DNA of 64,000 bases from Antedon bifida (Eukaryota > Echinodermata > Crinoidea > Comatulida > Antedonidae): positions 11,644,001 through 11,708,000 of the forward strand of contig OY727099.1 in assembly GCA_963402885.1 (NCBI GenBank), given 5' to 3'. How positions within the stretch are numbered: position 1 is the first letter of the stretch; each line of letters begins with the position of its first letter. The translations under genes and the position numbers were made by a program. The notes below the pieces were generated by a model. The model was not told the DNA's origin. It did not search any database and worked only from the letters and a program-made list of their open reading frames with translations. This document shows positions 1-64,000 of the stretch, piece after piece.

Positions 1-191
1 ACATCCATTTTCATTTCATCACAAGGTAAATAATCTTGGTCAAACTTGCTAATAACATGCATATGAGCATTGGTGTTTGGACTAGATGCACAAGGAATGC
101 ACATCCTCACTTTACGAACTTGTGTATTTTGAAAGTTTGGACTACATTCACAAGGGATGCACATTCTTACTTTAAGACCCCGTGCACCACT
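1..191 (-). CDS. C-terminal exon with duplicated Cys-x-x-Cys segment, cut by window edge
   Basis: Open in one frame from an acceptor at 192-193 (phase 0, matching the exon at 540-635) to the window edge. It holds two related segments, KVRMCIPCECSPN and KVRMCIPCASSPN, from an internal ~70-bp tandem duplication, then HVISKFDQDYLPCDEMKMD. Cys-rich segments after COR occur in other invertebrate ROC-COR proteins and may bind zinc (inference). Confidence 0.6.
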
Positions 192-3100
192 CTGACTGAA
201 CACTTTCAATTCCTCTTGGAGGAAACAAAGTACCTAATAGTATATAATATATAGAATATTAAAATTAATTTAAAAATTGTATTGCATGTAGAATCAACAG
301 TCCCGAGTATCAGCTGAAGCGAAATAATCAAATCCAGAACATCGTGAAATAAAATCATTTATGCAATATTCAGAATGGAAACTGATTATGATCAAAATCA
401 ATTTTTAAGTATAGTACTATATTTTTCTTTAGTGAACAAAATCTATATCAAAAATCAATCAAAATACCTATACCAACTTTGTAAATAAAGTATATATATA
501 TATGATGTTGTTTAGTCACTTTCATATCTACTAGCCTACCTTCTTACAGGCTTCAGGTAGTGGCTTGATTTCATCTTCTGTAAGCTGCTGTTCTAAAGGA
601 CTATCATTGAAGCCCTTTGTTCTAACTATTGTTGTCTGAAATATTAAAAAAAATAAACAATTTATTTATATTTGGTCATTCACAATAAAAATACTATCTT
701 CTTTGGGACCTTTGATACAATAGTATAAAACATGATACAATTTTAAAATGCAAAAACAATTCCTAAAAGTTACCTTTGAAAATATTTATTACAATTTTCA
801 GGGGTGGGGGAGGGGGTGCAAATTTTTGGAATATTCTGTGAAGCTCAACTACAAAACCACCATTTTGTGGTGTGATTTCATCGATCAAAGCTGAGCTTTC
901 CTGTGATTGGCAGAGCTTTTTTGGAATCTGGCTATTTGATTGGTGGACGCAAATACCCACAGTGGAACTCGTGTGGACCAATTAAGTCACATGGTCTCTC
1001 TGGACTGATCAAGTGGTAAATTTAATGCAAACAAAAGAAAGACATCAGCATGGGTTTTTTTATGGGCAAACCTCCGTAATCTACAGTGTGTTTCATCAAT
1101 GATCGGATGAGCTGAAGCATCAATTTTTTTTTTTAATTCAAAACCAAACTGGCTCCTGTAGGATTACGTTGCGCAACAAATGTTTCTTTCAAAAGTACAT
1201 CTGGTATTTATGTATTTTTTTTTAAACATCATATTATAGTAGCAATTTTACACAAAATTGTCAGCATTTACACAACACTAAATCACAAAATACATATTTC
1301 CTGCAAAATATTTTTAGTTGCGAAGTAATTTTATTGTAAATTTGGGTAAATTTATTACTGCATTAAAAATAGGGTACTAATTGTAAAATTTACCTGTAAC
1401 ATACGGCATTGTTTAATGGTAGTAACATATAGAATGACTAGGTGATCAGCATCAATGTTCAATTCTACATGCTCATAGGGGTAGAACAGGTTCTTTATCT
1501 TCCATTTGAAATTTCTCAATAAACTTTGTTGCAGCACGTTGGAAAAGATCATCTGGAAGATAGCTACCAAAATCATGAAATAGAGAAACTGCACGCTTTT
1601 TTTTAAATCCAGGTGGTGGTGAGGCATGTGGTTTCAAACGTGACAGAACGTAGAAAATTTTTTCATTATTCTGTGTAAACAAAAAATAGTTTAATAAGTA
1701 GATCAGTAGGCTATATATAGGCTAGAAAATTGAAATATTAATGAAATTAGTATCAATACCTTTGTATTTATTTGTTCACACACTAATCCAAACTTTTGCA
1801 TGAGAGACGCAAAGAATGATAATATCTCATCAGAATCACAGAACTTCTCCCACAGATGTTTTAGCAATCCACCTTTTAAAATGCCTTGGTCCAGCATCCT
1901 CCAAGCTGGTCTCATAGCTGGTACCTATTATTTTACAAAAATAGAATACAATTAAAATTAAATTTTAATTTATTAATTCAGAGTAACATTGGTAGGCCTA
2001 TAGTTGAAAAAATGTATTGATCTTTGAGTTCATATGATTGGGTACCTGTAACTTAGTGAAGTGAAATTTATTTTTAATTAAATTTAGAAGCCAGTAATAT
2101 TATGTTGCTGCACAGTATGCAAAACATCGTTTTTGTTAATTACTAACCATATCGTCATGGTCTATTACAGTGATGATTGTTTTAAACATGTCAACTAGTC
2201 GCATCAAATCTACAACTATTATATCTCTTAGATCCTTGTCATCTGGGTAGTAGAGGATCACGCCAATGTCATGTAAATACTCAAGCAGAACTTTGTGACC
2301 GTCTGTTATTTTACAGATTTTTTTAAGTACTTCATCTTGGATCTGTTCAAAAATAGATATGAACATACGTAAAACAATTATAATGAAAAGTTTATTAATA
2401 TACTTTCATAAATTTTCAAATAATATGACAATGTAACAGTACAATAAATACCTACTATAAAGAGATTTAACTTTATATATCAAGTACATCTATTAGTGAA
2501 AATGGTAGTTGACTGAAAGCTTCACTATAAGTAATTGTTTTATTCAGACCCGTATTAACTAGGATTTTACACCAATTACAATGTAAACTGAAAATAACAT
2601 GGTGGTATACTGAAAATTGAGATCTGACTAATAGAACAAATACTGTAAACCTTATTTGTGAATTTTTCTTTATAAAAGAAATTGCCACATTTTTAATATG
2701 GTAATTCATTAATTGTTTACATTGAACGCTATTTTCTATTAATTCTTGCACCTAACCTCAAAAGTTGGTAAATAGATGTGCTTCTTTTTCAAGATTTGGA
2801 TTTCCTGCTGGACTTGCAACCATTTTATTGGCAAAGTGCGGATCATTTTCTTTGACAAATCCAGTATTTGTTTCATGATGGCAGAAGCATTGCTCTGTTT
2901 AAATGGTACACTGTTTTCAATGGTAAAAATAGTTGAACACACCATAGTTTCATATGGTTTGTCTTTTAGGGCTTCCCAAATTTTAGATTTTATTTCTTTA
3001 ACCTGAAAGAAAGAGACACTTAATCACTGTAGTTTCTCATGTTTAAAGCTATTATCCAACAACATGGCACTATCTTCCATTCCATCAAAAAATGATTATT

Positions 3101-6100
3101 AAAAAAGAGTCATTTCTCTACAGTCTTTCAACTCACCTTTTGATTATTTAGACCATTTAAATGTGTACCTATCAATAATACAGGAGGACAAGGCTGACCA
3201 TTTATCTTTGCATCAGGTCTACTGTTTGTGTATATGGAACGAATCCAAGAAAGAATGAACTCCAGATTTGTCATTCTGTGGTCATACTTTTCACCCTAAA
3301 TTTTATAAGTACATATGATAACAAAAAAATCATGTATAATACTGTATACAACAATTGAAAAAAACGTAATTGTTCAATCTATTGTTATTCATTTATTGAG
3401 TAATGCAGGAAAAGAATTATTAATTTAGTTTTGTGTTAAATTGTCTATGGATAAAATGTGAAAAGCTAATTGATAAGTCTTAAAACTTTAAGATGTGTTC
3501 ATAGCAGAGGTATACATTTTTCACTATAAAGTAATCACAATATAGGAATTGAAAATTGTGTTTAAAAACTAATAAAAGTGAGCTTACAGTTGTTGGATCC
3601 AAAACTTTAGCTGGGGCATCAAGATCATCACAAAGGTTGAATACTACGCATACAACAGCAAAAGATACCATGAAGATCTATGAGATCAATAAAACAGTGA
3701 CATTCAATGAATGGTAAATATATCAAAATGCTTGATTATCAATAACATTTAAATTTAGAATTGTATAGGGTTTTTGTTTCATAGTGTTTTAATTTTTAGA
3801 TTTAAAATGTCATGTCTAAACATAGCTATTTTACCATAGTACTAGAATTCTTATGAATAACATTTAAAGTTTGTTTTGTTACTATATTAGTGTTGGCCTT
3901 TCCTAACTTTGTTAGTCTTATATTAGAGGAGGAAGACCTGTGCAGGCAGAACTAACTTGTTAGGCCTTTTCTCACAGAAATATATGTTGGGAATATATAT
4001 AAACTAATACCATGCTGGTCTGACTTTCTGTCCGAGTGGGTAATGCAGGCATCGGGTAAAATATTCAATATATATATATTCCCTGCATTTTGCTTCCATG
4101 TCTGTGAGAAAAGGGCTTCATGTAATGAAATGTAACTACTTTACCCGCTGCATCACATGATAAATTGGCTGTCCTCCGAAATCCCAGATATTCATCACAA
4201 ACTTGTCGCTAGTCACCTTGTCATTACTTCCTTGTTTCTGAAACTCAATCTCTATTAATTCTTCTTCTCTTTTTGAAGGAATCTTTGTCTCGTCATCACT
4301 TCCGTCTTTCTGAAATTTTTCTTGTTCTATATTTTTGGTTGTTTGTAATTTAAATAAATTAAAAATGTTAAAATATTTTATTAGTTGACAAATAAAATAT
4401 CAATATCATGTTTCTGTATGTAATTTCTATAGGACTTTTTTTAGGAAAATTTTTTATAGGATTATTTTATAAATGGTAATTAAAATTAATAATTATTGTA
4501 GAAAAGTACATTGTCAGACAATTTAATTTTTAGAAATGAAAGTGAAAATAACGAAGGATCTACAGAATATCAACGTTTCTGATGATTTCAGGTCCTGAGT
4601 TTGCTTTTCTAATGATTCTACTTGGCTTTTCGTTTCCTGATTGACAAGAAGACTTGTCATAGTGAGTTTTCAATTGCCATATATCTTGAAAGAAAACCTT
4701 GTCAATTATTAAGAGGAGAATTTGGCACATGCCTCTTAAGATGTTCCTCTTTCATTGAGTTTGTTTGAGAATAATAACAAATATAGTTTCTGGTTAAAAC
4801 ATGAGCAGAAAATAGTAGGTCTAGTTATTTCGAGACGCAGAGGCCCATAGTTTTAAAAAACAAAAAATTGAAAGAGGCAAAGTATATTTGTTTTGAATTA
4901 TGGATCAAACATTCGAAGACACCAACTGTTTTAAAGTAAACTTCTATTCAATTTAACCACCTCTTCCATCTTTTTATTTTATCGGTTATTTTTATTTATG
5001 ACATGAATACAGAAAAAGTTTACAGGATCGACAATAAAGCAGCTAGAATCATATTAAGGATCTATACTAGAAGAATAAATTATTCTTGTCACGTATAAGA
5101 TCCTTTTAAAACTAAAATAATATAGTTAACTAAGTAAACATATAAAGAAAAAGAGACAATAAATCAAATATCGAATAAATGAAAAAAAGTAATAAAAATA
5201 AATCGAATAGCCCAGGCCACAAGTCAGCCCATGTAAAATTCAGTGCTTAGTTTTGGTAGAGCAGACAGTGAAATATTAGGTGTGAAATGTAATAATAATA
5301 CGCCCTGCACTTGAAATTCCTATTATCATTTTTTATTACCCTCATCCATTTTGCTTTCTTCTGTTATAGTTGATTGTGCTGGATTTTCTTTTGACTGTTC
5401 TTTTATTCTGTCTTCTTTCACATGCTTCATGGGAGCATTTTCATAATTGCCAGAAGCCTGTTTTGTAGATGCTGTTGCATTTTGTTTTCCTTTCACTTGT
5501 TTCACCACTTCTCTAGCAATTGCTTTCTCATACATTTCAGAAGCTTTAAAAAAAGTGTAATTTGTTTTTGTATATTATTGTTGTTGTGCTTGTACACTAC
5601 GAATATGTTAATTATTTATTAAAATGTTAAAAAGGAAGAAACACACATTTAATTGATTCATTTGCCATGCCAGCTCAGGAGTCGCAAAAGCAGGAAACCC
5701 ACTGTCGCCTGAAGGACGTGCGGCTCCCTAACAACAAACCAACAAATGCAATATAGTACAAAGCTTTCAAAACAAAAAATACATCACACACATTTGAATA
5801 ATGAATATATCCATGATATTACAGAATAAATCCAGTTCTGTGTTATAAATAAATAATTTAGGTAAAAAGAAGCAAGTTAAAACAAATTATATGAATAACA
5901 TCCATAAAACAAGACAATACAACTACATAATCAGATTAAATAAATAAATATTAAACAAGAATCATACATAAAATAACACAGGATTTAACATGGGATTTTT
6001 AAAGCAATAAAAGAGAAAAAAAATTACTATTTAATCACGGTGGATTGATTTGAATATTAGCCACTTGTATGAACTAATTTTCAAAGTTTTCAAGGGCCTT

Positions 6101-9100
6101 ATCTATGTTATGTTCTATGATTGTCATCCAGTTTTATTTTATTAATTTAAGTTTGTCTCCAAACTTATTTTGGCCTCCTTCTGCACTCTCGTATTTTTCT
6201 ACTCTTGTAACTTTTTCCTTAGCTATAAATTGTAAATGTGTGTGCAGAAAAGCAGTTTAGATTTAGTTTAAAATTTAGTTTCATCAAAGTTTCTGTAGTT
6301 TTTACTTGTTTTATATCTATGGTTATTAACATTTTCCTTTTGTTTACCATTACAGCATAAATAATAGAATAATCACTGATTATGCAATACACCGGCCTGG
6401 CTTACCCTTTTCTGTATTTGTGACATATATATGAAGGTTAATGTATTTTTTTAAATCTTGTAAAATCAGTTATTATATTTTATAAATAATGAGTTTACTG
6501 AAGCCAGAAAAATATGGGTTTGTCACAAAAGAAATATTTGCATACTTGTGTCAATAAATGTTGGTTGGTTTTGACAGTATACTTGGAATTATATGTACTA
6601 CAAACAATTTTTTTAACATCTATGGAACCATTATTTCACGCATCTTAATACTTACATGTGTCTGGTAGTTCTTCTTTCAATGTTGTTTCATCGACATCAT
6701 CTTGAGTGCACACCGTTGTTGTTGCTATAGCGTCAGTTATGTCATGATTTGGATTAAAACTATAAAAGAAATGTTGATTAAATTAAATATCGAATGTCAA
6801 AAATGACAAGAAAAAATGCTTTCTTGGTAGAGAATACTGTATTTGTTTATACTACGTCATATTATATTAGTTAAGTCCACAAAATATGCTTTTTTTGTAG
6901 AAAAGGCAAAATTACATTAAATAGGTATTTATGAATTCTTGGTATCAATGTCCGATGACTTAATGTGTTTTACACCCTTTTGTCAATCAATTTCACACTT
7001 CAGAAAAATGTTTGTATAATAGGAAATGTGGTAAAATGCGATGGTAAAGAAATGGTATTTTTATATTTTCAGTGTTTGTAATGTTCACAATTCAGTTCAT
7101 TAGTGGAAAAAACTCTGGTTTTCAGATGGAGGCACACACATATTTAGTGACATGATCCTTTATTTTTCTGGCAGCTATTGAAGATGTTAAGTTGTTTATA
7201 ATTTTGTAAAGTGTATCTTACATATAATGTAAATAATAATAACCTTTAAACAATATTGTAACATGAAACTAAAAGAAAGTGCAAATACTTCTTTTGAGAA
7301 GTGTATTTTATTGTTACTTTATTTGAAAATCACTTTTAATTGTAATTGTATGTGTTTGCTATCTTTTAATTTGACTTGACAGTTTTAATAGATTTGCTTA
7401 CCTTTTCTTTAGCAAAGCATTGATAGTAGAAGTTTTTCCTACTCCTTCAAGACCTACAAAAATAACTCTGCCTTGTTTAACTTCAGTTTTCCCTTCTTTC
7501 AGAGCTTCATTGTATGCTCTAACTGCTTCTGGTCCTCGAGCCTGTATCTCCACAGGAGTGAAGTCTTAAAACATAAAACTTATTAAAATTAGTACACAAT
7601 CAATGTAATTTACCAAATGGGGCATTCCACAGTATTTGGTCCGTGGGTTGAACAATTGTATTTACTGATTTTGATATTACTCTTGGCCATTTCTCAAAGT
7701 AGAAGTTTATTAAATAACATTTTTTTTTATTTTTCTGATATATAGTTTCTAAGTTATTGAATATTAAATATGAAAAAACCATATTTCACGGATAGGACAT
7801 TTTAAAATTCTAATTATTTCATAAACTATGCATCTTATTACTGTTTTATCAACAGATATAATTACTTTATGTCTCAATAATACATAATTCAAGTATTTAA
7901 TTAAAATGTTGTTGTTTATTAATTCCATACATGCATTTCAAATTCATAAATGTCCATGATGTTTTAGGCGGTTTTTTTTACATTTATTTTAATGATGCCA
8001 AAAATCTTGATATTTCATTTTCTCCTGAGGACTATCATTAGATTATTAACACATTTTTTGAAAATTTTATATTTTGATGAAAATATATTTCAAAAACATT
8101 TCAGGACATTTTTGTTACGGACGAGATATACAGTATCATTTAAATCCTTATTATTTCACAAACCATGAATCTTTTGAACATTTTTTTGCCAGATATAGTT
8201 ACTCTTTGTCCCTATTGTACATGGTAAAGCATTTTATAAGACATATTGCATGGCGAAATCGAATGTTGATATAAAGTTTGCGGTACACCACGTGTATTAG
8301 TTCTGAAAAGAACTGTTGAGTTTCTCGACGTTTCGATCAATATACTTTGATCGTCCTCAGGAGTGAGAATGCAGAAAGTCCAGAAAACTTGGAATATAAG
8401 TGGGAAGGGTGGGACTGGTGTGAAAGCCAGAAACAATGGCAAGTTCACACAGTGGGAGGGATTGAAACTAGCTATAGCAGAGCATTGTTTCTCAAGAACA
8501 ATAGTGAATGGAAACTTGCTATAGAAGAGCATTGTTTCTGATAGGTGTGAAAAGCAGGGTGAGACAAGCTAAAAACAATAGCATTGTCTCAAAGTTGAGT
8601 GTGGACTGGCCAAACAAGACCATGTGTCCAGACTGGGTTGTGAAATGTAAACTGGCCAGAAACTATGGCATTGTTTACTGTCGATGAAGATTCTTGTTGA
8701 ATAAAGATAGCCAAATGTCACTAATAACAAATCCAATATCTTGATGAACAGTGTTGTGTTTGTAGATTTCAATAGCTTCCCTGGTTCGTCTGGAATGCTA
8801 AGAAGGAACGGTAGCAATTAGTTCAGCATCTTTCCAATTAACTCGGTGTTGTTGTTTGTGAGAATGCATAACTATTGATGATTTGTCTTGTTCTCCTCTT
8901 CTGGCATGGCCTTGATGTTCTTTGAGCCTGGTTTGAAGGTCGCGTCCAGTTTCCCCAATGTATACCTTTCCACATTCACATGGGATGCAGTATACACCAG
9001 GTTGACTGTGTTTAGCTGGTTTGTCCTTGTGTGTTTGAAGACACTGTGACAACTTGTTGACTGCACTATGAAATACTTTTATGTCGGCGTTTTGTAGTAC

Positions 9101-12100
9101 TTGCTGGATACGATGAGAAAGCTGTCCCAAATATGGTAAACATACAGACTTTCTGAACTCTACAGGATCGTTGTTGTTGGTTGACGATGACTTGAAGTCC
9201 TTCCTGTTGTAACCATTGAGTTCCAATGCTTTGTTGACATGATGTATTTCTTGTCGGAGACACTTCTTGTTGCTGATGGTGTGCGCTCTTTTACAAACTG
9301 ATTTCTTCGTTGACGGATGGTGGAAAGATCGCTTGTGTAAATATCTGTCCATGTGCGTGGGTTTGCGATATACTTTGTGGGACAGAGTGCCCTCAGGTTC
9401 CTTTGTGACAAATACGTCAAGAAATGGTAAACTGTGGTCGTTTTCCTCTTCCATGGTGAATGCTATGTTACAGTGTTGAGAGTTGAGGTGTATTAGAAAA
9501 CTATCTAAGTCCACCTTGTTGTGCTGCCAGATGATAAAAGTGTCGTCTACATATCGAAGCCAAAGTTTTGGTCGCTTGTTGGCGAAGTAGAGTGCTAGAT
9601 GTTCGAGCTCCTCCAGAAAGATGTTGGCAATGACCGGGGATAAAGGAGATCCCATAGCCGTGCCTTCAGTTTGTTCAAAGAATTGATCTCGCCACTTGAA
9701 GTTGGTAGATGTTAGACATAGTAGAAGTAACTCATGGATTTCTTCTGCAGAAAGTGCGGTCCTCTGTTGGAGTTTAGGGTCAACTTGCAGTCGATGTTTG
9801 ACTATAGTGCAAGCTTCCCTGACGGGAACATTGGTGAATAAAGACTTGATGTCAAAGCTGATCAGCTTGTCTGTTGGTTCCAGGTAAACGTCCTTGATGA
9901 TTTCCACGAAATGCTGAGAATTCTTCACATGATGACCTGTTAGTCCTACCAGTGGATACAGTATCTTGGCTAGATGTTTTGCCAGGTTGTACGTTGGTGA
10001 GCCTCTGGAAGAGACAATAGGACGTAGTGGTATGTCCTGCTTATGGATCTTAGGTTGCCCAAATAGTCTGGGACAAGTTGTTGCTGATGGTTGAAGTTGG
10101 TGGTAGGTAGACTTGGGTAGAGCTTCAGAGCGATGTAGTTGTAAAAGTTTAGCTGCGATCTTCCTCTCGATGGATTGAGTTGGATCTTTCTTGATTTTCC
10201 TATACGTAGGAGTGTTCAAGAGCTGCATAATCTTCTTGTTGTACTCTGTAACGTTCATGATGACGGTGGCATTCCCCTTGTCTGCTGGTAGGATGTGGAC
10301 TGTTGAGTCTGCCCGGAGAGTTTTGAGAGCATCTCGTTCTTCCTTGGTGATGTTGGATTTCGGTTTGGTGTCCTGACGTAACAGTTGAGAGATCTGCATG
10401 CAGATACTGTCTGATGAAGTTTTGTCAAGACCTGTCAAAGTAGGTTCGATTCGTTGGATGATCTCTTCCTTCGGTATAGTTGAAGGTGCCGTAGCAAAGT
10501 CTAAGCCAAGTACAAAAACTGATCTCTCGGATTGTGACAAGTCACGACTGCTTAGGTTCACTACAGTCTTGGCGTTAAACTGAGTACGGCTAAGAGTTGG
10601 AGCTGGTGTTTTCTCCCTTTGGTTGTTGTTTGCAAGACGATTGAATTTCTTGATTTGCTTCTTGCGAGTGGTCTCGAAGGTGAACTGGCCAGACTTGTGG
10701 GACCATTTGTTCACCTTGTCGTAGTCTCCTCGTTGTAAAGCTGTGTCTAATCTGTGACGAATCTCCTCCAAGTTCCTCTCGGTAAAGTTGAGTATAAACC
10801 TGGTGTGGCTGAGTCCTCTTGAGATAATAGTAGTTTTGGGGTGTTTTTTCATTTCAGTTAAAAGTATTAATACCACAATTTAATATTTTTGTTTTCTACT
10901 TTTAATAACTATATGTAATACATTATAAACAAATATTTTGAAACTATCATATTAAAAAAAATATATTGATGACATTTTTCGTCGGAACGGGACAGACATT
11001 TTTGTTACGGATGGGACATATCATTTAAAACATTTTTATTTCATGCATCTTGTTAACATTTTTTCCCATAAATATACTATACTATTACTTTTTATTTTAC
11101 AGTAAGCTCCAATTATTCATAATTTTTTATTAAAATTAATTTCATACTTGCATTTAAAAATGCATAATTGTTAATTCTGAGACATTTTGATTACGTTTTT
11201 CCTCACTTTTCCTCAATTATTGAAGTAATGGCTAGAATCTAAGACCACAGCGTTGATAGTCATTTTGTGTTACTTTTTGGTAACTTTATAGAACAAAACT
11301 GTAATACAAGTTGCAAAATGGCATTGAAATCATTCACTAGAGCGTTAAAATTATAGATTAGGTTAAAAAATATCAAATTGCGTGCGATGCATGCAGGTAT
11401 GCATGGCAGGCCTTTTAAATTATCAGAATCGACTTATTTATTTATATCGTTTAAAGACGAAACATTATAGACCCTAGTATTTATTTTTACATATAATGCA
11501 GTTTGTGACCTTATTAGATCGTTAAAACGCATATGAATGCTATTAAATAAGTACAATACTCAAAGTGAATTTGTAACACAATGTTGACTTACAGATTGCA
11601 GTAACAGAATATTCACTTTTTGAAAAAAAAATTAAAAAACATACTTTCTGTATTGCGTGATGGTCCGGCTTCACTTCTTGATTGTTCACTTCCTAATTTT
11701 AGTACAGTATTACAACATCCGTTTTGATGAATATAATATTATAAAGCCTTTTATCAATAATATAATTTGTTTCCCTAAAACCATTCTACTACAGACCTAT
11801 ATTAAGTTATTTCTGCTGTATTTATGAATGAGCTTATACTGTTTTGGTTTACCTTTTAATGTTGTCAATGCCTCCACTTCTTTCGTCATCTTCATATCTG
11901 TAAGTAGTTTAATGAATTTGTCCATCTTCTCTCCTTCTGCAAGTGTGCCTTTCATTTCCAATTTTAGGATTAACAAAAACGGATCTGTGTCTTCGTTGAC
12001 CTCCTTAATGCCTTTAAGGCGGCCAATAGTTACTATGTTCTCTGTATTCAATTGCTGACCAAACGCTATCAATTTTCTTCGATGCTCTGAAAAATGTTTG

Positions 12101-15100
12101 AATGGAATGCATTTGAAGTTTGGTAATTTCACAATTTTCGCAATCACGTCTTGCACCCCCTGAAGTCTGCATATATTAGTAGCTTCAATGAGGATACCAA
12201 TGTCTGCCGGTTTGAGAAGTCCAGGACCCTTAAGTAAACTAATCAGATCATAGGGTATATTTTCATCCTCTATTTTTTTCAAAGTAATGGTTGTATCACG
12301 ATTCGTGAACTCGCTAAGTAACACTTTCAGCATGTCAATGTTTCCATGTTTCTTCCACCAGTCTGATACCTCTACAAGCAGTTCATTGTAATCATCCTCT
12401 TTCAATTCTAATAATAGTAATAATATGATTCATTAATGATAATAATAATATCATTACGTGTTAAAGAATCAAAACTGTACCATATAATAATAATTTATTG
12501 ATTTTATATTTATTCTGCTATTCTATTAAGGAATTTGACCTTATTGATTAAAAAGTATTTTAACAAAATAGGGAAAAGTGACAACTGACTAAACTACTAC
12601 CAAAAGTTAAGACTGAAAGAGCAAAGAAATTCACCACCAACTTCTGAGTTTTCAACCCATAGTAGGAAATCTTTATTTATTTTTTCGGTGCTTACTTTTC
12701 CATTTCAATTGTTTTACATTTTTTGATGTTTTTTTTATGTAATAAAATATTTCTGACTGCCGAGGATTGTAATTTCGGCGTGAATCAGTGGAGCGGGGTG
12801 TGAAAGCTGAAGGAGAGCGAAATGTGTATGACCAAAAAACATGCGCATCATCCACAGTTCGTAACTCTTCTAAGAGAGAGTTTAAAGCCTTAGAATTCTC
12901 CAGTTTCACTGACGCCAGTGTTCGAGTGCGGATCTCAGTGCCATACCTTTGCTTAACATGTCTGTGAAGTTGGTTACTAGTTCCTAGTTCCTTATTCAAA
13001 TTCAATTAAAGGGACAGTCACAAATATATAAAAAAAAACAGATTTTAATACGTAATAACTGTCTAATTGAGTTGTTATTGCATCAACTTGTTGTTGCAAT
13101 ACGGCGAATAAGTAACTGGCTTTTACGAACGTTATAACACTTGACCTACTTAATTTTTTCAAAATATTTTGGTATGAATCGATCACCCTTGACCTACTCT
13201 ACCATTTGCCACCCCAGTTCCGCGAACTTTTTTGCGTCTACGCCCTCTACGGCGAATAAGTAACTGGCTTTTACAAACGTTATAACACTTGACCTACTTA
13301 ATTTTTTCAAAATATTTTGGTATGAATCGATCACCCTTGACCTACTCTACCATTTGCCACCCCAGTTCCGCGAACTTTTTTGCGTCTACGCCCTCTACGG
13401 CGAATAAGTAACTGGCTTTTACGAACGTTATAACACTTGATCTACTTAATTTTTTCAAAATATTTTGGTATGGATCGATCACACTTAACCTACTTTATCA
13501 TTTGCCACCCCAGTTCCGCGAACTTTTTTGCGTCTACGCCCTCTACGGCGAATAAGAACTGGCTTTACGAACGTTATAACACTTGACCTACTTAATTTTT
13601 TCAAAATATTTTGGTATGGATCGATGACCCTTGACCTACTCTACCATTTTCCACCCTAGTTCCGCGAACTTTTTTGCATCTACGCCCTCTACGGCGAATA
13701 AGTAACTGGCTTCACGAACGTTATAACACTTGACCTACTTAATTTTTTCCAAATATTTTGGTATGGATCGATGACCCTTGACCTACTTTACCATTTGCCA
13801 CCCCAGTTCCGCGAACTTTCTTGCATCTACGCCCTCTACGGCGAATAAGTAACTGGCTTTACGAACGTTATAACACTTGACCTACTTAATTTTTTCAAAA
13901 TATTTTGGTATGGATCGATCACCCTTGACCTACTTTACCATTTGCCACCCCAGTTCCACGAACTTTTTTGCATCTACGCCCTCTACGGCGAATAAGTAAC
14001 TGGCTTTTACCAACGTTATAACACTTGACCTACTTAATTTTTAAAAAATATTTTGGTATGGATCGATGACCCTTGACCTACTCTACCATTTTCCACCCTA
14101 GTTCCGCGAACTTTTTTGCATCTACGCCCTCTACGGCGAATAAGTAACTGGCTTTACGAACGTTATAACACTTGACCTACTTAATTTTTTCAAAATATTT
14201 TGGTATGGATCGATGACCCTTGACCTACTTTACCATTTGGCACCCCAGTTCCGCGAACTTTTTTGCATCTACGCCCTCTACGGCGAATAAGTAACTGGCT
14301 TTACGAACGTTATAACACTTGACCTACTTAATTTTTTCAAAATATTTTGGTATGGATCAATCACCCTTGACCTACTTTACCATTTGCCACCCCAGTTCCG
14401 CAAAATTGTTTACATCTACGCCCTCTACGGCGAATAAGTAACTGGCTTTACGAACGTTATAACACTTGACCTACTTAATATTTTCAAAATATTTTGGTAT
14501 CGATCGATCACCCTTGACCTACTTTACCATTTGCCACCCCAGTTCCGCAATTGTTTTTGCATCTACGCCCTCTACGGCTAATAAGTAACTGGCTTTACGA
14601 ACGTTATAACACTTGACCTACTTAATTTTTAAAAAATATTTTGGTGTGGATCGATCACCCTTGATCTACTTCACCATTTGCCACCCCAGTTCCGCGAACT
14701 TTTTTGCATCTACGCCCTCTACGGTGAATAAGTAACTGGCTTTACGAACGTTATAAAACAAAATGCATGCAGTAGTCAGCTAGAAATATTAGTGTACACC
14801 TGAGTATGCAGGTAAATGAAATTAGTTATACTATTATACTATTTCTTTCGTAAAACCAATAAAAAGATGGATTTCACTAAACAAGAATTAGCTACAAAGT
14901 TTTTACTGTACTATTTTAATTAAACACAGAACTTAGTACATTGTTTTCTTCATTTTAAATTTGTATTTTTAATGCCGGTAATAAAACTAAAAAAAAACAA
15001 TAGTTCATTCTCTACCAATACATTTGAATCTGTCTCTGTTACTGGTTACAGACTTTGATTGTTTCCAGTAAACATGTAATATTAGAAATGAACCATGATG

Positions 15101-16063
15101 TTATTAAGAATATAAAAACAAATAAACCAACCATCAACAAAAATCCTCAAAGCCCAGTTCATTCGATTGTCTTTTAAAGCTGTAAGAAATCTTTCCATCT
15201 TTGTTACATTCTCGTTAATAAACCCTCTGTGCTCAAAGTCTATAATCAAACTCCAGCTGTCCTGATATCTCTTTACGGGATTGTTATGTAAATAATCAAG
15301 TGTAGATACTTCATCACTATTAAGTTCTGCTCCAAGCTGAAAAAGCCTTTGTCTGTAAGTTTTTATCATTAATACTTTATGATCCTTTATATCTTCTGGG
15401 GGCTGATTCATAAGATTTGATTTAAAGCCAAATTGTTTGGTTATCTTTACTGTGTCATATAAAATAGTAAGATTTGATGAGCTCAAACTTCCAGAGGCTG
15501 TTAAATCCTGTAGTAGATCCATGACACTTTTAGCTCTCTCTACATGCACGTTAGACATAGCCAGATGGTCTTTGTATAAAAGTTTCAATGCAGTAAGGTA
15601 GTTATGTTGATCATACCATTCTGCTGTATCAGTCATCAATTGATTGAAATCATCCTCTGAGATTTCTAGAAAGAAAAGTAAAACACCATTATAATTTAAA
15701 ATATGTGCTGCATCGGTACCAACAGTAAGTCAAATTCAAAAAAAATCTTGTAAAGAAAAGAACGAGAAGTTGACTCAATTCTAATAAAATATGATAACAT
15801 AATCATAGTTGAGATGAAGGATATGCAAATCCTTTATGCTTGTTTAATTATGCTGTAATGCAGTTTTGTCTAATTGGCTATTAATTTCACTCACTTATTC
15901 ATAAAAGCCTCTACCCCCATTTCCAACTCAATCTTTAAAGATAACATTCGAACCCAGTGTACAGTTTTGGTCATGATTGCCAAATTCCTTGTCAAAAAAT
16001 ATTCTAAAAACTGTTGGCTCATTAAACGTGTAAATAACAACCCTTACCTTTAGAGGACGCCAT
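1..16063 (-). CDS. DED(x4)-ROC-COR protein gene (ROCO family), 3' end outside window
   Basis: A multi-exon gene joined by hand from splice sites and phases. Coding exons, 5' to 3': 16048-16063, 15132-15665, 11853-12407, 7402-7564, 6656-6759, 5340-5543, possibly 4575-4636, 4145-4309, 3588-3677, 3137-3295, 2757-3002, 2148-2342, 1760-1924, 1394-1670, 540-635 and 191 to beyond 1. The order encodes MASSK, four DED-like domains in two exons, a ROC GTPase with P-loop GLEGVGKTS, G3 DFGGQ and G4-like GTHLNG, a COR domain, and a cysteine-containing tail. From 4309 down, exons are in phase 0 with lengths divisible by three, except 1394-1670 (277 nt). ROCO proteins are GTPase switches; a DED suggests coupling to death-fold signalling (inference). 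No kinase is visible, but the 3' end is missing. The weakest join is 5340-5543 to 4145-4309, which is out of phase unless the 62-nt exon is used. Confidence 0.82.
540..635 (-). CDS. Post-COR exon of the ROC-COR gene
   Basis: A 96-nt phase-0 exon encoding TTIVRTKGFNDSPLEQQLTE and then DEIKPLPEACKK. It follows CRMLQ of the previous exon in the COR-terminal frame. Splice sites are atttcag and gtaggc. Confidence 0.65.
636..1393 (-). other. Intron of the ROC-COR gene, no feature recognised
   Basis: AT-rich intronic sequence with short homopolymers (a G-rich run near 800-815, T runs near 1120 and 1210). I see no repeat family or conserved element. Confidence 0.5.
1394..1670 (-). CDS. COR domain exon, C-terminal part, with a one-base frameshift
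   Basis: It begins NNEKIFYVLSRLKPHASPPP, continues FHDFGSYLPDDLFQRAATKF and KFQMEDKEPVL, then meets a stop. The expected COR ending YEHVELNIDADHLVILYVTT lies in another frame of the same exon. The exon is 277 nt where its phase-0 neighbours are all divisible by three. The shift falls close to a four-base C run (minus strand) at about 1478-1481. It is either a real lesion making the gene a pseudogene or truncated allele, or a homopolymer sequencing error. Confidence 0.78.
1760..1924 (-). CDS. COR domain exon, middle part
   Basis: A 165-nt phase-0 exon: VPAMRPAWRMLDQGILKGG, LLKHLWEKFC and LMQKFGLVCEQINTK. The LxxGIL motif, the LW helix and the MxxFGLxCE strand are standard COR features following the LHDxG exon. 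Confidence 0.85.
2148..2342 (-). CDS. COR domain exon, winged-helix part
   Basis: A 195-nt phase-0 exon containing LLEYLHDIGVILYYPDDKDL followed by RDIIVVDLMRLVDMF. LHDxGxIxYYPD..LRDxVxxDPxWL is the most conserved COR signature. The pattern fits, although the usual Pro-Gln-Trp is LMRL here. Confidence 0.85.
2757..3002 (-). CDS. COR domain exon, N-terminal part
   Basis: A 246-nt phase-0 exon starting VKEIKSKIWEALKDKPYE. It passes through TIFTIENSVPF to KKMIRTLPIKWLQVQQEI and ends PTFE. The run of a helix, VENS-like residues and the IPLRWLQ-like helix is characteristic of the ROC-COR junction, where COR mediates dimerisation in known ROCO proteins. Confidence 0.8.
3137..3295 (-). CDS. ROC GTPase exon with G4-like GTHLNG
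   Basis: A 159-nt phase-0 exon containing NLEFILSWIRSIYTNS and then CPPVLLIGTHLNGLNNQK. ROC domains use THxN/THxD-like residues at the G4 guanine-binding position, as seen here. The exon carries the helix (FILSWIRSI) and strand expected before G4. Confidence 0.82.
3588..3677 (-). CDS. ROC GTPase exon, hydrophobic core strand
   Basis: A 90-nt phase-0 exon: IFMVSFAVVCVVFNL, then CDDLDAPAKVLDPTT. This is the strand after switch II (FLVVF(N/D)L in the family). Splice sites are ...tag before ATCTTCATG and gtaagc after CCAACAACT. Confidence 0.8.
3963..4118. mobile_element. Small intronic MITE-like inverted repeat
   Basis: The ends AGGCCTTTTCTCACAGA and, in reverse complement, AGCCCTTTTCTCACAGA are inverted repeats. 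Each is followed inward by a related stretch ending GGGAATATATATA. At about 155 bp with no coding capacity it fits a MITE or foldback remnant. I could not define a target duplication. Confidence 0.5.
4145..4309 (-). CDS. ROC GTPase exon with G3 motif DFGGQ
   Basis: A 165-nt phase-0 exon with a charged start (KDGSDDETKIPSKREEELIE). It leads into NIWDFGGQPIYHVMQR. DFGGQ is the G3/switch II motif (DxxGQ) of ROC GTPases. The next exon continues IFMVSFAVVCVVFNLCDDLD. Confidence 0.85.
4575..4636 (-). CDS. Possible 62-nt bridging exon in the ROC insertion
   Basis: A candidate exon with acceptor tcaatcag and a weak donor (AAAC before gttgat). Its 62 nt convert phase 1 to phase 0, exactly what is needed between the flanking exons, and the frame stays open. 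It carries no recognisable motif. I propose it only because it repairs the phase mismatch. Confidence 0.3.
5340..5543 (-). CDS. ROC domain linker exon (charged insertion)
   Basis: A 204-nt exon beginning SSEMYEKAIAREVVKQVKG and continuing as a hydrophilic Lys/Glu/Ser/Gln-rich segment to KMDEG. ROC proteins often carry such an insertion between switch I and G3. It ends in phase 1, whereas the G3 exon at 4145-4309 starts in phase 0. Either a further exon lies between them or this donor is misjudged. Confidence 0.65.
5544..6655. other. Intron of the ROC-COR gene, mostly featureless
   Basis: AT-rich. Around 5660-5760 there is a more GC-balanced stretch resembling the end of a dispersed repeat, but I cannot assign it. 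Confidence 0.35.
6656..6759 (-). CDS. ROC domain exon, switch I region
   Basis: A 104-nt exon encoding FNPNHDITDAIATTTVCTQD, then DVDETTLKEELPDT. The frame follows from 7402-7564 (phase 2) and passes in phase 1 to SSEMYEKAIAREV at 5543. Confidence 0.75.
7402..7564 (-). CDS. ROC GTPase exon with P-loop
   Basis: It encodes FTPVEIQARGPEAVRAYNEA and continues through GRVIFVGLEGVGKTS to the donor. GLEGVGKTS is a Walker A / G1 motif (GxxxxGKS/T) that would bind the nucleotide phosphates. The run ARGPEA..AYNEALKEGKTEV before the P-loop is typical of invertebrate ROC-COR proteins as I know them. The acceptor is in phase 1, matching the DED exon upstream. It ends in phase 2 and continues at 6759 as SFNPNHDITDAIATT, the switch I region. 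Confidence 0.85.
8275..10850 (-). mobile_element. Penelope-like retroelement (endonuclease-bearing), 5'-truncated
   Basis: A retroelement in the antisense strand, in the same orientation as the host gene. It has a long RT plus GIY-YIG frame (8798-10876), a 3' tail with a hammerhead-like motif (8324-8363), and a palindromic stretch GTTCTGAAAAGAAC at about 8300-8313. No pseudo-LTR is seen upstream of the frame, so the 5' end is probably lost, as is common after target-primed insertion. It sits in the intron between the second DED exon and the ROC P-loop exon. Confidence 0.85.
8324..8363 (-). ncRNA. Hammerhead ribozyme-like motif in the Penelope-like element tail
   Basis: On the minus strand the order is CTGAGGA (the CUGANGA core), a stem of GATCA paired with TGATC around an A/T-rich loop, GAAAC, and GTC directly after. 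CTC before the core can pair with GAG after GTC as stem I. Stem III would be very short, as is known for hammerheads described in Penelope-like elements. Self-cleavage is inferred, not shown. Confidence 0.65.
8798..10876 (-). CDS. Penelope-like element RT + GIY-YIG endonuclease
   Basis: A 692-codon uninterrupted frame. The RT region includes LPADKGNATVIMN, RLFGQPKIHK, RPIVSSRGSPTYNLAKHLA, ISFDIKSLFTNVPV, GTAMGSPLSPVIANIFLEEL and the catalytic box YVDDTF at about residue 440. The C-terminus has a Cys pair and a GIY-YIG-type nuclease, GVYCIPCECGKVYIGETGR, at about 622-645, followed by LQTRLKEHQ. RT plus GIY-YIG is the definition of EN+ Penelope-like elements, which copy RNA at nicked DNA. The first few residues are probably flanking sequence, because the element is 5'-truncated. 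It looks recent: the frame has no breaks. Confidence 0.93.
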   Translation of the reverse strand: MVLILLTEMKKHPKTTIISRGLSHTRFILNFTERNLEEIRHRLDTALQRGDYDKVNKWSHKSGQFTFETTRKKQIKKFNRLANNNQREKTPAPTLSRTQFNAKTVVNLSSRDLSQSERSVFVLGLDFATAPSTIPKEEIIQRIEPTLTGLDKTSSDSICMQISQLLRQDTKPKSNITKEERDALKTLRADSTVHILPADKGNATVIMNVTEYNKKIMQLLNTPTYRKIKKDPTQSIERKIAAKLLQLHRSEALPKSTYHQLQPSATTCPRLFGQPKIHKQDIPLRPIVSSRGSPTYNLAKHLAKILYPLVGLTGHHVKNSQHFVEIIKDVYLEPTDKLISFDIKSLFTNVPVREACTIVKHRLQVDPKLQQRTALSAEEIHELLLLCLTSTNFKWRDQFFEQTEGTAMGSPLSPVIANIFLEELEHLALYFANKRPKLWLRYVDDTFIIWQHNKVDLDSFLIHLNSQHCNIAFTMEEENDHSLPFLDVFVTKEPEGTLSHKVYRKPTHMDRYLHKRSFHHPSTKKSVCKRAHTISNKKCLRQEIHHVNKALELNGYNRKDFKSSSTNNNDPVEFRKSVCLPYLGQLSHRIQQVLQNADIKVFHSAVNKLSQCLQTHKDKPAKHSQPGVYCIPCECGKVYIGETGRDLQTRLKEHQGHARRGEQDKSSIVMHSHKQQHRVNWKDAELIATVPS
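11200..11852. other. Rest of the intron 5' of the ROC P-loop exon, no feature recognised
   Basis: AT-rich, with no frame, repeat boundary or known motif that I can support. Confidence 0.4.
11853..12407 (-). CDS. DED-DED exon, second pair (ROC-COR gene)
   Basis: A 555-nt exon, phase 1 at both ends, starting ELKEDDYNELLVEVSDWW. This parallels EISEDDFNQLMTDTAEWY of the preceding exon, so the two are tandem duplicates. The first DED includes DLISLLKGPGLLKPADIGIL and the RLQGVQDVI helix. The second includes EHRRKLIAFGQQL, LILKLEMKGTL and KFIKLLTDMKM. The donor after TTLKG leads in phase 1 straight into the ROC exon at 7402-7564. The intron between them carries the Penelope-like element. Confidence 0.75.
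12957..13100. repeat. Conserved head of the 147-bp satellite array, copy 1
   Basis: The sequence from TGTCTGTGAAGTTGG through AATTAAAGGGACAGTC to TTGCATCAAC recurs before the second array at 55974-56110. Both arrays therefore began from one mobile or duplicated source. TTAAAGGGACAGTC resembles the edge of a TTAA-targeting DNA transposon, but I found no matching far end. Confidence 0.55.
13101..14755. repeat. 147-bp satellite array 1 (about 11 units), in an intron
   Basis: Units recur at 13101, 13249, 13397, 13545, 13691, 13838, 13985, 14133, 14280, 14427, 14574 and 14721, a period of 146-148 bp. Each contains GAATAAGTAACTGGC, ACGTTATAACACTTGACC, TTTTGGTATGxATCGAT, CCACCCCAGTTCCGC and CTACGCCCTCTACGG. 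It lies in the intron between the two DED-pair exons. The length equals nucleosomal DNA (147 bp). Read in reverse it is nearly open, but recurrent in-frame TAG codons argue against coding. Confidence 0.95.
15132..15665 (-). CDS. DED-DED exon, first pair (ROC-COR gene)
   Basis: A 534-nt exon, phase 1 at both ends, starting EISEDDFNQL and ending at RIFVDG. Two helical repeats fit the DED pattern. The first covers roughly residues 1-90 of the exon, with VMDLLQDLTASGSL and the NLTILYDTVKITKQFGF helix. The second runs from about 100 to 175, with HKVLMIKTYRQRLFQLGAEL, SLIIDFEHRGFI and KMERFLTALKDNRM. Its paralogue at 53567-54100 has the same length and is close to 90% identical by eye. DEDs normally mediate homotypic contacts with FADD- or caspase-8-like partners. 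The family call rests on pattern recognition. Confidence 0.75.
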
Positions 16064-16120
16064 GTTGTTAATTAGATCTCCTGTCTTTGTAAAGTATTTG
16101 AGGTTTCACGCAAACTTTGT
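16048..16120 (-). CDS. Start exon of the DED-ROC-COR gene (MASSK)
   Basis: After an acceptor at 16121-16122, about 57 nt of leader precede ATGGCGTCCTCTAAAG and the donor gtaag. The coding part is 16048-16063 and encodes MASSK plus one base (phase 1). The same exon with the same splice phase occurs in the NACHT-LRR gene at 54645-54711, and that conservation is the main reason for choosing this start. Confidence 0.75.
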
Positions 16121-16494
16121 CTATAAACCATAGACCAAAGAAATGTGTTAACAAATAGCAAAATCTCATTATTTAATTGTGAAAAACATTAGAAAGTAAC
16201 AACACTGTGCATTGTAAAAAGCATTAAAACATGTTTGGTGATAGGAAGCCAAAACTAAATAAAATATTTGTATTTGGCAAATCCATAAAAAAAATAGCAT
16301 GACACAAAAATGTAAATACTAGTGAGTTTGTTATCTAACATTTGATTTTATTACATAATTGATTAATTTGTATAAACACAAACTTTCTTGCTAATCAAGT
16401 CTTTCATAAATAAAAGCCCCTCTAATAGAAAAACAAAGACTCCAAAATTGTACCATAGAATTGACTTTTTGATAATTGACTAAACATTACTTAC

Positions 16495-16620
16495 AATTCA
16501 CCAATGTACCTTGTACCACTAAGGTTACTATTCATCACATGCAAAGGAGGCTCAGGTATCTTGATGTACAGCATATACATCTTGATTTGCTGCAGAGCAG
16601 GTTTCTGTAGTCTCACTTGC
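16495..16620 (-). promoter_or_regulatory. Probable 5' untranslated exon and promoter-proximal region (ROC-COR gene)
   Basis: On the minus strand CATTGGTGAATT is followed by the donor gtaagt at 16490-16494. The same arrangement, with ~110 bp of matching upstream sequence (CAGGTATCTTGATGTACAGC and neighbours), occurs at 55797-55910 before the NACHT-LRR gene. Conservation at both genes suggests a shared non-coding first exon. I see no TATA box that I would trust. Confidence 0.5.
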
Positions 16621-19600
16621 ACGAGCCACTCCCTACCGAATGCCAAAAACTGCTGATTGTTAATTATTTAATAGCCTGTAAAACTGGTTTTTACTGGTTT
16701 CAAAATAACTTTACTTTAGTTCCTGAATTGATAATTACTGATCTTGTATGCAAACAGATACTTTGTACTGTACTGGATTTATCACCAGTATCGACAGAGG
16801 TCACCTTGAATTGTCTGCTTGATTCTATTCTAAAGGAAACACGGGCATACAAGTAACATTATACATACATTTTGTCCTGCTTTACACTTCATTTCTCTTT
16901 TAGTTATGACTTCCAAATATCAAAAAAATATGAAGCTGATATTTTCTTCTTTTAATTGTGAGTACTGACTGACTGACCTTAATTGGGCCTACAATTAGGT
17001 AGCAACAATGAGGTATTATTATAGTGGCAAAATGCTGTTTTTGTAAATCACTGTTAATAAGTGAAAACAAGTTACTTTTCTATTATAAAGTTGTAATAAT
17101 AATAATTGTCGCTTGTATTGGATTGGTAGTGGCAACCTATTTTCGTTGAATTTGTATAGGTCTACAGTTTGTACCAATGATACCATGCCTAATTGTTTGT
17201 ACAAGTTTATCTAAACTGTGGACTTGGTTGCCATAGCAGGCTTATGCCTTTACACGTTTATAATCTAATTGGTAACTTATTAATGTACTGAAAGTCAAAG
17301 ATACTGTGAGCCACAAGAGGAGGTGAAAAGTAACCGATGACGTGTCATCAGTTGGAACGTATGACTTCATATCACGGAATGAAATACTACGGTAATATAA
17401 GTATGTTTCAGCATACTTAAATTAACACAGTCTAAAAAAGGGTTTTAATAATACAATATATGAGTACTTTATTCAACGTAGGCCTAGTAAAATACAATAT
17501 GATGATGTGACTCACAATTAGTGTGTTTTGAAGTGAGAGGTATGGTGTTTCTGTAAATGTCTGACTATACTAGGTGTGTTAGTTCCTGCTGGAATTGTTT
17601 GATGTATTCAATGAGACTTTACTGCTGAGTACAGTACAGTTTTGTTTTAGTATTTATTGAACATTATCCTATGTTATATTATTAAAGTATTTTTTTGAGC
17701 GTTTTATTCAAACAGAAACATTGCACTGTATCTGATTTTATCTCAGTAACGACAGAGTCTGCTTGTCCACTCTGAAACAAAAGAAACACAAATTACAAGT
17801 ATACTTAAAACATACAATTGTCTGATTTACAATATATTTTCTTTTTAGTTATTACTTCTAAATATCAAAATGCCTTCAAAGCTCATATATATCTGCTTCT
17901 TTAACTCGTGAGACAGTATATTTGCTGGCCTGTTAATTCATAAGGTAGCGACAAGTTAGGCATTTGTTACAGTTCAGAGTGGCAAATTGGTGTTTTTGTA
18001 AATCACTGTTGACAAGTCAAGTATGTTATTACTTTTCTATTATTTGTAATAATAATTTTCGTATTAATCTGGTAGCGGAAACCTATTTTTTTGAGTATGG
18101 ATATTTTATACATTGTACTAAATGATATCAAGTCTTGTTTGTACAAAAGTTATCTATTCTATGACTGGTTGCCATAGCAAACGTGTTCCTTTCAAAACTT
18201 GTCATAATCTAATTAGTAACTTATTACTGTAATGTTGATTATAGTTAGTGACATCTACTGAAAGTCAAAGAGCCACACTGCGAATTGTTCATTATTCAAA
18301 ATCCCGTAAAACTGGTTTTTACTGGTTTCAAAATATAACTTCAGTAGTTTGAATTGTTGATTATTGATCTTGTATGCAAACAGAAACTTTGTACTGCTAC
18401 CTGATTTATTACCAGTATTGACAGAGGTCACCTTGTCTGCTTGATTCTATTGTAAAAATCAAACAAACACAGAATAGGGAAAAAATACAAGGTTAAGGGG
18501 TCGTTAACATATTTGCAAACATAACGATTAGACAGAAAATTATGTACATATATTTAATTTATAATTAATATAAATTAATACATATAAACAGATGATTGAT
18601 TGATTTTGTAACAAGTAGAGAAATAAAAGTGGACGAAACTATGTAATTGTAAGAGAAAAAAAAGTTCCAGTATATAAAACATAAATTGTCAGTCAACTGT
18701 ATGAAGCTCATATGCCTATATTCGTTCCATCCGTTACACTCCATCCCCTTTTCAATTCAAATCTCTCCTGAAAACTCACCTATTTAAATAGTTATTCTTT
18801 TCATGTTGCGCCGTGAGATTCCGGTAAAGACCGCTTTATAAAGGTTCAATATTATTATTTTATTTATTATTATATATTTGCTTCTTTTACTTGTGAGACA
18901 GTGCATTAATACCTGATCTGTTACTTTAGTAATTTAAATAGATAGCAACATTGTAGGTATTTGCTACAGTATATGAGTGGCAATTTGCTGTAAATCTGTA
19001 AATATGTTACTTTTCTATTATAAAGTTTTAATGATAATTTTCGTTTGTATTCATAGGTATAAATGGCAACCTATTTTTGTTAATATGTAAATTGTATACA
19101 TTGTACCAAAAGCCTTGTTTGTACAAGTTTTATCTAAAGTTAATATACTGTTGAATGGTTGCCATAGCAGGCGTATGCCTTTCAAAACTTGTCAAAGTCT
19201 AATGGGTAACTTATTACTATAACGTTAAGATTATATAGTTATTATTTCAGTTCGAATTTATGACTTGTATAAATTATATAAGTAGGTTTTATGATGCTTA
19301 TACCACACAGTGTATCCTGATAAAGGCTTTTACTACATATGAATATAAAGAGTACTTTATTCAACATAGACCTAGAAAAATACAAAATTAATAAATATAT
19401 ACAAGATGATGTGGCTGTCTGATAGGTGTGTTTCGAAATCGGGGTATGGTGAATGTCTGGCTAAGGTATGTTAGGTTCTTCTGGAACTATTGACTGTCGA
19501 TGAGGTATTTTAATGTACAGACATACAGATTTGCTGCAGAGAAAGTTGATGCACAAGCCACATTATTATAAACGATGATCTACAAAATGTCTAAACAATA
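16621..19600. repeat. Degenerate triplicated ~0.8-1-kb upstream segment
   Basis: Motifs recur in the same order. AAAACTGGTTTTTACTGG is at 16678 and 18305, with a weaker version near 55915. GTTGCCATAGCA is at about 17230, 18170 and 19160. CTTTATTCAAC and TAGGTGTGTT segments are near 17470 and 19355. This indicates old tandem duplication of sequence upstream of the ROC-COR gene. The short plus-strand frame at 16617-16856 lies inside it and is not conserved. Confidence 0.55.
18715..18870 (+). mobile_element. LINE 3'-end remnant
   Basis: A short stretch reads like a non-LTR retrotransposon C-terminus (the FQFKSLLKTHLF type) followed by GCGCCGTGAG...TTTATAAAGGTTCAATATT and an ATT-rich tail. Only the extreme 3' end is present. 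Assigned by resemblance to common invertebrate LINE tails. Confidence 0.4.
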
Positions 19601-19896
19601 AAAGCATTGTAAACAGCAATATCATGTAACAGTAGGCCAGCATTATAGCTTATGCAATTATGTTCCAGGGTTAAACGCACACGTCTAAGAAAAGCAAAAC
19701 TGGTTTTGATATGTTTTATTCTACCACCACCACCAGGTCATTGCTTGTTTTCCTCTTTAGTTTGCAAATGCACAGAACATGTACAATTGATGTGTTTTCT
19801 GATTCATCTAATAAAATCAATAAAATATTTATTTTATACTTTATAATATGAATTGCAAACATCAAATGTATGAAGTTAATTATATTGTAATTAATT

Positions 19897-20140
19897 AATC
19901 AGGTACTGTGTCTCCTTTCTACTAAGTTATTGTATTCCCTGCCCTCCGTGTTTGTTTATCAGGTACTGTGTCTTCTTTCTACTAAGTTATTGTATTCCCT
20001 GCCCTCCGTGTTTGTTTATCAGGTACTGTGTCTCCTTTCTACTAAGTATTGTATTCCCTGCCCTCCGTGGTTGTTTATCAGGTACTGTGTCTCCTTTCTA
20101 CTAAGTTATTGTATTCCCTGCCCTCCGTGGTTGTTTCCAA
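19897..20140. repeat. ~60-bp minisatellite, about four copies
   Basis: TATCAGGTACTGTGTCTCC, CTACTAAGTTATTGTATTCC and CTGCCCTCCGTG recur four times with a 59-60-bp period. The apparent reading frame across it is a product of the repetition. Confidence 0.9.
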
Positions 20141-20339
20141 GATATTTCAGAGTTGTTGGCAGCACATGTGTAATTTAGCCTGATATTCAACTGACCAATC
20201 AGTGCATCTCTTGGAATGTAGTATGTCATCGTATAATTGTTTCTCATTTCAACATTTAAAGGCAAAGTAAGTAATACATTAATACAGCTAACATAAACAA
20301 AAATGGATGTGAACTTTAACTGGAATATATAAATATACC

Positions 20340-20765
20340 GTATTTATTTGAATAAATTCCCCGCTTTAAATAACCCCCTCTCATCCCCCATAGAATATCA
20401 TTTAGAATAAATGTGTTATAGTTGCTCATAGGGGGTGGGGGTATTTATTTTATTATACATGTTAACATATGAATAAAATAAAATTACACACCAAAAAATA
20501 AACACCTACTCGAATAAAAGCATCCTCCTTTAAAAGCGCACAGTATTACATTTCTCAAACTATTTGGTCAGAGTAAACAGTATAAAAAAAGTAGAGCTCT
20601 GTACTGTTGTCGTTATTTCTGATCAAAATAATAATATTATAATTACGATCATATTGTAAAAATATAGGCCTACAAAAAGACAAACATTGAAAACGTTCTT
20701 TCTCTTTTTTAAAACTTTTATTCATCTACTTATCTTATCTAGTAATAATAGGTATAAAAAAATAA
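20340..20765. other. Left flank of the Helitron-like array; weak inverted repeat
   Basis: CCGTATTTATTTGAATAAA and a G-rich GGGGGTGGGGGTATTTATTT form a loose inverted pair at about 20340-20450, reminiscent of a decayed MITE. The rest to 20765 is AT-rich and unassigned. Confidence 0.3.
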
Positions 20766-22291
20766 CTAGAATTTAATTCGTCACTTTGACGAATTATAGG
20801 TGATCATTTTTATCATTTTACTGAAATTAATTTTTTTTAAACATGCACGTACGTTAACATACGATCGGAAAATGTTGATGTATGCCATCCTATTATATGC
20901 TTATAGTGCTGAGTTGTGCCTATATGCCATATACAATATGTACAGTATATACTGTATGTCTATATACAGTGTAGCATAGGTGAAATTACGGGACACACAT
21001 GTTCTAATTTTTTGGCATGATGACGTTATCAAACTAAACTTTAAGATGACAATTTCGAAAGATAATTAATTGAGCAAAAAAATATAAGATTTGGAAAAAA
21101 ATTTGGCACGTAGAAGCGCTGTGCGCGCTCTTTGAATTGTGTATAACTTTGACGAAAAATATGAAAAAAATACTTTTTCACTTCAACTGGCCATATGTTA
21201 ACGTCACAACATCCGATAGGCTTAATTTTTATATGAATTAATATCTACATTTCATCAGCTTTCATAATAAATTATAATCATCAAGATAACCTTCAATTCT
21301 GAAGAGCTGTAAGATATTCAAATTTACTGCGAAGGTGAAATTACACGGCCTACGTTATTCAAGTTTTTACGCGTGATGACGTCATTAAAATGAAGATAGT
21401 GTCAACTCATGATAAAGATAATTAATTAAGCAAGCACATACTGAAAGTTGTGCGAAATTCGAGCACACATAACCAAGATGCGCTCTGTTGAATGTGATAA
21501 TCTACACAAAAAGATAACAAATCCTAATTTTTAAATTCAAGTGGCCATTTGATGACGTCAAAACATTTTGTACGTAAAATGTGTACATGAATTCATATCT
21601 ACAACTCAATGGCTTCCAGAATAAGTTAAAAAAATCGGGGGTCATCTTGCATTCTGAAGAATTATTTTCATTTTAAAAAAGACCTATTTTTCACCATTTT
21701 CAGAACTTTTGTAAAATTAATGTGCGCATTTTGTCATTTTTAACGTGCTCGTATAGCGTTATTTTAAGTCGGAACTGACTCAAATTTGGTGAATGTACTA
21801 AGGATGGTGAGTAGAATGAGATTTGTAAAAAAAATTCATGTTTTTTACGCTTTTTAAGTATCGCGCGCGCAAAAACGCATTTTTGCGCAGTAATTTTTTG
21901 AAACACGCAAATGGCCTAATTCATGCTCTAAATTGATCAAAACTTAATTTTGAGCGTTTTAAATTTTTAACGCGCGATATCACGCGCATGAACCTACGTG
22001 CGCGTGCGTTTTTATTTGCTAATATTTTTACCCTTGATCTGAAGTTTACGTGTAGTGAATTTCATTAATATGTGATAATGAATTATGGAGATATGATTGA
22101 TAATGTGATTTCGCAAAATGGCGTATAAATGTCGTCACGGATGAGTGATCACGCTGGAAAGCTTATTAGGATTAAGTTATATTATTTGAAAGATATTCTG
22201 AAATTTTTGTAATCATTGACATTAAACTTTTTGAGATAATTGTTACACAAAATAGTGTACAGAAACAATAAAAAGAAAAAAAAAATAATAA
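20766..22291 (-). mobile_element. Helitron-like unit 1
   Basis: Standard subfamily, 1526 bp, the left edge of the array. Its right end stops in an A-rich stretch with no terminal GGTGATCATTT hairpin and abuts the CTAG of unit 2. Confidence 0.7.
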
Positions 22292-23080
22292 CTAGAATTT
22301 AATTCGTCACTTTGACGAATTATAGGTGATCATTTTTATAATTTTATTGACATTAATATTAATAAACATGCACGTATGTTAACATACAATCGGAAAATGT
22401 TGATGTATGCCATCCTATTATACGCTTATAGTGCTGAGTTTTGCCTATTTTTATGCCATATACATTATGTACAGTATATACTGTACATCTATATACAGTG
22501 TAGCATTGGTAAAATTACGGACACACATCATGATCTAACTTTTTGGTACTGATGACAATATCAAAATAAACTTGTGAATAACAATATCGAAAGATAATGA
22601 ATTGAGCAATAAAATATAACAATTGGAAGAAAATTTGGCACGTAGAAGCGCGGTGCGCGCTCTTTAAAATTTGTATAACTTTGACGAAAGAGATGAAAAA
22701 ACTACTCTTTAACTTCAACTGGCCATATGAAACGTCACAACATTCGATAGGCTTAATTTTTATATGAATTCATATCTACATTTCACCAGCTCTCACAATA
22801 AGTTATAAACATCAAGGTCAACTTTAATTCAGAAGAGCTGTAAGGTATTCAAATATACGTTGTAGGTGAAATTACGTAACCACCGTTATTCAAATTTTAA
22901 GACATGATGACACCATCAAAATGAAAATATTGGCAACTCATAAGTAACATAATTGGTTGAGGTAGAATATATTAAAAATGTAAAAAAAATCGATCACAGA
23001 TAAGCGAGTTGCGCTCTGTTGAATATGGTGGTATATGACAAAAGGGGAAAAAACCATATTTTAAAAATTCATGTGGCCAA
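22292..23080 (-). mobile_element. Helitron-like unit 2, left part
   Basis: A more diverged copy, split by the 3.2-kb transposon at 23081-26307. It resumes at 26308, in the GGCCA..TGATGACGTC segment of the unit. Confidence 0.7.
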
Positions 23081-26000
23081 CCCTTTGCAAAAAAGCCGTA
23101 TACGAACGTATACGATTTACATACGTTTCGTATATGTTTCGTATAGGAAGTCCATTTCGTATACGAAACGTATACGTCAATTCGGAAGTTCCTGCCCGCA
23201 TAATAAACATATACGAACCGTATACGATCATTTATAAACAATTTCCTAATTATACGATCCGTATACGATCCGTATACGATACGAGTACGCGTGTATACAA
23301 ACTGCATCATATTACCAAGCGAAAAGGGACTGTCCCTCTTTTTACAAGACGACGATAGCATACGTTTACGCATGGTTTACGATGGCAGGAGCATCTTGAC
23401 TTCAATAATTAATGTACAATTTGTTTGTTTTTTTTAGTCGGTATATGTACATTAAATTCCCTATGATGATTTAGTTCATAGTTTTCGCTAATGAAAAAAA
23501 TTGGTGCTGTATTTTACAAGACGTTATTTTTCTATCAAGCATAAAAACCCACCCAGGCTGTTCCGTCTTGTTTATCCCCTCTGCTATTTCTTTACCTTTG
23601 GTACGTTCCATTAATAAGTGAATCATACAAAATGTGCTGTTATTAATTTGAAAGTGCTTTAATTAATATTAATGTATTTGGAAATAAATAAATAAATATT
23701 AAATTTGACCCGCAGTATATTAAATTTAAAACGACTAAGTAAAATCCATAAATTACGATGTAATAAAAATGTAGAATACATGTGGCTCCCTATTATATAT
23801 ATGGAATGATCCAAATAAATTCGCCCAAAACGTGCCTGGTGTGTGTGCTGCATTGCATGCATCACATGGATGGATCAGATTTCATTCATTTTCAATCATC
23901 ATTGTTGTTATCAAACGGAATTTTTTTTGCTACGGGTTTTTAACTTTTTTTAACTCGCCATAAAAAAATAAAAAATGGGATGTAGGCCTAGTTACAGTAG
24001 GCCAAAGTAGATAGTAAATTCGATGACTTCTAGCTAGCTAGGCTATAGGCATATTGTAATTGTATAGATCGAACATGCAGTAACTAGCTACTGTAGCAGC
24101 TCTAGTAAACTAAGAGTAACTAGGCCTGGGAAAAATACGCCAAGGAAAAGAGTCTGTGGTACACTCATTGTGAAAATAAGCTAGCTAGCTTTCCCCCATA
24201 TATTAGATTTGGTTATATTGGTTGTATTATTATAATAACCTACTCTAGCTAGTAGAAAATCAACAACGGTGAAATAAAAATATGACGCATTATGGATATC
24301 ATCGTTGCAGAGTTAGGGGGTGCCAACAAAACATTCAACAGCCAAAAATACAAAAGAAGAAGCTCCGACGCTAGCATTTTACTAATTTAGGCATCAGAAC
24401 TAATTGCTGTAAATTTACTAGAGTTGTCACTGATAAATACAATTTAACATATCCTACATGTAACTTAAAAAATCCAAATGATAAATTATACGCAAACGTA
24501 GTAAAACCAGGTAAATGTTAAATACTTATTTTACATCTCCCTGGTAAAAAGGTACCCCACGCCCCCATTTTTATGCCTCCATCATTGACGGGCCAAGCGG
24601 TATTTAATTATATTTTTATTTATTTAATTCGTAAATTAAAAAAAAAAAATCGTTAATATAAATAAGTGAACCTTTGTAACTTTTTGTTGCATATGCGCGG
24701 GCGCGAGATACTATTTAATAAGATAGGCTTTATTCATATCATATGTGTTGGAGTGGTAAACAACTATGAGGCCTAGTTGCGAGGATACCGCCTCGTAACT
24801 ACGTATTAACGTATAGACGTTGAATATGTGTTACTTAAAAAAGGATGTAATAAATTGTGTACAATATTAGTAGCTAATAGTTTTTTTGTGCCCCCTCTGT
24901 ACACACGGCTGCTGGATATTTGTTTATCATTTTAATTAGTGTAGTACGAGTCTAACTCCAAATAAAGAGAATTCAAAGTTTTGATTTTTTTCAAGAATCT
25001 GATAAACATGACTCATCTTTTTACATAATATACAGCATCAGCATGTACAATCTAATTTAATTGTCACACAATTGAATTAACAAAGGACAAGGATTTAAAA
25101 TAAACTGTTACAAATAAACAATTATGAATGAAATAGTTGGGGGTATTGTTGGGTCCATGGGAAATCAACAATGTTTAGTAGACTTATTTAATTTGTTATT
25201 TACAGTTGAGGGTGGTTATTTTTTAAAGACATGTTTTATGATTTCTTAATCACCAAGCAGAAATACCGCTGAGATAAATGAAAGCAATTCAATCTGTTCG
25301 CTTAACCGGGAAAAAATTGAAATTCGATATAATTGTATTTACTATAACCACTAATTTTGTTTTTAATTTTTTTTAATTCAACTTCATATTCAAAATCCGA
25401 TTGTATTCATCGTTAAATAATTATTATTATATAATATTAATGTACATATCAACACATCCCACTTCTGTTTTGGATCATGGTTTTCCTCTTCGGCATTATT
25501 TGCCAAATTATTGTTACTCCATCTCCATGCTATACTACAACACATGTCGCGGAATAATATCGCTTAACATAAACGATGTAATTTGACCACCCAAAGCTCG
25601 CACGTGGTGTGACGAATTGAGAAGATCGAACGACGCGACGTACCCGATGATATGCATGATTGGCCACCAGAGAGCCGAGTCGACCACGAGTTGCAACTGT
25701 AGGCAACCGAGCGACGCTCGGTCGTCGTCGGCGGCTGAACTTACTGACCTCTGTCTATTTTATAAAGGAAAACTGCAAACAACATCGTGAAAATGGCCCC
25801 TTGTCTTGTCCTTTCTAGGCCTACCTAATAGTAGTATACCTGTTTAGCGTATTTTATTGACTTGCGAAAAACGTTGTTTGAATTCTATCGGTAGCCTAGG
25901 CTATCTAATAAATAGAAATAAATATGGTCTAATTATGTCCTAGCTCCTATATTACTAATACTACTACTAGACTAGTGGCTGGTGCTAGCTAGGCCAGAGA

Positions 26001-26307
26001 GCCAGCCTACGTACGTATTTGTTGTAATGACAATTTAAATGTTTTATTTAGCTCTATTTTACTCATTACTACTATTATAATTTATAAAATGGCCTAGTTT
26101 GTTCGTATATGATTCGTATACGTCCCGTATACGATATTCTTATCATCAATAAACAACGTATACGTTACGTATGCTAAACGTATACGACGCCAACTCTTTG
26201 TGGAGCAACAGAGTGGAAATAATGTAAACAGTGAAATCGTATACGATCCGTATACGTCGTATACGTTTTCAGCGTATACGGATCGTATACGGCTTTTTTG
26301 CAAAGGG
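23081..26307. mobile_element. 3,227-bp DNA transposon with CGTATACG subterminal arrays, inside unit 2
   Basis: Terminal inverted repeats begin CCCTTTGCAAAAAAGCC and are identical for about 25 bp. Each end then carries 200-300 bp crowded with CGTATACG-type palindromes. Comparison with intact units gives a clean insertion with an apparent AA duplication. No long frame is present, so it is non-autonomous or gutted. Subterminal palindrome arrays are typical transposase-binding regions (as in CACTA or hAT families). With only a 2-bp duplication I do not assign a superfamily. The interior (23400-26090) is AT-rich except for a GC-richer patch at 25595-25750. Confidence 0.85.
25595..25810. other. GC-richer patch inside the CGTATACG transposon
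   Basis: This patch differs in base composition from the AT-rich interior and has many CGA/ACG words. It could be a captured host promoter or exon or the element's own promoter. I see no conserved protein. Confidence 0.3.
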
Positions 26308-27068
26308 AAATGATGACGTCATACCATTTTTTACGTCTAATGTGTATATGCATTTATATCTACAACTCATTGGCTTCCATAATAAGTTAAAAAAATTGGG
26401 GGTCATCTTTCATTCTGAAGAGTTCTATTCATTTTAAAGAGGCCTTATTTTTTACCATTTTTAGCACTTTTGTACAATTAATGTGCGCATTTTGTCATTT
26501 TTAACGTGCTCGTATAGCACTATTTTAAGTCTGAATGGACTCAAATTTAGTGAATGTACTAAGGAAGATGAGTAGAATGGAATTTGTACAAAAAATTGTT
26601 ATTTTTTACGCTCTCTATATACGCACGCGCAAAAACGTGTTTTTGCGCAGTAATTTTTTGAAACACGCAAATGGCCTAATTCATGCTCTAAATTGATCAA
26701 AACTTAATTTTGAGCTTTTTAAATTTTTAATGCGCGATTTCACGCGCATGACCCTACGTGTGCGTGCGTTTTTATTTTCTATTATTTTTCCCCTTGACCT
26801 GAAGTTTACGTGTAGTAAATTTCATTAATATGTGATAATTAATTATGGAGATATGATTGATAATGTGATTTTACAAAATGGCGTATAAATGACGTCATGG
26901 ATGAGTGATCACGCTGAAAAGCTTATTAGGACTAAGTTAAAGTATTTGAAAGACATTGTGAAATTTTGGTATTCATTGGCATTAAACTTTTTGAGATATT
27001 TGTTACACAAAATCTGTACAGAAAGAAATTGGGAAGTAAAATTGTTTTTGTATAAAAACAATTTTACA
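26308..27068 (-). mobile_element. Helitron-like unit 2, right part, with its own terminal palindrome
   Basis: It ends in a 32-bp perfect palindrome at 27036-27067 (arm GTAAAATTGTTTTT, four-base loop) in the place where other units have the GGTGATCATTT hairpin. The terminal hairpin position is kept while its sequence is different. Confidence 0.65.
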
Positions 27069-28624
27069 CTAGAATTTAATTCGTCACTTTGACGAATTAT
27101 AGGTGATCATTTTACCGAAATAATTTTTTTGCACGTACGTTAACATACGATCAGAAAATGTTGATGTATGCCATCCTATTATACGCTTTAGTGCTGAGTT
27201 GTGCCTATTATATGCCATATACAATTATGTACAGTATATAATGTATCTATATACAATGTAGCATAGGTGAAATTACGGGACACACATCATGTTCTAATTT
27301 TTTGGTATGATGGAATTATCAAAATAAACTCGAAGATGACAATTTCGAAAGATAATGAATTGAGCAAATAAATATAAGAATTGGAAGAGAATTTGGCACG
27401 TAGAAGCGCTGTGCGCGCTCTTTGAAATTTGTATAACTTTGACGAAAAAGATGAAAAAACTACTTTTTAACTTCAACTGGCCATATGTTAACGTCACAAC
27501 ATCCGATAGGCTTAATTTTTATATGAATTCATATCTACATTTTATCAGCTTTCATAATAAATTATAATTATCAAGGTAACCTTTAATTCTGAAGAGCTGT
27601 AAGATATTCAAATTTACGGCGAAGGTGAAATTACACGACCTACGTTATTCAAGTTTTTCCGCGTGATGACGTCATCAAAATAAAAATAGTGGCAGGTCAT
27701 GAGAAAGTCAATTAATAGAGAAATCACATACTAAAATTTGAGAGAAAATCAGGCACAAATTATTAGAGACGCGTTCTATTGAATGTGATAAAATATGACA
27801 AAAGAGAAAAAAAACTTAATTTTAAATTCAAGTGGCCATTTGATGACGTCACAACATTTTGTACGTCAAATGTGTACATGAATTCATATCTACAACTCAA
27901 TGGCTTCCCGAATAAGTTAAAAAAAATGGGGGTCATCTTGCATTCTGAAGAGTTATTTTCATTTTAAAAATGCCTTATTTTTCACCATTTTCAGCACTTT
28001 GATGCAATTAATTTGCGCATTTTGTCATTTTTAACGTACTCGTATAGCGTTATCTTAAGTCGGAATGGACTCAAAATCGGTGAATGTACTAAGAATTGTG
28101 AGTAGATTGTGATTTATACATCAAATTTTATTTTTTACGCTTTCTAAGAGTCGCGTGCGCAAAAACGTGTTTTTGCGCAGTAATTTTTTGAAACGCGCAA
28201 ATGGCCTAATTCATTCTCTAAATTGATCAAAACTTAATTTTGAGCGTTCTAAATTTTTAACACGCGATTTCACGTGCATGACCTTGAAACGCGCAACTTT
28301 TTATTTGCTAATATTTTTACCCTTGACCTGAAGTTTACGTGTAGTGAATTTCATTAATATGTGATAATGAATTATGGAGATATATTTGATAATGTGATTT
28401 CACAAAATGGCGTATAAATGACGTCACGGATGAGTGATCACGCTGGAAAGCTTATTAGGATTAAGTTATATCATTTGAAAGATATTCTGAAATTTTGGTA
28501 ATCATTGACATTAAACTTTTTGAGATATCTGTTACACAAAATAGTGTACAGAAACAATAAAAAGAAAAATAAAGATTTGATACAATAACAATAGGTGATC
28601 ATTTTATTCTAAATGATCACCTAA
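27069..28624 (-). mobile_element. Helitron-like unit 3
   Basis: Standard subfamily but moderately diverged, 1556 bp. It is complete at both ends, with the GGTGATCATTT/AAATGATCACC hairpin at about 28588-28622. Confidence 0.7.
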
Positions 28625-30144
28625 CTAGAATTTAATTCGTCACTTTGACGAATTATAGGTGATCATTTTTATCATTTTACTGAAATAAATTTTTTTTAAA
28701 CATGCACGTACGTTAACATACGATCGGAAAATGTTGATGTATGCCATCCTATTATATGCTTATAGTGCTGAGTTGTGCCTATATGCCATATACAATATGT
28801 ACAGTATATACTGTATATCTATATACAGTGTAGCATAGGTGAAATTACGGGACACACATGTTCTAATTTTTTGGCATGATGACGTTATCAAACTAAACTT
28901 TAAGATGACAATTTCGAAAGATAATTAATTGAGCAAAAAAATATAAGATTTGGAAAAAAATTTGGCACGTAGAAGCGCTGTGCGCGCTCTTTGAATTGTG
29001 TATAACTTTGACGAAAAATATGAAAAAACTACTTTTTCACTTCAACTGGCCATAATGTTAACGTCACAACATCCGATAGGCTTAATTTTTATATGAATTA
29101 ATATCTACATTTCATCAGCTTTCATAATAAATTATAATCATCAAGGTAACCTTCAATTCTGAAGAGCTGTAAGATATTCAAATTTACTGCGAAGGTGAAA
29201 TTACACGGCCTACGTTATTCAAGTTTTTACGCGTGATGATAGTGTCAACTCATGATAAAGATAATTAATTAAGCAAGCACATACTGAAAGTTGTGCGAAA
29301 TTCGAGAACACATAACCAAGATGCGCTCTGTTGAATGTGATAATCTACACAAAAAGATAACAAATCCTAATTTTTAAATTCAAGTGGCCATTTGATGACG
29401 TCAAAACATTTTGTACGTAAAATGTGTACATGAATTCATATCTACAACTCAATGGCTTCCAGAATAAGTTAAAAAAATCGGGGGTCATCTTGCATTCTGA
29501 AGAATTATTTTCATTTTAAAAAAGACCTATTTTTCACCATTTTCAGAACTTTTGTAAAATTAATGTGCGCACTTTGTCATTTTTAACGTGCTCGTATAGC
29601 GTTATTTTAAGTCGGAACTGACTCAAATTTGGTGAATGTACTAAGGATGGTGAGTAGAATGAGATTTGTAAAAAAAATTCATATTTTTTACGCTTTTTAA
29701 GTATCGCGCGCGCAAAAACGCATTTTTGCGCAGTAATTTTTTGAAACACGCAAATGGCCTAATTCATGCTCTAAATTGATCAAAACTTAATTTTGAGCGT
29801 TTTAAATTTTTAACGCGCGATATCACGCGCATGAACCTACGTGCGCGTGCGTTTTTATTTGCTAATATTTTTACCCTTGATCTGAAGTTTACGTGTAGTG
29901 AATTTCATTAATATGTGATAATGAATTATGGAGATATGATTGATAATGTGATTTCGCAAAATGGCGTATAAATGTCGTCACGGATGAGTGATCACGCTGG
30001 AAAGCTTATTAGGATTAAGTTATATTATTTGAAAGATATTCTGAAATTTTTGTAATCATTGACATTAAACTTTTTGAGATAATTGTTACACAAAATAGTG
30101 TACAGAAACAATAAAAAGAAAAAAAAAAAGAAAAAAAATAATAA
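28625..30144 (-). mobile_element. Helitron-like unit 4
   Basis: A near-identical standard unit of 1520 bp, with a small deletion around 29236 relative to its neighbours. The right end lacks the terminal hairpin and stops in A-rich sequence. Confidence 0.7.
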
Positions 30145-31732
30145 CTAGAATTTAATTCGTCACTTTGACGAATTATAGGTGATCATTTTTATCATTTTAC
30201 TGAAATTAATTTTTTTTAAACATGCACGTACGTTAACATACGATCGGAAAATGTTGATGTATGCCATCCTATTATATGCTTATAGTGCTGAGTTGTGCCT
30301 ATATGCCATATACAATATGTACAGTATATACTGTATATCTATATACAGTGTAGCATAGGTGAAATTACGGGACACACATGTTCTAATTTTTTGGCATGAT
30401 GACGTTATCAAACTAAACTTTAAGATGACAATTTCGAAAGATAATTAATTGAGCAAAAAAATATAAGATTTGGAAAAAAATTTGGCACGTAGAAGCGCTG
30501 TGCGCGCTCTTTGAATTGTGTATAACTTTGACGAAAAATATGAAAAAACTACTTTTTCACTTCAACTGGCCATATGTTAACGTCACAACATACGATAGGC
30601 TTAATTTTTATATGAATTAATATCTACATTTCATCAGCTTTCATAATAAATTATAATCATCAAGGTAACCTTCAATTCTGAAGAGCTGTAAGATATTCAA
30701 ATTTACTGCGAAGGTGAAATTACACGGCCTACGTTATTCAAGTTTTTACGCGTGATGACGTCATTAAAATGAAGATAGTGTCAACTCATGATAAAGATAA
30801 TTAATTAAGCAAGCACATACTGAAAGTTGTGCGAAATTCGAGCACACATAACCAAGATGCGCTCTGTTGAATGTGATAATCTACACAAAAAGATAACAAA
30901 TCCTAATTTTTAAATTCAAGTGGCCATTTGATGACGTCAAAACATTTTGTACGTAAAGTGTGTACATGAATTCATATCTACAACTCAATGGCTTCCAGAA
31001 TAAGTTAAAAAAATCGGGGGTCATCTTGCATTCTGAAGAATTATTTTCATTTTAAAAAAGACCTATTTTTCACCATTTTCAGAACTTTTGTAAAATTAAT
31101 ATGCGCATTTTGTCATTTTTAACGTGCTCGTATAGCGTTATTTTAAGTCGGAACTGACTCAAATTTGGTGAATGTACTAAGGATGGTGAGTAGAATGAGA
31201 TTTGTAAAAAAAATTCATATTTTTTACGCTTTTTAAGTATCGCGCGCGCAAAAACGCATTTTTGCGCAGTAATTTATTGAAACACGCAAATGGCCTAATT
31301 CATGCTCTAAATTGATCAAAACTTAATTTTGAGCGTTTTAAATTTTTAACGCGCGATATCACGCGCATGAACCTACGTGCGCGTGCGTTTTTATTTGCTA
31401 ATATTTTTACCCTTGATCTGAAGTTTACGTGTAGTGAATTTCATTAATATGTGATAATGAATTATGGAGATATGATTGATAATGTGATTTCGCAAAATGG
31501 CGTATAAATGTCGTCACGGATGAGTGATCACGCTGGAAAGCTTATTAGGATTAAGTTATATTATTTGAAAGATATTCTGAAATTTTTGTAATCATTGACA
31601 TTAAACTTTTTGAGATAATTGTTACACAAAATAGTGTACAGAAACAATAAAAAGAAAAAAAAAAAGAAAAATAATAATAAAGATTTTATACAATAACAAT
31701 AGGTGATCATTTTATTCTAAATGATCACCTAA
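30145..31732 (-). mobile_element. Helitron-like unit 5
   Basis: A near-identical standard unit of 1588 bp with the terminal hairpin just before the next CTAG (about 31695-31731). Confidence 0.7.
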
Positions 31733-33314
31733 CTAGAATTTAATTCGTCACTTTGACGAATTATAGGTGATCATTTTTATCATTTTACTGAAATAAATTT
31801 TTTTTAAACATGCACGTACGTTAACATACGATCGGAAAATGTTGATGTATGCCATCCTATTATATGCTTATAGTGCTGAGTTGTGCCTATATGCCATATA
31901 CAATATGTACAGTATATACTGTATATCTATATACAGTGTAGCATAGGTGAAATTACGGGACACACATGTTCTAATTTTTTGGCATGATGACGTTATCAAA
32001 CTAAACTTTAAGATGACAATTTCGAAAGATAATTAATTGAGCAAAAAAATATAAGATTTGGAAAAAAATTTGGCACGTAGAAGCGCTGTGCGCGCTCTTT
32101 GAATTGTGTATAACTTTGACGAAAAATATGAAAAAACTACTTTTTCACTTCAACTGGCCATATGTTAACGTCACAACATCCGATAGGCTTAATTTTTATA
32201 TGAATTAATATCTACATTTCATCAGCTTTCATAATAAATTATAATCATCAAGGTAACCTTCAATTCTGAAGAGCTGTAAGATATTCAAATTTACTGCGAA
32301 GGTGAAATTACATGGCCTACGTTATTCAAGTTTTTACGCGTGATGACGTCATTAAAATGAAGATAGTGTCAACTCATGATAAAGATAATTAATTAAGCAA
32401 GCACATACTGAAAGTTGTGCGAAATTCGAGCACACATAACCAAGATGCGCTCTGTTGAATGTGATAATCTACACAAAAAGATAACAAATCCTAATTTTTA
32501 AATTCAAGTGGCCATTTGATGACGTCAAAACATTTTGTACGTAAAATGTGTACATGAATTCATATCTACAACTCAATGGCTTCCAGAATAAGTTAAAAAA
32601 ATCGGGGGTCATCTTGCATTCTGAAGAATTATTTTCATTTTAAAAAAGACCTATTTTTCACCATTTTCAGAACTTTTGTAAAATTAATGTGCGCACTTTG
32701 TCATTTTTAACGTGCTCGTATAGCGTTATTTTAAGTCGGAACTGACTCAAATTTGGTGAATGTACTAAGGATGGTGAGTAGAATGAGATTTGTAAAAAAA
32801 ATTCATGTTTTTTACGCTTTTTAAGTATCGCGCGCGCAAAAACGCATTTTTGCGCAGTAATTTTTTGAAACACGCAAATGGCCTAATTCATGCTCTAAAT
32901 TGATCAAAACTTAATTTTGAGCGTTTTAAATTTTTAACGCGCGATATCACGCGCATGAACCTACGTGCGCGTGCGTTTTTATTTGCTAATATTTTTACCC
33001 TTGATCTGAAGTTTACGTGTAGTGAATTTCATTAATATGTGATAATGAATTATGGAGATATGATTGATAATGTGATTTCGCAAAATGGCGTATAAATGTC
33101 GTCACGGATGAGTGATCACGCTGGAAAGCTTATTAGGATTAAGTTATATTATTTGAAAGATATTCTGAAATTTTTGTAATCATTGACATTAAACTTTTTG
33201 AGATAATTGTTACACAAAATAGTGTACAGAAACAATAAAAAGAAAAAAAAAAATAATAATAAAGATTTTATACAATAACAATAGGTGATCATTTTATTCT
33301 AAATGATCACCTAA
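31733..33314 (-). mobile_element. Helitron-like unit 6
   Basis: A near-identical standard unit of 1582 bp with the terminal hairpin at its right end. Confidence 0.7.
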
Positions 33315-34837
33315 CTAGAATTTAATTCGTCACTTTGACGAATTATAGGTGATCATTTTTATCATTTTACTGAAATTAATTTTTTTTAAACATGCACGTA
33401 CGTTAACATACGATTGGAAAATGTTGATGTATGTCATCCTATTATATGCTTATAGTGCTGAGTTGTGCCTATATGCCATATACAATATGTACAGTATATA
33501 CAGTACTGTATATCTATATACAGTGTAGCATAGGTGAAATTACGGGACACACATGTTCTAATTTTTTGGCATGATGACGTTATCAAACTAAACTTTAAGA
33601 TGACAATTTCGAAAGATAATTAATTGAGCAAAAAAATATAAGATTTGGAAAAAAATTTGGCACGTAGAAGGGCTGTGCGCGCTCTTTGAATTGTGTATAA
33701 CTTTGACGAAAATTATGAAAAAACTACTTTTTCACTTCAACTGGCCATATGTTAACGTCACAACATCCGATAGGCTTAATTTTTATATGAATTAATATCT
33801 ACATTTCATCAGCTTTCATAATAAATTATAATCATCAAGGTAACCTTCAATTCTGAAGAGCTGTAAGATATTCAAATTTACTGCGAAGGTGAAATTACAC
33901 GGCCTACGTTATTCAAGTTTGTACGCGTGATGACGTCATTAAAATAAAAATAGTGTCAACTCTTGATAAAGATAATTAATTAAGCAAGCACATACTGAAA
34001 TTTGTGCGAAATTCGAGCACACACAACCAAGATGCGCTCTGTTGAATGTGATAATCTACACAAAAAGATAACAAATCCTAATTTTTAAATTCAAGTGGCC
34101 ATTTGATGACGTCAAAACATTTTGTACGTAAAATGTGTACATGAATTCATATCTACAACTCAATGGCTTCCAGAATAAGTTAAAAAAATTGGGGGTCATC
34201 TTGCATTCTGAAGAATTATTTTCATTTTAAAAAAGACCTATTTTTCACCATTTTCAGAACTTTTGTAAAATTAATATGCGCATTTTGTCATTTTTAACGT
34301 GCTCGTATAGCGTTATTTTAAGTCGGAACTGACTCAAATTTGGTGAATGTACTAAGGATGGTGAGTAGAATGAGATTTGTAAAAAAAATTCATATTTTTT
34401 ACGCTTTTTAAGTATCGCGCGCGCAAAAACGCATTTTTGCGCAGTAATTTTTTGAAACACGCAAATGGCCTAATTCATGCTCTAAATTGATCAAAACTTA
34501 ATTTTGAGCGTTTTAAATTTTTAACGCGCGATATCACGCGCATGAACCTACGTGCGCGTGCGTTTTTATTTGCTAATATTTTTACCCTTGACCTGAAGTT
34601 TACGTGTAGTGAATTTCATTAATATGTGATAATGAATTATGGAGATATGATTGATAATGTGATTTCGCAAAATGGCGTATAAATGTCGTCACGGATGAGT
34701 GATCACGCTGGAAAGCTTATTAGGATTAAGTTATATTATTTGAAAGATATTCTGAAATTTTGGTAATCATTGACATTAAACTTTTTGAGATAATTGTTAC
34801 ACAAAATAGTGTACAGAAACAATAAAAAGAAAAAAAA
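33315..34837 (-). mobile_element. Helitron-like unit 7
   Basis: Standard subfamily, 1523 bp. The right end lacks the hairpin and abuts the CTAG of a different subfamily (unit 8). Confidence 0.7.
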
Positions 34838-36467
34838 CTAGACATGTAACTCGTCACTTTGACGAGTTTGGTTTTCCGCCGCGCAAGTGGTGCAACATGA
34901 ACGTGTAACGACGTACCTTACCGTACCGAACATTAAGGGGATAGGTTGAGGACAAAAGGAAGTGTCCACGTTGGCATTATGACCTGAACTGAAGAATATG
35001 ATATGTTTTTATTGCTGAATTCTATTATTTTGATTCATATATAGTATACACAGTATGATCTGTATCCATATCACATACAGTGTAGAATAGGTGAAATTAC
35101 GGGACCCGCTATTTATTGCAATTTTTAACATGTTGACGGTTTTAAAATGAAACGCGAAGGTAGCATTTCCGAAAAGAAATTATCTCAGCAACAACGTATT
35201 AGCGTGTAGAAGAAATTTGAATACGTGAAATATTGATGCGCGCTCTTTTAAATGCAATGAATTATGACGCAAAAGATGAAAATACGACTTTTTTCATTTA
35301 ACTGGCCATATGATGACGTCACAACATCCGATTGGCAAAATTTTCACATGATTTCGTATCTAAAATCCAATAGCTTCCAGAAAACGTTTTAATCGTGATT
35401 ATCAAATTTTATTCTTACGAGCTATAACAGATTAAAATTTACTGTAAAGATGAAATTAATGCCACACGTAATTTAAATTTTTAGGAATGATGACGTCAAA
35501 AAAATTAAAATATTTATAATTCATGCGAAAGACAGTTGATTGACCTAGACAATATCAAAATTTGGGTGAAAATGGAAAACGGATAAGTGGAGATGCGCTC
35601 TATTAAATGTGATGAGCTATGACGAAAGATACAAAAATCCTAAATTTTATATTAGCGTGGCAATACGATGACGTCACAATGTCCGGTTAGCCATATTAAT
35701 ATATGATCCGATATCTACAACTCATTAACTTCCAGAAAATGTCATCCACAAAAAGTTGACCGTCTAGTTTAGAAATTACGACTGTTTAAAAAAAGGCATA
35801 TTTTAAACGAATTTTTTAACCTTTTCATAAAAAACGCGCGCAAATTGTCCAATTCGACGTGCTCGTATGACGTATCTTTAAGTCGAAATTGTTTAAAATT
35901 TGGTAAAATTACTAGAAAAGGCTGGAAAAACATAAATCACGCGAAAAAAATACGTTTTCAATGCTACGTGCGCACCGCACACGTAAAAATGTGCGCACGC
36001 GTGGGAATTTTTGACATGCTTAAAACGACATGAAACGCGTAGAAAGTTGATTATAAATTAATTTTGCGCATTTTGAAATTTTAAATTAGCGTGCGCGCGT
36101 AACTTTGTGTAAAACACGCAATTTTTTTTCCACAGAAAGTTAGCGCATAATATAAATTAAACTTTTGCAAAGTTTCAAGTTGAAATGTTATTTGGTTGTC
36201 GAGCTATGTTAAATACGAGAAAATCGTTAAATCGCGCGTACGTCACGTTGCGCAATTGTAAGCATCATGAAAAGCTTCGCTTGACGACGTTACATAAATG
36301 TCAAAATGTCAACATAGTTAAAAAAATGTTATGTTTGCAAGTTTTAGAGAAAAGCGTTACACAAAAATCATACAGAAAGAAAGAAGATGAAAAAAAAGAT
36401 GATGATGATGATGATGATTTCGTACAATCACAAGAGGTTTTCCTGCAACTTCGTTGCGGAAAACCAA
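34838..36467 (-). mobile_element. Helitron-like unit 8, second subfamily (GGTTTTCC ends)
   Basis: The same layout with different sequence. The left end is CTAGACATGTA plus a hairpin of arms ACTCGTCA/TGACGAGT, followed by TTGGTTTTCCGC. The right end is a hairpin of GGTTTTCC and GCGGAAAACC closing with AA. The body aligns in order with standard units (CCATATGATGACGTCACAAC, GACGTGCTCGTATGACG, CGCGCGTAACTT) but is strongly diverged. A (GAT)n stretch is at about 36399-36417. Confidence 0.7.
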
Positions 36468-36579
36468 TAAAGATTTCATACAATAACAATAGGTGATCAT
36501 TTAGCATTCTAAATGATCACCTAATAAAGATTTTATACAATAACAATAGGTGATCATTTTATTCTAAATGATCACCTAA
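36468..36579. repeat. Two solo Helitron-like terminal hairpins in tandem
   Basis: Two copies of the ~55-bp standard right end (TAAAGATTTxATACAATAAC plus the GGTGATCATTT hairpin, with different loops) sit between unit 8's own end and unit 9. Termini without a body suggest end-skipping or repeated end capture. Confidence 0.75.
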
Positions 36580-38086
36580 CTAGAATTTAATTCGTCACTT
36601 TGACGAATTATAGGTGATCATTTTTATCATTTTACTGAAATTAATTTTTTTTAAACATGCACGTACGTTAACATACGATCGGAAGATGTATGCCATCCTA
36701 TTATATGCTTATAGTGCTGAGTTGTGCCTATATGCCATATACAATATGTACAGTATATACTGTATATACAGTGTAGCATAGGTGAAATTACGGGACACAC
36801 ATGTTCTAATTTTTTGGCATGATGACGTTATCAAACTAAACTTTAAGATGACAATTTCGAAAGATAATTAATTGAACAAAAAAATATAAGATTTGGAAAA
36901 AAATTTGGCACGTAGAAGCGCTGTGCGCGCTCTTTGAATTGTGTATAACTTTGACGAAAAATATGAAAAAAACTACTTTTTCACTTCAACTGGCCATATG
37001 TTAACGTCACAACATCCGATAGGCTTAATTTTTATATGAATTAATATCTACATTTCATCAGCTTTCATAATAAATTATAATCATCAAGGTAACCTTCAAT
37101 TCTGAAGAGCTGCAAGATATTCAAATTTACTGCGAAAGTGAAATTACACGGCCTACGTTATTCAAGTTTTTACGCGTGATGACGTCATTAAAATGAAGAT
37201 AGTGTCAACTCATGATAAAGATAATTAATTAGGAAAGCACATACTGAAAGTTGTGCGAAATTCGAGCACACATAACCAAGATGCGCTCTGTTGAATGTGA
37301 TAATCTACACAAAAAGATAACAAATCCTAATTTTTAAATTCAAGTGGCCATTTGATGACGTTAAAAAAATTTTGTACGTAAAATGTGTACATGAATTCAT
37401 ATCTACAACTCAATGGCTTCCAGAATAAGTTAAAAAAATCGGGGGTCATCTTGCATTCTGAAGAATTATTTTCATTTTAAAAAAGACCTATTTTTCACCA
37501 TTTTCAGAACTTTTGTAAAATTAATGTGCGCATTTTGTCATTTTTAACGTGCTCGTATAGCGTTATTTTAAGTCGGAACTGACTAAAATTTGGTGAATGT
37601 ACTAAGGATGGTGAGTAGAATGAGATTTGTAAAAAAAATTCATATTTTTTACGCTTTTTAAGTATCGCGCGCGCAAAAACGCATTTTTGCGCAGTAATTT
37701 TTTGAAACACGCAAATGGCCTAATTCATGCTCTAAATTGATCAAAACTTAATTTTGAGCGTTTTAAATTTTTAACGCGCGATATCACGCGCATGAACCTA
37801 CGTGCGCGTGCGTTTTTATTTGCTAATATTTTACCCTTGATCTGAAGTTTACGTGTAGTGAATTTCATTAATATGTGATAATGAATTATGGAGATATGAT
37901 TGATAATGTGATTTCGCAAAATGGCGTATAAATGTCGTCATGGATGAGTGATCACGCTGGAAAGCTTATTAGGATTAAGTTATATTATTTGAAAGATATT
38001 CTGAAATTTTTGTAATCATTGACATTAAACTTTTTGAGATAATTGTTACACAAAATAGTGTACAGAAACAATAAAAAGAAAAAAAA
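36580..38086 (-). mobile_element. Helitron-like unit 9
   Basis: Standard subfamily, 1507 bp, near-identical to units 4-7, with a short deletion near 36683. It has no terminal hairpin on the right. Confidence 0.7.
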
Positions 38087-39736
38087 CTAGAATTTAATTC
38101 GTCACTTTGACGAATTATAGGTGATCATTTTTATCATTTTACTGAAATTAATTTTTTTTAAACATGCACGTACGTTAACATACGATCGGAAAATGTTGAT
38201 GTATGCCATCCTATTATATGCTTATAGTGCTGAGTTGTGCCTATATGCCATATACAATATGTACAGTATATACTGTATATCTATATACAGTGTAGCATAG
38301 GTGAAATTACGGGACACACATGTTCTAATTTTTTGGCATGATGACGTTATCAAACTAAACTTTAAGATGACAATTTCGAAAGATAATTAATTGAGCAAAA
38401 AAATATAAGGTTTTTAAAAAAAATTTGGCACGTAGAAGCGCTGTGCGCGCACTTTGAATTGTGTATAACTTTGACGAAAAATATGAAAAAACTACTTTTT
38501 CACTTCAACTGGCCATATGTTAACGTCACAACATCCGATAGGCTTAATTTTTATATGAATTAATATCTACATTTCATCAGCTTTCATAATAAATTATAAT
38601 CATCAAGGTAACCTTCAATTCTGAAGAGCTGTAAGATATTCAAATTTACTGCGAAGGTGAAATTACACGGCCTACGTTATTCAAGTTTTTACGCGTGATG
38701 ACGTCATTAAAATGAAGATAGTGTCAACTTATGATAAAGATAATTAATTAAGCAAGCACATACTGAAAGTTGTGCGAAATTCGAGAACACATAACCAAGA
38801 TGCGCTCTGTTGAATGTGATAATCTACACAAAAAGATAACAAATCCTAATTTTTAAATTCAAGTGGCCATTTGATGACGTCAAAACATTTTGTACGTAAA
38901 ATGTGTACATGAATTCATATCTACAACTCAATGGCTTCCAGAATAAGTTAAAAAAATCGGGGGTCATCTTGCATTCTGAAGAATTATTTTCATTTTAAAA
39001 AAGACCTATTTTTCACCATTTTCAGAACTTTTGTAAAATTAATGTGCACATTTTGTCATTTTTAACGTGCTCGTATAGCGTTATTTTAAGTCGGAACTGA
39101 CTCAAGTTTGGTGAATGTACTAAGGATGGTGAGTAGAATGAGATTTGTAAAAAAAATTCATATTTTTTACGCTTTTTAAGTATCGCGCGCGCAAAAACGC
39201 ATTTTTGCGCAGTAATTTTTTGAAACACGCAAATGGCCTAATTCATGCTCTAAATTGATCAAAACTTAATTTTGAGCGTTTTAAATTTTTAACGCGCGAT
39301 ATCACGCGCATGAACCTACGTGCGCGTGCGTTTTTATTTGCTAATATTTTTACCTTTGATCTGAAGTTTACGTGTAGTGAATTTCATTAATATGTGATAA
39401 TGAATTATGGAGATATGATTGATAATGTGATTTCGCAAAATGGCGTATAAATGTCGTCATGGATGAGTGATTACGCTGGAAAGCTTATTAGGATTAAGTT
39501 ATATTATTTGAAAGATATTCTGAAATTTTTGTAATCATTGACATTAAACTTTTTGAGATAATTGTTACACAAAATAGTGTACAGAAACAATAAAAAGAAA
39601 AAAAAAAAGAAAAAAAATAATAATAAAGATTTTATACAATAACAATAGGTGATCATTTTATTCTAAATGATCACCTAATAATAAAGATTTTATACAATAA
39701 CAATAGGTGATCATTTTATTCTAAATGATCACCTAA
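38087..39736 (-). mobile_element. Helitron-like unit 10, with doubled terminal hairpin
   Basis: A standard unit of 1650 bp. The right end carries the ~55-bp hairpin terminus twice in tandem (about 39623-39678 and 39681-39736). Confidence 0.7.
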
Positions 39737-41257
39737 CTAGAATTTAATTCGTCACTTTGACGAATTATAGGTGATCATTTTTATCATTTTACTGAAATTA
39801 ATTTTTTTTGAACATGCACGTACGTTAACATACGATCGGAAAATGTTGATGTATGCCATCCTGTTATATGCTTATAGTGCTAAGTTGTGCCTATATGCCA
39901 TATACAATATGTACAGTATATACTATATACTATACTACTGTGTAGCATAGGTGAAATTACGGGACACACATGTTCTAATTTTTTGGCATGATGACGTTAT
40001 CAAACTAAACTTTAAGATGACAATTTCGAAAGATAATTAATTGAGCAAAAAAATATAAGATTTGGAAAAAAATTTGGCACGTAGAAGCGCTGTGCGCGCT
40101 CTTTGAATTGTGTATAACTTTGACGAAAAATATGAAAAAAACTACTTTTTCACTTCAACTGGCCATATGTTAACGTCACAACATCCGATAGGCTTAATTT
40201 TTATATGAATTAATATCTACATTTCATCAGCTTTCATAATAAATTATAATCATCAAGGTAACCTTCAATTCTGAAGAGCTGTAAGATATTCAAATTTATT
40301 GCGAAGGTGAAATTACACGGCCTACGTTATTCAAGTTTTTACGCGTGATGACGTCATTAAAATGAAGATAGTGTCAACTCATGATAAAGATAATTAATTA
40401 AGCAAGCACATACTGAAAGTTGTGCGAAATTTGAGCACACATAACCAAGATGCGCTCTGTTGAATGTGATAATCTACACAAAAAGATAACAAATCCTAAT
40501 TTTTAAATTCAAGTGGCCATTTGATGACGTCAAAACATTTTGTACGTAAAATGTGTACATGAATTCATATCTACAACTCAATGGCTTCCAGAATAAGTTA
40601 AAAAAATCGGGGGTCATCTTGCATTCTGAAGAATTATTTTCATTTTAAAAAAGACCTATTTTTCACCATTTTCAGAACTTTTGTAAAATTAATGTGCGCA
40701 TTTTGTCATTTTTAACGTGCTCGTATAGCATTATTTTAAGTCGGAACTGACTCAAATTTGGTGAATGTACTAAGGATGGTGAGTAGAATGAGATTTGTAA
40801 CAAAAATTCATATTTTTTACGCTTTTTAAGTATCGCGCGCGCAAAAACGCATTTTTGCGCAGTAATTTTTTGAAACACGCAAATGGCCTAATTCATGCTC
40901 TAAATTGATCAAAACTTAATTTTGAGCGTTTTAAATTTTTAACGCGCGATATCACGCGCATGAACCTACGTGTGCGTGCGTTTTTATTTGCTAATATTTT
41001 ACCCTTGATCTGAAGTTTACGTGTAGTGAATTTCATTAATATGTGATAATGAATTATGGAGATATGATTGATAATGTGATTTCGCAAAATGGCGTATAAA
41101 TGTCGTCACGGATGAGTGATCACGCTGGAAAGCTTATTAGGATTAAGTTATATTATTTGAAAGATATTCTGAAATTTTTGTAATCATTGACATTAAACTT
41201 TTTGAGATAATTGTTACACAAAATAGTGTACAGAAACAATAAAAAGAAAAAAAATAA
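39737..41257 (-). mobile_element. Helitron-like unit 11
   Basis: A standard unit of 1521 bp, without a terminal hairpin on the right. It abuts unit 12 of a third subfamily. Confidence 0.7.
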
Positions 41258-42564
41258 CTAGAACTTAAACTCGTCACTTGAGGACGAGTTTGGTTATCCG
41301 CCCGCAACAAACGTATCTTGCGCATTCAAGTACTTTTCAATCATGACTTTTCCAAAAAGTAGCCTATTCGATAATAAAACTCCCTTTCAGTGTAATAAGC
41401 AAACAAATCTTTTTATTTAATTATTTACCCGTGACGGGATTCGATCCCGGTACCTCTGATACCAAAGTCGGTTGCACTACACATCGAGCCATATGAGCAG
41501 CTGCTGAAGAAAATCCGAACAACAATTACTCGTTCATTCGGTATGTCGTGAACCCCTCGATGCAAGTTGATTATTACCTATCAAACTAAATCATAATTTT
41601 TACTAGGATGAAATCTTCACACATTTGAAACAGTAACATATTATGAAAGTTCATACTTTCAAGTTTTATATATTAAAATGTGAAGAAAAAAGATAAACGT
41701 TATGTTTATTGTTTTGCTCTTTGAAAATGTTAGTGTTTGTTTGATGATCAAAATTTCAAAAATTATATTTAATATGCATATAATGTAGCCATCAAACACG
41801 TTTTAGCATTCAAGACTATAATAAATCAGACCTATGATTCATACACTGCAAGAAAATAAAATAAAAAATGGGGGTAACCTTGCATTCTGATGAACTGTAT
41901 CGTTTTTAAAAGTAGACATATTTTGCAACATTTTCACAATTATTAGACATTTTACGTGCGCAACCAGTCATGTTTAACGTGCTCGTGGAACGCCATTTCC
42001 AGTTGAATAGTGAATAAAATAACGCAAAATTGTTAACTGAAGTTTGAAAAACACAATCTATGCAAAATAAAGGCTCATACGCGTTCCCTGCGCCGTGCGC
42101 GCGTGAAAATGTGCGCATCTGGTGGGAATTTTTTAAACGCTTAAAATGACCTGAAACGTGCGCTAATTTAATCAGAAAATGATTTGAAGCATTTTAAAAT
42201 TTCAAACTCCGTTTACGCGCGCACTTTCTAATGTTACAAAATTCGGTAGCGATAAAACAGTTTACAATTGATGTGAAGCAACCGTGGCTGAAAATTCGTT
42301 AAAAAATATTTATTTGTTTCAAAGTTATGATCAATTTAAGAATTTCATAAATTCGCGCGTAACTTACGCTACGTGGCTCTGACAGCGTTCAAAAGCTTCG
42401 CAGTACAACTTCAGTTAAATGTCTAAATGTTTAGAAAGTCACAACATGTTATGTTAACACGTTGCAGAGAAACAGCGTGCACAAAATCTGAGAAAGAAAG
42501 AAGAATAATAAAAAAAAGTAACACTACAATTCCAAGGGCTTATCCGCTTGAGGCGGATAACCAA
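41258..42564 (-). mobile_element. Helitron-like unit 12, third subfamily (GGTTATCC ends)
   Basis: The left end is CTAGAACTTAA plus a hairpin of arms ACTCGTC/GACGAGT, followed by TTGGTTATCCGCC. The right end is a hairpin of TTATCCGC and GCGGATAACC closing with AA. The right half of the body (from about 41860) aligns with other units (AACGTGCTCGT, GCGCGTGAAAATGTGCGC). The left half is replaced by unrelated sequence including a tRNA-like stretch. Confidence 0.65.
41427..41493 (-). repeat. tRNA-like sequence, probable tRNA-derived SINE fragment
   Basis: The minus strand has ATGGCTCGATGTGTAGTGCA (an A-box-like D arm) and GGTACC, then CGGGATCGAATCCCG, a perfect T stem-loop (B box). The expected U33 is G and the acceptor stem does not close, so this is not a working tRNA. 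The A-rich 3' side fits a truncated tRNA-derived SINE. Confidence 0.5.
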
Positions 42565-42674
42565 TAAAGATTTTATACAATAACAATAGGTGATCATTTT
42601 ATTCTAAATGATCACCTAATAAAGATTTTATACAATAACAATAGGTGATCATTTTATTCTAAATGATCACCTAA
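42565..42674. repeat. Two more solo Helitron-like terminal hairpins
   Basis: Two tandem copies of the standard ~55-bp terminus follow unit 12's own GCGGATAACC end and close the array. Confidence 0.75.
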
Positions 42675-42904
42675 AAATACATTCAACTAAAACCAACTAC
42701 AGGCATTTATGTTAACAGATTAACTACACAATAAGCTATTATCAAATGTACAAAATGCTTCATCACAGAGCATTGAACAATCATAACATTTCTAAAATAC
42801 TATACTACTTAAATTAATACTTAAACTTGAAATAGTATACTAGTGTATCGTATAGCAACACATGAACATAATGCAGTATTGTTTATTGTAGGCATAAGCT
42901 ATGC

Positions 42905-45900
42905 GGGTGTGTCGAAAGCGAAGACCTCGAAAGCGAAGACCTACGAAATGGTAGTGTGCACAAAATCCGACCAAAATCGTGATAACACCTTGAATTTACA
43001 GATCCTGAAAAAAAATTTCGATTTTAATCGTTATATTTATATCAAAAATCATGACTTTATCTATGAACAAGCTCACGCGTTTTCGCCAATGGAGTTAATA
43101 TGGGTTTTACGAACAAACACATCGCGCTATTTGCAAGGCGACGGACGCACAAGAAGTATATCGCACAGAGCATTGAATTGAATGCAATATTAAGTCACTT
43201 GTTCCGATAACTTTGTAGCACACGTCGCCTACAATTTAAAACCATAGCCAATTGTATAGAAAAGTAAAGGATGGCGATAGGCTTATTTAGGCTTATTTTA
43301 GAGCCTATATAAAAAGTGTCCGTATTTTGATTTTACACTTGCTTTTAAAAATGTTACGTGTGAATACAACTTACAGAGATCTTTTTTGCATTTAAATATG
43401 TTGCTATGTGTTTTTTATCTACAATATTTGCCTATTTCTATTGTTTATTATCTAAATGTATGAATAAATACAATAAGATATTCATTTTCCTGTATTGTAT
43501 TTAAACTTTTACATTTTCCCCATTGTAGCAAAGATCTTATGTATCTTAGTATATAAGATCTTTGATTCATATTGTATACTATTGCTATTTTACTTAATCG
43601 CCAGTTTCAAAATGTTTTCTAATGTAGGCCTATTCATAATAGACAAATAATATATCAGTATCAGAATATTTAGTGTGGTTGGAGAAGCGACAGTACAGTA
43701 CTATGTAAAGAAAAATGTAAAAAGGAAAATAAATATTTCACCACTAAACAAAAAAAAATCTGCCGCAACGTTCACGCGCGCAACAGAAAATCTATCTATC
43801 CACCTTCTATCTATTTTGCATCCCCTCTTACGATCGTATGATGAACGTAATAAAGCAGAAACGGTGTTGAACACATCGGTTCCCACTTGTGATGACACGC
43901 AAGGTTATTTCCTTACGGCGCACTTTGCTTCGATCTGAAAACCAATTTCAGCTCTTAAAATATTTCCCGGGCCAATGACAGTTCGTCCCAAGAGCTTACC
44001 GTGAACTAACGGAACTTTATTTTATATCTTTGTATTGTCAAAGTCAAAAATATAGATAGACATCACCCTCTGAAAATTTTGCTTGATCGTTAACCCGTTA
44101 TAATAGTATGATTCTGTTAGATTTGTTTGTGTAGTGTCAATTCTATATTTAAATGGTCATTATACACAACCGGTAACCTGTTTCTTTAATTTTTTAAAAT
44201 TTATATTTTCTTTTGTTAATGGAGACTCATGGCAGGGATGCAAACATTTAGAAGCGGGACGTCGACAATCGGGAGACTGTTGAATAGTCGTCTCATCCAC
44301 AAGCCTGTGAGATAGAAGGTTGGGGGTTAGAGTGGTTAATTAGCCCGATAAACATTCACCATCACTTAATAAAGATTTATAGAGAGTATCTCTTTTTGTA
44401 TTCACCACGGGCAATGCTTGAAAACTTATTCTTATTCGATGATGAGGACAATTGTGGTTGGCGGAACTGGGACTTCATTAAACATGTCTTTTGACAGTGT
44501 CGGTAAACGTAATACCGATTTGAATAAACACCCGTTTTAATCTTGAAAAATATATTAAACGTGAACACACTATCGTCACTAATTACATTGCAACCGTAAC
44601 AAAATCGGCAACTTTATTTTGGAACGAATATTTTGTATTTCAATCTTTGATTTGAATGGCTTTTGTCTTTGTGAACGTTGACATAATGGCTTAATTAAAT
44701 GTTATTCGGAATTATGGAAGCTGTGAAACTGATGATATGTCGCAGGAAACGATCGATTTATAACCAAAATTTGCAGAACGCGGATGCCTATCGTTCGTTC
44801 TTTTTAGCTTTTTGTCAAATCATAATTTGAATATATTCTGTCAAATTTTGCCCGGGAAATATTTTAAGAGCTGGAATTAGTTTCCAGATCGACGCAAAGT
44901 GCAAACTTGCGTGTCATCACAAGTGGGAACCGACGTGTTCAACACCGTTTCTGCTTTACGTTCATCATGATTCTCATCGTAAGAGGGAATGCAAAATAGA
45001 TAGAAGAGTATTTTCTTAACCTTATGTTGCGCGCGTCAATACGATACGTTGCGGCAGGATGTTTTCGTTTAGTAGTTCATACGTTGGTTAATGAAATATT
45101 TATTTTACTTTTTACATTTTTTTTCTTTACATAGTACTGTCGCTTCACCAACCACACTAACCGATACTGATAATATTATTTGTCCATTATGAATACATTA
45201 GAAAAAACATTTTTAAACTGGCGAATAATTAAATCAGTAATACTGACTACAATGGGGAAAATGTAAAAGTTTTAAATACTATACAGAATAACTAAAGGAA
45301 AATAAATATATTATTGTATTTATTCATACATTTAGACAATAGGCAAATATTATAGATAATAAACATACATCAACATAATAATATTTAAATGCAAAAAAAA
45401 AATGGATCTCCAAGTTGTATTCATGCGTATAACATTTTTAAAAACAAGTGTAAAATCTATGATACGGACACTTTTTATAGGCTTATAGGCTCTAAAATAA
45501 GCCTAAATAGGCCTATCGCCATCCTTTACTTCTTACAATTTACTTACTGTAGTTTATTTCTATACTTTTATACAATTGGCTATGGTTTAAAATTGTAGGC
45601 GACGTGTGCTACAAAGTTATCGGAACAAGTGACTTAATTAATATTGCATTCAATTCAATGCTCTGTGCGATGTCCTTCTTGTGCGTCCGTCGCCTTGCAA
45701 ATAGCGTGATGTGTTTGTTCGTAAATCCCATATTATTATTAACTCCATATTGGCGAAAACAAGTGAGCTTGTTCATATATAAAGTCATGTTTTTTGATAA
45801 CATAACGATTAAAATCGAAATATTTTTTTAGAATCTGTAAATTCAAGGTGTTATCATCGATTTTGTGTGATTTTGGTCGAATTTTGTGTACACTACCATT

Positions 45901-45972
45901 TCGTAGGGTCTTCGCTTTCGAGGTCTTCGGTCTTCGATCTTCGCTTTCGAGGTCTTCGCTTTCGACACACCC
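42905..45972. mobile_element. 3,068-bp foldback DNA transposon with a 10-bp target duplication
   Basis: Ends are GGGTGTGTCGAAAGCGAAGA in inverted orientation. The left arm is 42905-43972 and the right arm 44850-45972, each about 1.1 kb and clearly complementary, around an 877-bp unique spacer. TAAGCTATGC flanks both ends exactly (42895-42904 and 45973-45982). The subterminal AAGCGAAGACC words are repeated, more often on the right. No transposase frame is present, so it is non-autonomous. A 10-bp duplication with long arms fits Mutator-like families best among those I know (inference). Confidence 0.9.
43973..44849. other. Unique spacer of the foldback transposon
   Basis: Non-repeated interior with no frame above about 60 codons that looks real. 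It could hold captured host sequence. I recognise nothing in it. Confidence 0.4.
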
Positions 45973-46107
45973 TAAGCTATGCATATTATTGTTCTGAGAT
46001 AAAATTGGTAATAATAAACCATTCAATTAATATCTAATTGTTCAGCCATTATATTCTGACTGAATCCTTTGTATGCCTCGTAAGGTATGCTCCTACTCTA
46101 TGCCGGT

Positions 46108-46980
46108 GGTTGTAAGGTTTTTTCATTATATTCTGATTTTTATAGTGATATTGACCCAAGTAAATCATTTAATGTTAAGTTTGCAGATGATACTTGCCTA
46201 GTTGGTTTAATTTCAAATAATAATACATCCCTGTTTAATGAATATGTTGAACATTTTGTAGTCTGGTGTAAACAAAATTTTCTTGAACTAAATGCCAAAA
46301 AAACTAAAGAGGTTATTGTCGATTTTAGAAGGAAAAATAAAACTAATCATGTAAATATTGAAATCGATAATGAAATTGTTGAAATAGTAGAAAGTCATAA
46401 GTACTTGGGATTAATAATTGATAATAAACTAAATTGGGAGAGCAACACTAAAGAACTCCGTACCAAGGCTAATAAGAGAATGTACTTTATATACAAAATG
46501 AAACGGTTTAATGTTAGTTCTCATCTCATTCATATGTTTTATTCCTCTGTTGTTCAATCAATCATTTCTTATTGTATTATTGTTTGGTTTTCTCATATCA
46601 ATGTAAACAGTAAAAGTCAAATTCAGAGATTAGTAAACAAGGCCAGCAGAGTGTAGAAGTGAAATCTTTAGATGAAATGTTTAATACATTCATACTTAAG
46701 AAATTTGACACAATTATGCAAGACCTATTACACCCATTACATTTAGACATCATTATAAGTAGATCAGGAAGGGTTAGACTGACACAGGAAAAAATATCCA
46801 CAAACCGTTTCAGATTTTCACCAATGTACATAGCATGCAATTTATTTAACAAAAACTTTTCAAGATAGTCACTTGTATCATTTGTATTTATTTATATAGT
46901 TATCACATCGTATTATTTATTCTACTCAGGTACAAAACATATCTCGAACAATTTTGACAATAAAGTTATCTTGTATCTTG
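46108..46980 (+). mobile_element. 5'-truncated LINE (Jockey/CR1/L2-like)
   Basis: An 873-bp insertion flanked by TATGCTCCTACTCTAT at 46086 and 46981 (about 22 bp with one mismatch). It keeps the end of the RT gene and a 3' tail ending in repeated TTGTATC words, typical of CR1/L2-type tails. It sits inside duplicated segment A. Confidence 0.8.
46126..46868 (+). pseudogene. LINE reverse transcriptase C-terminal fragment
   Basis: The frame from about 46126 reads KFADDTCLVGLISNNNTS (the (F/Y)ADD catalytic box), WCKQNFLELNAKKTKEVIVD, then SHKYLGLIIDNKLNWESN and thumb-region residues to NKASRV at 46654. After a frame change the same protein's end follows at 46659-46868 (KISTNRFRFSPMYIACNLFN). Only the last part of the RT is present and the 5' portion is absent, so it cannot be functional. 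Confidence 0.85.
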
Positions 46981-47319
46981 TATGCTCCTACTCTATTCCG
47001 GTAAAACTCCGGTATGTAGAGAAATATTTATATTTATTTATTTACATAATAAATGTGGAACTACTAATGTAAATTAATGATACTATTATAGAAAAATAAA
47101 TTTTCCACTGTGTAGACCCATGTTTTGAAGGCTTAACAGCCATTCTTTGAGTGATTCAATTTGTTGTCAATAACATAGTATTAAATAGTATTTGTTAGAT
47201 ATCTCTATTGATTAATTTAATGTAATGGCAACCATAATTTTACAAATTCCCATCCAACATGCAATGAATGATCTTAGACCACAAAAAAGTAATCTTTAAT
47301 ATTGGATCAAGATCAACTG

Positions 47320-47540
47320 TACAAAATGCTTTATCACAGAGCAATTGAATTGAACAATAATAAAAATTAAAACATCTAAAATACTAATTAAATATTGTTC
47401 TGGGATATTGGTAATAATAAACCATTAAATTAATATCCAATTGTTCAGCCATTATATTCTGACTGAATCCTTTGTATTCCTCGTAAGGTATGCTCCTACT
47501 CTATGCCGGTGAAACTCCAGAATGTACAGAAATATTTCTG
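47320..47540. repeat. Duplicated segment, copy B (near-empty site)
   Basis: It matches the flanks of the foldback transposon and the LINE in copy A, without either insertion. It ends after GGTGAAACTCCAGAATGTAC. Confidence 0.7.
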
Positions 47541-48179
47541 TCTCGTACACAGACGAGACAACGATTTACAACGTATCAACTTCAAATTATAACTATAATT
47601 TATAGGTATTTCTGCCCATGTTTAACAACAAAACAAGGGCAACGTATTCCAACGTATCTATTAGCAATAAAGATCAACTCGACTCGAATTTAGAATTCTA
47701 TCGTTCTCATAAACTTTGTGCTGTCTTCACGACGTGGTCACACGAGATGGCGCTATAGCGGACTGTCCCATTTATTAAGGAGGTGAACTACTGTAAAATT
47801 CTTATTTTTGTAATTGTTTTCGCACATCGTGGAAAGAGGCTATTGTCGGGTTTATCCAGGTAAGCAGGCACGTAATAGACTCGTAATTATGCAATGAGTA
47901 TTATAAAGACAGACTATTTACAGATTCTTGATCTTTTTTGTCTAAAGTGACATAACAATGCTGTGTCAACAAATCTCAGAAGATTCAAATTTTTACAATG
48001 AAGCAATTAAAAGTCAGAAATTCTTCGTTTTAACATACTGTACATCTCAATTTTAAAATGTATATACTTTGACTAAAAGCACATCCAAGTGGATATCTGC
48101 TCATTAATCCCTTTGACAAAATGACAATTTTACTAGTCAACTCATATGGAAATGTTTTCAAATTTACAATGAATTTTTA
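47541..48179. other. Region downstream of the NACHT-LRR gene, no feature recognised
   Basis: AT-rich. No frame, repeat or RNA that I can support. Confidence 0.4.
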
Positions 48180-48509
48180 TGAATGATGAAATTAATGATT
48201 CCATATATACTGTACTATTTTCTATGTCCATGACATTATCATTTGACAAGTTATCATCACTCCATTTGAAAAGATCATAGCAATATATTAGATTTATCAA
48301 CTTGAAACACCTGAAAGATCATTCCACCTCAGGTCAAGCATGCCAGGTTTTAATACAACTTTGTTTACTTCACATACCTCCAATAAGTCTCTTATAATAG
48401 TACATGAGAGATTACAATCAACCAAGTCAAGATGACGTAATTCTGGTAAGAATTGTAATAACCAAGCTAATTTGAATCCTTTAATTGCAGCTGTTGCAGT
48501 GAAGACCAC
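48180..48509 (-). pseudogene. Frame-disrupted extra LRR sequence after the NLR stop
   Basis: Past the stop, LRR coding continues in another frame (FKLAWLLQFLPELRHLDLVD, CEVNKVVLKPGMLDLRWNDL). It then continues in a third frame (CFKLINLIYCYDLFKWSDDN), ending at FENISI before a stop near 48,180. At least two frame changes separate these from the main frame. The alignment breaks inside the fifth unit, where a normal LDLSGLDLAAIK segment is replaced. This is either a decayed C-terminal repeat or the remains of a longer ancestral LRR array. Confidence 0.75.
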
Positions 48510-51500
48510 AAATATCTAAACGTTTCCATGTCAAAATACAACCAATCTGCAAGACTTTCTAGATTACCAACTGACAAACTATAATCACTCCATTTGAATG
48601 AATCCATTAGATTTATCAACGTGAAAAGTGAAACACCATCTATATCTGAAAGATCATTTTCCTCTAGTCTAAGCATACCAGGTTTCAATACCACTTTGTT
48701 TATTTCACATTCCCCCAATAAGTCTCTAATAATAGTACCTGAGAGATTACAATCAACCAAGTCAAGTTGATGTAATTCTGGTGAGAATTGTAATAACCAA
48801 GCTAATTTGGATACATTAATTGCAACTAAATCAAGACCACTTAAATCTAAACTGTTCCATGTCAACATACTACCATGTTCATGGCAGGCATCTGCAAGAC
48901 TTTCTAGATTATCAACTGACAAGTTATAATCACTCCATTTGAAAATTTTAACATCAGAAGGCATGGATCCATAAATTATCCAAGCCAGAGGAGGCATGGA
49001 TCTAGAATCACCGGAATATATATCACCATTAATTAGATTTACCAACTTGGAAAGTGAAACACCATCTATTGCTGAAAGATCATTTCCTTTTAGTCTATAC
49101 ATACCAGGTTTCAATACCACTTTGTTTACTTCACATTCCTCCAATAAGTCTCTTATAATAGTACCTGAGAGATTACAATCAACCAAGTCAAGATGACATA
49201 ATTCTGGTGAGAATTGTAATAACCAAGCTAATTTGGATCCTTTAATTGCAGCTAAATCAAGACCACTTAAATCTAAACTGTTCCATGCCAACATACTACC
49301 ATGTTCATGGCAGGCATCTGCAAGACTTTCTAGATTATCAACTGAAAATCTAAAATCACTCCACTTGAAACGTTTATCAGGTATATGTATGAAGACATAC
49401 TTAACGGAAGAGTAAAACATTAGATTTACCAACTTGGAAAGTGAAACACCATCTATATCTGAAAGATCATTTCCCTTTAGATTAAGCATACCAGGTTTTA
49501 ATACCACATCGTTTACTTCACATTCCTTCAATAAGTCTCTTATAATAGTACCTGAGAGATTACAATCAACCAAGTCAAGTTGATGTAATTCTGGTGAGAA
49601 TTGTAATAACCAAGCTAATTTGGATACATTAATTGCAGCTAAACGAAGACCACTTAAATTGAAATGTATCCATGTCAACATACTACCATGTTCATGGCAG
49701 GCATCTGCAAGACTTTCTAAATTATCAACTGACAAGCTATAATCAGTCCATTTGAAAATTTTATCATGAGAATGCACGAATCCATAAAATCTCCTAGCCA
49801 GAAAAGACATGGATCTAGAAACACCGGAATATAAATCACCATTAATTAGATTTACCAACTTGGAAAGTGAAACACCATCTATTGCTGAAAGATCATTTCC
49901 TTTTAGTCTAAGCATACCAGGTTTCAATACCACTTTGTTTACTTCACATTCATCCAATAAGTCTCTTATAATAGTACCTGAGAGATTACAATCAACCAAG
50001 TCAAGATGACGTAATTCTGGTGAGAATTGTAATAAACAAGCTAATTTGGATCCTTTAATTGCAGCTAAATCAAGACCACTTAAATCTAAATGTTTCCATG
50101 TCAACATACTAGCATGTTCATGGCAGGCATCTGCAAGACTTTCTAGATTACTAACTGACAAGCTATAATCAGTCCATTTGAAAATATAGCAGTTCAATAG
50201 ATTTACTAACTTTGAAAGTGAAACACCATCTATTGCTGAAAGATCATTTCCCTTTAGACAAAGCTGTATGTCGTTCGATAGCAACGTGGCTTGCTTGTTA
50301 AATAATGCATTGAAAACTGCACCAGATAATTGACAATCACTCAAATTTATGTCATAAGTTACCTTCATCATAATTGTCAGTGAACCTACAGAAATATTAC
50401 TTAAATCATTATCACTGAGGTCAATCTTTTCTAATTCTAAGGATATGTCATTTGCTTGATCAATAACATGATTCAATACATCAATACTACCAGATTTGAA
50501 ATTCAGATGCAGTTGTTTACAAGAAAATTGCAACAAATGAATCAAGAATTTACGATTTGTTGACTTCATAACATTAATATACCTAAAACTGTATTTAAAT
50601 TGAAAATTTTCCATTACAGCTGAAAGGGTATCAATCTCACTGTCTTCTAACAATGAATGCAATTCAAACAACCTGCCATCATCATCATCTATATAATCAT
50701 CACTCATTAGTCCATGTATAATGATATAGATATGAACTAGCATAGAACAAAATGGTTTTGTTGGTTTAGTGTCTTTAGTTTCTATGACCTTTAATAGTGT
50801 ATCTACAATACACTTTGAATTTTTCTTAAACCTTTTAAAACAAATGTTCATAAGTTGTACTAAATGTTTATTTTCAATTGTTTCATCATAATGAAGAACA
50901 TTTCTCATCTCACACACAGCATCAGTTGATATATTTGGTAAATCACCTATTACATGTATTTCATGTTCTGGCTTCACATAGCTGAAATACTTTACTAGTG
51001 AATAGTAGTTTGGAGCTGTTTTCACCTTTAACCAATGTTTCATAATTTTACCAGCTTCTTTCCCTAGGAATTCTATAGTGAATATGATTGTCATGTGTAG
51101 ATATGGATTTAACAGCATCTTTTTACACTCTTCTTCATTCATCTCATTTGACAAACATGCATTAGCAAGGTAAAACCCAGCTAAAGCCTCTGAAACTAGC
51201 TTGTGTGTGGGTGCAAAAATTGCCTTTCTATCTGTTTTAATATTAGATGCTTTTTTGTAAACAAATCCAAGTTTAAGTGCTAATTCTACTGTATCCTTGT
51301 CAACCATACCATCAAACTCATTTTTATAGATATAGAGTTTGTTTTCCTTTAAGCCTCCAAGCATACATTGACCTAGTGCAAGTATAGCCTTTTTATATGG
51401 ATCTTTAATATCCCCAAATTCTGCAATTTTACTTCCCTGTACCTTTGTATGTTGATTCAAAGTGCAACAAATTATTTCTTTAAACAAATCTGATATGGTA

Positions 51501-52449
51501 ATTGACACAGGATTTAAATTGAAATGCAAAAATGATGTGGATTTTTCAAACATGCTACAAATTATAAGTAACAACAATGGAGAAGAACACAATTTAAGTA
51601 TATTTGTGTATTCGATTACATCATCAGAATCTGAATACTCTTCATCTGAAAGCTCCGAGTCTGAGTAATCAATGGAGGTATACCTCCATGTGTAATCCAT
51701 GTGTGAGTCAAGGTTTAATTTTGTAATTAACTGCTTTCCTAATTCAGAATTGTCATTAAAGTATTTCTCAATATAAAGCTTCTTCATTTTTGCACTAAAT
51801 CCATTGACCTGAACATGTACATCACAATTTTCAACAAATGTTGTAATATTTTCAGGTCGAGATGTTATTAATGTGATATTATTGTAACCTGATCTAAAAT
51901 ATAACAGGTTTAGTCGATTTTCAGAACCTTTCTTTAACTCATCTAATCCATCTAATAGGATCACTATTTCTTGCCCATGTTGAATCATGAATTGTTTAAT
52001 TATTCTTACAGAATCTTCTTTGGTTTTTAAATTCATAAGAACAGCAAATCTGTCAAGGTCAAGTTGATCAACAATACTATCTATGATTGTCTTTCCTACA
52101 TCTATGTCTCTGATATTTATAAAAAACAATACTTTGTCAGAAAATGCATCATCCTTACCCTTAGCCCAGTTATAAGAAATGTATCTGAGAAGAGTTGTCT
52201 TTCCCATCCCTCCTTTACCTGTAATTAGAACTTTACATGACCTGTTAGATTTTATAATCTTCAATACTTCCTCCATACTTGTAGGTTTAGCCTCTTGTTC
52301 CCTCGTTGCCTGGTCAACCTGTTTTTGTTTTGTAGATTGAAGTAATGTGAGATCTGTGAATACATCTGCAATATCTACTTTGTGTTCTTCCCTGAAAACT
52401 GCTGTTCCCATTAGGTTCATGTCTTTGTATAAATCTTCTTCAGAAACAT
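48467..52449 (-). CDS. NACHT-LRR exon
   Basis: A single long exon starting VSEEDLYKDMNLMG. Numbered from the Met at 52420, Walker A GKGGMGKTT spans about 68-76, Walker B ILLDGLDE about 154-161, and sensor-like LITSRPENI about 185-193. Winged-helix and NACHT-associated regions follow (FAPTHKLVSEALAGFYLANA). LRRs start near residue 620 (LEKIDLSDNDLSNISVGSL). From about 50,300 down come four full copies and one decayed copy of a 130-140-residue double-LRR unit carrying NDLSxIDGVSLSKLVNL, LSVDNLESLADACHEHGSML, LDLVDCNLSGTIIRDLL and VVLKPGM. The acidic run SDSELSDEEYSDSDD near 255-270 is an unusual insertion. The frame ends within the last repeat. Confidence 0.92.
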
Positions 52450-54660
52450 CTTAATATCTGGTAAGAATCAAGTAAAGAATAAATAAATAACAATAGCTAA
52501 AGAGTACTTTTCAATGTAAGTTTAGTAAAAGAAAAATATCTATGCTGTACAGTAGTACCAATGTAGTAATAGCTTTCTGTCTATAAATTTTATTCCAAAT
52601 ATGTTTTTGCTTTGTTTTATTTCTTTAATAATAATTTTAGAGAAACAACAAAAAGCATAAATTCATTTTATTTTCTTTAAATAACTCAGTATCAGACAAC
52701 GCTTGCAACATTTTTTCAAAACATACTGTAAAATACATTTATGGGAATGGTTAATTATTTCTGGTATTAAATGGACAGAATATAGTATAAAAATACCAAT
52801 CAAAGACAAACAAACAAAATTAAATTCAAGTATTTTCAAGATAATTATCAATAATTATTATACTATCAAATCAGGTTTTTCTTCTTTTGTACTTAACGTA
52901 CCATTATTTCTTGGTGATAGCTTTTTTCCTTCAGAATTTGAAGATGGTGGTTTTAATCCTGTTTCATGCAATTTTGGATCTAAGTAAACAAAAACATGTG
53001 AGATTACCAAAGTAAGCAACATTGGGCTCAGTTGCATTCTGGATGGGAGACTGTCTGGGAATATCGACAGGTGCTGTATATATCAGAGAGTGATAATATC
53101 GGACTACCATGTGATAGGCATGAGTTCAAGCCTATCTCTACCATACTGATTGCATCCTTAGGATGCCTTACTCTCATTGACTTCGGATGGGATGTAAAGC
53201 TGTTGGTCCTGTGTACATAATGCACGGTAAAGAACTTGGTACACTATTCAGAAAGAGTAGGGGAGGGGATTGTCTCCAGGTGTGCTGATCTGGTAGGCGC
53301 TACACTGCTGGCTGCCATTGGTCCATGGAGGGCCTAATCCAAATTTCCTCAGTTTATTTGAGGACCAAGAATGAATAAATATTATGGATTAATGAATCCA
53401 TGATAAATACATTTATTATATAATTTAACATTCTAGATATTAATGATTTTGATGACATCACAAAATGTAATACAATATACAGTACATTCTATATGCTCAC
53501 TTTATCTGCCAACATCTATTTTGCCTAATTTCTTTTTTATGTATAAATACAAAATATAAAACAAACCATCAAAAAAAATCTCCAAAGACCAGTCCATTTG
53601 ATTGGCTTTTAAAGCTGTAAGAAATCTGTCCATCTTTGTCACATCCTCATCAATGATCCCTCTGTGTTCAAAGTCCATAATCAAACTCCAGCTGTCCTGA
53701 TATCTCTTTACTGGATTGTTATGTAAAGAATCAAGTGTATATACTTCATCCCTATTAAGTTCTGCTCCAAGTTGAAAAAGTCTTTGTCTGTAAGGTGTTA
53801 ACATTATTACTTTATGATCCTTAATATCTTCTGGAGGTTGATTCATAACTTTTGATTTAAAGCCAAATTGCTTAGTTATCTTTATTGTATCATATAGAAT
53901 AGTAAGATTTGATGAGCTCAGACTTCCAGAGGCTGTTAAATCCTGTAGTAGATCCATGACACTTTTAGCTCCCTCCACATGCACGTTAGACATAGCCAGA
54001 TGGTCTTTGTATAAAAGTTTCAATGGAGTAAGGTAGTTATGTCTATCATACCACTCTGCTGTTTCAGTCATCAGTTGGTTAAAATCATCCTCAGAGATTT
54101 CTAGAAAGAAAAGTAAAACACCCTTATATTTTTAAGAGGGTTTTGTAAAGGACCAAAAGTCGACATAATCCTAATAAAACAAGGTAACATAACTAGAGTT
54201 GAAAGATGTACAAATCCACCAATCATGAAGTGTGGGACATGTGTGGGAATGTGAAGTGCTAGTTTTTACAAGCATAGCCATAGACTTAAAACAAGACTAT
54301 ATATCATTGCATTGAAGATAATCATGACTGACAGTGACATATGACGTAGCTCAATAACAAAGGTTTGGGTTGGTGTCCGGTGGGGCTTAGTTTACCTTTT
54401 AAATTATGTTTTAGTTTCTTTATGGTTACGTTCATGTCATTTTGTTTTTTACAATGTGTGGCCTTGCACCCTTGGGTGAATCAAATGTTGTCCATGAGAA
54501 AATAAAGTATATTATTACAGTAATACTATGATGCAGTGGCTTTTTGTGGGTCAACAAACAGAATCTAACTGCACAATATTCAAAGGTAAATTGACATTGA
54601 CTCCAGGTGTATCATAAATCTACTCTTTAAATGTGTAAACTTACCTTTAGAGGATGCCAT
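48467..54660 (-). CDS. DED-DED-NACHT-LRR protein gene (NLR family)
   Basis: Coding exons, 5' to 3': 54645-54660 (MASSK), 53567-54100 (two DED-like domains), 52902-52979 (26-residue hydrophilic linker) and 52449 to the stop near 48467 (NACHT and LRRs). All junctions are phase 1, so the exons are freely combinable. NLRs are cytosolic sensors in which NACHT drives nucleotide-dependent oligomerisation, LRRs sense or restrain, and the N-terminal death-fold domain recruits signalling partners. DEDs in place of CARD or PYD are known from some invertebrate NLRs. The first exons are paralogous to the ROC-COR gene 38 kb away on the same strand. The predicted protein is about 1,530 residues. Confidence 0.88.
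52902..52979 (-). CDS. Linker exon of the NACHT-LRR gene
   Basis: A 78-nt exon: DPKLHETGLKPPSSNSEG and KKLSPRNN, with acceptor ttacttag, donor gtacgt, phase 1 both sides. The Ser/Pro/Lys-rich stretch between DEDs and NACHT is likely flexible. Confidence 0.65.
53015..53395 (+). mobile_element. 5S rRNA/tRNA-like chimeric SINE
   Basis: TGGATGGGAGACTGTCTGGG, AATA and GGTGCTGTA (about 53040-53080) match the 3' half of 5S rRNA with its internal promoter. A B-box-like GAGTTCAAGCC follows (about 53110), then a central domain (GATGTAAAGCTGTTGGTCC, TAAAGAACTTGGTACACT) of a kind shared by several marine-invertebrate SINEs. It ends in an AT-rich tail with AATAAATATT. The 5' half of the 5S part is missing. 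It lies in the intron between the DED and linker exons, antisense to the gene. Confidence 0.7.
53567..54100 (-). CDS. DED-DED exon (NACHT-LRR gene)
   Basis: 534 nt, phase 1 at both ends, starting EISEDDFNQL and ending SLEIFFDG. It shares VMDLLQDLTASGSLSSSNLT and TYRQ/PYRQ-RLFQLGAEL with the exon at 15132-15665. Differences are scattered substitutions without indels, so both copies appear under coding constraint. It supplies the N-terminal effector region of the NLR. Confidence 0.82.
54101..54644 (-). other. First coding intron of the NACHT-LRR gene
   Basis: No feature recognised. The splice sites at both ends match the paralogous intron of the ROC-COR gene (15666-16047). Confidence 0.5.
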
Positions 54661-54711
54661 GTTGTTAACTAAATCTTTTAGCTTTGTAAAGATGTTTCAG
54701 ACAAACTTTTT
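54645..54711 (-). CDS. Start exon of the NACHT-LRR gene (MASSK)
   Basis: Acceptor at 54712-54713, a short leader, then ATGGCATCCTCTAAAG at 54660-54645 and gtaag. It has the same peptide, phase and leader layout as 16048-16120. Confidence 0.75.
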
Positions 54712-55796
54712 CTACAAACGGAAGAAATGTGTAAACTAAAAATTAAAATTAATTATCATTTGTATTATTATACATTAAGTCAGTAAGAGAGGACTAAAAA
54801 TTGTAAAAACTTTTAAAAGTTACGGAGGCCATAAAAGGACATTATGTAAATGAACCCATTAATTTGAAATGGGAATGAAATACTGTACTAATAAAAATCA
54901 TTTTATTTCTTCAAAATATTCCAACTTTTCTGAAAGTTTATAAAATTACATAATACAAAGATATTCTGTGAAAAGGAAAATTTAACACAAACATTGTGGA
55001 AAGGGAACAAAATAAAATGTTGAAGGAATGAAAAAGTATTTTGAGGAAGTGCAAGTTCTTTTTTAACCTTATTAAAGACTTTTCACTATAATTTTTCGAT
55101 CTAATTTAAGGTTACAAACTGCATTTTATGCAAATATGAAATACTCCATGGACCTATTGCAATAATTGTTTCCGTCTTTAAACAGTTAAAAATGTGAAAA
55201 ATAGTAGATTCTAATAATTTAGATTCTTGCTATAAATACCAGAATGCATTGTTTGCACGTGGATTGATATTTTCGTTTTGCTTTTGTGATGTACTCACTT
55301 TCGATTAATCGTGAAAACAAATGGAAGATCCACAAGATATCAAAAATTGCATCAAGTCTCAAAGCTCAAATTACTGATCACCTGATTTCATCATACTAAC
55401 TTTATGATAATTTCATTTTTTCGTTTTTCAATGTAACTCATTTCTATTCTTTTGTATATCTAATTTGTATATTTGTATTGTTTTCATGTCATTTCAACTA
55501 AATTAAATTTGTTTCATTTAATGCCTAGGGCCTATGCCTATTGTGTGCTCCTGGCAAGATATTGCTTGATAACATGCCGAATACTATTATCATATTAATG
55601 GAAAAAAGCTTCAAAATTTCTTTTAAAAACGAAGTGTCTACGTCGACACCTAGGCGTAAATACAATCCCCATTCTATATGCCTACTACTATATTGAGACG
55701 ATCGGGCCTCCGGCAATCTAACCAAAAATTAAGACGAATAAAAATATTTAAAAAAATACTATTGGGTGAAAATTCTATTAAAATGCATTTACTTAC
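54712..55796 (-). other. 5' intron of the NACHT-LRR gene
   Basis: An inferred intron between the conserved non-coding first exon and the ATG exon. AT-rich, with no other feature seen. Confidence 0.4.
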
Positions 55797-55910
55797 AATT
55801 CACCAATGTAACTTGTAGCATTCACATGCAAAGGCTCAGGTATCTTGATGTACAGCATATACATGTTACAGAGCACCTGCACAAATTCACTCCCAGGCCT
55901 CCTAAACGCC
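55797..55910 (-). promoter_or_regulatory. Probable 5' untranslated exon and promoter-proximal region (NLR gene)
   Basis: CATTGGTGAATT with donor gtaagt, and upstream CAGGTATCTTGATGTACAGC, match 16495-16620. Two diverged genes keep this block and its donor, so it is probably the shared first exon and possibly a shared promoter. Confidence 0.5.
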
Positions 55911-55973
55911 TTTAAAACTGGTTTTTCCTGATTTTATAAATAAACTCTGGCAGGGCCTGTCTGTCTCTACCTG

Positions 55974-56110
55974 ATGTCTGTGAAGTTGGTTACTAGTTCC
56001 TAGTTCCTAGTTCCTTATTCAAATTCAATTAAAGGGACAGTCACAAATATTTTTTAAAACAGATTTTAATACGTAATAACTGTCTAATTGATTTATTATT
56101 GCATCAACAT
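55974..56110. repeat. Conserved head of the 147-bp satellite array, copy 2
   Basis: It matches 12957-13100 (TGTCTGTGAAGTTGG, the CTAGTTCCTAGTTCC iterations, AATTAAAGGGACAGTC). Confidence 0.55.
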
Positions 56111-56177
56111 GTTAGCCTTAACCTCCTCTACTTCTTCCGGTCAAAGTTCAATAACATTTTATGCATTTACACCCTCT

Positions 56178-57240
56178 ACGGCGAATAAGTAACTAGCTTT
56201 TACGAACGTTATAATACTTGACCTACTTCCTTTTTTCAAAATATTTTGGTATGGATCGATCACCCTTGACCTACTCTACCATTTGCCACCCCAGTTCCGC
56301 GAACTTTTTTGCGTCTACGCCCTCTACGGCGAATAAGTAACTGGCTTTACGAACGTTATAACACTTGACCTACTTAATTTTTTCAAAATATTTTGGTATG
56401 GATCGATCACCCTTTACCTACTCTACCATTTGCTACCCCAGTTCCGCGAACTTTTTTGCGTCTACGCCCTCTACGGCGAATAAGTAACTGGCTTTACAAA
56501 CGTTATAACACCTGACCTACTTAATTTTTTCAAAATGTTTTGGTATGAATCGATCACCCTTGACCTACTTTACCATTTGCCACCCCAGTTCCGCGAACTT
56601 TTTGGCATCTACGCCCTCTACGACGAATAAGTAACTGGCTTTACGAACGTTATAACACTTGACCTACTTAATTTTTTCAAAATATTTTGGTATAGATCGA
56701 TCACCCTTGACCTTTTCTATCATTTTCCACCCCAGTTCCGCAAACTTTTTTGCGTCTACGCCCTCAACGGCGAATAAGTAACTGGCTTTTACGAACGTTA
56801 TAACACTTGACCTATATATTTTTTTCAAAATATTTTGGTATGAATCGATCACCCTTGACCTACTTTACCATTTGCCACCCCAGTTCCGCGAACTTTTTTG
56901 CATCTACGCCCTCTACGGCGAATAAGTAACTGGCTTTACGAACGTTATAACACTTGACCTACTTAATTTTTTCAAAATATTTTGGTATGAATCGATCACC
57001 CTTTACCTACTCTACCATTTGCCACCCCAGTTCCGCGTACTTTTTTGCGTCTACGCCTTCTACGGCGAATAAGTAACTGGCTTTTACGAACGTTATAACA
57101 CTTGACCTACTTAATTTTTTCAAATTAATTTGGTATGAATCGATCACCCTTGACCTACTTTACCATTTGCCGCACCAGTTCCGCGATTTTTTTAGCATTC
57201 CTCTACGGCGAATAAGTAACTGGCTTTACGAATGTTTTTG
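56178..57240. repeat. 147-bp satellite array 2 (about 7 units), upstream of the NLR gene
   Basis: Units start at 56178, 56326, 56473, 56620, 56767, 56915, 57062 and 57205 with the same consensus as 13101-14755. Terminal units are degenerate. Here it lies 5' of the gene, not in an intron, so the two arrays were not copied as part of one simple gene duplication. Confidence 0.95.
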
Positions 57241-58416
57241 TATGGATCGATCATATATTACATACTAGAAATCATACCCGCCCCAGGGTGGATTTTAAAT
57301 GTACTTTAAAACCTTCGCAGTACAATGTTGATATTTCATTGCTCCCAAACGCCATTAGTTTCCTAATGTGGCTATTATGATACTCCATTACCTCTCCGAA
57401 CCCTTCACCTTCCCGGTGATTGGAATAGTTTAAAACTTTCCAGTGCAATTCTGTTTTTTTTTCAAAGCAACCCAAAACACTGAAGATGCCTGGCGTTAGA
57501 GATGAATAAAGAAGACAGAGGTCCAAGAAAAAGAACGAAAAAAGGATAAATGGAATGAGGGAAAGTAGAGAATCTGCAGAAAAAAAATTCCTAGAAATAT
57601 TATGGATGGATTTGGAAATGTATTTGAATACATATTATTATATTTGATAATAGTAAAAACATTTTCCTCTGGTTTAGATTAGATTGAGATTGAGATATGG
57701 TTCATTAATTATAAACCAGTATTAATTTAACATACGTGTTTAGCTGACAGCTTGAAGAAACTGTCTTGACACGGTAACTTAGATGAATAACATTTATTTT
57801 AGGTTTACAATTAACGAACTATATCTCAATATTTGATCATTTTTATTTACTTGTATGTATGTATCATTGTTTATATTTGATATGTTATGCTAAACTGTTA
57901 ATGTTTTGTATTCTCAATAAAAATTCCAAAAATTGATTCAATAAATGTAATCGTTAGTGGTTTTAATATGGAATGAAATAGATTTTTTAGTAAAGAAACT
58001 TGAGTCTAAGGTATTTTAAAATTGTTTTGTTATTAAATACTGATTATCAATTCCTTCACATGAATGAATGAATAGACTCTTATCCAACTCACACACAAGA
58101 CAAACCAGGGTTGCGCGTAATCAGGTCGGCAACTACCCACCATGTGTACATGACACTTTTTTGTGGTCGGCTACCAGAAGATGCTAACCACAACTCTTTT
58201 TGGAGCAAGCACTATCTCTACATTATTATTAATTAATGCCGCGCGCCGGTACGGTAGCTTAAGTTCGTTGCCTTAGTCGGACACTTCTAACTATTGTTAT
58301 GTTATACGATACGCACATTATCTAGGCATCTGTATATTTGTTTGGTAGTTAGTAGGATGTTTTATTTTAAGGAGTGCAGTCACATTCTTAATTTGTGCAA
58401 GTTTTAAAAATGAAGA
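57241..58416. other. Intergenic region, no feature recognised
   Basis: AT-rich, with a minus-strand 84-codon frame (57272-57526) that I cannot relate to any family. A short GC-rich spot (GCCGCGCGCCGG) is at about 58229-58240. Confidence 0.35.
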
Positions 58417-61016
58417 ATGAAAAGCGTTGGTAAACGAAAACGTAAAACTCCGAAACGGATAAATCGGAAAGAATTTAAAGTATATTTGCCTAAATGTTTT
58501 CAAAGAAAACCAACGAAATCCGCAACTCCTCATTATAAAAAGAGATGGATACAATCAATTCTTGATGCTAAAGAAGTAAACGCTGATAGTCGGCATGCAC
58601 TTTGTTCAAAAGAGGAAGAAGAGAAAAAAGTCATAGGGACAAGAAGTAAGATTTAAGATAATATAACAATATGTACATATATACTACTATTATGCGAAGG
58701 GCACTACTTTCTGAAAGAAATCAAAGATAATTTAACCGTTATGTTAAGTTCTCAATGGAATATGTATCCTGCAGTTTTTGTTGTTGTCAGGAGCGATTTA
58801 AACACACCATGGGTAGCCTACAGTAGCTCTAATATTTTTTAAGAAATACCCTTTTCATTCGTAATTCACAAAATGTATTCCAAGCACAGTTTATAATATA
58901 AAATATTAGATATTCAAATGTAAAATACCATAACAGTAACTGAAAAAGTCAATTTGTTTACATTGAGTAGGCCTAAATGTATGATATGGTGCTGCCGCCG
59001 TTGGTCTTTTCGGATTAGAAAGCAATGTATTACATGAACTTAATGTGTATCTACATTATGATATATTGTTATGTATTCCATAAATAGTTGGTTTGAATAA
59101 TTAAAAAATCTAAAATAAACTAAACAAGAAAGTAATGGTTTTTAAATTTTGTTTGCAGTGGCCTTCCATACAATTTGATGACGCCCTCAACTACAACTTA
59201 GGTACTTAAACTTTAAACACTACATTATCGAATGCAAGTACTGTCCTATGCGATGGGAATTCAATGTTTTGTAAACTTAAAAGCATCCTTAATTGTCATA
59301 TTTTAAAACAAATGATAATTCCAATATAAATTATAGAAATCTTAAATGTATAAATAAAATAAATTAAAGATTGATCTTGCAAATAGTCACTACTACATGG
59401 CAAGTGACCAATGACACGGTCAAACATAATATATGTAATTAATTATTTTTTATTGCCATGGTTGAGTATGTATACATTTATTAATTATTAATTAATTATT
59501 ATTATTAAACCATGAAAGGATCATATTTATTTAATGCGAATCTCTAAGTAGGCCTACACATACTGTTTAAAGACTAAAGCCATTGTTTAGACTCCCTAAC
59601 ATGTGACACGTCACGTATGTCAAGTTAGTTGTAGGCGTCTAGCTCAATATAATTCCTCTGATACACCTGACCCTGAGTTATTATAGTTATTAATAATATT
59701 GTAGGTATTTGTATAGCGCCAGTATCAACTAAACCGAAGTAAAAATCAAAGGCGCTAGCATTAGATGTTAAAAATAGCAATGGATGGTGATTTTGTAATA
59801 TGTCGAGGGAGAGAATTCCATAGAGAAGCAGCAGAGAACAAAAAAGACATTTGTCCAATCAACAATGATACAAACAGTTGTTAGGAATATTAATCAACTT
59901 GATGGAATATTCGCACATAATAATTTATAAAAAAAATAACCGCTTGGCATGCTCTATTTGTCATATAATTAGAATCTATTATAGGGTTATAAAATTCGTT
60001 TTGATAGGACATAAAATATAAATTTAATTAAACGGGGTCAGTTAACGAATTTTTGAGTGAGTTATATTAGTCCTATAATTTTCCTAAAGAGGCACGCCGC
60101 GTATCGGTGGTTCCAAGTCCGAAATTATTCGATAATTAACCTGTTGGCCTACGTTTTGCAGAAATAGCATAACAGAATGTTTCAAAAGAAAAAGGAAAGA
60201 AAAAACTTTAACTCATTTAGAAGGCCAATTGACACTATGAACCCCAGTTCCCGGTCAACTTTTAGGCATAAACAGTACGTATAACCGATATGACATCAAC
60301 GAACATGGCACAGAAACAAGGCCAACAGCCATTAAGTCGCGTGCTACAATGCATAGTGATACCGGACTGACAGACAGACCGACAGACAGACCGACCGACC
60401 GACATAGTGAACTATACTGACCGAAATTACTGAACATGTTTAAAAATGTTGAAATGTTTAAAAACATTTATATTTTTTTAATTTACACGTGCGTAGCCTG
60501 TCACTTTTGACGTGCTCGTATAACGTAATTTCGAGTTGAAAAGTAAGTCAACAAAACAGAAATCGGGCAAAAAGAGTGAGCAATAACATTTAACGCGCAG
60601 TGCGCGCGCAAAAATCTGCGCACTCATGGCAATTTTGTAAACGCTTAAAATTGCCTGAAACGTACTCTTATTTCATCGAAAATAAATTTTGAAAATTTTA
60701 AGCGCGCGTACGCATGCGTTACATGCGCTACGCACGTAATTGTATTGCCATATGATGATTTATGCCCTTAAATTTATGAGTACCAAATTTTATTTAATTG
60801 TGATTCATGGTTGTGAAGATATGATTACAAACGTGATTTCGTTAAATCGTGCGTAGACCGCGTATTCTTTTATTGCGCACCGTGAAAACATAACCACATC
60901 GATTCCTGGCCATAAGGAATATTCTGTGAAAAATTGACTTAGCTAGATTAAACTGATATCAAGATAAGGTCAGAAAGCGATAAAACGCATAGTGATACCG
61001 GACCGACAGACAGACC

Positions 61017-61047
<31 letters not shown>

Positions 61048-64000
61048 CGACCAACCGACCGACATAGTGAACTATAGAGTCGCGTCCACGCGACTAAAAA
61101 GAGCAAATTGACGCACATACTGGTTATGCTTGACTAAAGGGCCATACTAGGGACGATAAGTAAGTAAGCAAATAAATTATACAGAAAAAAAAATAAATCG
61201 AAAAAGTTTTTAACCTAACTATAGGATAACCATTCATGCTGGCTGTCATATATAATACATCCAATCAGATGACGTCATGATTAGTAAGAGCATGGAGAAA
61301 ATTCCTTTTTTTAATGTTTTTCTCCATGGTAAGAGCAATAATATCGTGACGATACAACGAGTTTATTGTTCTTGTTGATCATGACTTTAAGACTACGACT
61401 AGGACGATACGATCGACGATATAGGTAAACATTGTTCTTACATAAAACAATATAAATTATAAAAGTTTCATTCTCCATTATATTTTATGCTGTTTTTGAT
61501 AAATAATATTTTAGAATTAATCTTTAACTTTATTAATCCAATCAAATGATTGTGAAAGAACAATAAATTCGTTGTCGCGTCACGATAATTATGTTTGCTC
61601 TTACTAGCTATGACGTCATCAGATTGGACTTGTGGAAACATTAATTTCATTAAAGATATAATTGGTAATATCATATGTTGGTGCACTGGATTCCTCTTTG
61701 GGTATTTGCCAAATGTTTAATAAATAAATAAAAATAAATAGTTCGAGGAAGAAAACCTTTTCGATTTATGTTGTTGTTATTTATCAACTGTCGATCGTTA
61801 TATTAACTGGACTTAATAATGTAAGAAATAAAAATTACGGAAAGAGCGAACGAGACAAAAATTACTGAAAAGGCAATAATCTGAAAAATAATTTGGCAAA
61901 CAAGGTCTTAACAGAACAGCTATTTAAATGCGTGTACAGTCCTGTTATTATGTGTACAGTTTTAAAGTGAGAGAAACTAAAGGAAATGATTAAGATAAAT
62001 AAGGCCATATACATGGTTGCAGTCGCGTGCTCAAATTTGAGTTAGTGTTTACCGACCGACCAACCGACCGACATAGTGAGCTGTAGAGTCGCGTTTGTAC
62101 GAAACTAAAACAGTGTGAGTAATTTTTAAACATTAAACAAATACGAAGTTATGCATACATTTTGTTTTTACTTGCCTGTCTCGCACTGTCTCAAACGGTA
62201 AAATTAATTAATGATGTCATGTATTTTTTTTAATGGTATGGCGATGCTTTGTTTTCGTGCATCACGTGCCCTGCTGCCTTCACCGGTGGTGCTGGTTCAC
62301 CCATAACCAAAGAAATGTAATATCTCTATGTTATCACGTATTCTTTTGCATAAAAATAAAGCAATATGGTATATCATACATCTAATTTTATTTTTTAATA
62401 ATTTGTTAATCTAAGACTTAATAATAACTTGTACAGGTCCGTATACTATGAACTTTATCGTATTGTAAATTAAAGGGCTGTGTTTTTAAACTTTAATTTT
62501 AAATTCGATATTGCATACACAGTGTTTTAATGCTTTTGGGCTCTGAAATTCATGTTTTTAAACTTATAGGCATTGTATAGAAATCGCTTTTAAAATTATA
62601 TTATATAAAAACATTACATTTCTAGTATTAAATACAGAAGACGTGGTGCGGTCGTATGAAGATGATGTTGATGTACACCAGATTGAAATTAATGAAGATT
62701 ATACAGCGAAAACAAAATATAGGAGAAATGATGAAGACGATGAGGATAGTATGGATGATAAAAAGAAAGAAAGAGGAAACGTAGATACAGAAACCGAAAA
62801 AGGATATTGTTATCCGGGAATGAGACAGTATATGAGAAAAAAGGACACCATAACCAGTACGAGAAATGATGAAGACGATGAGGATAGTATGGATGATAAA
62901 AAGAACGAAAAGGGAAGCGTAGACACGGAAGCCGAAAAAGGATATTGTTATCCGGGAATGAGACAGTATATGAGAAAAAAAGATAACATAACCAGTAAGA
63001 GAAATGATGAAGACGATGAGGAAAGTATGGATGATAAAAAGAAAGAAAGAAGAAGCCTAGATAATGAAGCCGAAAAAGGATATTGTTATCCGGGAATGAG
63101 ACAGAATAAGAGAAAAAAAGACAACATAACCAGTAAGAGAAATGATGAAGACGATGAGGATAGTATGGATGATAAAAAGAAAGAAAGAAGAAGCCTATAT
63201 AATGAAGCTGAAAAAGGATATTGTTATCCGGGAAAGAGACAGAATAAGAGAAAAAAGGACAACATAACCAGTAAGAGAAATGATGAAGACGATGAGGATA
63301 GTATGGAGGATAAAAAGCAAGAAAGAAGAAGCCTATATAATGAAGCTGAAAAAGGATATTGTTATCCGGGAAAGAGACAGAATAAGAGAAAAAAGGACAA
63401 CATAACCAGTAAGAGAAATGATGAAGACGATGAGGATAGTATGGATGATAAAAAGCAAGAAAGAAGAAGCCTATATAATGAAGCTGAAAAAGGAGATTGT
63501 TATCCGGGAATGAGACAGTATATGAGAAAAAAGGACAACATAACCAGTAAGAGAAATGATGAAGACGATGAGGAAAGTATGGATGATAAAAAGAAAGAAA
63601 GAAGAAGCCTAGATAATGAAGCTGGAAAAGGATATTGTTATCCGGGAATGAGACAGAATAAGAGAAAAAAGGACAACATAACCAGTAAGAAAAATGATAA
63701 AGACGATGAGGATAGTATGGATGATAAAAAGAAAGAAAGAGGAAACGTAGATACTGAAACCGAAAAAGGAGATTGTTATCCGGGAATGAGACAGTATATG
63801 AGAAAAAAAGACAACATAACCAGTAAGAGAAATGATGAAGACGATGAGGATAGTATGGATGATAAAAAGAAAGAAAGAAGAAGCCTAGATAATGAAGCCG
63901 AAAAAGGATATTGTTATCCGGGAATGAGACAGTATAAGAGAAAAAAGGAAAACATAACCAGTAAGAGAAATGATGAAGACGATGAGGATAGTACGAATGA
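58417..64000 (+). CDS. Possible two-exon gene encoding a 46-residue tandem-repeat protein, cut by window edge
   Basis: Exon 1 (58417-58645) encodes a basic start, MKSVGKRKRKTPKRINRKEF, with KRKRK as a likely nuclear signal, then KEEEEKKVIGTR and the donor gtaaga in phase 1. Exon 2 (62626 to beyond 64000) opens after ttctag in the matching phase with ILNTEDVVRSYEDDVDVHQI. It then carries ten repeats of 46 residues, RNDEDDEDSMDDKKKER..., EAEKGYCYPGMRQYMRKKD, NITSK. The repeats alternate acidic and basic blocks with one Cys each. No known family is recognised. The exon join is inferred from phase only; the repeat frame itself is uninterrupted for over 1.3 kb. Confidence 0.55.
58646..60329. other. 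First part of the putative intron, no gene recognised
   Basis: AT-rich. A small splice-like island at about 59160-59201 does not fit the phase of the flanking exons. Confidence 0.4.
60330..61095. mobile_element. Distant Helitron-2-like relative with GACA microsatellite
   Basis: The body at 60480-60860 aligns in order with array units (TTTGACGTGCTCGTATAACG, GCAGTGCGCGCGCAAAAA, ATGATTACAAACGTGATTTC). It ends at 61078-61095 in a hairpin of AGTCGCG and CGCGACT. AGTCGCGTGC at about 60335 may be the matching left terminal repeat. GACA/GACC microsatellites lie at about 60364-60404 and 60999-61060, as often seen in Helentron-type elements. Confidence 0.55.
61260..61628. mobile_element. 369-bp MITE-like inverted repeat
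   Basis: TCCAATCAGATGACGTCATG and, inverted, TCCAATCTGATGACGTCATA are followed on both sides by AGTAAGAGCA and, further in, related GTGACGATA/CGTCACGATA segments. A second small palindrome (CATGGAGAAA) lies at 61292-61329. No coding capacity. Confidence 0.65.
62003..62110. mobile_element. Very short Helitron-2-like remnant
   Basis: GGCCATATACATGG (hairpin), AGTCGCGTGC, GACC repeats, CATAGTGAGCTGTAGAGTCG and a degraded hairpin AGTCGCGT..ACGAAACT occur within about 105 bp. It has the same end signals as 60330-61095 but almost no body. Confidence 0.45.
62723..64000 (+). repeat. 138-bp coding tandem repeat (10 units to the edge)
   Basis: GAGAAATGATGAAGACGATG recurs at 62723, 62861, 62999, 63137, 63275, 63413, 63551, 63827 and 63965, and in a variant at 63689, exactly every 138 bp. 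Variant blocks (GNVDTETEKG, RSLDNEAEKG, RSLYNEAEKG; MRQYMR versus RQNKR) are shuffled among units. There are no frame-breaking indels. Confidence 0.95.

Follow-up and report, generated by a model that had tools for sequence, protein, structure and literature searches.

Matched end motifs of nested Helentron derivatives in the crinoid Antedon bifida

The repeat units in a 64,000-nucleotide stretch of the genome of Antedon bifida (assembly GCA_963402885.1, contig OY727099.1, positions 11,644,001 to 11,708,000; hereafter the window) can be read, with a probability of about 0.7, as HINEs, short non-coding derivatives of Helentrons, whose matched ends are used jointly and whose end types follow Rep lineages. 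A first line of evidence is the anatomy of the units, which was read directly. A unit on the minus strand begins with a 5' hairpin built from a 10-12 bp end motif (ATIR) and finishes with an inverted end motif, a second hairpin, and CTAG; the motif occurs at three places, namely the outer and inner arms of the 5' hairpin and the inverted copy before the 3' hairpin. The standard motif (GGTGATCATTT; S type) occurs 28 times in the window versus 0.06 times expected from shuffles. Unit 10 (38087..39676, minus strand; 1590 bp), a standard HINE with its own hairpin, served as the reference. On the minus strand, from 5' to 3', standard units carry AGGTGATCATTT..AAATGATCACCT at the 5' end and AAATGATCACC-TAT-AATTCGTCA-AAG-TGACGAATT-AAATTCTAG at the 3' end, the 3' ATIR of unit 10 being located at 38120..38130 and its 3' hairpin (AATTCGTCA/TGACGAATT) at 38096..38116 (both minus strand). 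A 5' ATIR forming a terminal hairpin and an inverted subterminal 3' ATIR followed by a 3' hairpin, which define the Helitron2/Helentron kind, were both present.

Two further units of the minus strand carry other end motifs. Unit 8 (34838..36465; 1628 bp; recognized by direct reading) is a HINE of the T type (GGTTTTCCGC) located inside unit 7. Its 5' end reads GGTTTTCCGC..GGAAAACC (hairpin 36436..36465, with the outer arm or 5' ATIR at 36456-36465 and the inner arm from 36436; 214 exact strand-hits in the genome) and its 3' end reads GCGGAAAACC-A-AACTCGTCA-AAG-TGACGAGTT-ACATGTCTAG, comprising the 3' ATIR (34870..34879, GGTTTTCCGC on the plus-strand reading; matched exactly at 211 3' ends genome-wide), the 3' hairpin (AACTCGTCA/TGACGAGTT; 34848..34868), and the terminal CTAG (34838..34841). 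Similarly, unit 12 (41258..42562; 1305 bp), a HINE of the GGTTATCCGC type with a CTCAAG 3' hairpin, is located inside unit 11; its 5' end reads GGTTATCCGC..GCGGATAA(G)CC (hairpin 42537..42562; outer arm 42553-42562) and its 3' end GCGGATAACC-AAACTCGTC-CTCAAGT-GACGAGTTT-AAGTTCTAG (3' ATIR 41292..41301; 3' hairpin AAACTCGTC/GACGAGTTT, 41267..41291). A stretch of unit 12 appeared tRNA-like by eye; ARAGORN, run with the bacterial code, returned no tRNA in the window. Direct reading bore out two statements of the first-pass annotation, namely that the end motifs of units 8 and 12 differ from the standard one at all three places and that the 3' hairpin is altered with its pairing preserved. Its statement that both 5' arms change together applies to units 8 and 12 as well, except that the inner arm of unit 12 contains one extra G, forming a one-base bulge. 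Its division into three subfamilies was too narrow, as the genome contains more than three end types. Since units 8 and 12 are about 62-74% identical to the standard body (aligning stretches only) and are located inside units 7 and 11, they represent separate families rather than point variants of the standard unit. Unit 8 is 95.6-99.4% identical to three T copies elsewhere and 90.9% to a G-type copy.

A second line of evidence is nesting, which was observed directly. The array is mixed because units 8 and 12 inserted later, each into the T-rich tract that follows a standard 5' hairpin. Unit 8 separates the standard body and 3' end of its host, unit 7 (33315..34837), from two standard 5' hairpins (36466..36579) that were assigned to this host; likewise, unit 12 separates the standard body and 3' end of unit 11 (39737..41257) from a further two standard 5' hairpins (42563..42675), assigned to unit 11. 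Of the remaining minus-strand units, unit 10 bears two stacked standard 5' hairpins (39618..39736), its own and one more, and unit 9 (36580..38086), standard and without a hairpin of its own, adjoins the CTAG of unit 10. Units 8 and 12 and the nested copies have a T on both flanks, as read from occupied alleles. Throughout the genome, 85 RGTTWTCCGC motifs directly follow the 10-base tail of a standard hairpin (control, 0). In all ten T elements examined at such tails (L072 and nine others), a standard hairpin was found in front, and in eight of the ten a standard body was found on the other side. Furthermore, one locus on C1 and two on C8 each carry a unit-8-type element at the identical spot of standard bodies; these bodies are 99.3-99.8% mutually alike over about 400 bp, whereas their likeness to the window's standard units is only 90-94%. 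The head-to-tail spacing of the units in the window (about 1.5-1.65 kb) would also be expected from a satellite array, grown by tandem duplication through unequal crossing-over and without transposition. This origin is highly improbable and was rejected, given the dispersed ends (on C1, C7, and C8 among the matches listed, and on C1 and C7-C16 for the hairpin-tail sites), the defined boundaries, the autonomous partners, and the heterotypic nested units.

Thirdly, the matching of the ends was counted. A generic pattern of the 3' hairpin plus GGT matched 3321 times in the genome versus 32 times for the reversed pattern. The 5' arms RGTTWTCCGC..GGAWAACY gave 4591 strand-hits, in which one place counts twice because the patterns are palindromic; the arms were matched in 4549 of these (2356 G, 1979 A, and 214 T), leaving at most 42. 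In addition, the motif GGTTATATGC, first noticed in 3' ends, was subsequently found, as predicted, at 230 hairpin places with both arms. The sample for the pairing of 5' and 3' ends, taken on C1 below 15.38 Mb, consisted of 84 of the 100 listed generic 3'-hairpin matches and the T and A matches listed below that position, with decayed motifs assigned to the nearest type and V hairpins left out. In 65 of the 68 coordinate pairs, both ends were of the same type, versus a mean of 22.3 and a maximum of 37 in 10,000 permutations of the pairing. Ends that vary independently, which would have contradicted the initial claim, were thus not encountered in this part of C1. Outside the 68 pairs, 73 of the 141 3' ends on this part of C1 lacked an exact 5' hairpin within range; many 3' ends appear to be devoid of one because exact patterns overlook hairpins with longer loops, such as the 14-base loop in A-type copies. 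The three misfits consisted of two nested insertions and one hairpin stack of which the outermost member matched. Two candidate chimeras were rejected: a V/A candidate (L074) was an A element inside a V element, and a G/A candidate (L075) resolved into an A element containing a G element, the latter having an imperfect G hairpin of its own. No chimera between end types was confirmed among the misfits and nested copies examined; at L077, a G hairpin adjoins an element body whose 3' end is of the A type, and at L023, A-type units occur on the 5' side of a G-type 3' end.

The 65 matched pairs do not equal 65 independent events, because copies inherit their ends within each family; the number of independent events is that of the end types. 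This bears on the unlikely case of plain descent, in which amplification started from a few master copies that differed in their ends, and the covariation reflects a founder effect that is silent on any present constraint. It would agree with T copies that are 95-99% alike and with the window, where eight of the nine standard bodies are 98.5-100% alike over their first 400 bp. It leaves unexplained why the founder types themselves match at three places, and how a G/T minimal pair arose on a background diverged by 9%. Indeed, the G copy L068 is 90.8-92.0% identical to four T copies, and their ATIRs differ at one position, with the same change in all three places; a simple model that assumes this divergence puts the probability of such an outcome at about 6e-5.

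The three K-type units found form a partial exception to the matched ends. In the window, the unit extending from 22292 to 27068 on the minus strand, with an insertion in its body, combines a standard 3' end with a non-matching 5' hairpin; this mismatch, in the unit starting at 27068, is absent from the first-pass annotation. Of the 26 standard body starts in the sequence read (two of them cut off), the K-type units are the three with an unrelated 5' hairpin, each behind a CTAG in an array; reading reached the far end in two of the three, both of which finish with a standard 3' end. The arms of the K-type hairpin in the window are complementary to each other and mismatched to the 3' end, as could be expected from concerted repair, whereby template switching corrects arms that have folded onto one another or onto the 3' copy, giving joint change without selection. 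Such repair would act on one motif in three copies, two of them within a hairpin. It should, however, also bring the 5' hairpins of the K type into line with the 3' copy, an effect absent from the three found, and loops differ among hairpins with a common motif, making this process quite improbable as the source of the matching.

Fourthly, end types were associated with Rep clades in a handful of autonomous copies. The Reps of clades 1 and 2 are 70-78% identical. Both clades encode a RepHel protein with Helitron_like_N and a PIF1 helicase (clade 1, L008 and L040: PF14214 1.8e-37, PIF1 1.8e-30; clade 2, L030 and L078: 1.1e-32 and 3.1e-29) and a C-terminal apurinic-like endonuclease (PF03372; 2.6e-12 in clade 1 and 1.7e-10 in clade 2, one copy each). 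One exon inside L030 matches REPA_OB_2 (9.1e-6; 26 bits, below the cut-off of 27) and is a candidate for an RPA gene of the element. The Rep is homologous to that of Helraiser/Helitron1 (PDB 7lcc; E 1.7e-9). In the tree obtained, the position of L006/L007 is without support (0.059). Standard ends occur at both ends of two 21-kb clade-2 Rep-Hel-EN elements, and unit 10 matches the clade-2 copy L030 at 95.5% identity across 1411 aligned bp on the 5' side and at 94.7% across 113 bp on the 3' side. The end type of unit 12 is present on both sides of the clade-1d copy L020, to which unit 12 is 85.7-90% identical at the 5' side and 97.8% over the 3' 592 bp. The standard unit and unit 12 thus each have an autonomous partner to which they are highly identical at both ends. 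Regarding unit 8, the last 60 bp are 95-97% identical to L012 and L023, elements of clades 1c/1e, and its 5' side is 85% identical to that of L012; its ATIR differs from theirs at one or two positions. By this resemblance, the unit 8 ends most likely go with the 1c/1e lineage; surroundings were read for 11 of the 30 Rep loci, and none of these 11 showed an autonomous copy bounded by GGTTTTCCGC or GGTTATATGC ends. In the copies read, RGTTATCCGC ends occur on clade 1 and standard ends on clade 2.

Several negative results delimit these assignments. At the first Rep loci no pair of ATIR and hairpin was found, because only 1.5 kb per side was covered; the 24 kb first searched around two autonomous copies likewise contained none, and 28.5 kb of reading did not reveal a 3' end for autonomous copy A. 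L007 was rejected as an A-type autonomous element and not counted, its 3' end belonging to a neighbouring HINE; with about 9 kb of each clade-1 copy outside the reading, some ends taken as their own may belong to neighbours as well. At L023, a HINE ends about 390 bp from the gene, and the element's own 5' end was not found there. The standard units in both orientations at L027 are probably separate insertions. The comparisons support at least two well-separated pairings of ends and Reps, clade 2 with the standard type and clade 1 with the unit 12 type. The pairing of end types with autonomous Reps thereby stands for the standard type and, with clade 1d, for unit 12, while for unit 8 it depends on resemblance. 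As to the several transposase specificities originally proposed, the two separated pairings speak for them, whereas one transposase per end type does not follow, as the A and G ends, and by resemblance the T ends, accompany Reps that are 88-100% identical.

Under the preferred reading of jointly used ends, a Rep-helicase would act at the 5' hairpin, unwind and replicate the strand, and halt at the 3' hairpin beside the matching motif, after which the DNA would insert between T and T. We infer from the sequences that Rep recognizes the ends and that the matched motif determines termination. The three motif copies would stay matched because one transposition event must use all of them together; elements with unmatched outer ends would fail to propagate, so that surviving types would differ at all three places. 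End types would track Rep lineages, with the standard type in clade 2, the unit 12 type in clade 1d, and the unit 8 family most likely in 1c/1e; any finer end specificities within these pairings would be hypothetical. The original wording, that matched change implies selection by a transposase, was too strong, since base pairing between the ends gives an identical pattern and ends are inherited within families. Indeed, Bao and Jurka put forward in print that the 5' and 3' ATIRs pair mutually, thereby opening the 5' hairpin and terminating replication (PMC3627910); any Rep of the genome would then serve any sequence whose ends match. Matching by nucleic acid alone is possible, if short of even odds: compensatory changes were published together with that explanation (PMC3627910), and the A, G, and T types, with the last 60 bp of their 3' ends 95-97% alike, look as though their motif could change freely. 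It is opposed by the end type tracking the Rep clade in the copies read (standard with clade 2, RGTTATCCGC with clade 1) and by the few recurring motifs, rather than a spread, among the 100 listed matches of the generic 3' pattern.

A more far-reaching version of Rep recognition, a lock-and-key end code in one genome in which Rep lineages have 10-12 bp motifs of their own and do not act on foreign ends, is tentative and rather unlikely. If true, nested elements would escape shortening at heterotypic 3' ends, the composite at three loci would look as if moved whole, under standard ends and past a foreign 3' end, and the one-base motif changes (A/G, A/T) would represent specificity switches in progress. 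In the literature passages, recognition of both ends by the Helitron2 Rep is left as an assumption. End specificity is accessible here to counting and to simple binding assays, since closely related elements of this genome carry end variants that differ at one or two positions of the motif, two clades have long open Rep-Hel-EN frames, and nested heterotypic copies are numerous.

The repeats are new families of the known Helitron2/Helentron kind, with an anatomy that is already published. The passages on the Helitron2 group (Bao and Jurka 2013, PMC3627910) describe a 5' ATIR hairpin, a 3' ATIR just upstream of the 3' hairpin, and RepHel reversed in some members, all as here. The compensatory mutations described there concern two related elements, whereas here five populated motif types of one genome were counted and set beside Rep clades; the test of matched ends across a genome is new. 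Passages on Helentrons and HINEs/DINE-1 (PMC4067079, 2014) share with the present elements the subTIRs, the 3' stem-loop, the Rep/Helicase/Endonuclease protein, and non-coding derivatives; they also list a TT target, to be compared with the T on both flanks here, and an RPA gene, to be compared with the REPA_OB_2 match in L030. Their rules define a family by at least 11 bp of identical subTIR and a subfamily by 80% over the last 60 bp (PMC4067079), and these would cross for the A, G, and T motifs with their closely alike 3' ends. For FoHeli of Fusarium oxysporum (PMC5148889, 2016), multiple 5' termini (ascribed there to self-insertion), nesting, and reversed ORFs are described as in A. bifida, but the model in the passages predicts chimeras of an outer 5' end and a foreign 3' end, of which none between end types was confirmed among the misfits and nested copies examined here. 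Lastly, the terminal CTAG agrees with CTRR-3', the end that PMC3627910 gives for Helitron1, the group of Helraiser; Helitron1 is described there with a 3' hairpin only, whereas the units have a 5' hairpin too, and a canonical Helitron1 was rejected, as both ATIR and 5' hairpin are present.

Twelve 3' ends were retrieved from the window by a script, in agreement with the unit numbering of the first-pass annotation. On the minus strand, the 5' end of a unit, where the unit has its own, is formed by at least one hairpin with a T-rich tract behind it, and the 3' end carries the hairpin motif in inverted form, then another hairpin and the terminal CTAG; some standard bodies carry no hairpin of their own and directly adjoin the CTAG of the next unit. 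The units measured were 1305-1628 bp long, apart from a longer one (22292-27068), the extra length of which is due to an insertion. The end motif is GGTGATCATTT in standard units, GGTTTTCCGC in unit 8 (34838-36465), and GGTTATCCGC in unit 12 (41258-42562), the swap affecting three places, namely the outer and inner arms of the 5' hairpin (the inner one with a one-base bulge in unit 12) and the 3' copy. Direct reading of the window confirmed that units 8 and 12 carry their own motif at all three places. As far as the excerpts of both articles go, this end anatomy is that of the Helitron2 elements described by Bao and Jurka (PMC3627910) and equally that of Helentrons and their short non-coding derivatives, HINEs (PMC4067079).

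In the whole genome (315.6 Mb, 27 contigs), a 3'-end pattern consisting of the 3' hairpin, GGT, and free bases gave 3321 matches, versus 32 for the reversed pattern used as control. The 100 matches listed comprised a few recurrent types plus scattered decayed singles, among them types S (standard, GGTGATCATTT), G (GGTTATCCGC, with several hairpins), and V (GGTTATATGC), and a single case of GGTGATACGC. Separate genome counts yielded 1419 3' ends of type A (AGTTATCCGC) and 211 of type T, that of unit 8. A 5' hairpin pattern allowing both variants on either arm gave 4591 strand-hits in the genome, with matched arms of type G in 2356, A in 1979, and T in 214; all remaining arm combinations amounted to 42 (0.9%). 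Furthermore, the V hairpin, predicted from the 3' ends, was then found at 230 places, with both arms at every one. According to the pattern listings, Helentron ends of several types are densely clustered at approximately 15.15-15.46 Mb of contig C1.

The 5' and 3' ends were paired on C1 below 15.38 Mb, each listed 3' end being assigned the closest exact hit to a 5' hairpin, at a distance of 900-1900 bp in the right direction. No such hairpin was in range for 73 of the 141 listed 3' ends. Both ends were of the same type in 65 of the 68 pairs, whereas 10,000 permutations gave a mean of 22.3 and a maximum of 37. For 3' ends separated by more than 4 kb from every other listed one, the type agreed in 34 of the 35 cases with a hairpin in range. 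Independent variation of the two ends was thus not borne out among the pairs formed in this part of C1. The misfits were a G element within an A element (L075), an A element within a V element (L074), and a hairpin stack A-A-G (L077) whose outermost hairpin is of the same type as the 3' end, namely A. V hairpins were searched only after this pairing; by position, one lies 705-1560 bp from four of the eight V 3' ends among the matches listed. In addition, a G copy (L068) shares the hairpin loop AACGAAGTTGCA and 90.8-92.0% identity with three T copies (L071-L073) and unit 8. Its motif differs from that of the T copies at one position, which is the same at all three places; the chance of this pattern is about 6e-5 under a simple independent-sites model (145 differences in 1625 aligned sites).

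Evidence against matching was found among the 26 standard body starts in the sequence read. The standard hairpin was present at 14 of these, CTAG adjoined without hairpin at four, a 3' end of another type adjoined at three, two were cut, and three had an unrelated hairpin (K type). The latter occur at window position 27068 (minus-strand unit 22292-27068; TGTAAAATTGTTTTT) and twice beside Rep locus L030 (L064, 3785-5335 and from 5336; TGAGAAATTGTTTTT), all directly behind a standard CTAG. The 3' end was standard in both K-type units read to the far end, so that the two ends do differ in those units. We infer that K-type units are internal ones, whose own 5' end is unused as a terminus.

Unit 8 is flanked by standard 5' hairpins and standard body, as is unit 12, and the mixed array is ascribed to nested insertion. 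Genome-wide, RGTTWTCCGC was found directly behind a 10-base tail of the standard hairpin 85 times, versus 0 with the reversed pattern; at least 26 were T-type among the matches listed. Beyond the T element, standard body was found in eight and other Helentron hairpins in two of the 10 such places of which the far side was examined (seven single elements and three short arrays). Three composites are nearly identical to each other over about 400 bp; they may go back to a single composite transposed in its entirety beyond a foreign 3' end, or possibly to independent insertions into one subfamily. For Fusarium, the available part of PMC5148889 describes elements inserted into one another, stacks of 5' ends, and genes in reversed orientation; its model would yield chimeras that combine one element's outer 5' end with the other's 3' end. 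Among the cases examined, no chimera joining different end types was confirmed, consistent with a requirement for matching ends.

The Helitron Rep profile gave 39 matches in the genome, 38 of them above the curated cut-off and 21 in open frames of 2000-3182 aa. Among 30 Rep loci compared, clade 1 comprised 20 copies (88-100% identical) and clade 2 six copies (70-78% identical to clade 1); four loci were distant from both. In a tree, support was 0.99-1.0 for clade 1d, clade 2, and the group L023/L019/L011/L012/L017/L018. The clade-1 protein contains OTU, DUF6570, Rep, PIF1 helicase, and C-terminal endonuclease domains, and the clade-2 protein, in the portion read, DUF6570, Rep, PIF1, and endonuclease, the latter being the mark of Helentrons according to the same excerpt of PMC5148889. 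Upstream of Rep, the clade-1 protein of L035 matched both an OTU protease and Herpes_teg_N. The Rep matches of L005, L029, and L034, only about 21-27% identical to Helentron Reps, are perhaps canonical Helitrons.

The clade-2 copies L030 and L032, read except for about 4 and 7 kb inside, respectively, are alike to within 5 bp of a standard 5' hairpin and a standard CTAG about 21 kb apart, and their gene points in the direction of the element. Standard unit 10 (38087-39676) matches L030 at both ends (95.5% over 1411 bp from the 5' end and 94.7% over the last 113 bp) and is therefore a HINE of L030. In clade-1 copies of which the sides were read, the gene is oriented opposite to the adjacent ends. 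Hairpins of the unit-12 type lie on the 5' side of L020 (1d), and on its 3' side a 592-bp stretch shares 97.8% identity with unit 12; L012 (1c) and L019 have A-type and L015 (1b) G-type ends on both sides; and L023 (1e) combines a G-type 3' end with units of type A at its 5' side. The last 60 bp are common to L012, L023, and unit 8 at 95-97%. These ends probably belong to the copies themselves, each of which was read except for about 9 kb; for L007, such an assignment proved mistaken, the adjacent 3' end belonging to a neighbouring HINE. The expected correspondence between end types and Rep lineages was borne out in part: on our reading, the split between S and RGTTATCCGC clearly follows the Rep clades, whereas A and G, plus T by resemblance, fall within one clade.

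Most likely, the Rep-helicase would work with one matched motif set per event, and elements with unmatched outer ends would not spread. The data fit protein recognition and end-to-end pairing alike, the link with Rep clades favouring a share of the protein. In the excerpt of PMC3627910, Bao and Jurka propose pairing of the two end motifs (ATIRs) as replication ends and report that two related elements show compensatory changes. End anatomy and compensatory changes are thus already in print; no comparison of end-type counts within one genome with Rep clades was found in the available parts of the literature on Helentron and Helitron ends. The window elements represent new families of a known kind of element, their end variants offering a useful natural test bed.

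By eye, unit 12 (approximately 41430-41500) and the element beside L020 (L047, approximately 3480-3580 in gene orientation; TGGCTCGATG..GGGATCGAATCCCG) contain a stretch resembling a tRNA or tRNA-derived SINE; ARAGORN, applied to the window alone with the bacterial code, found no tRNA. Also by eye, a 692-aa open frame (8798-10876) resembles a Penelope-type reverse transcriptase with a GIY-YIG end, and a 1317-aa open frame (48467-52420) a NACHT-LRR protein. Two arrays 41 kb apart (13100-14756 and 56157-57236) apparently consist of the same 147-bp satellite, and an open frame across an array of a 138-bp unit (62643-64000) continues past the window end.
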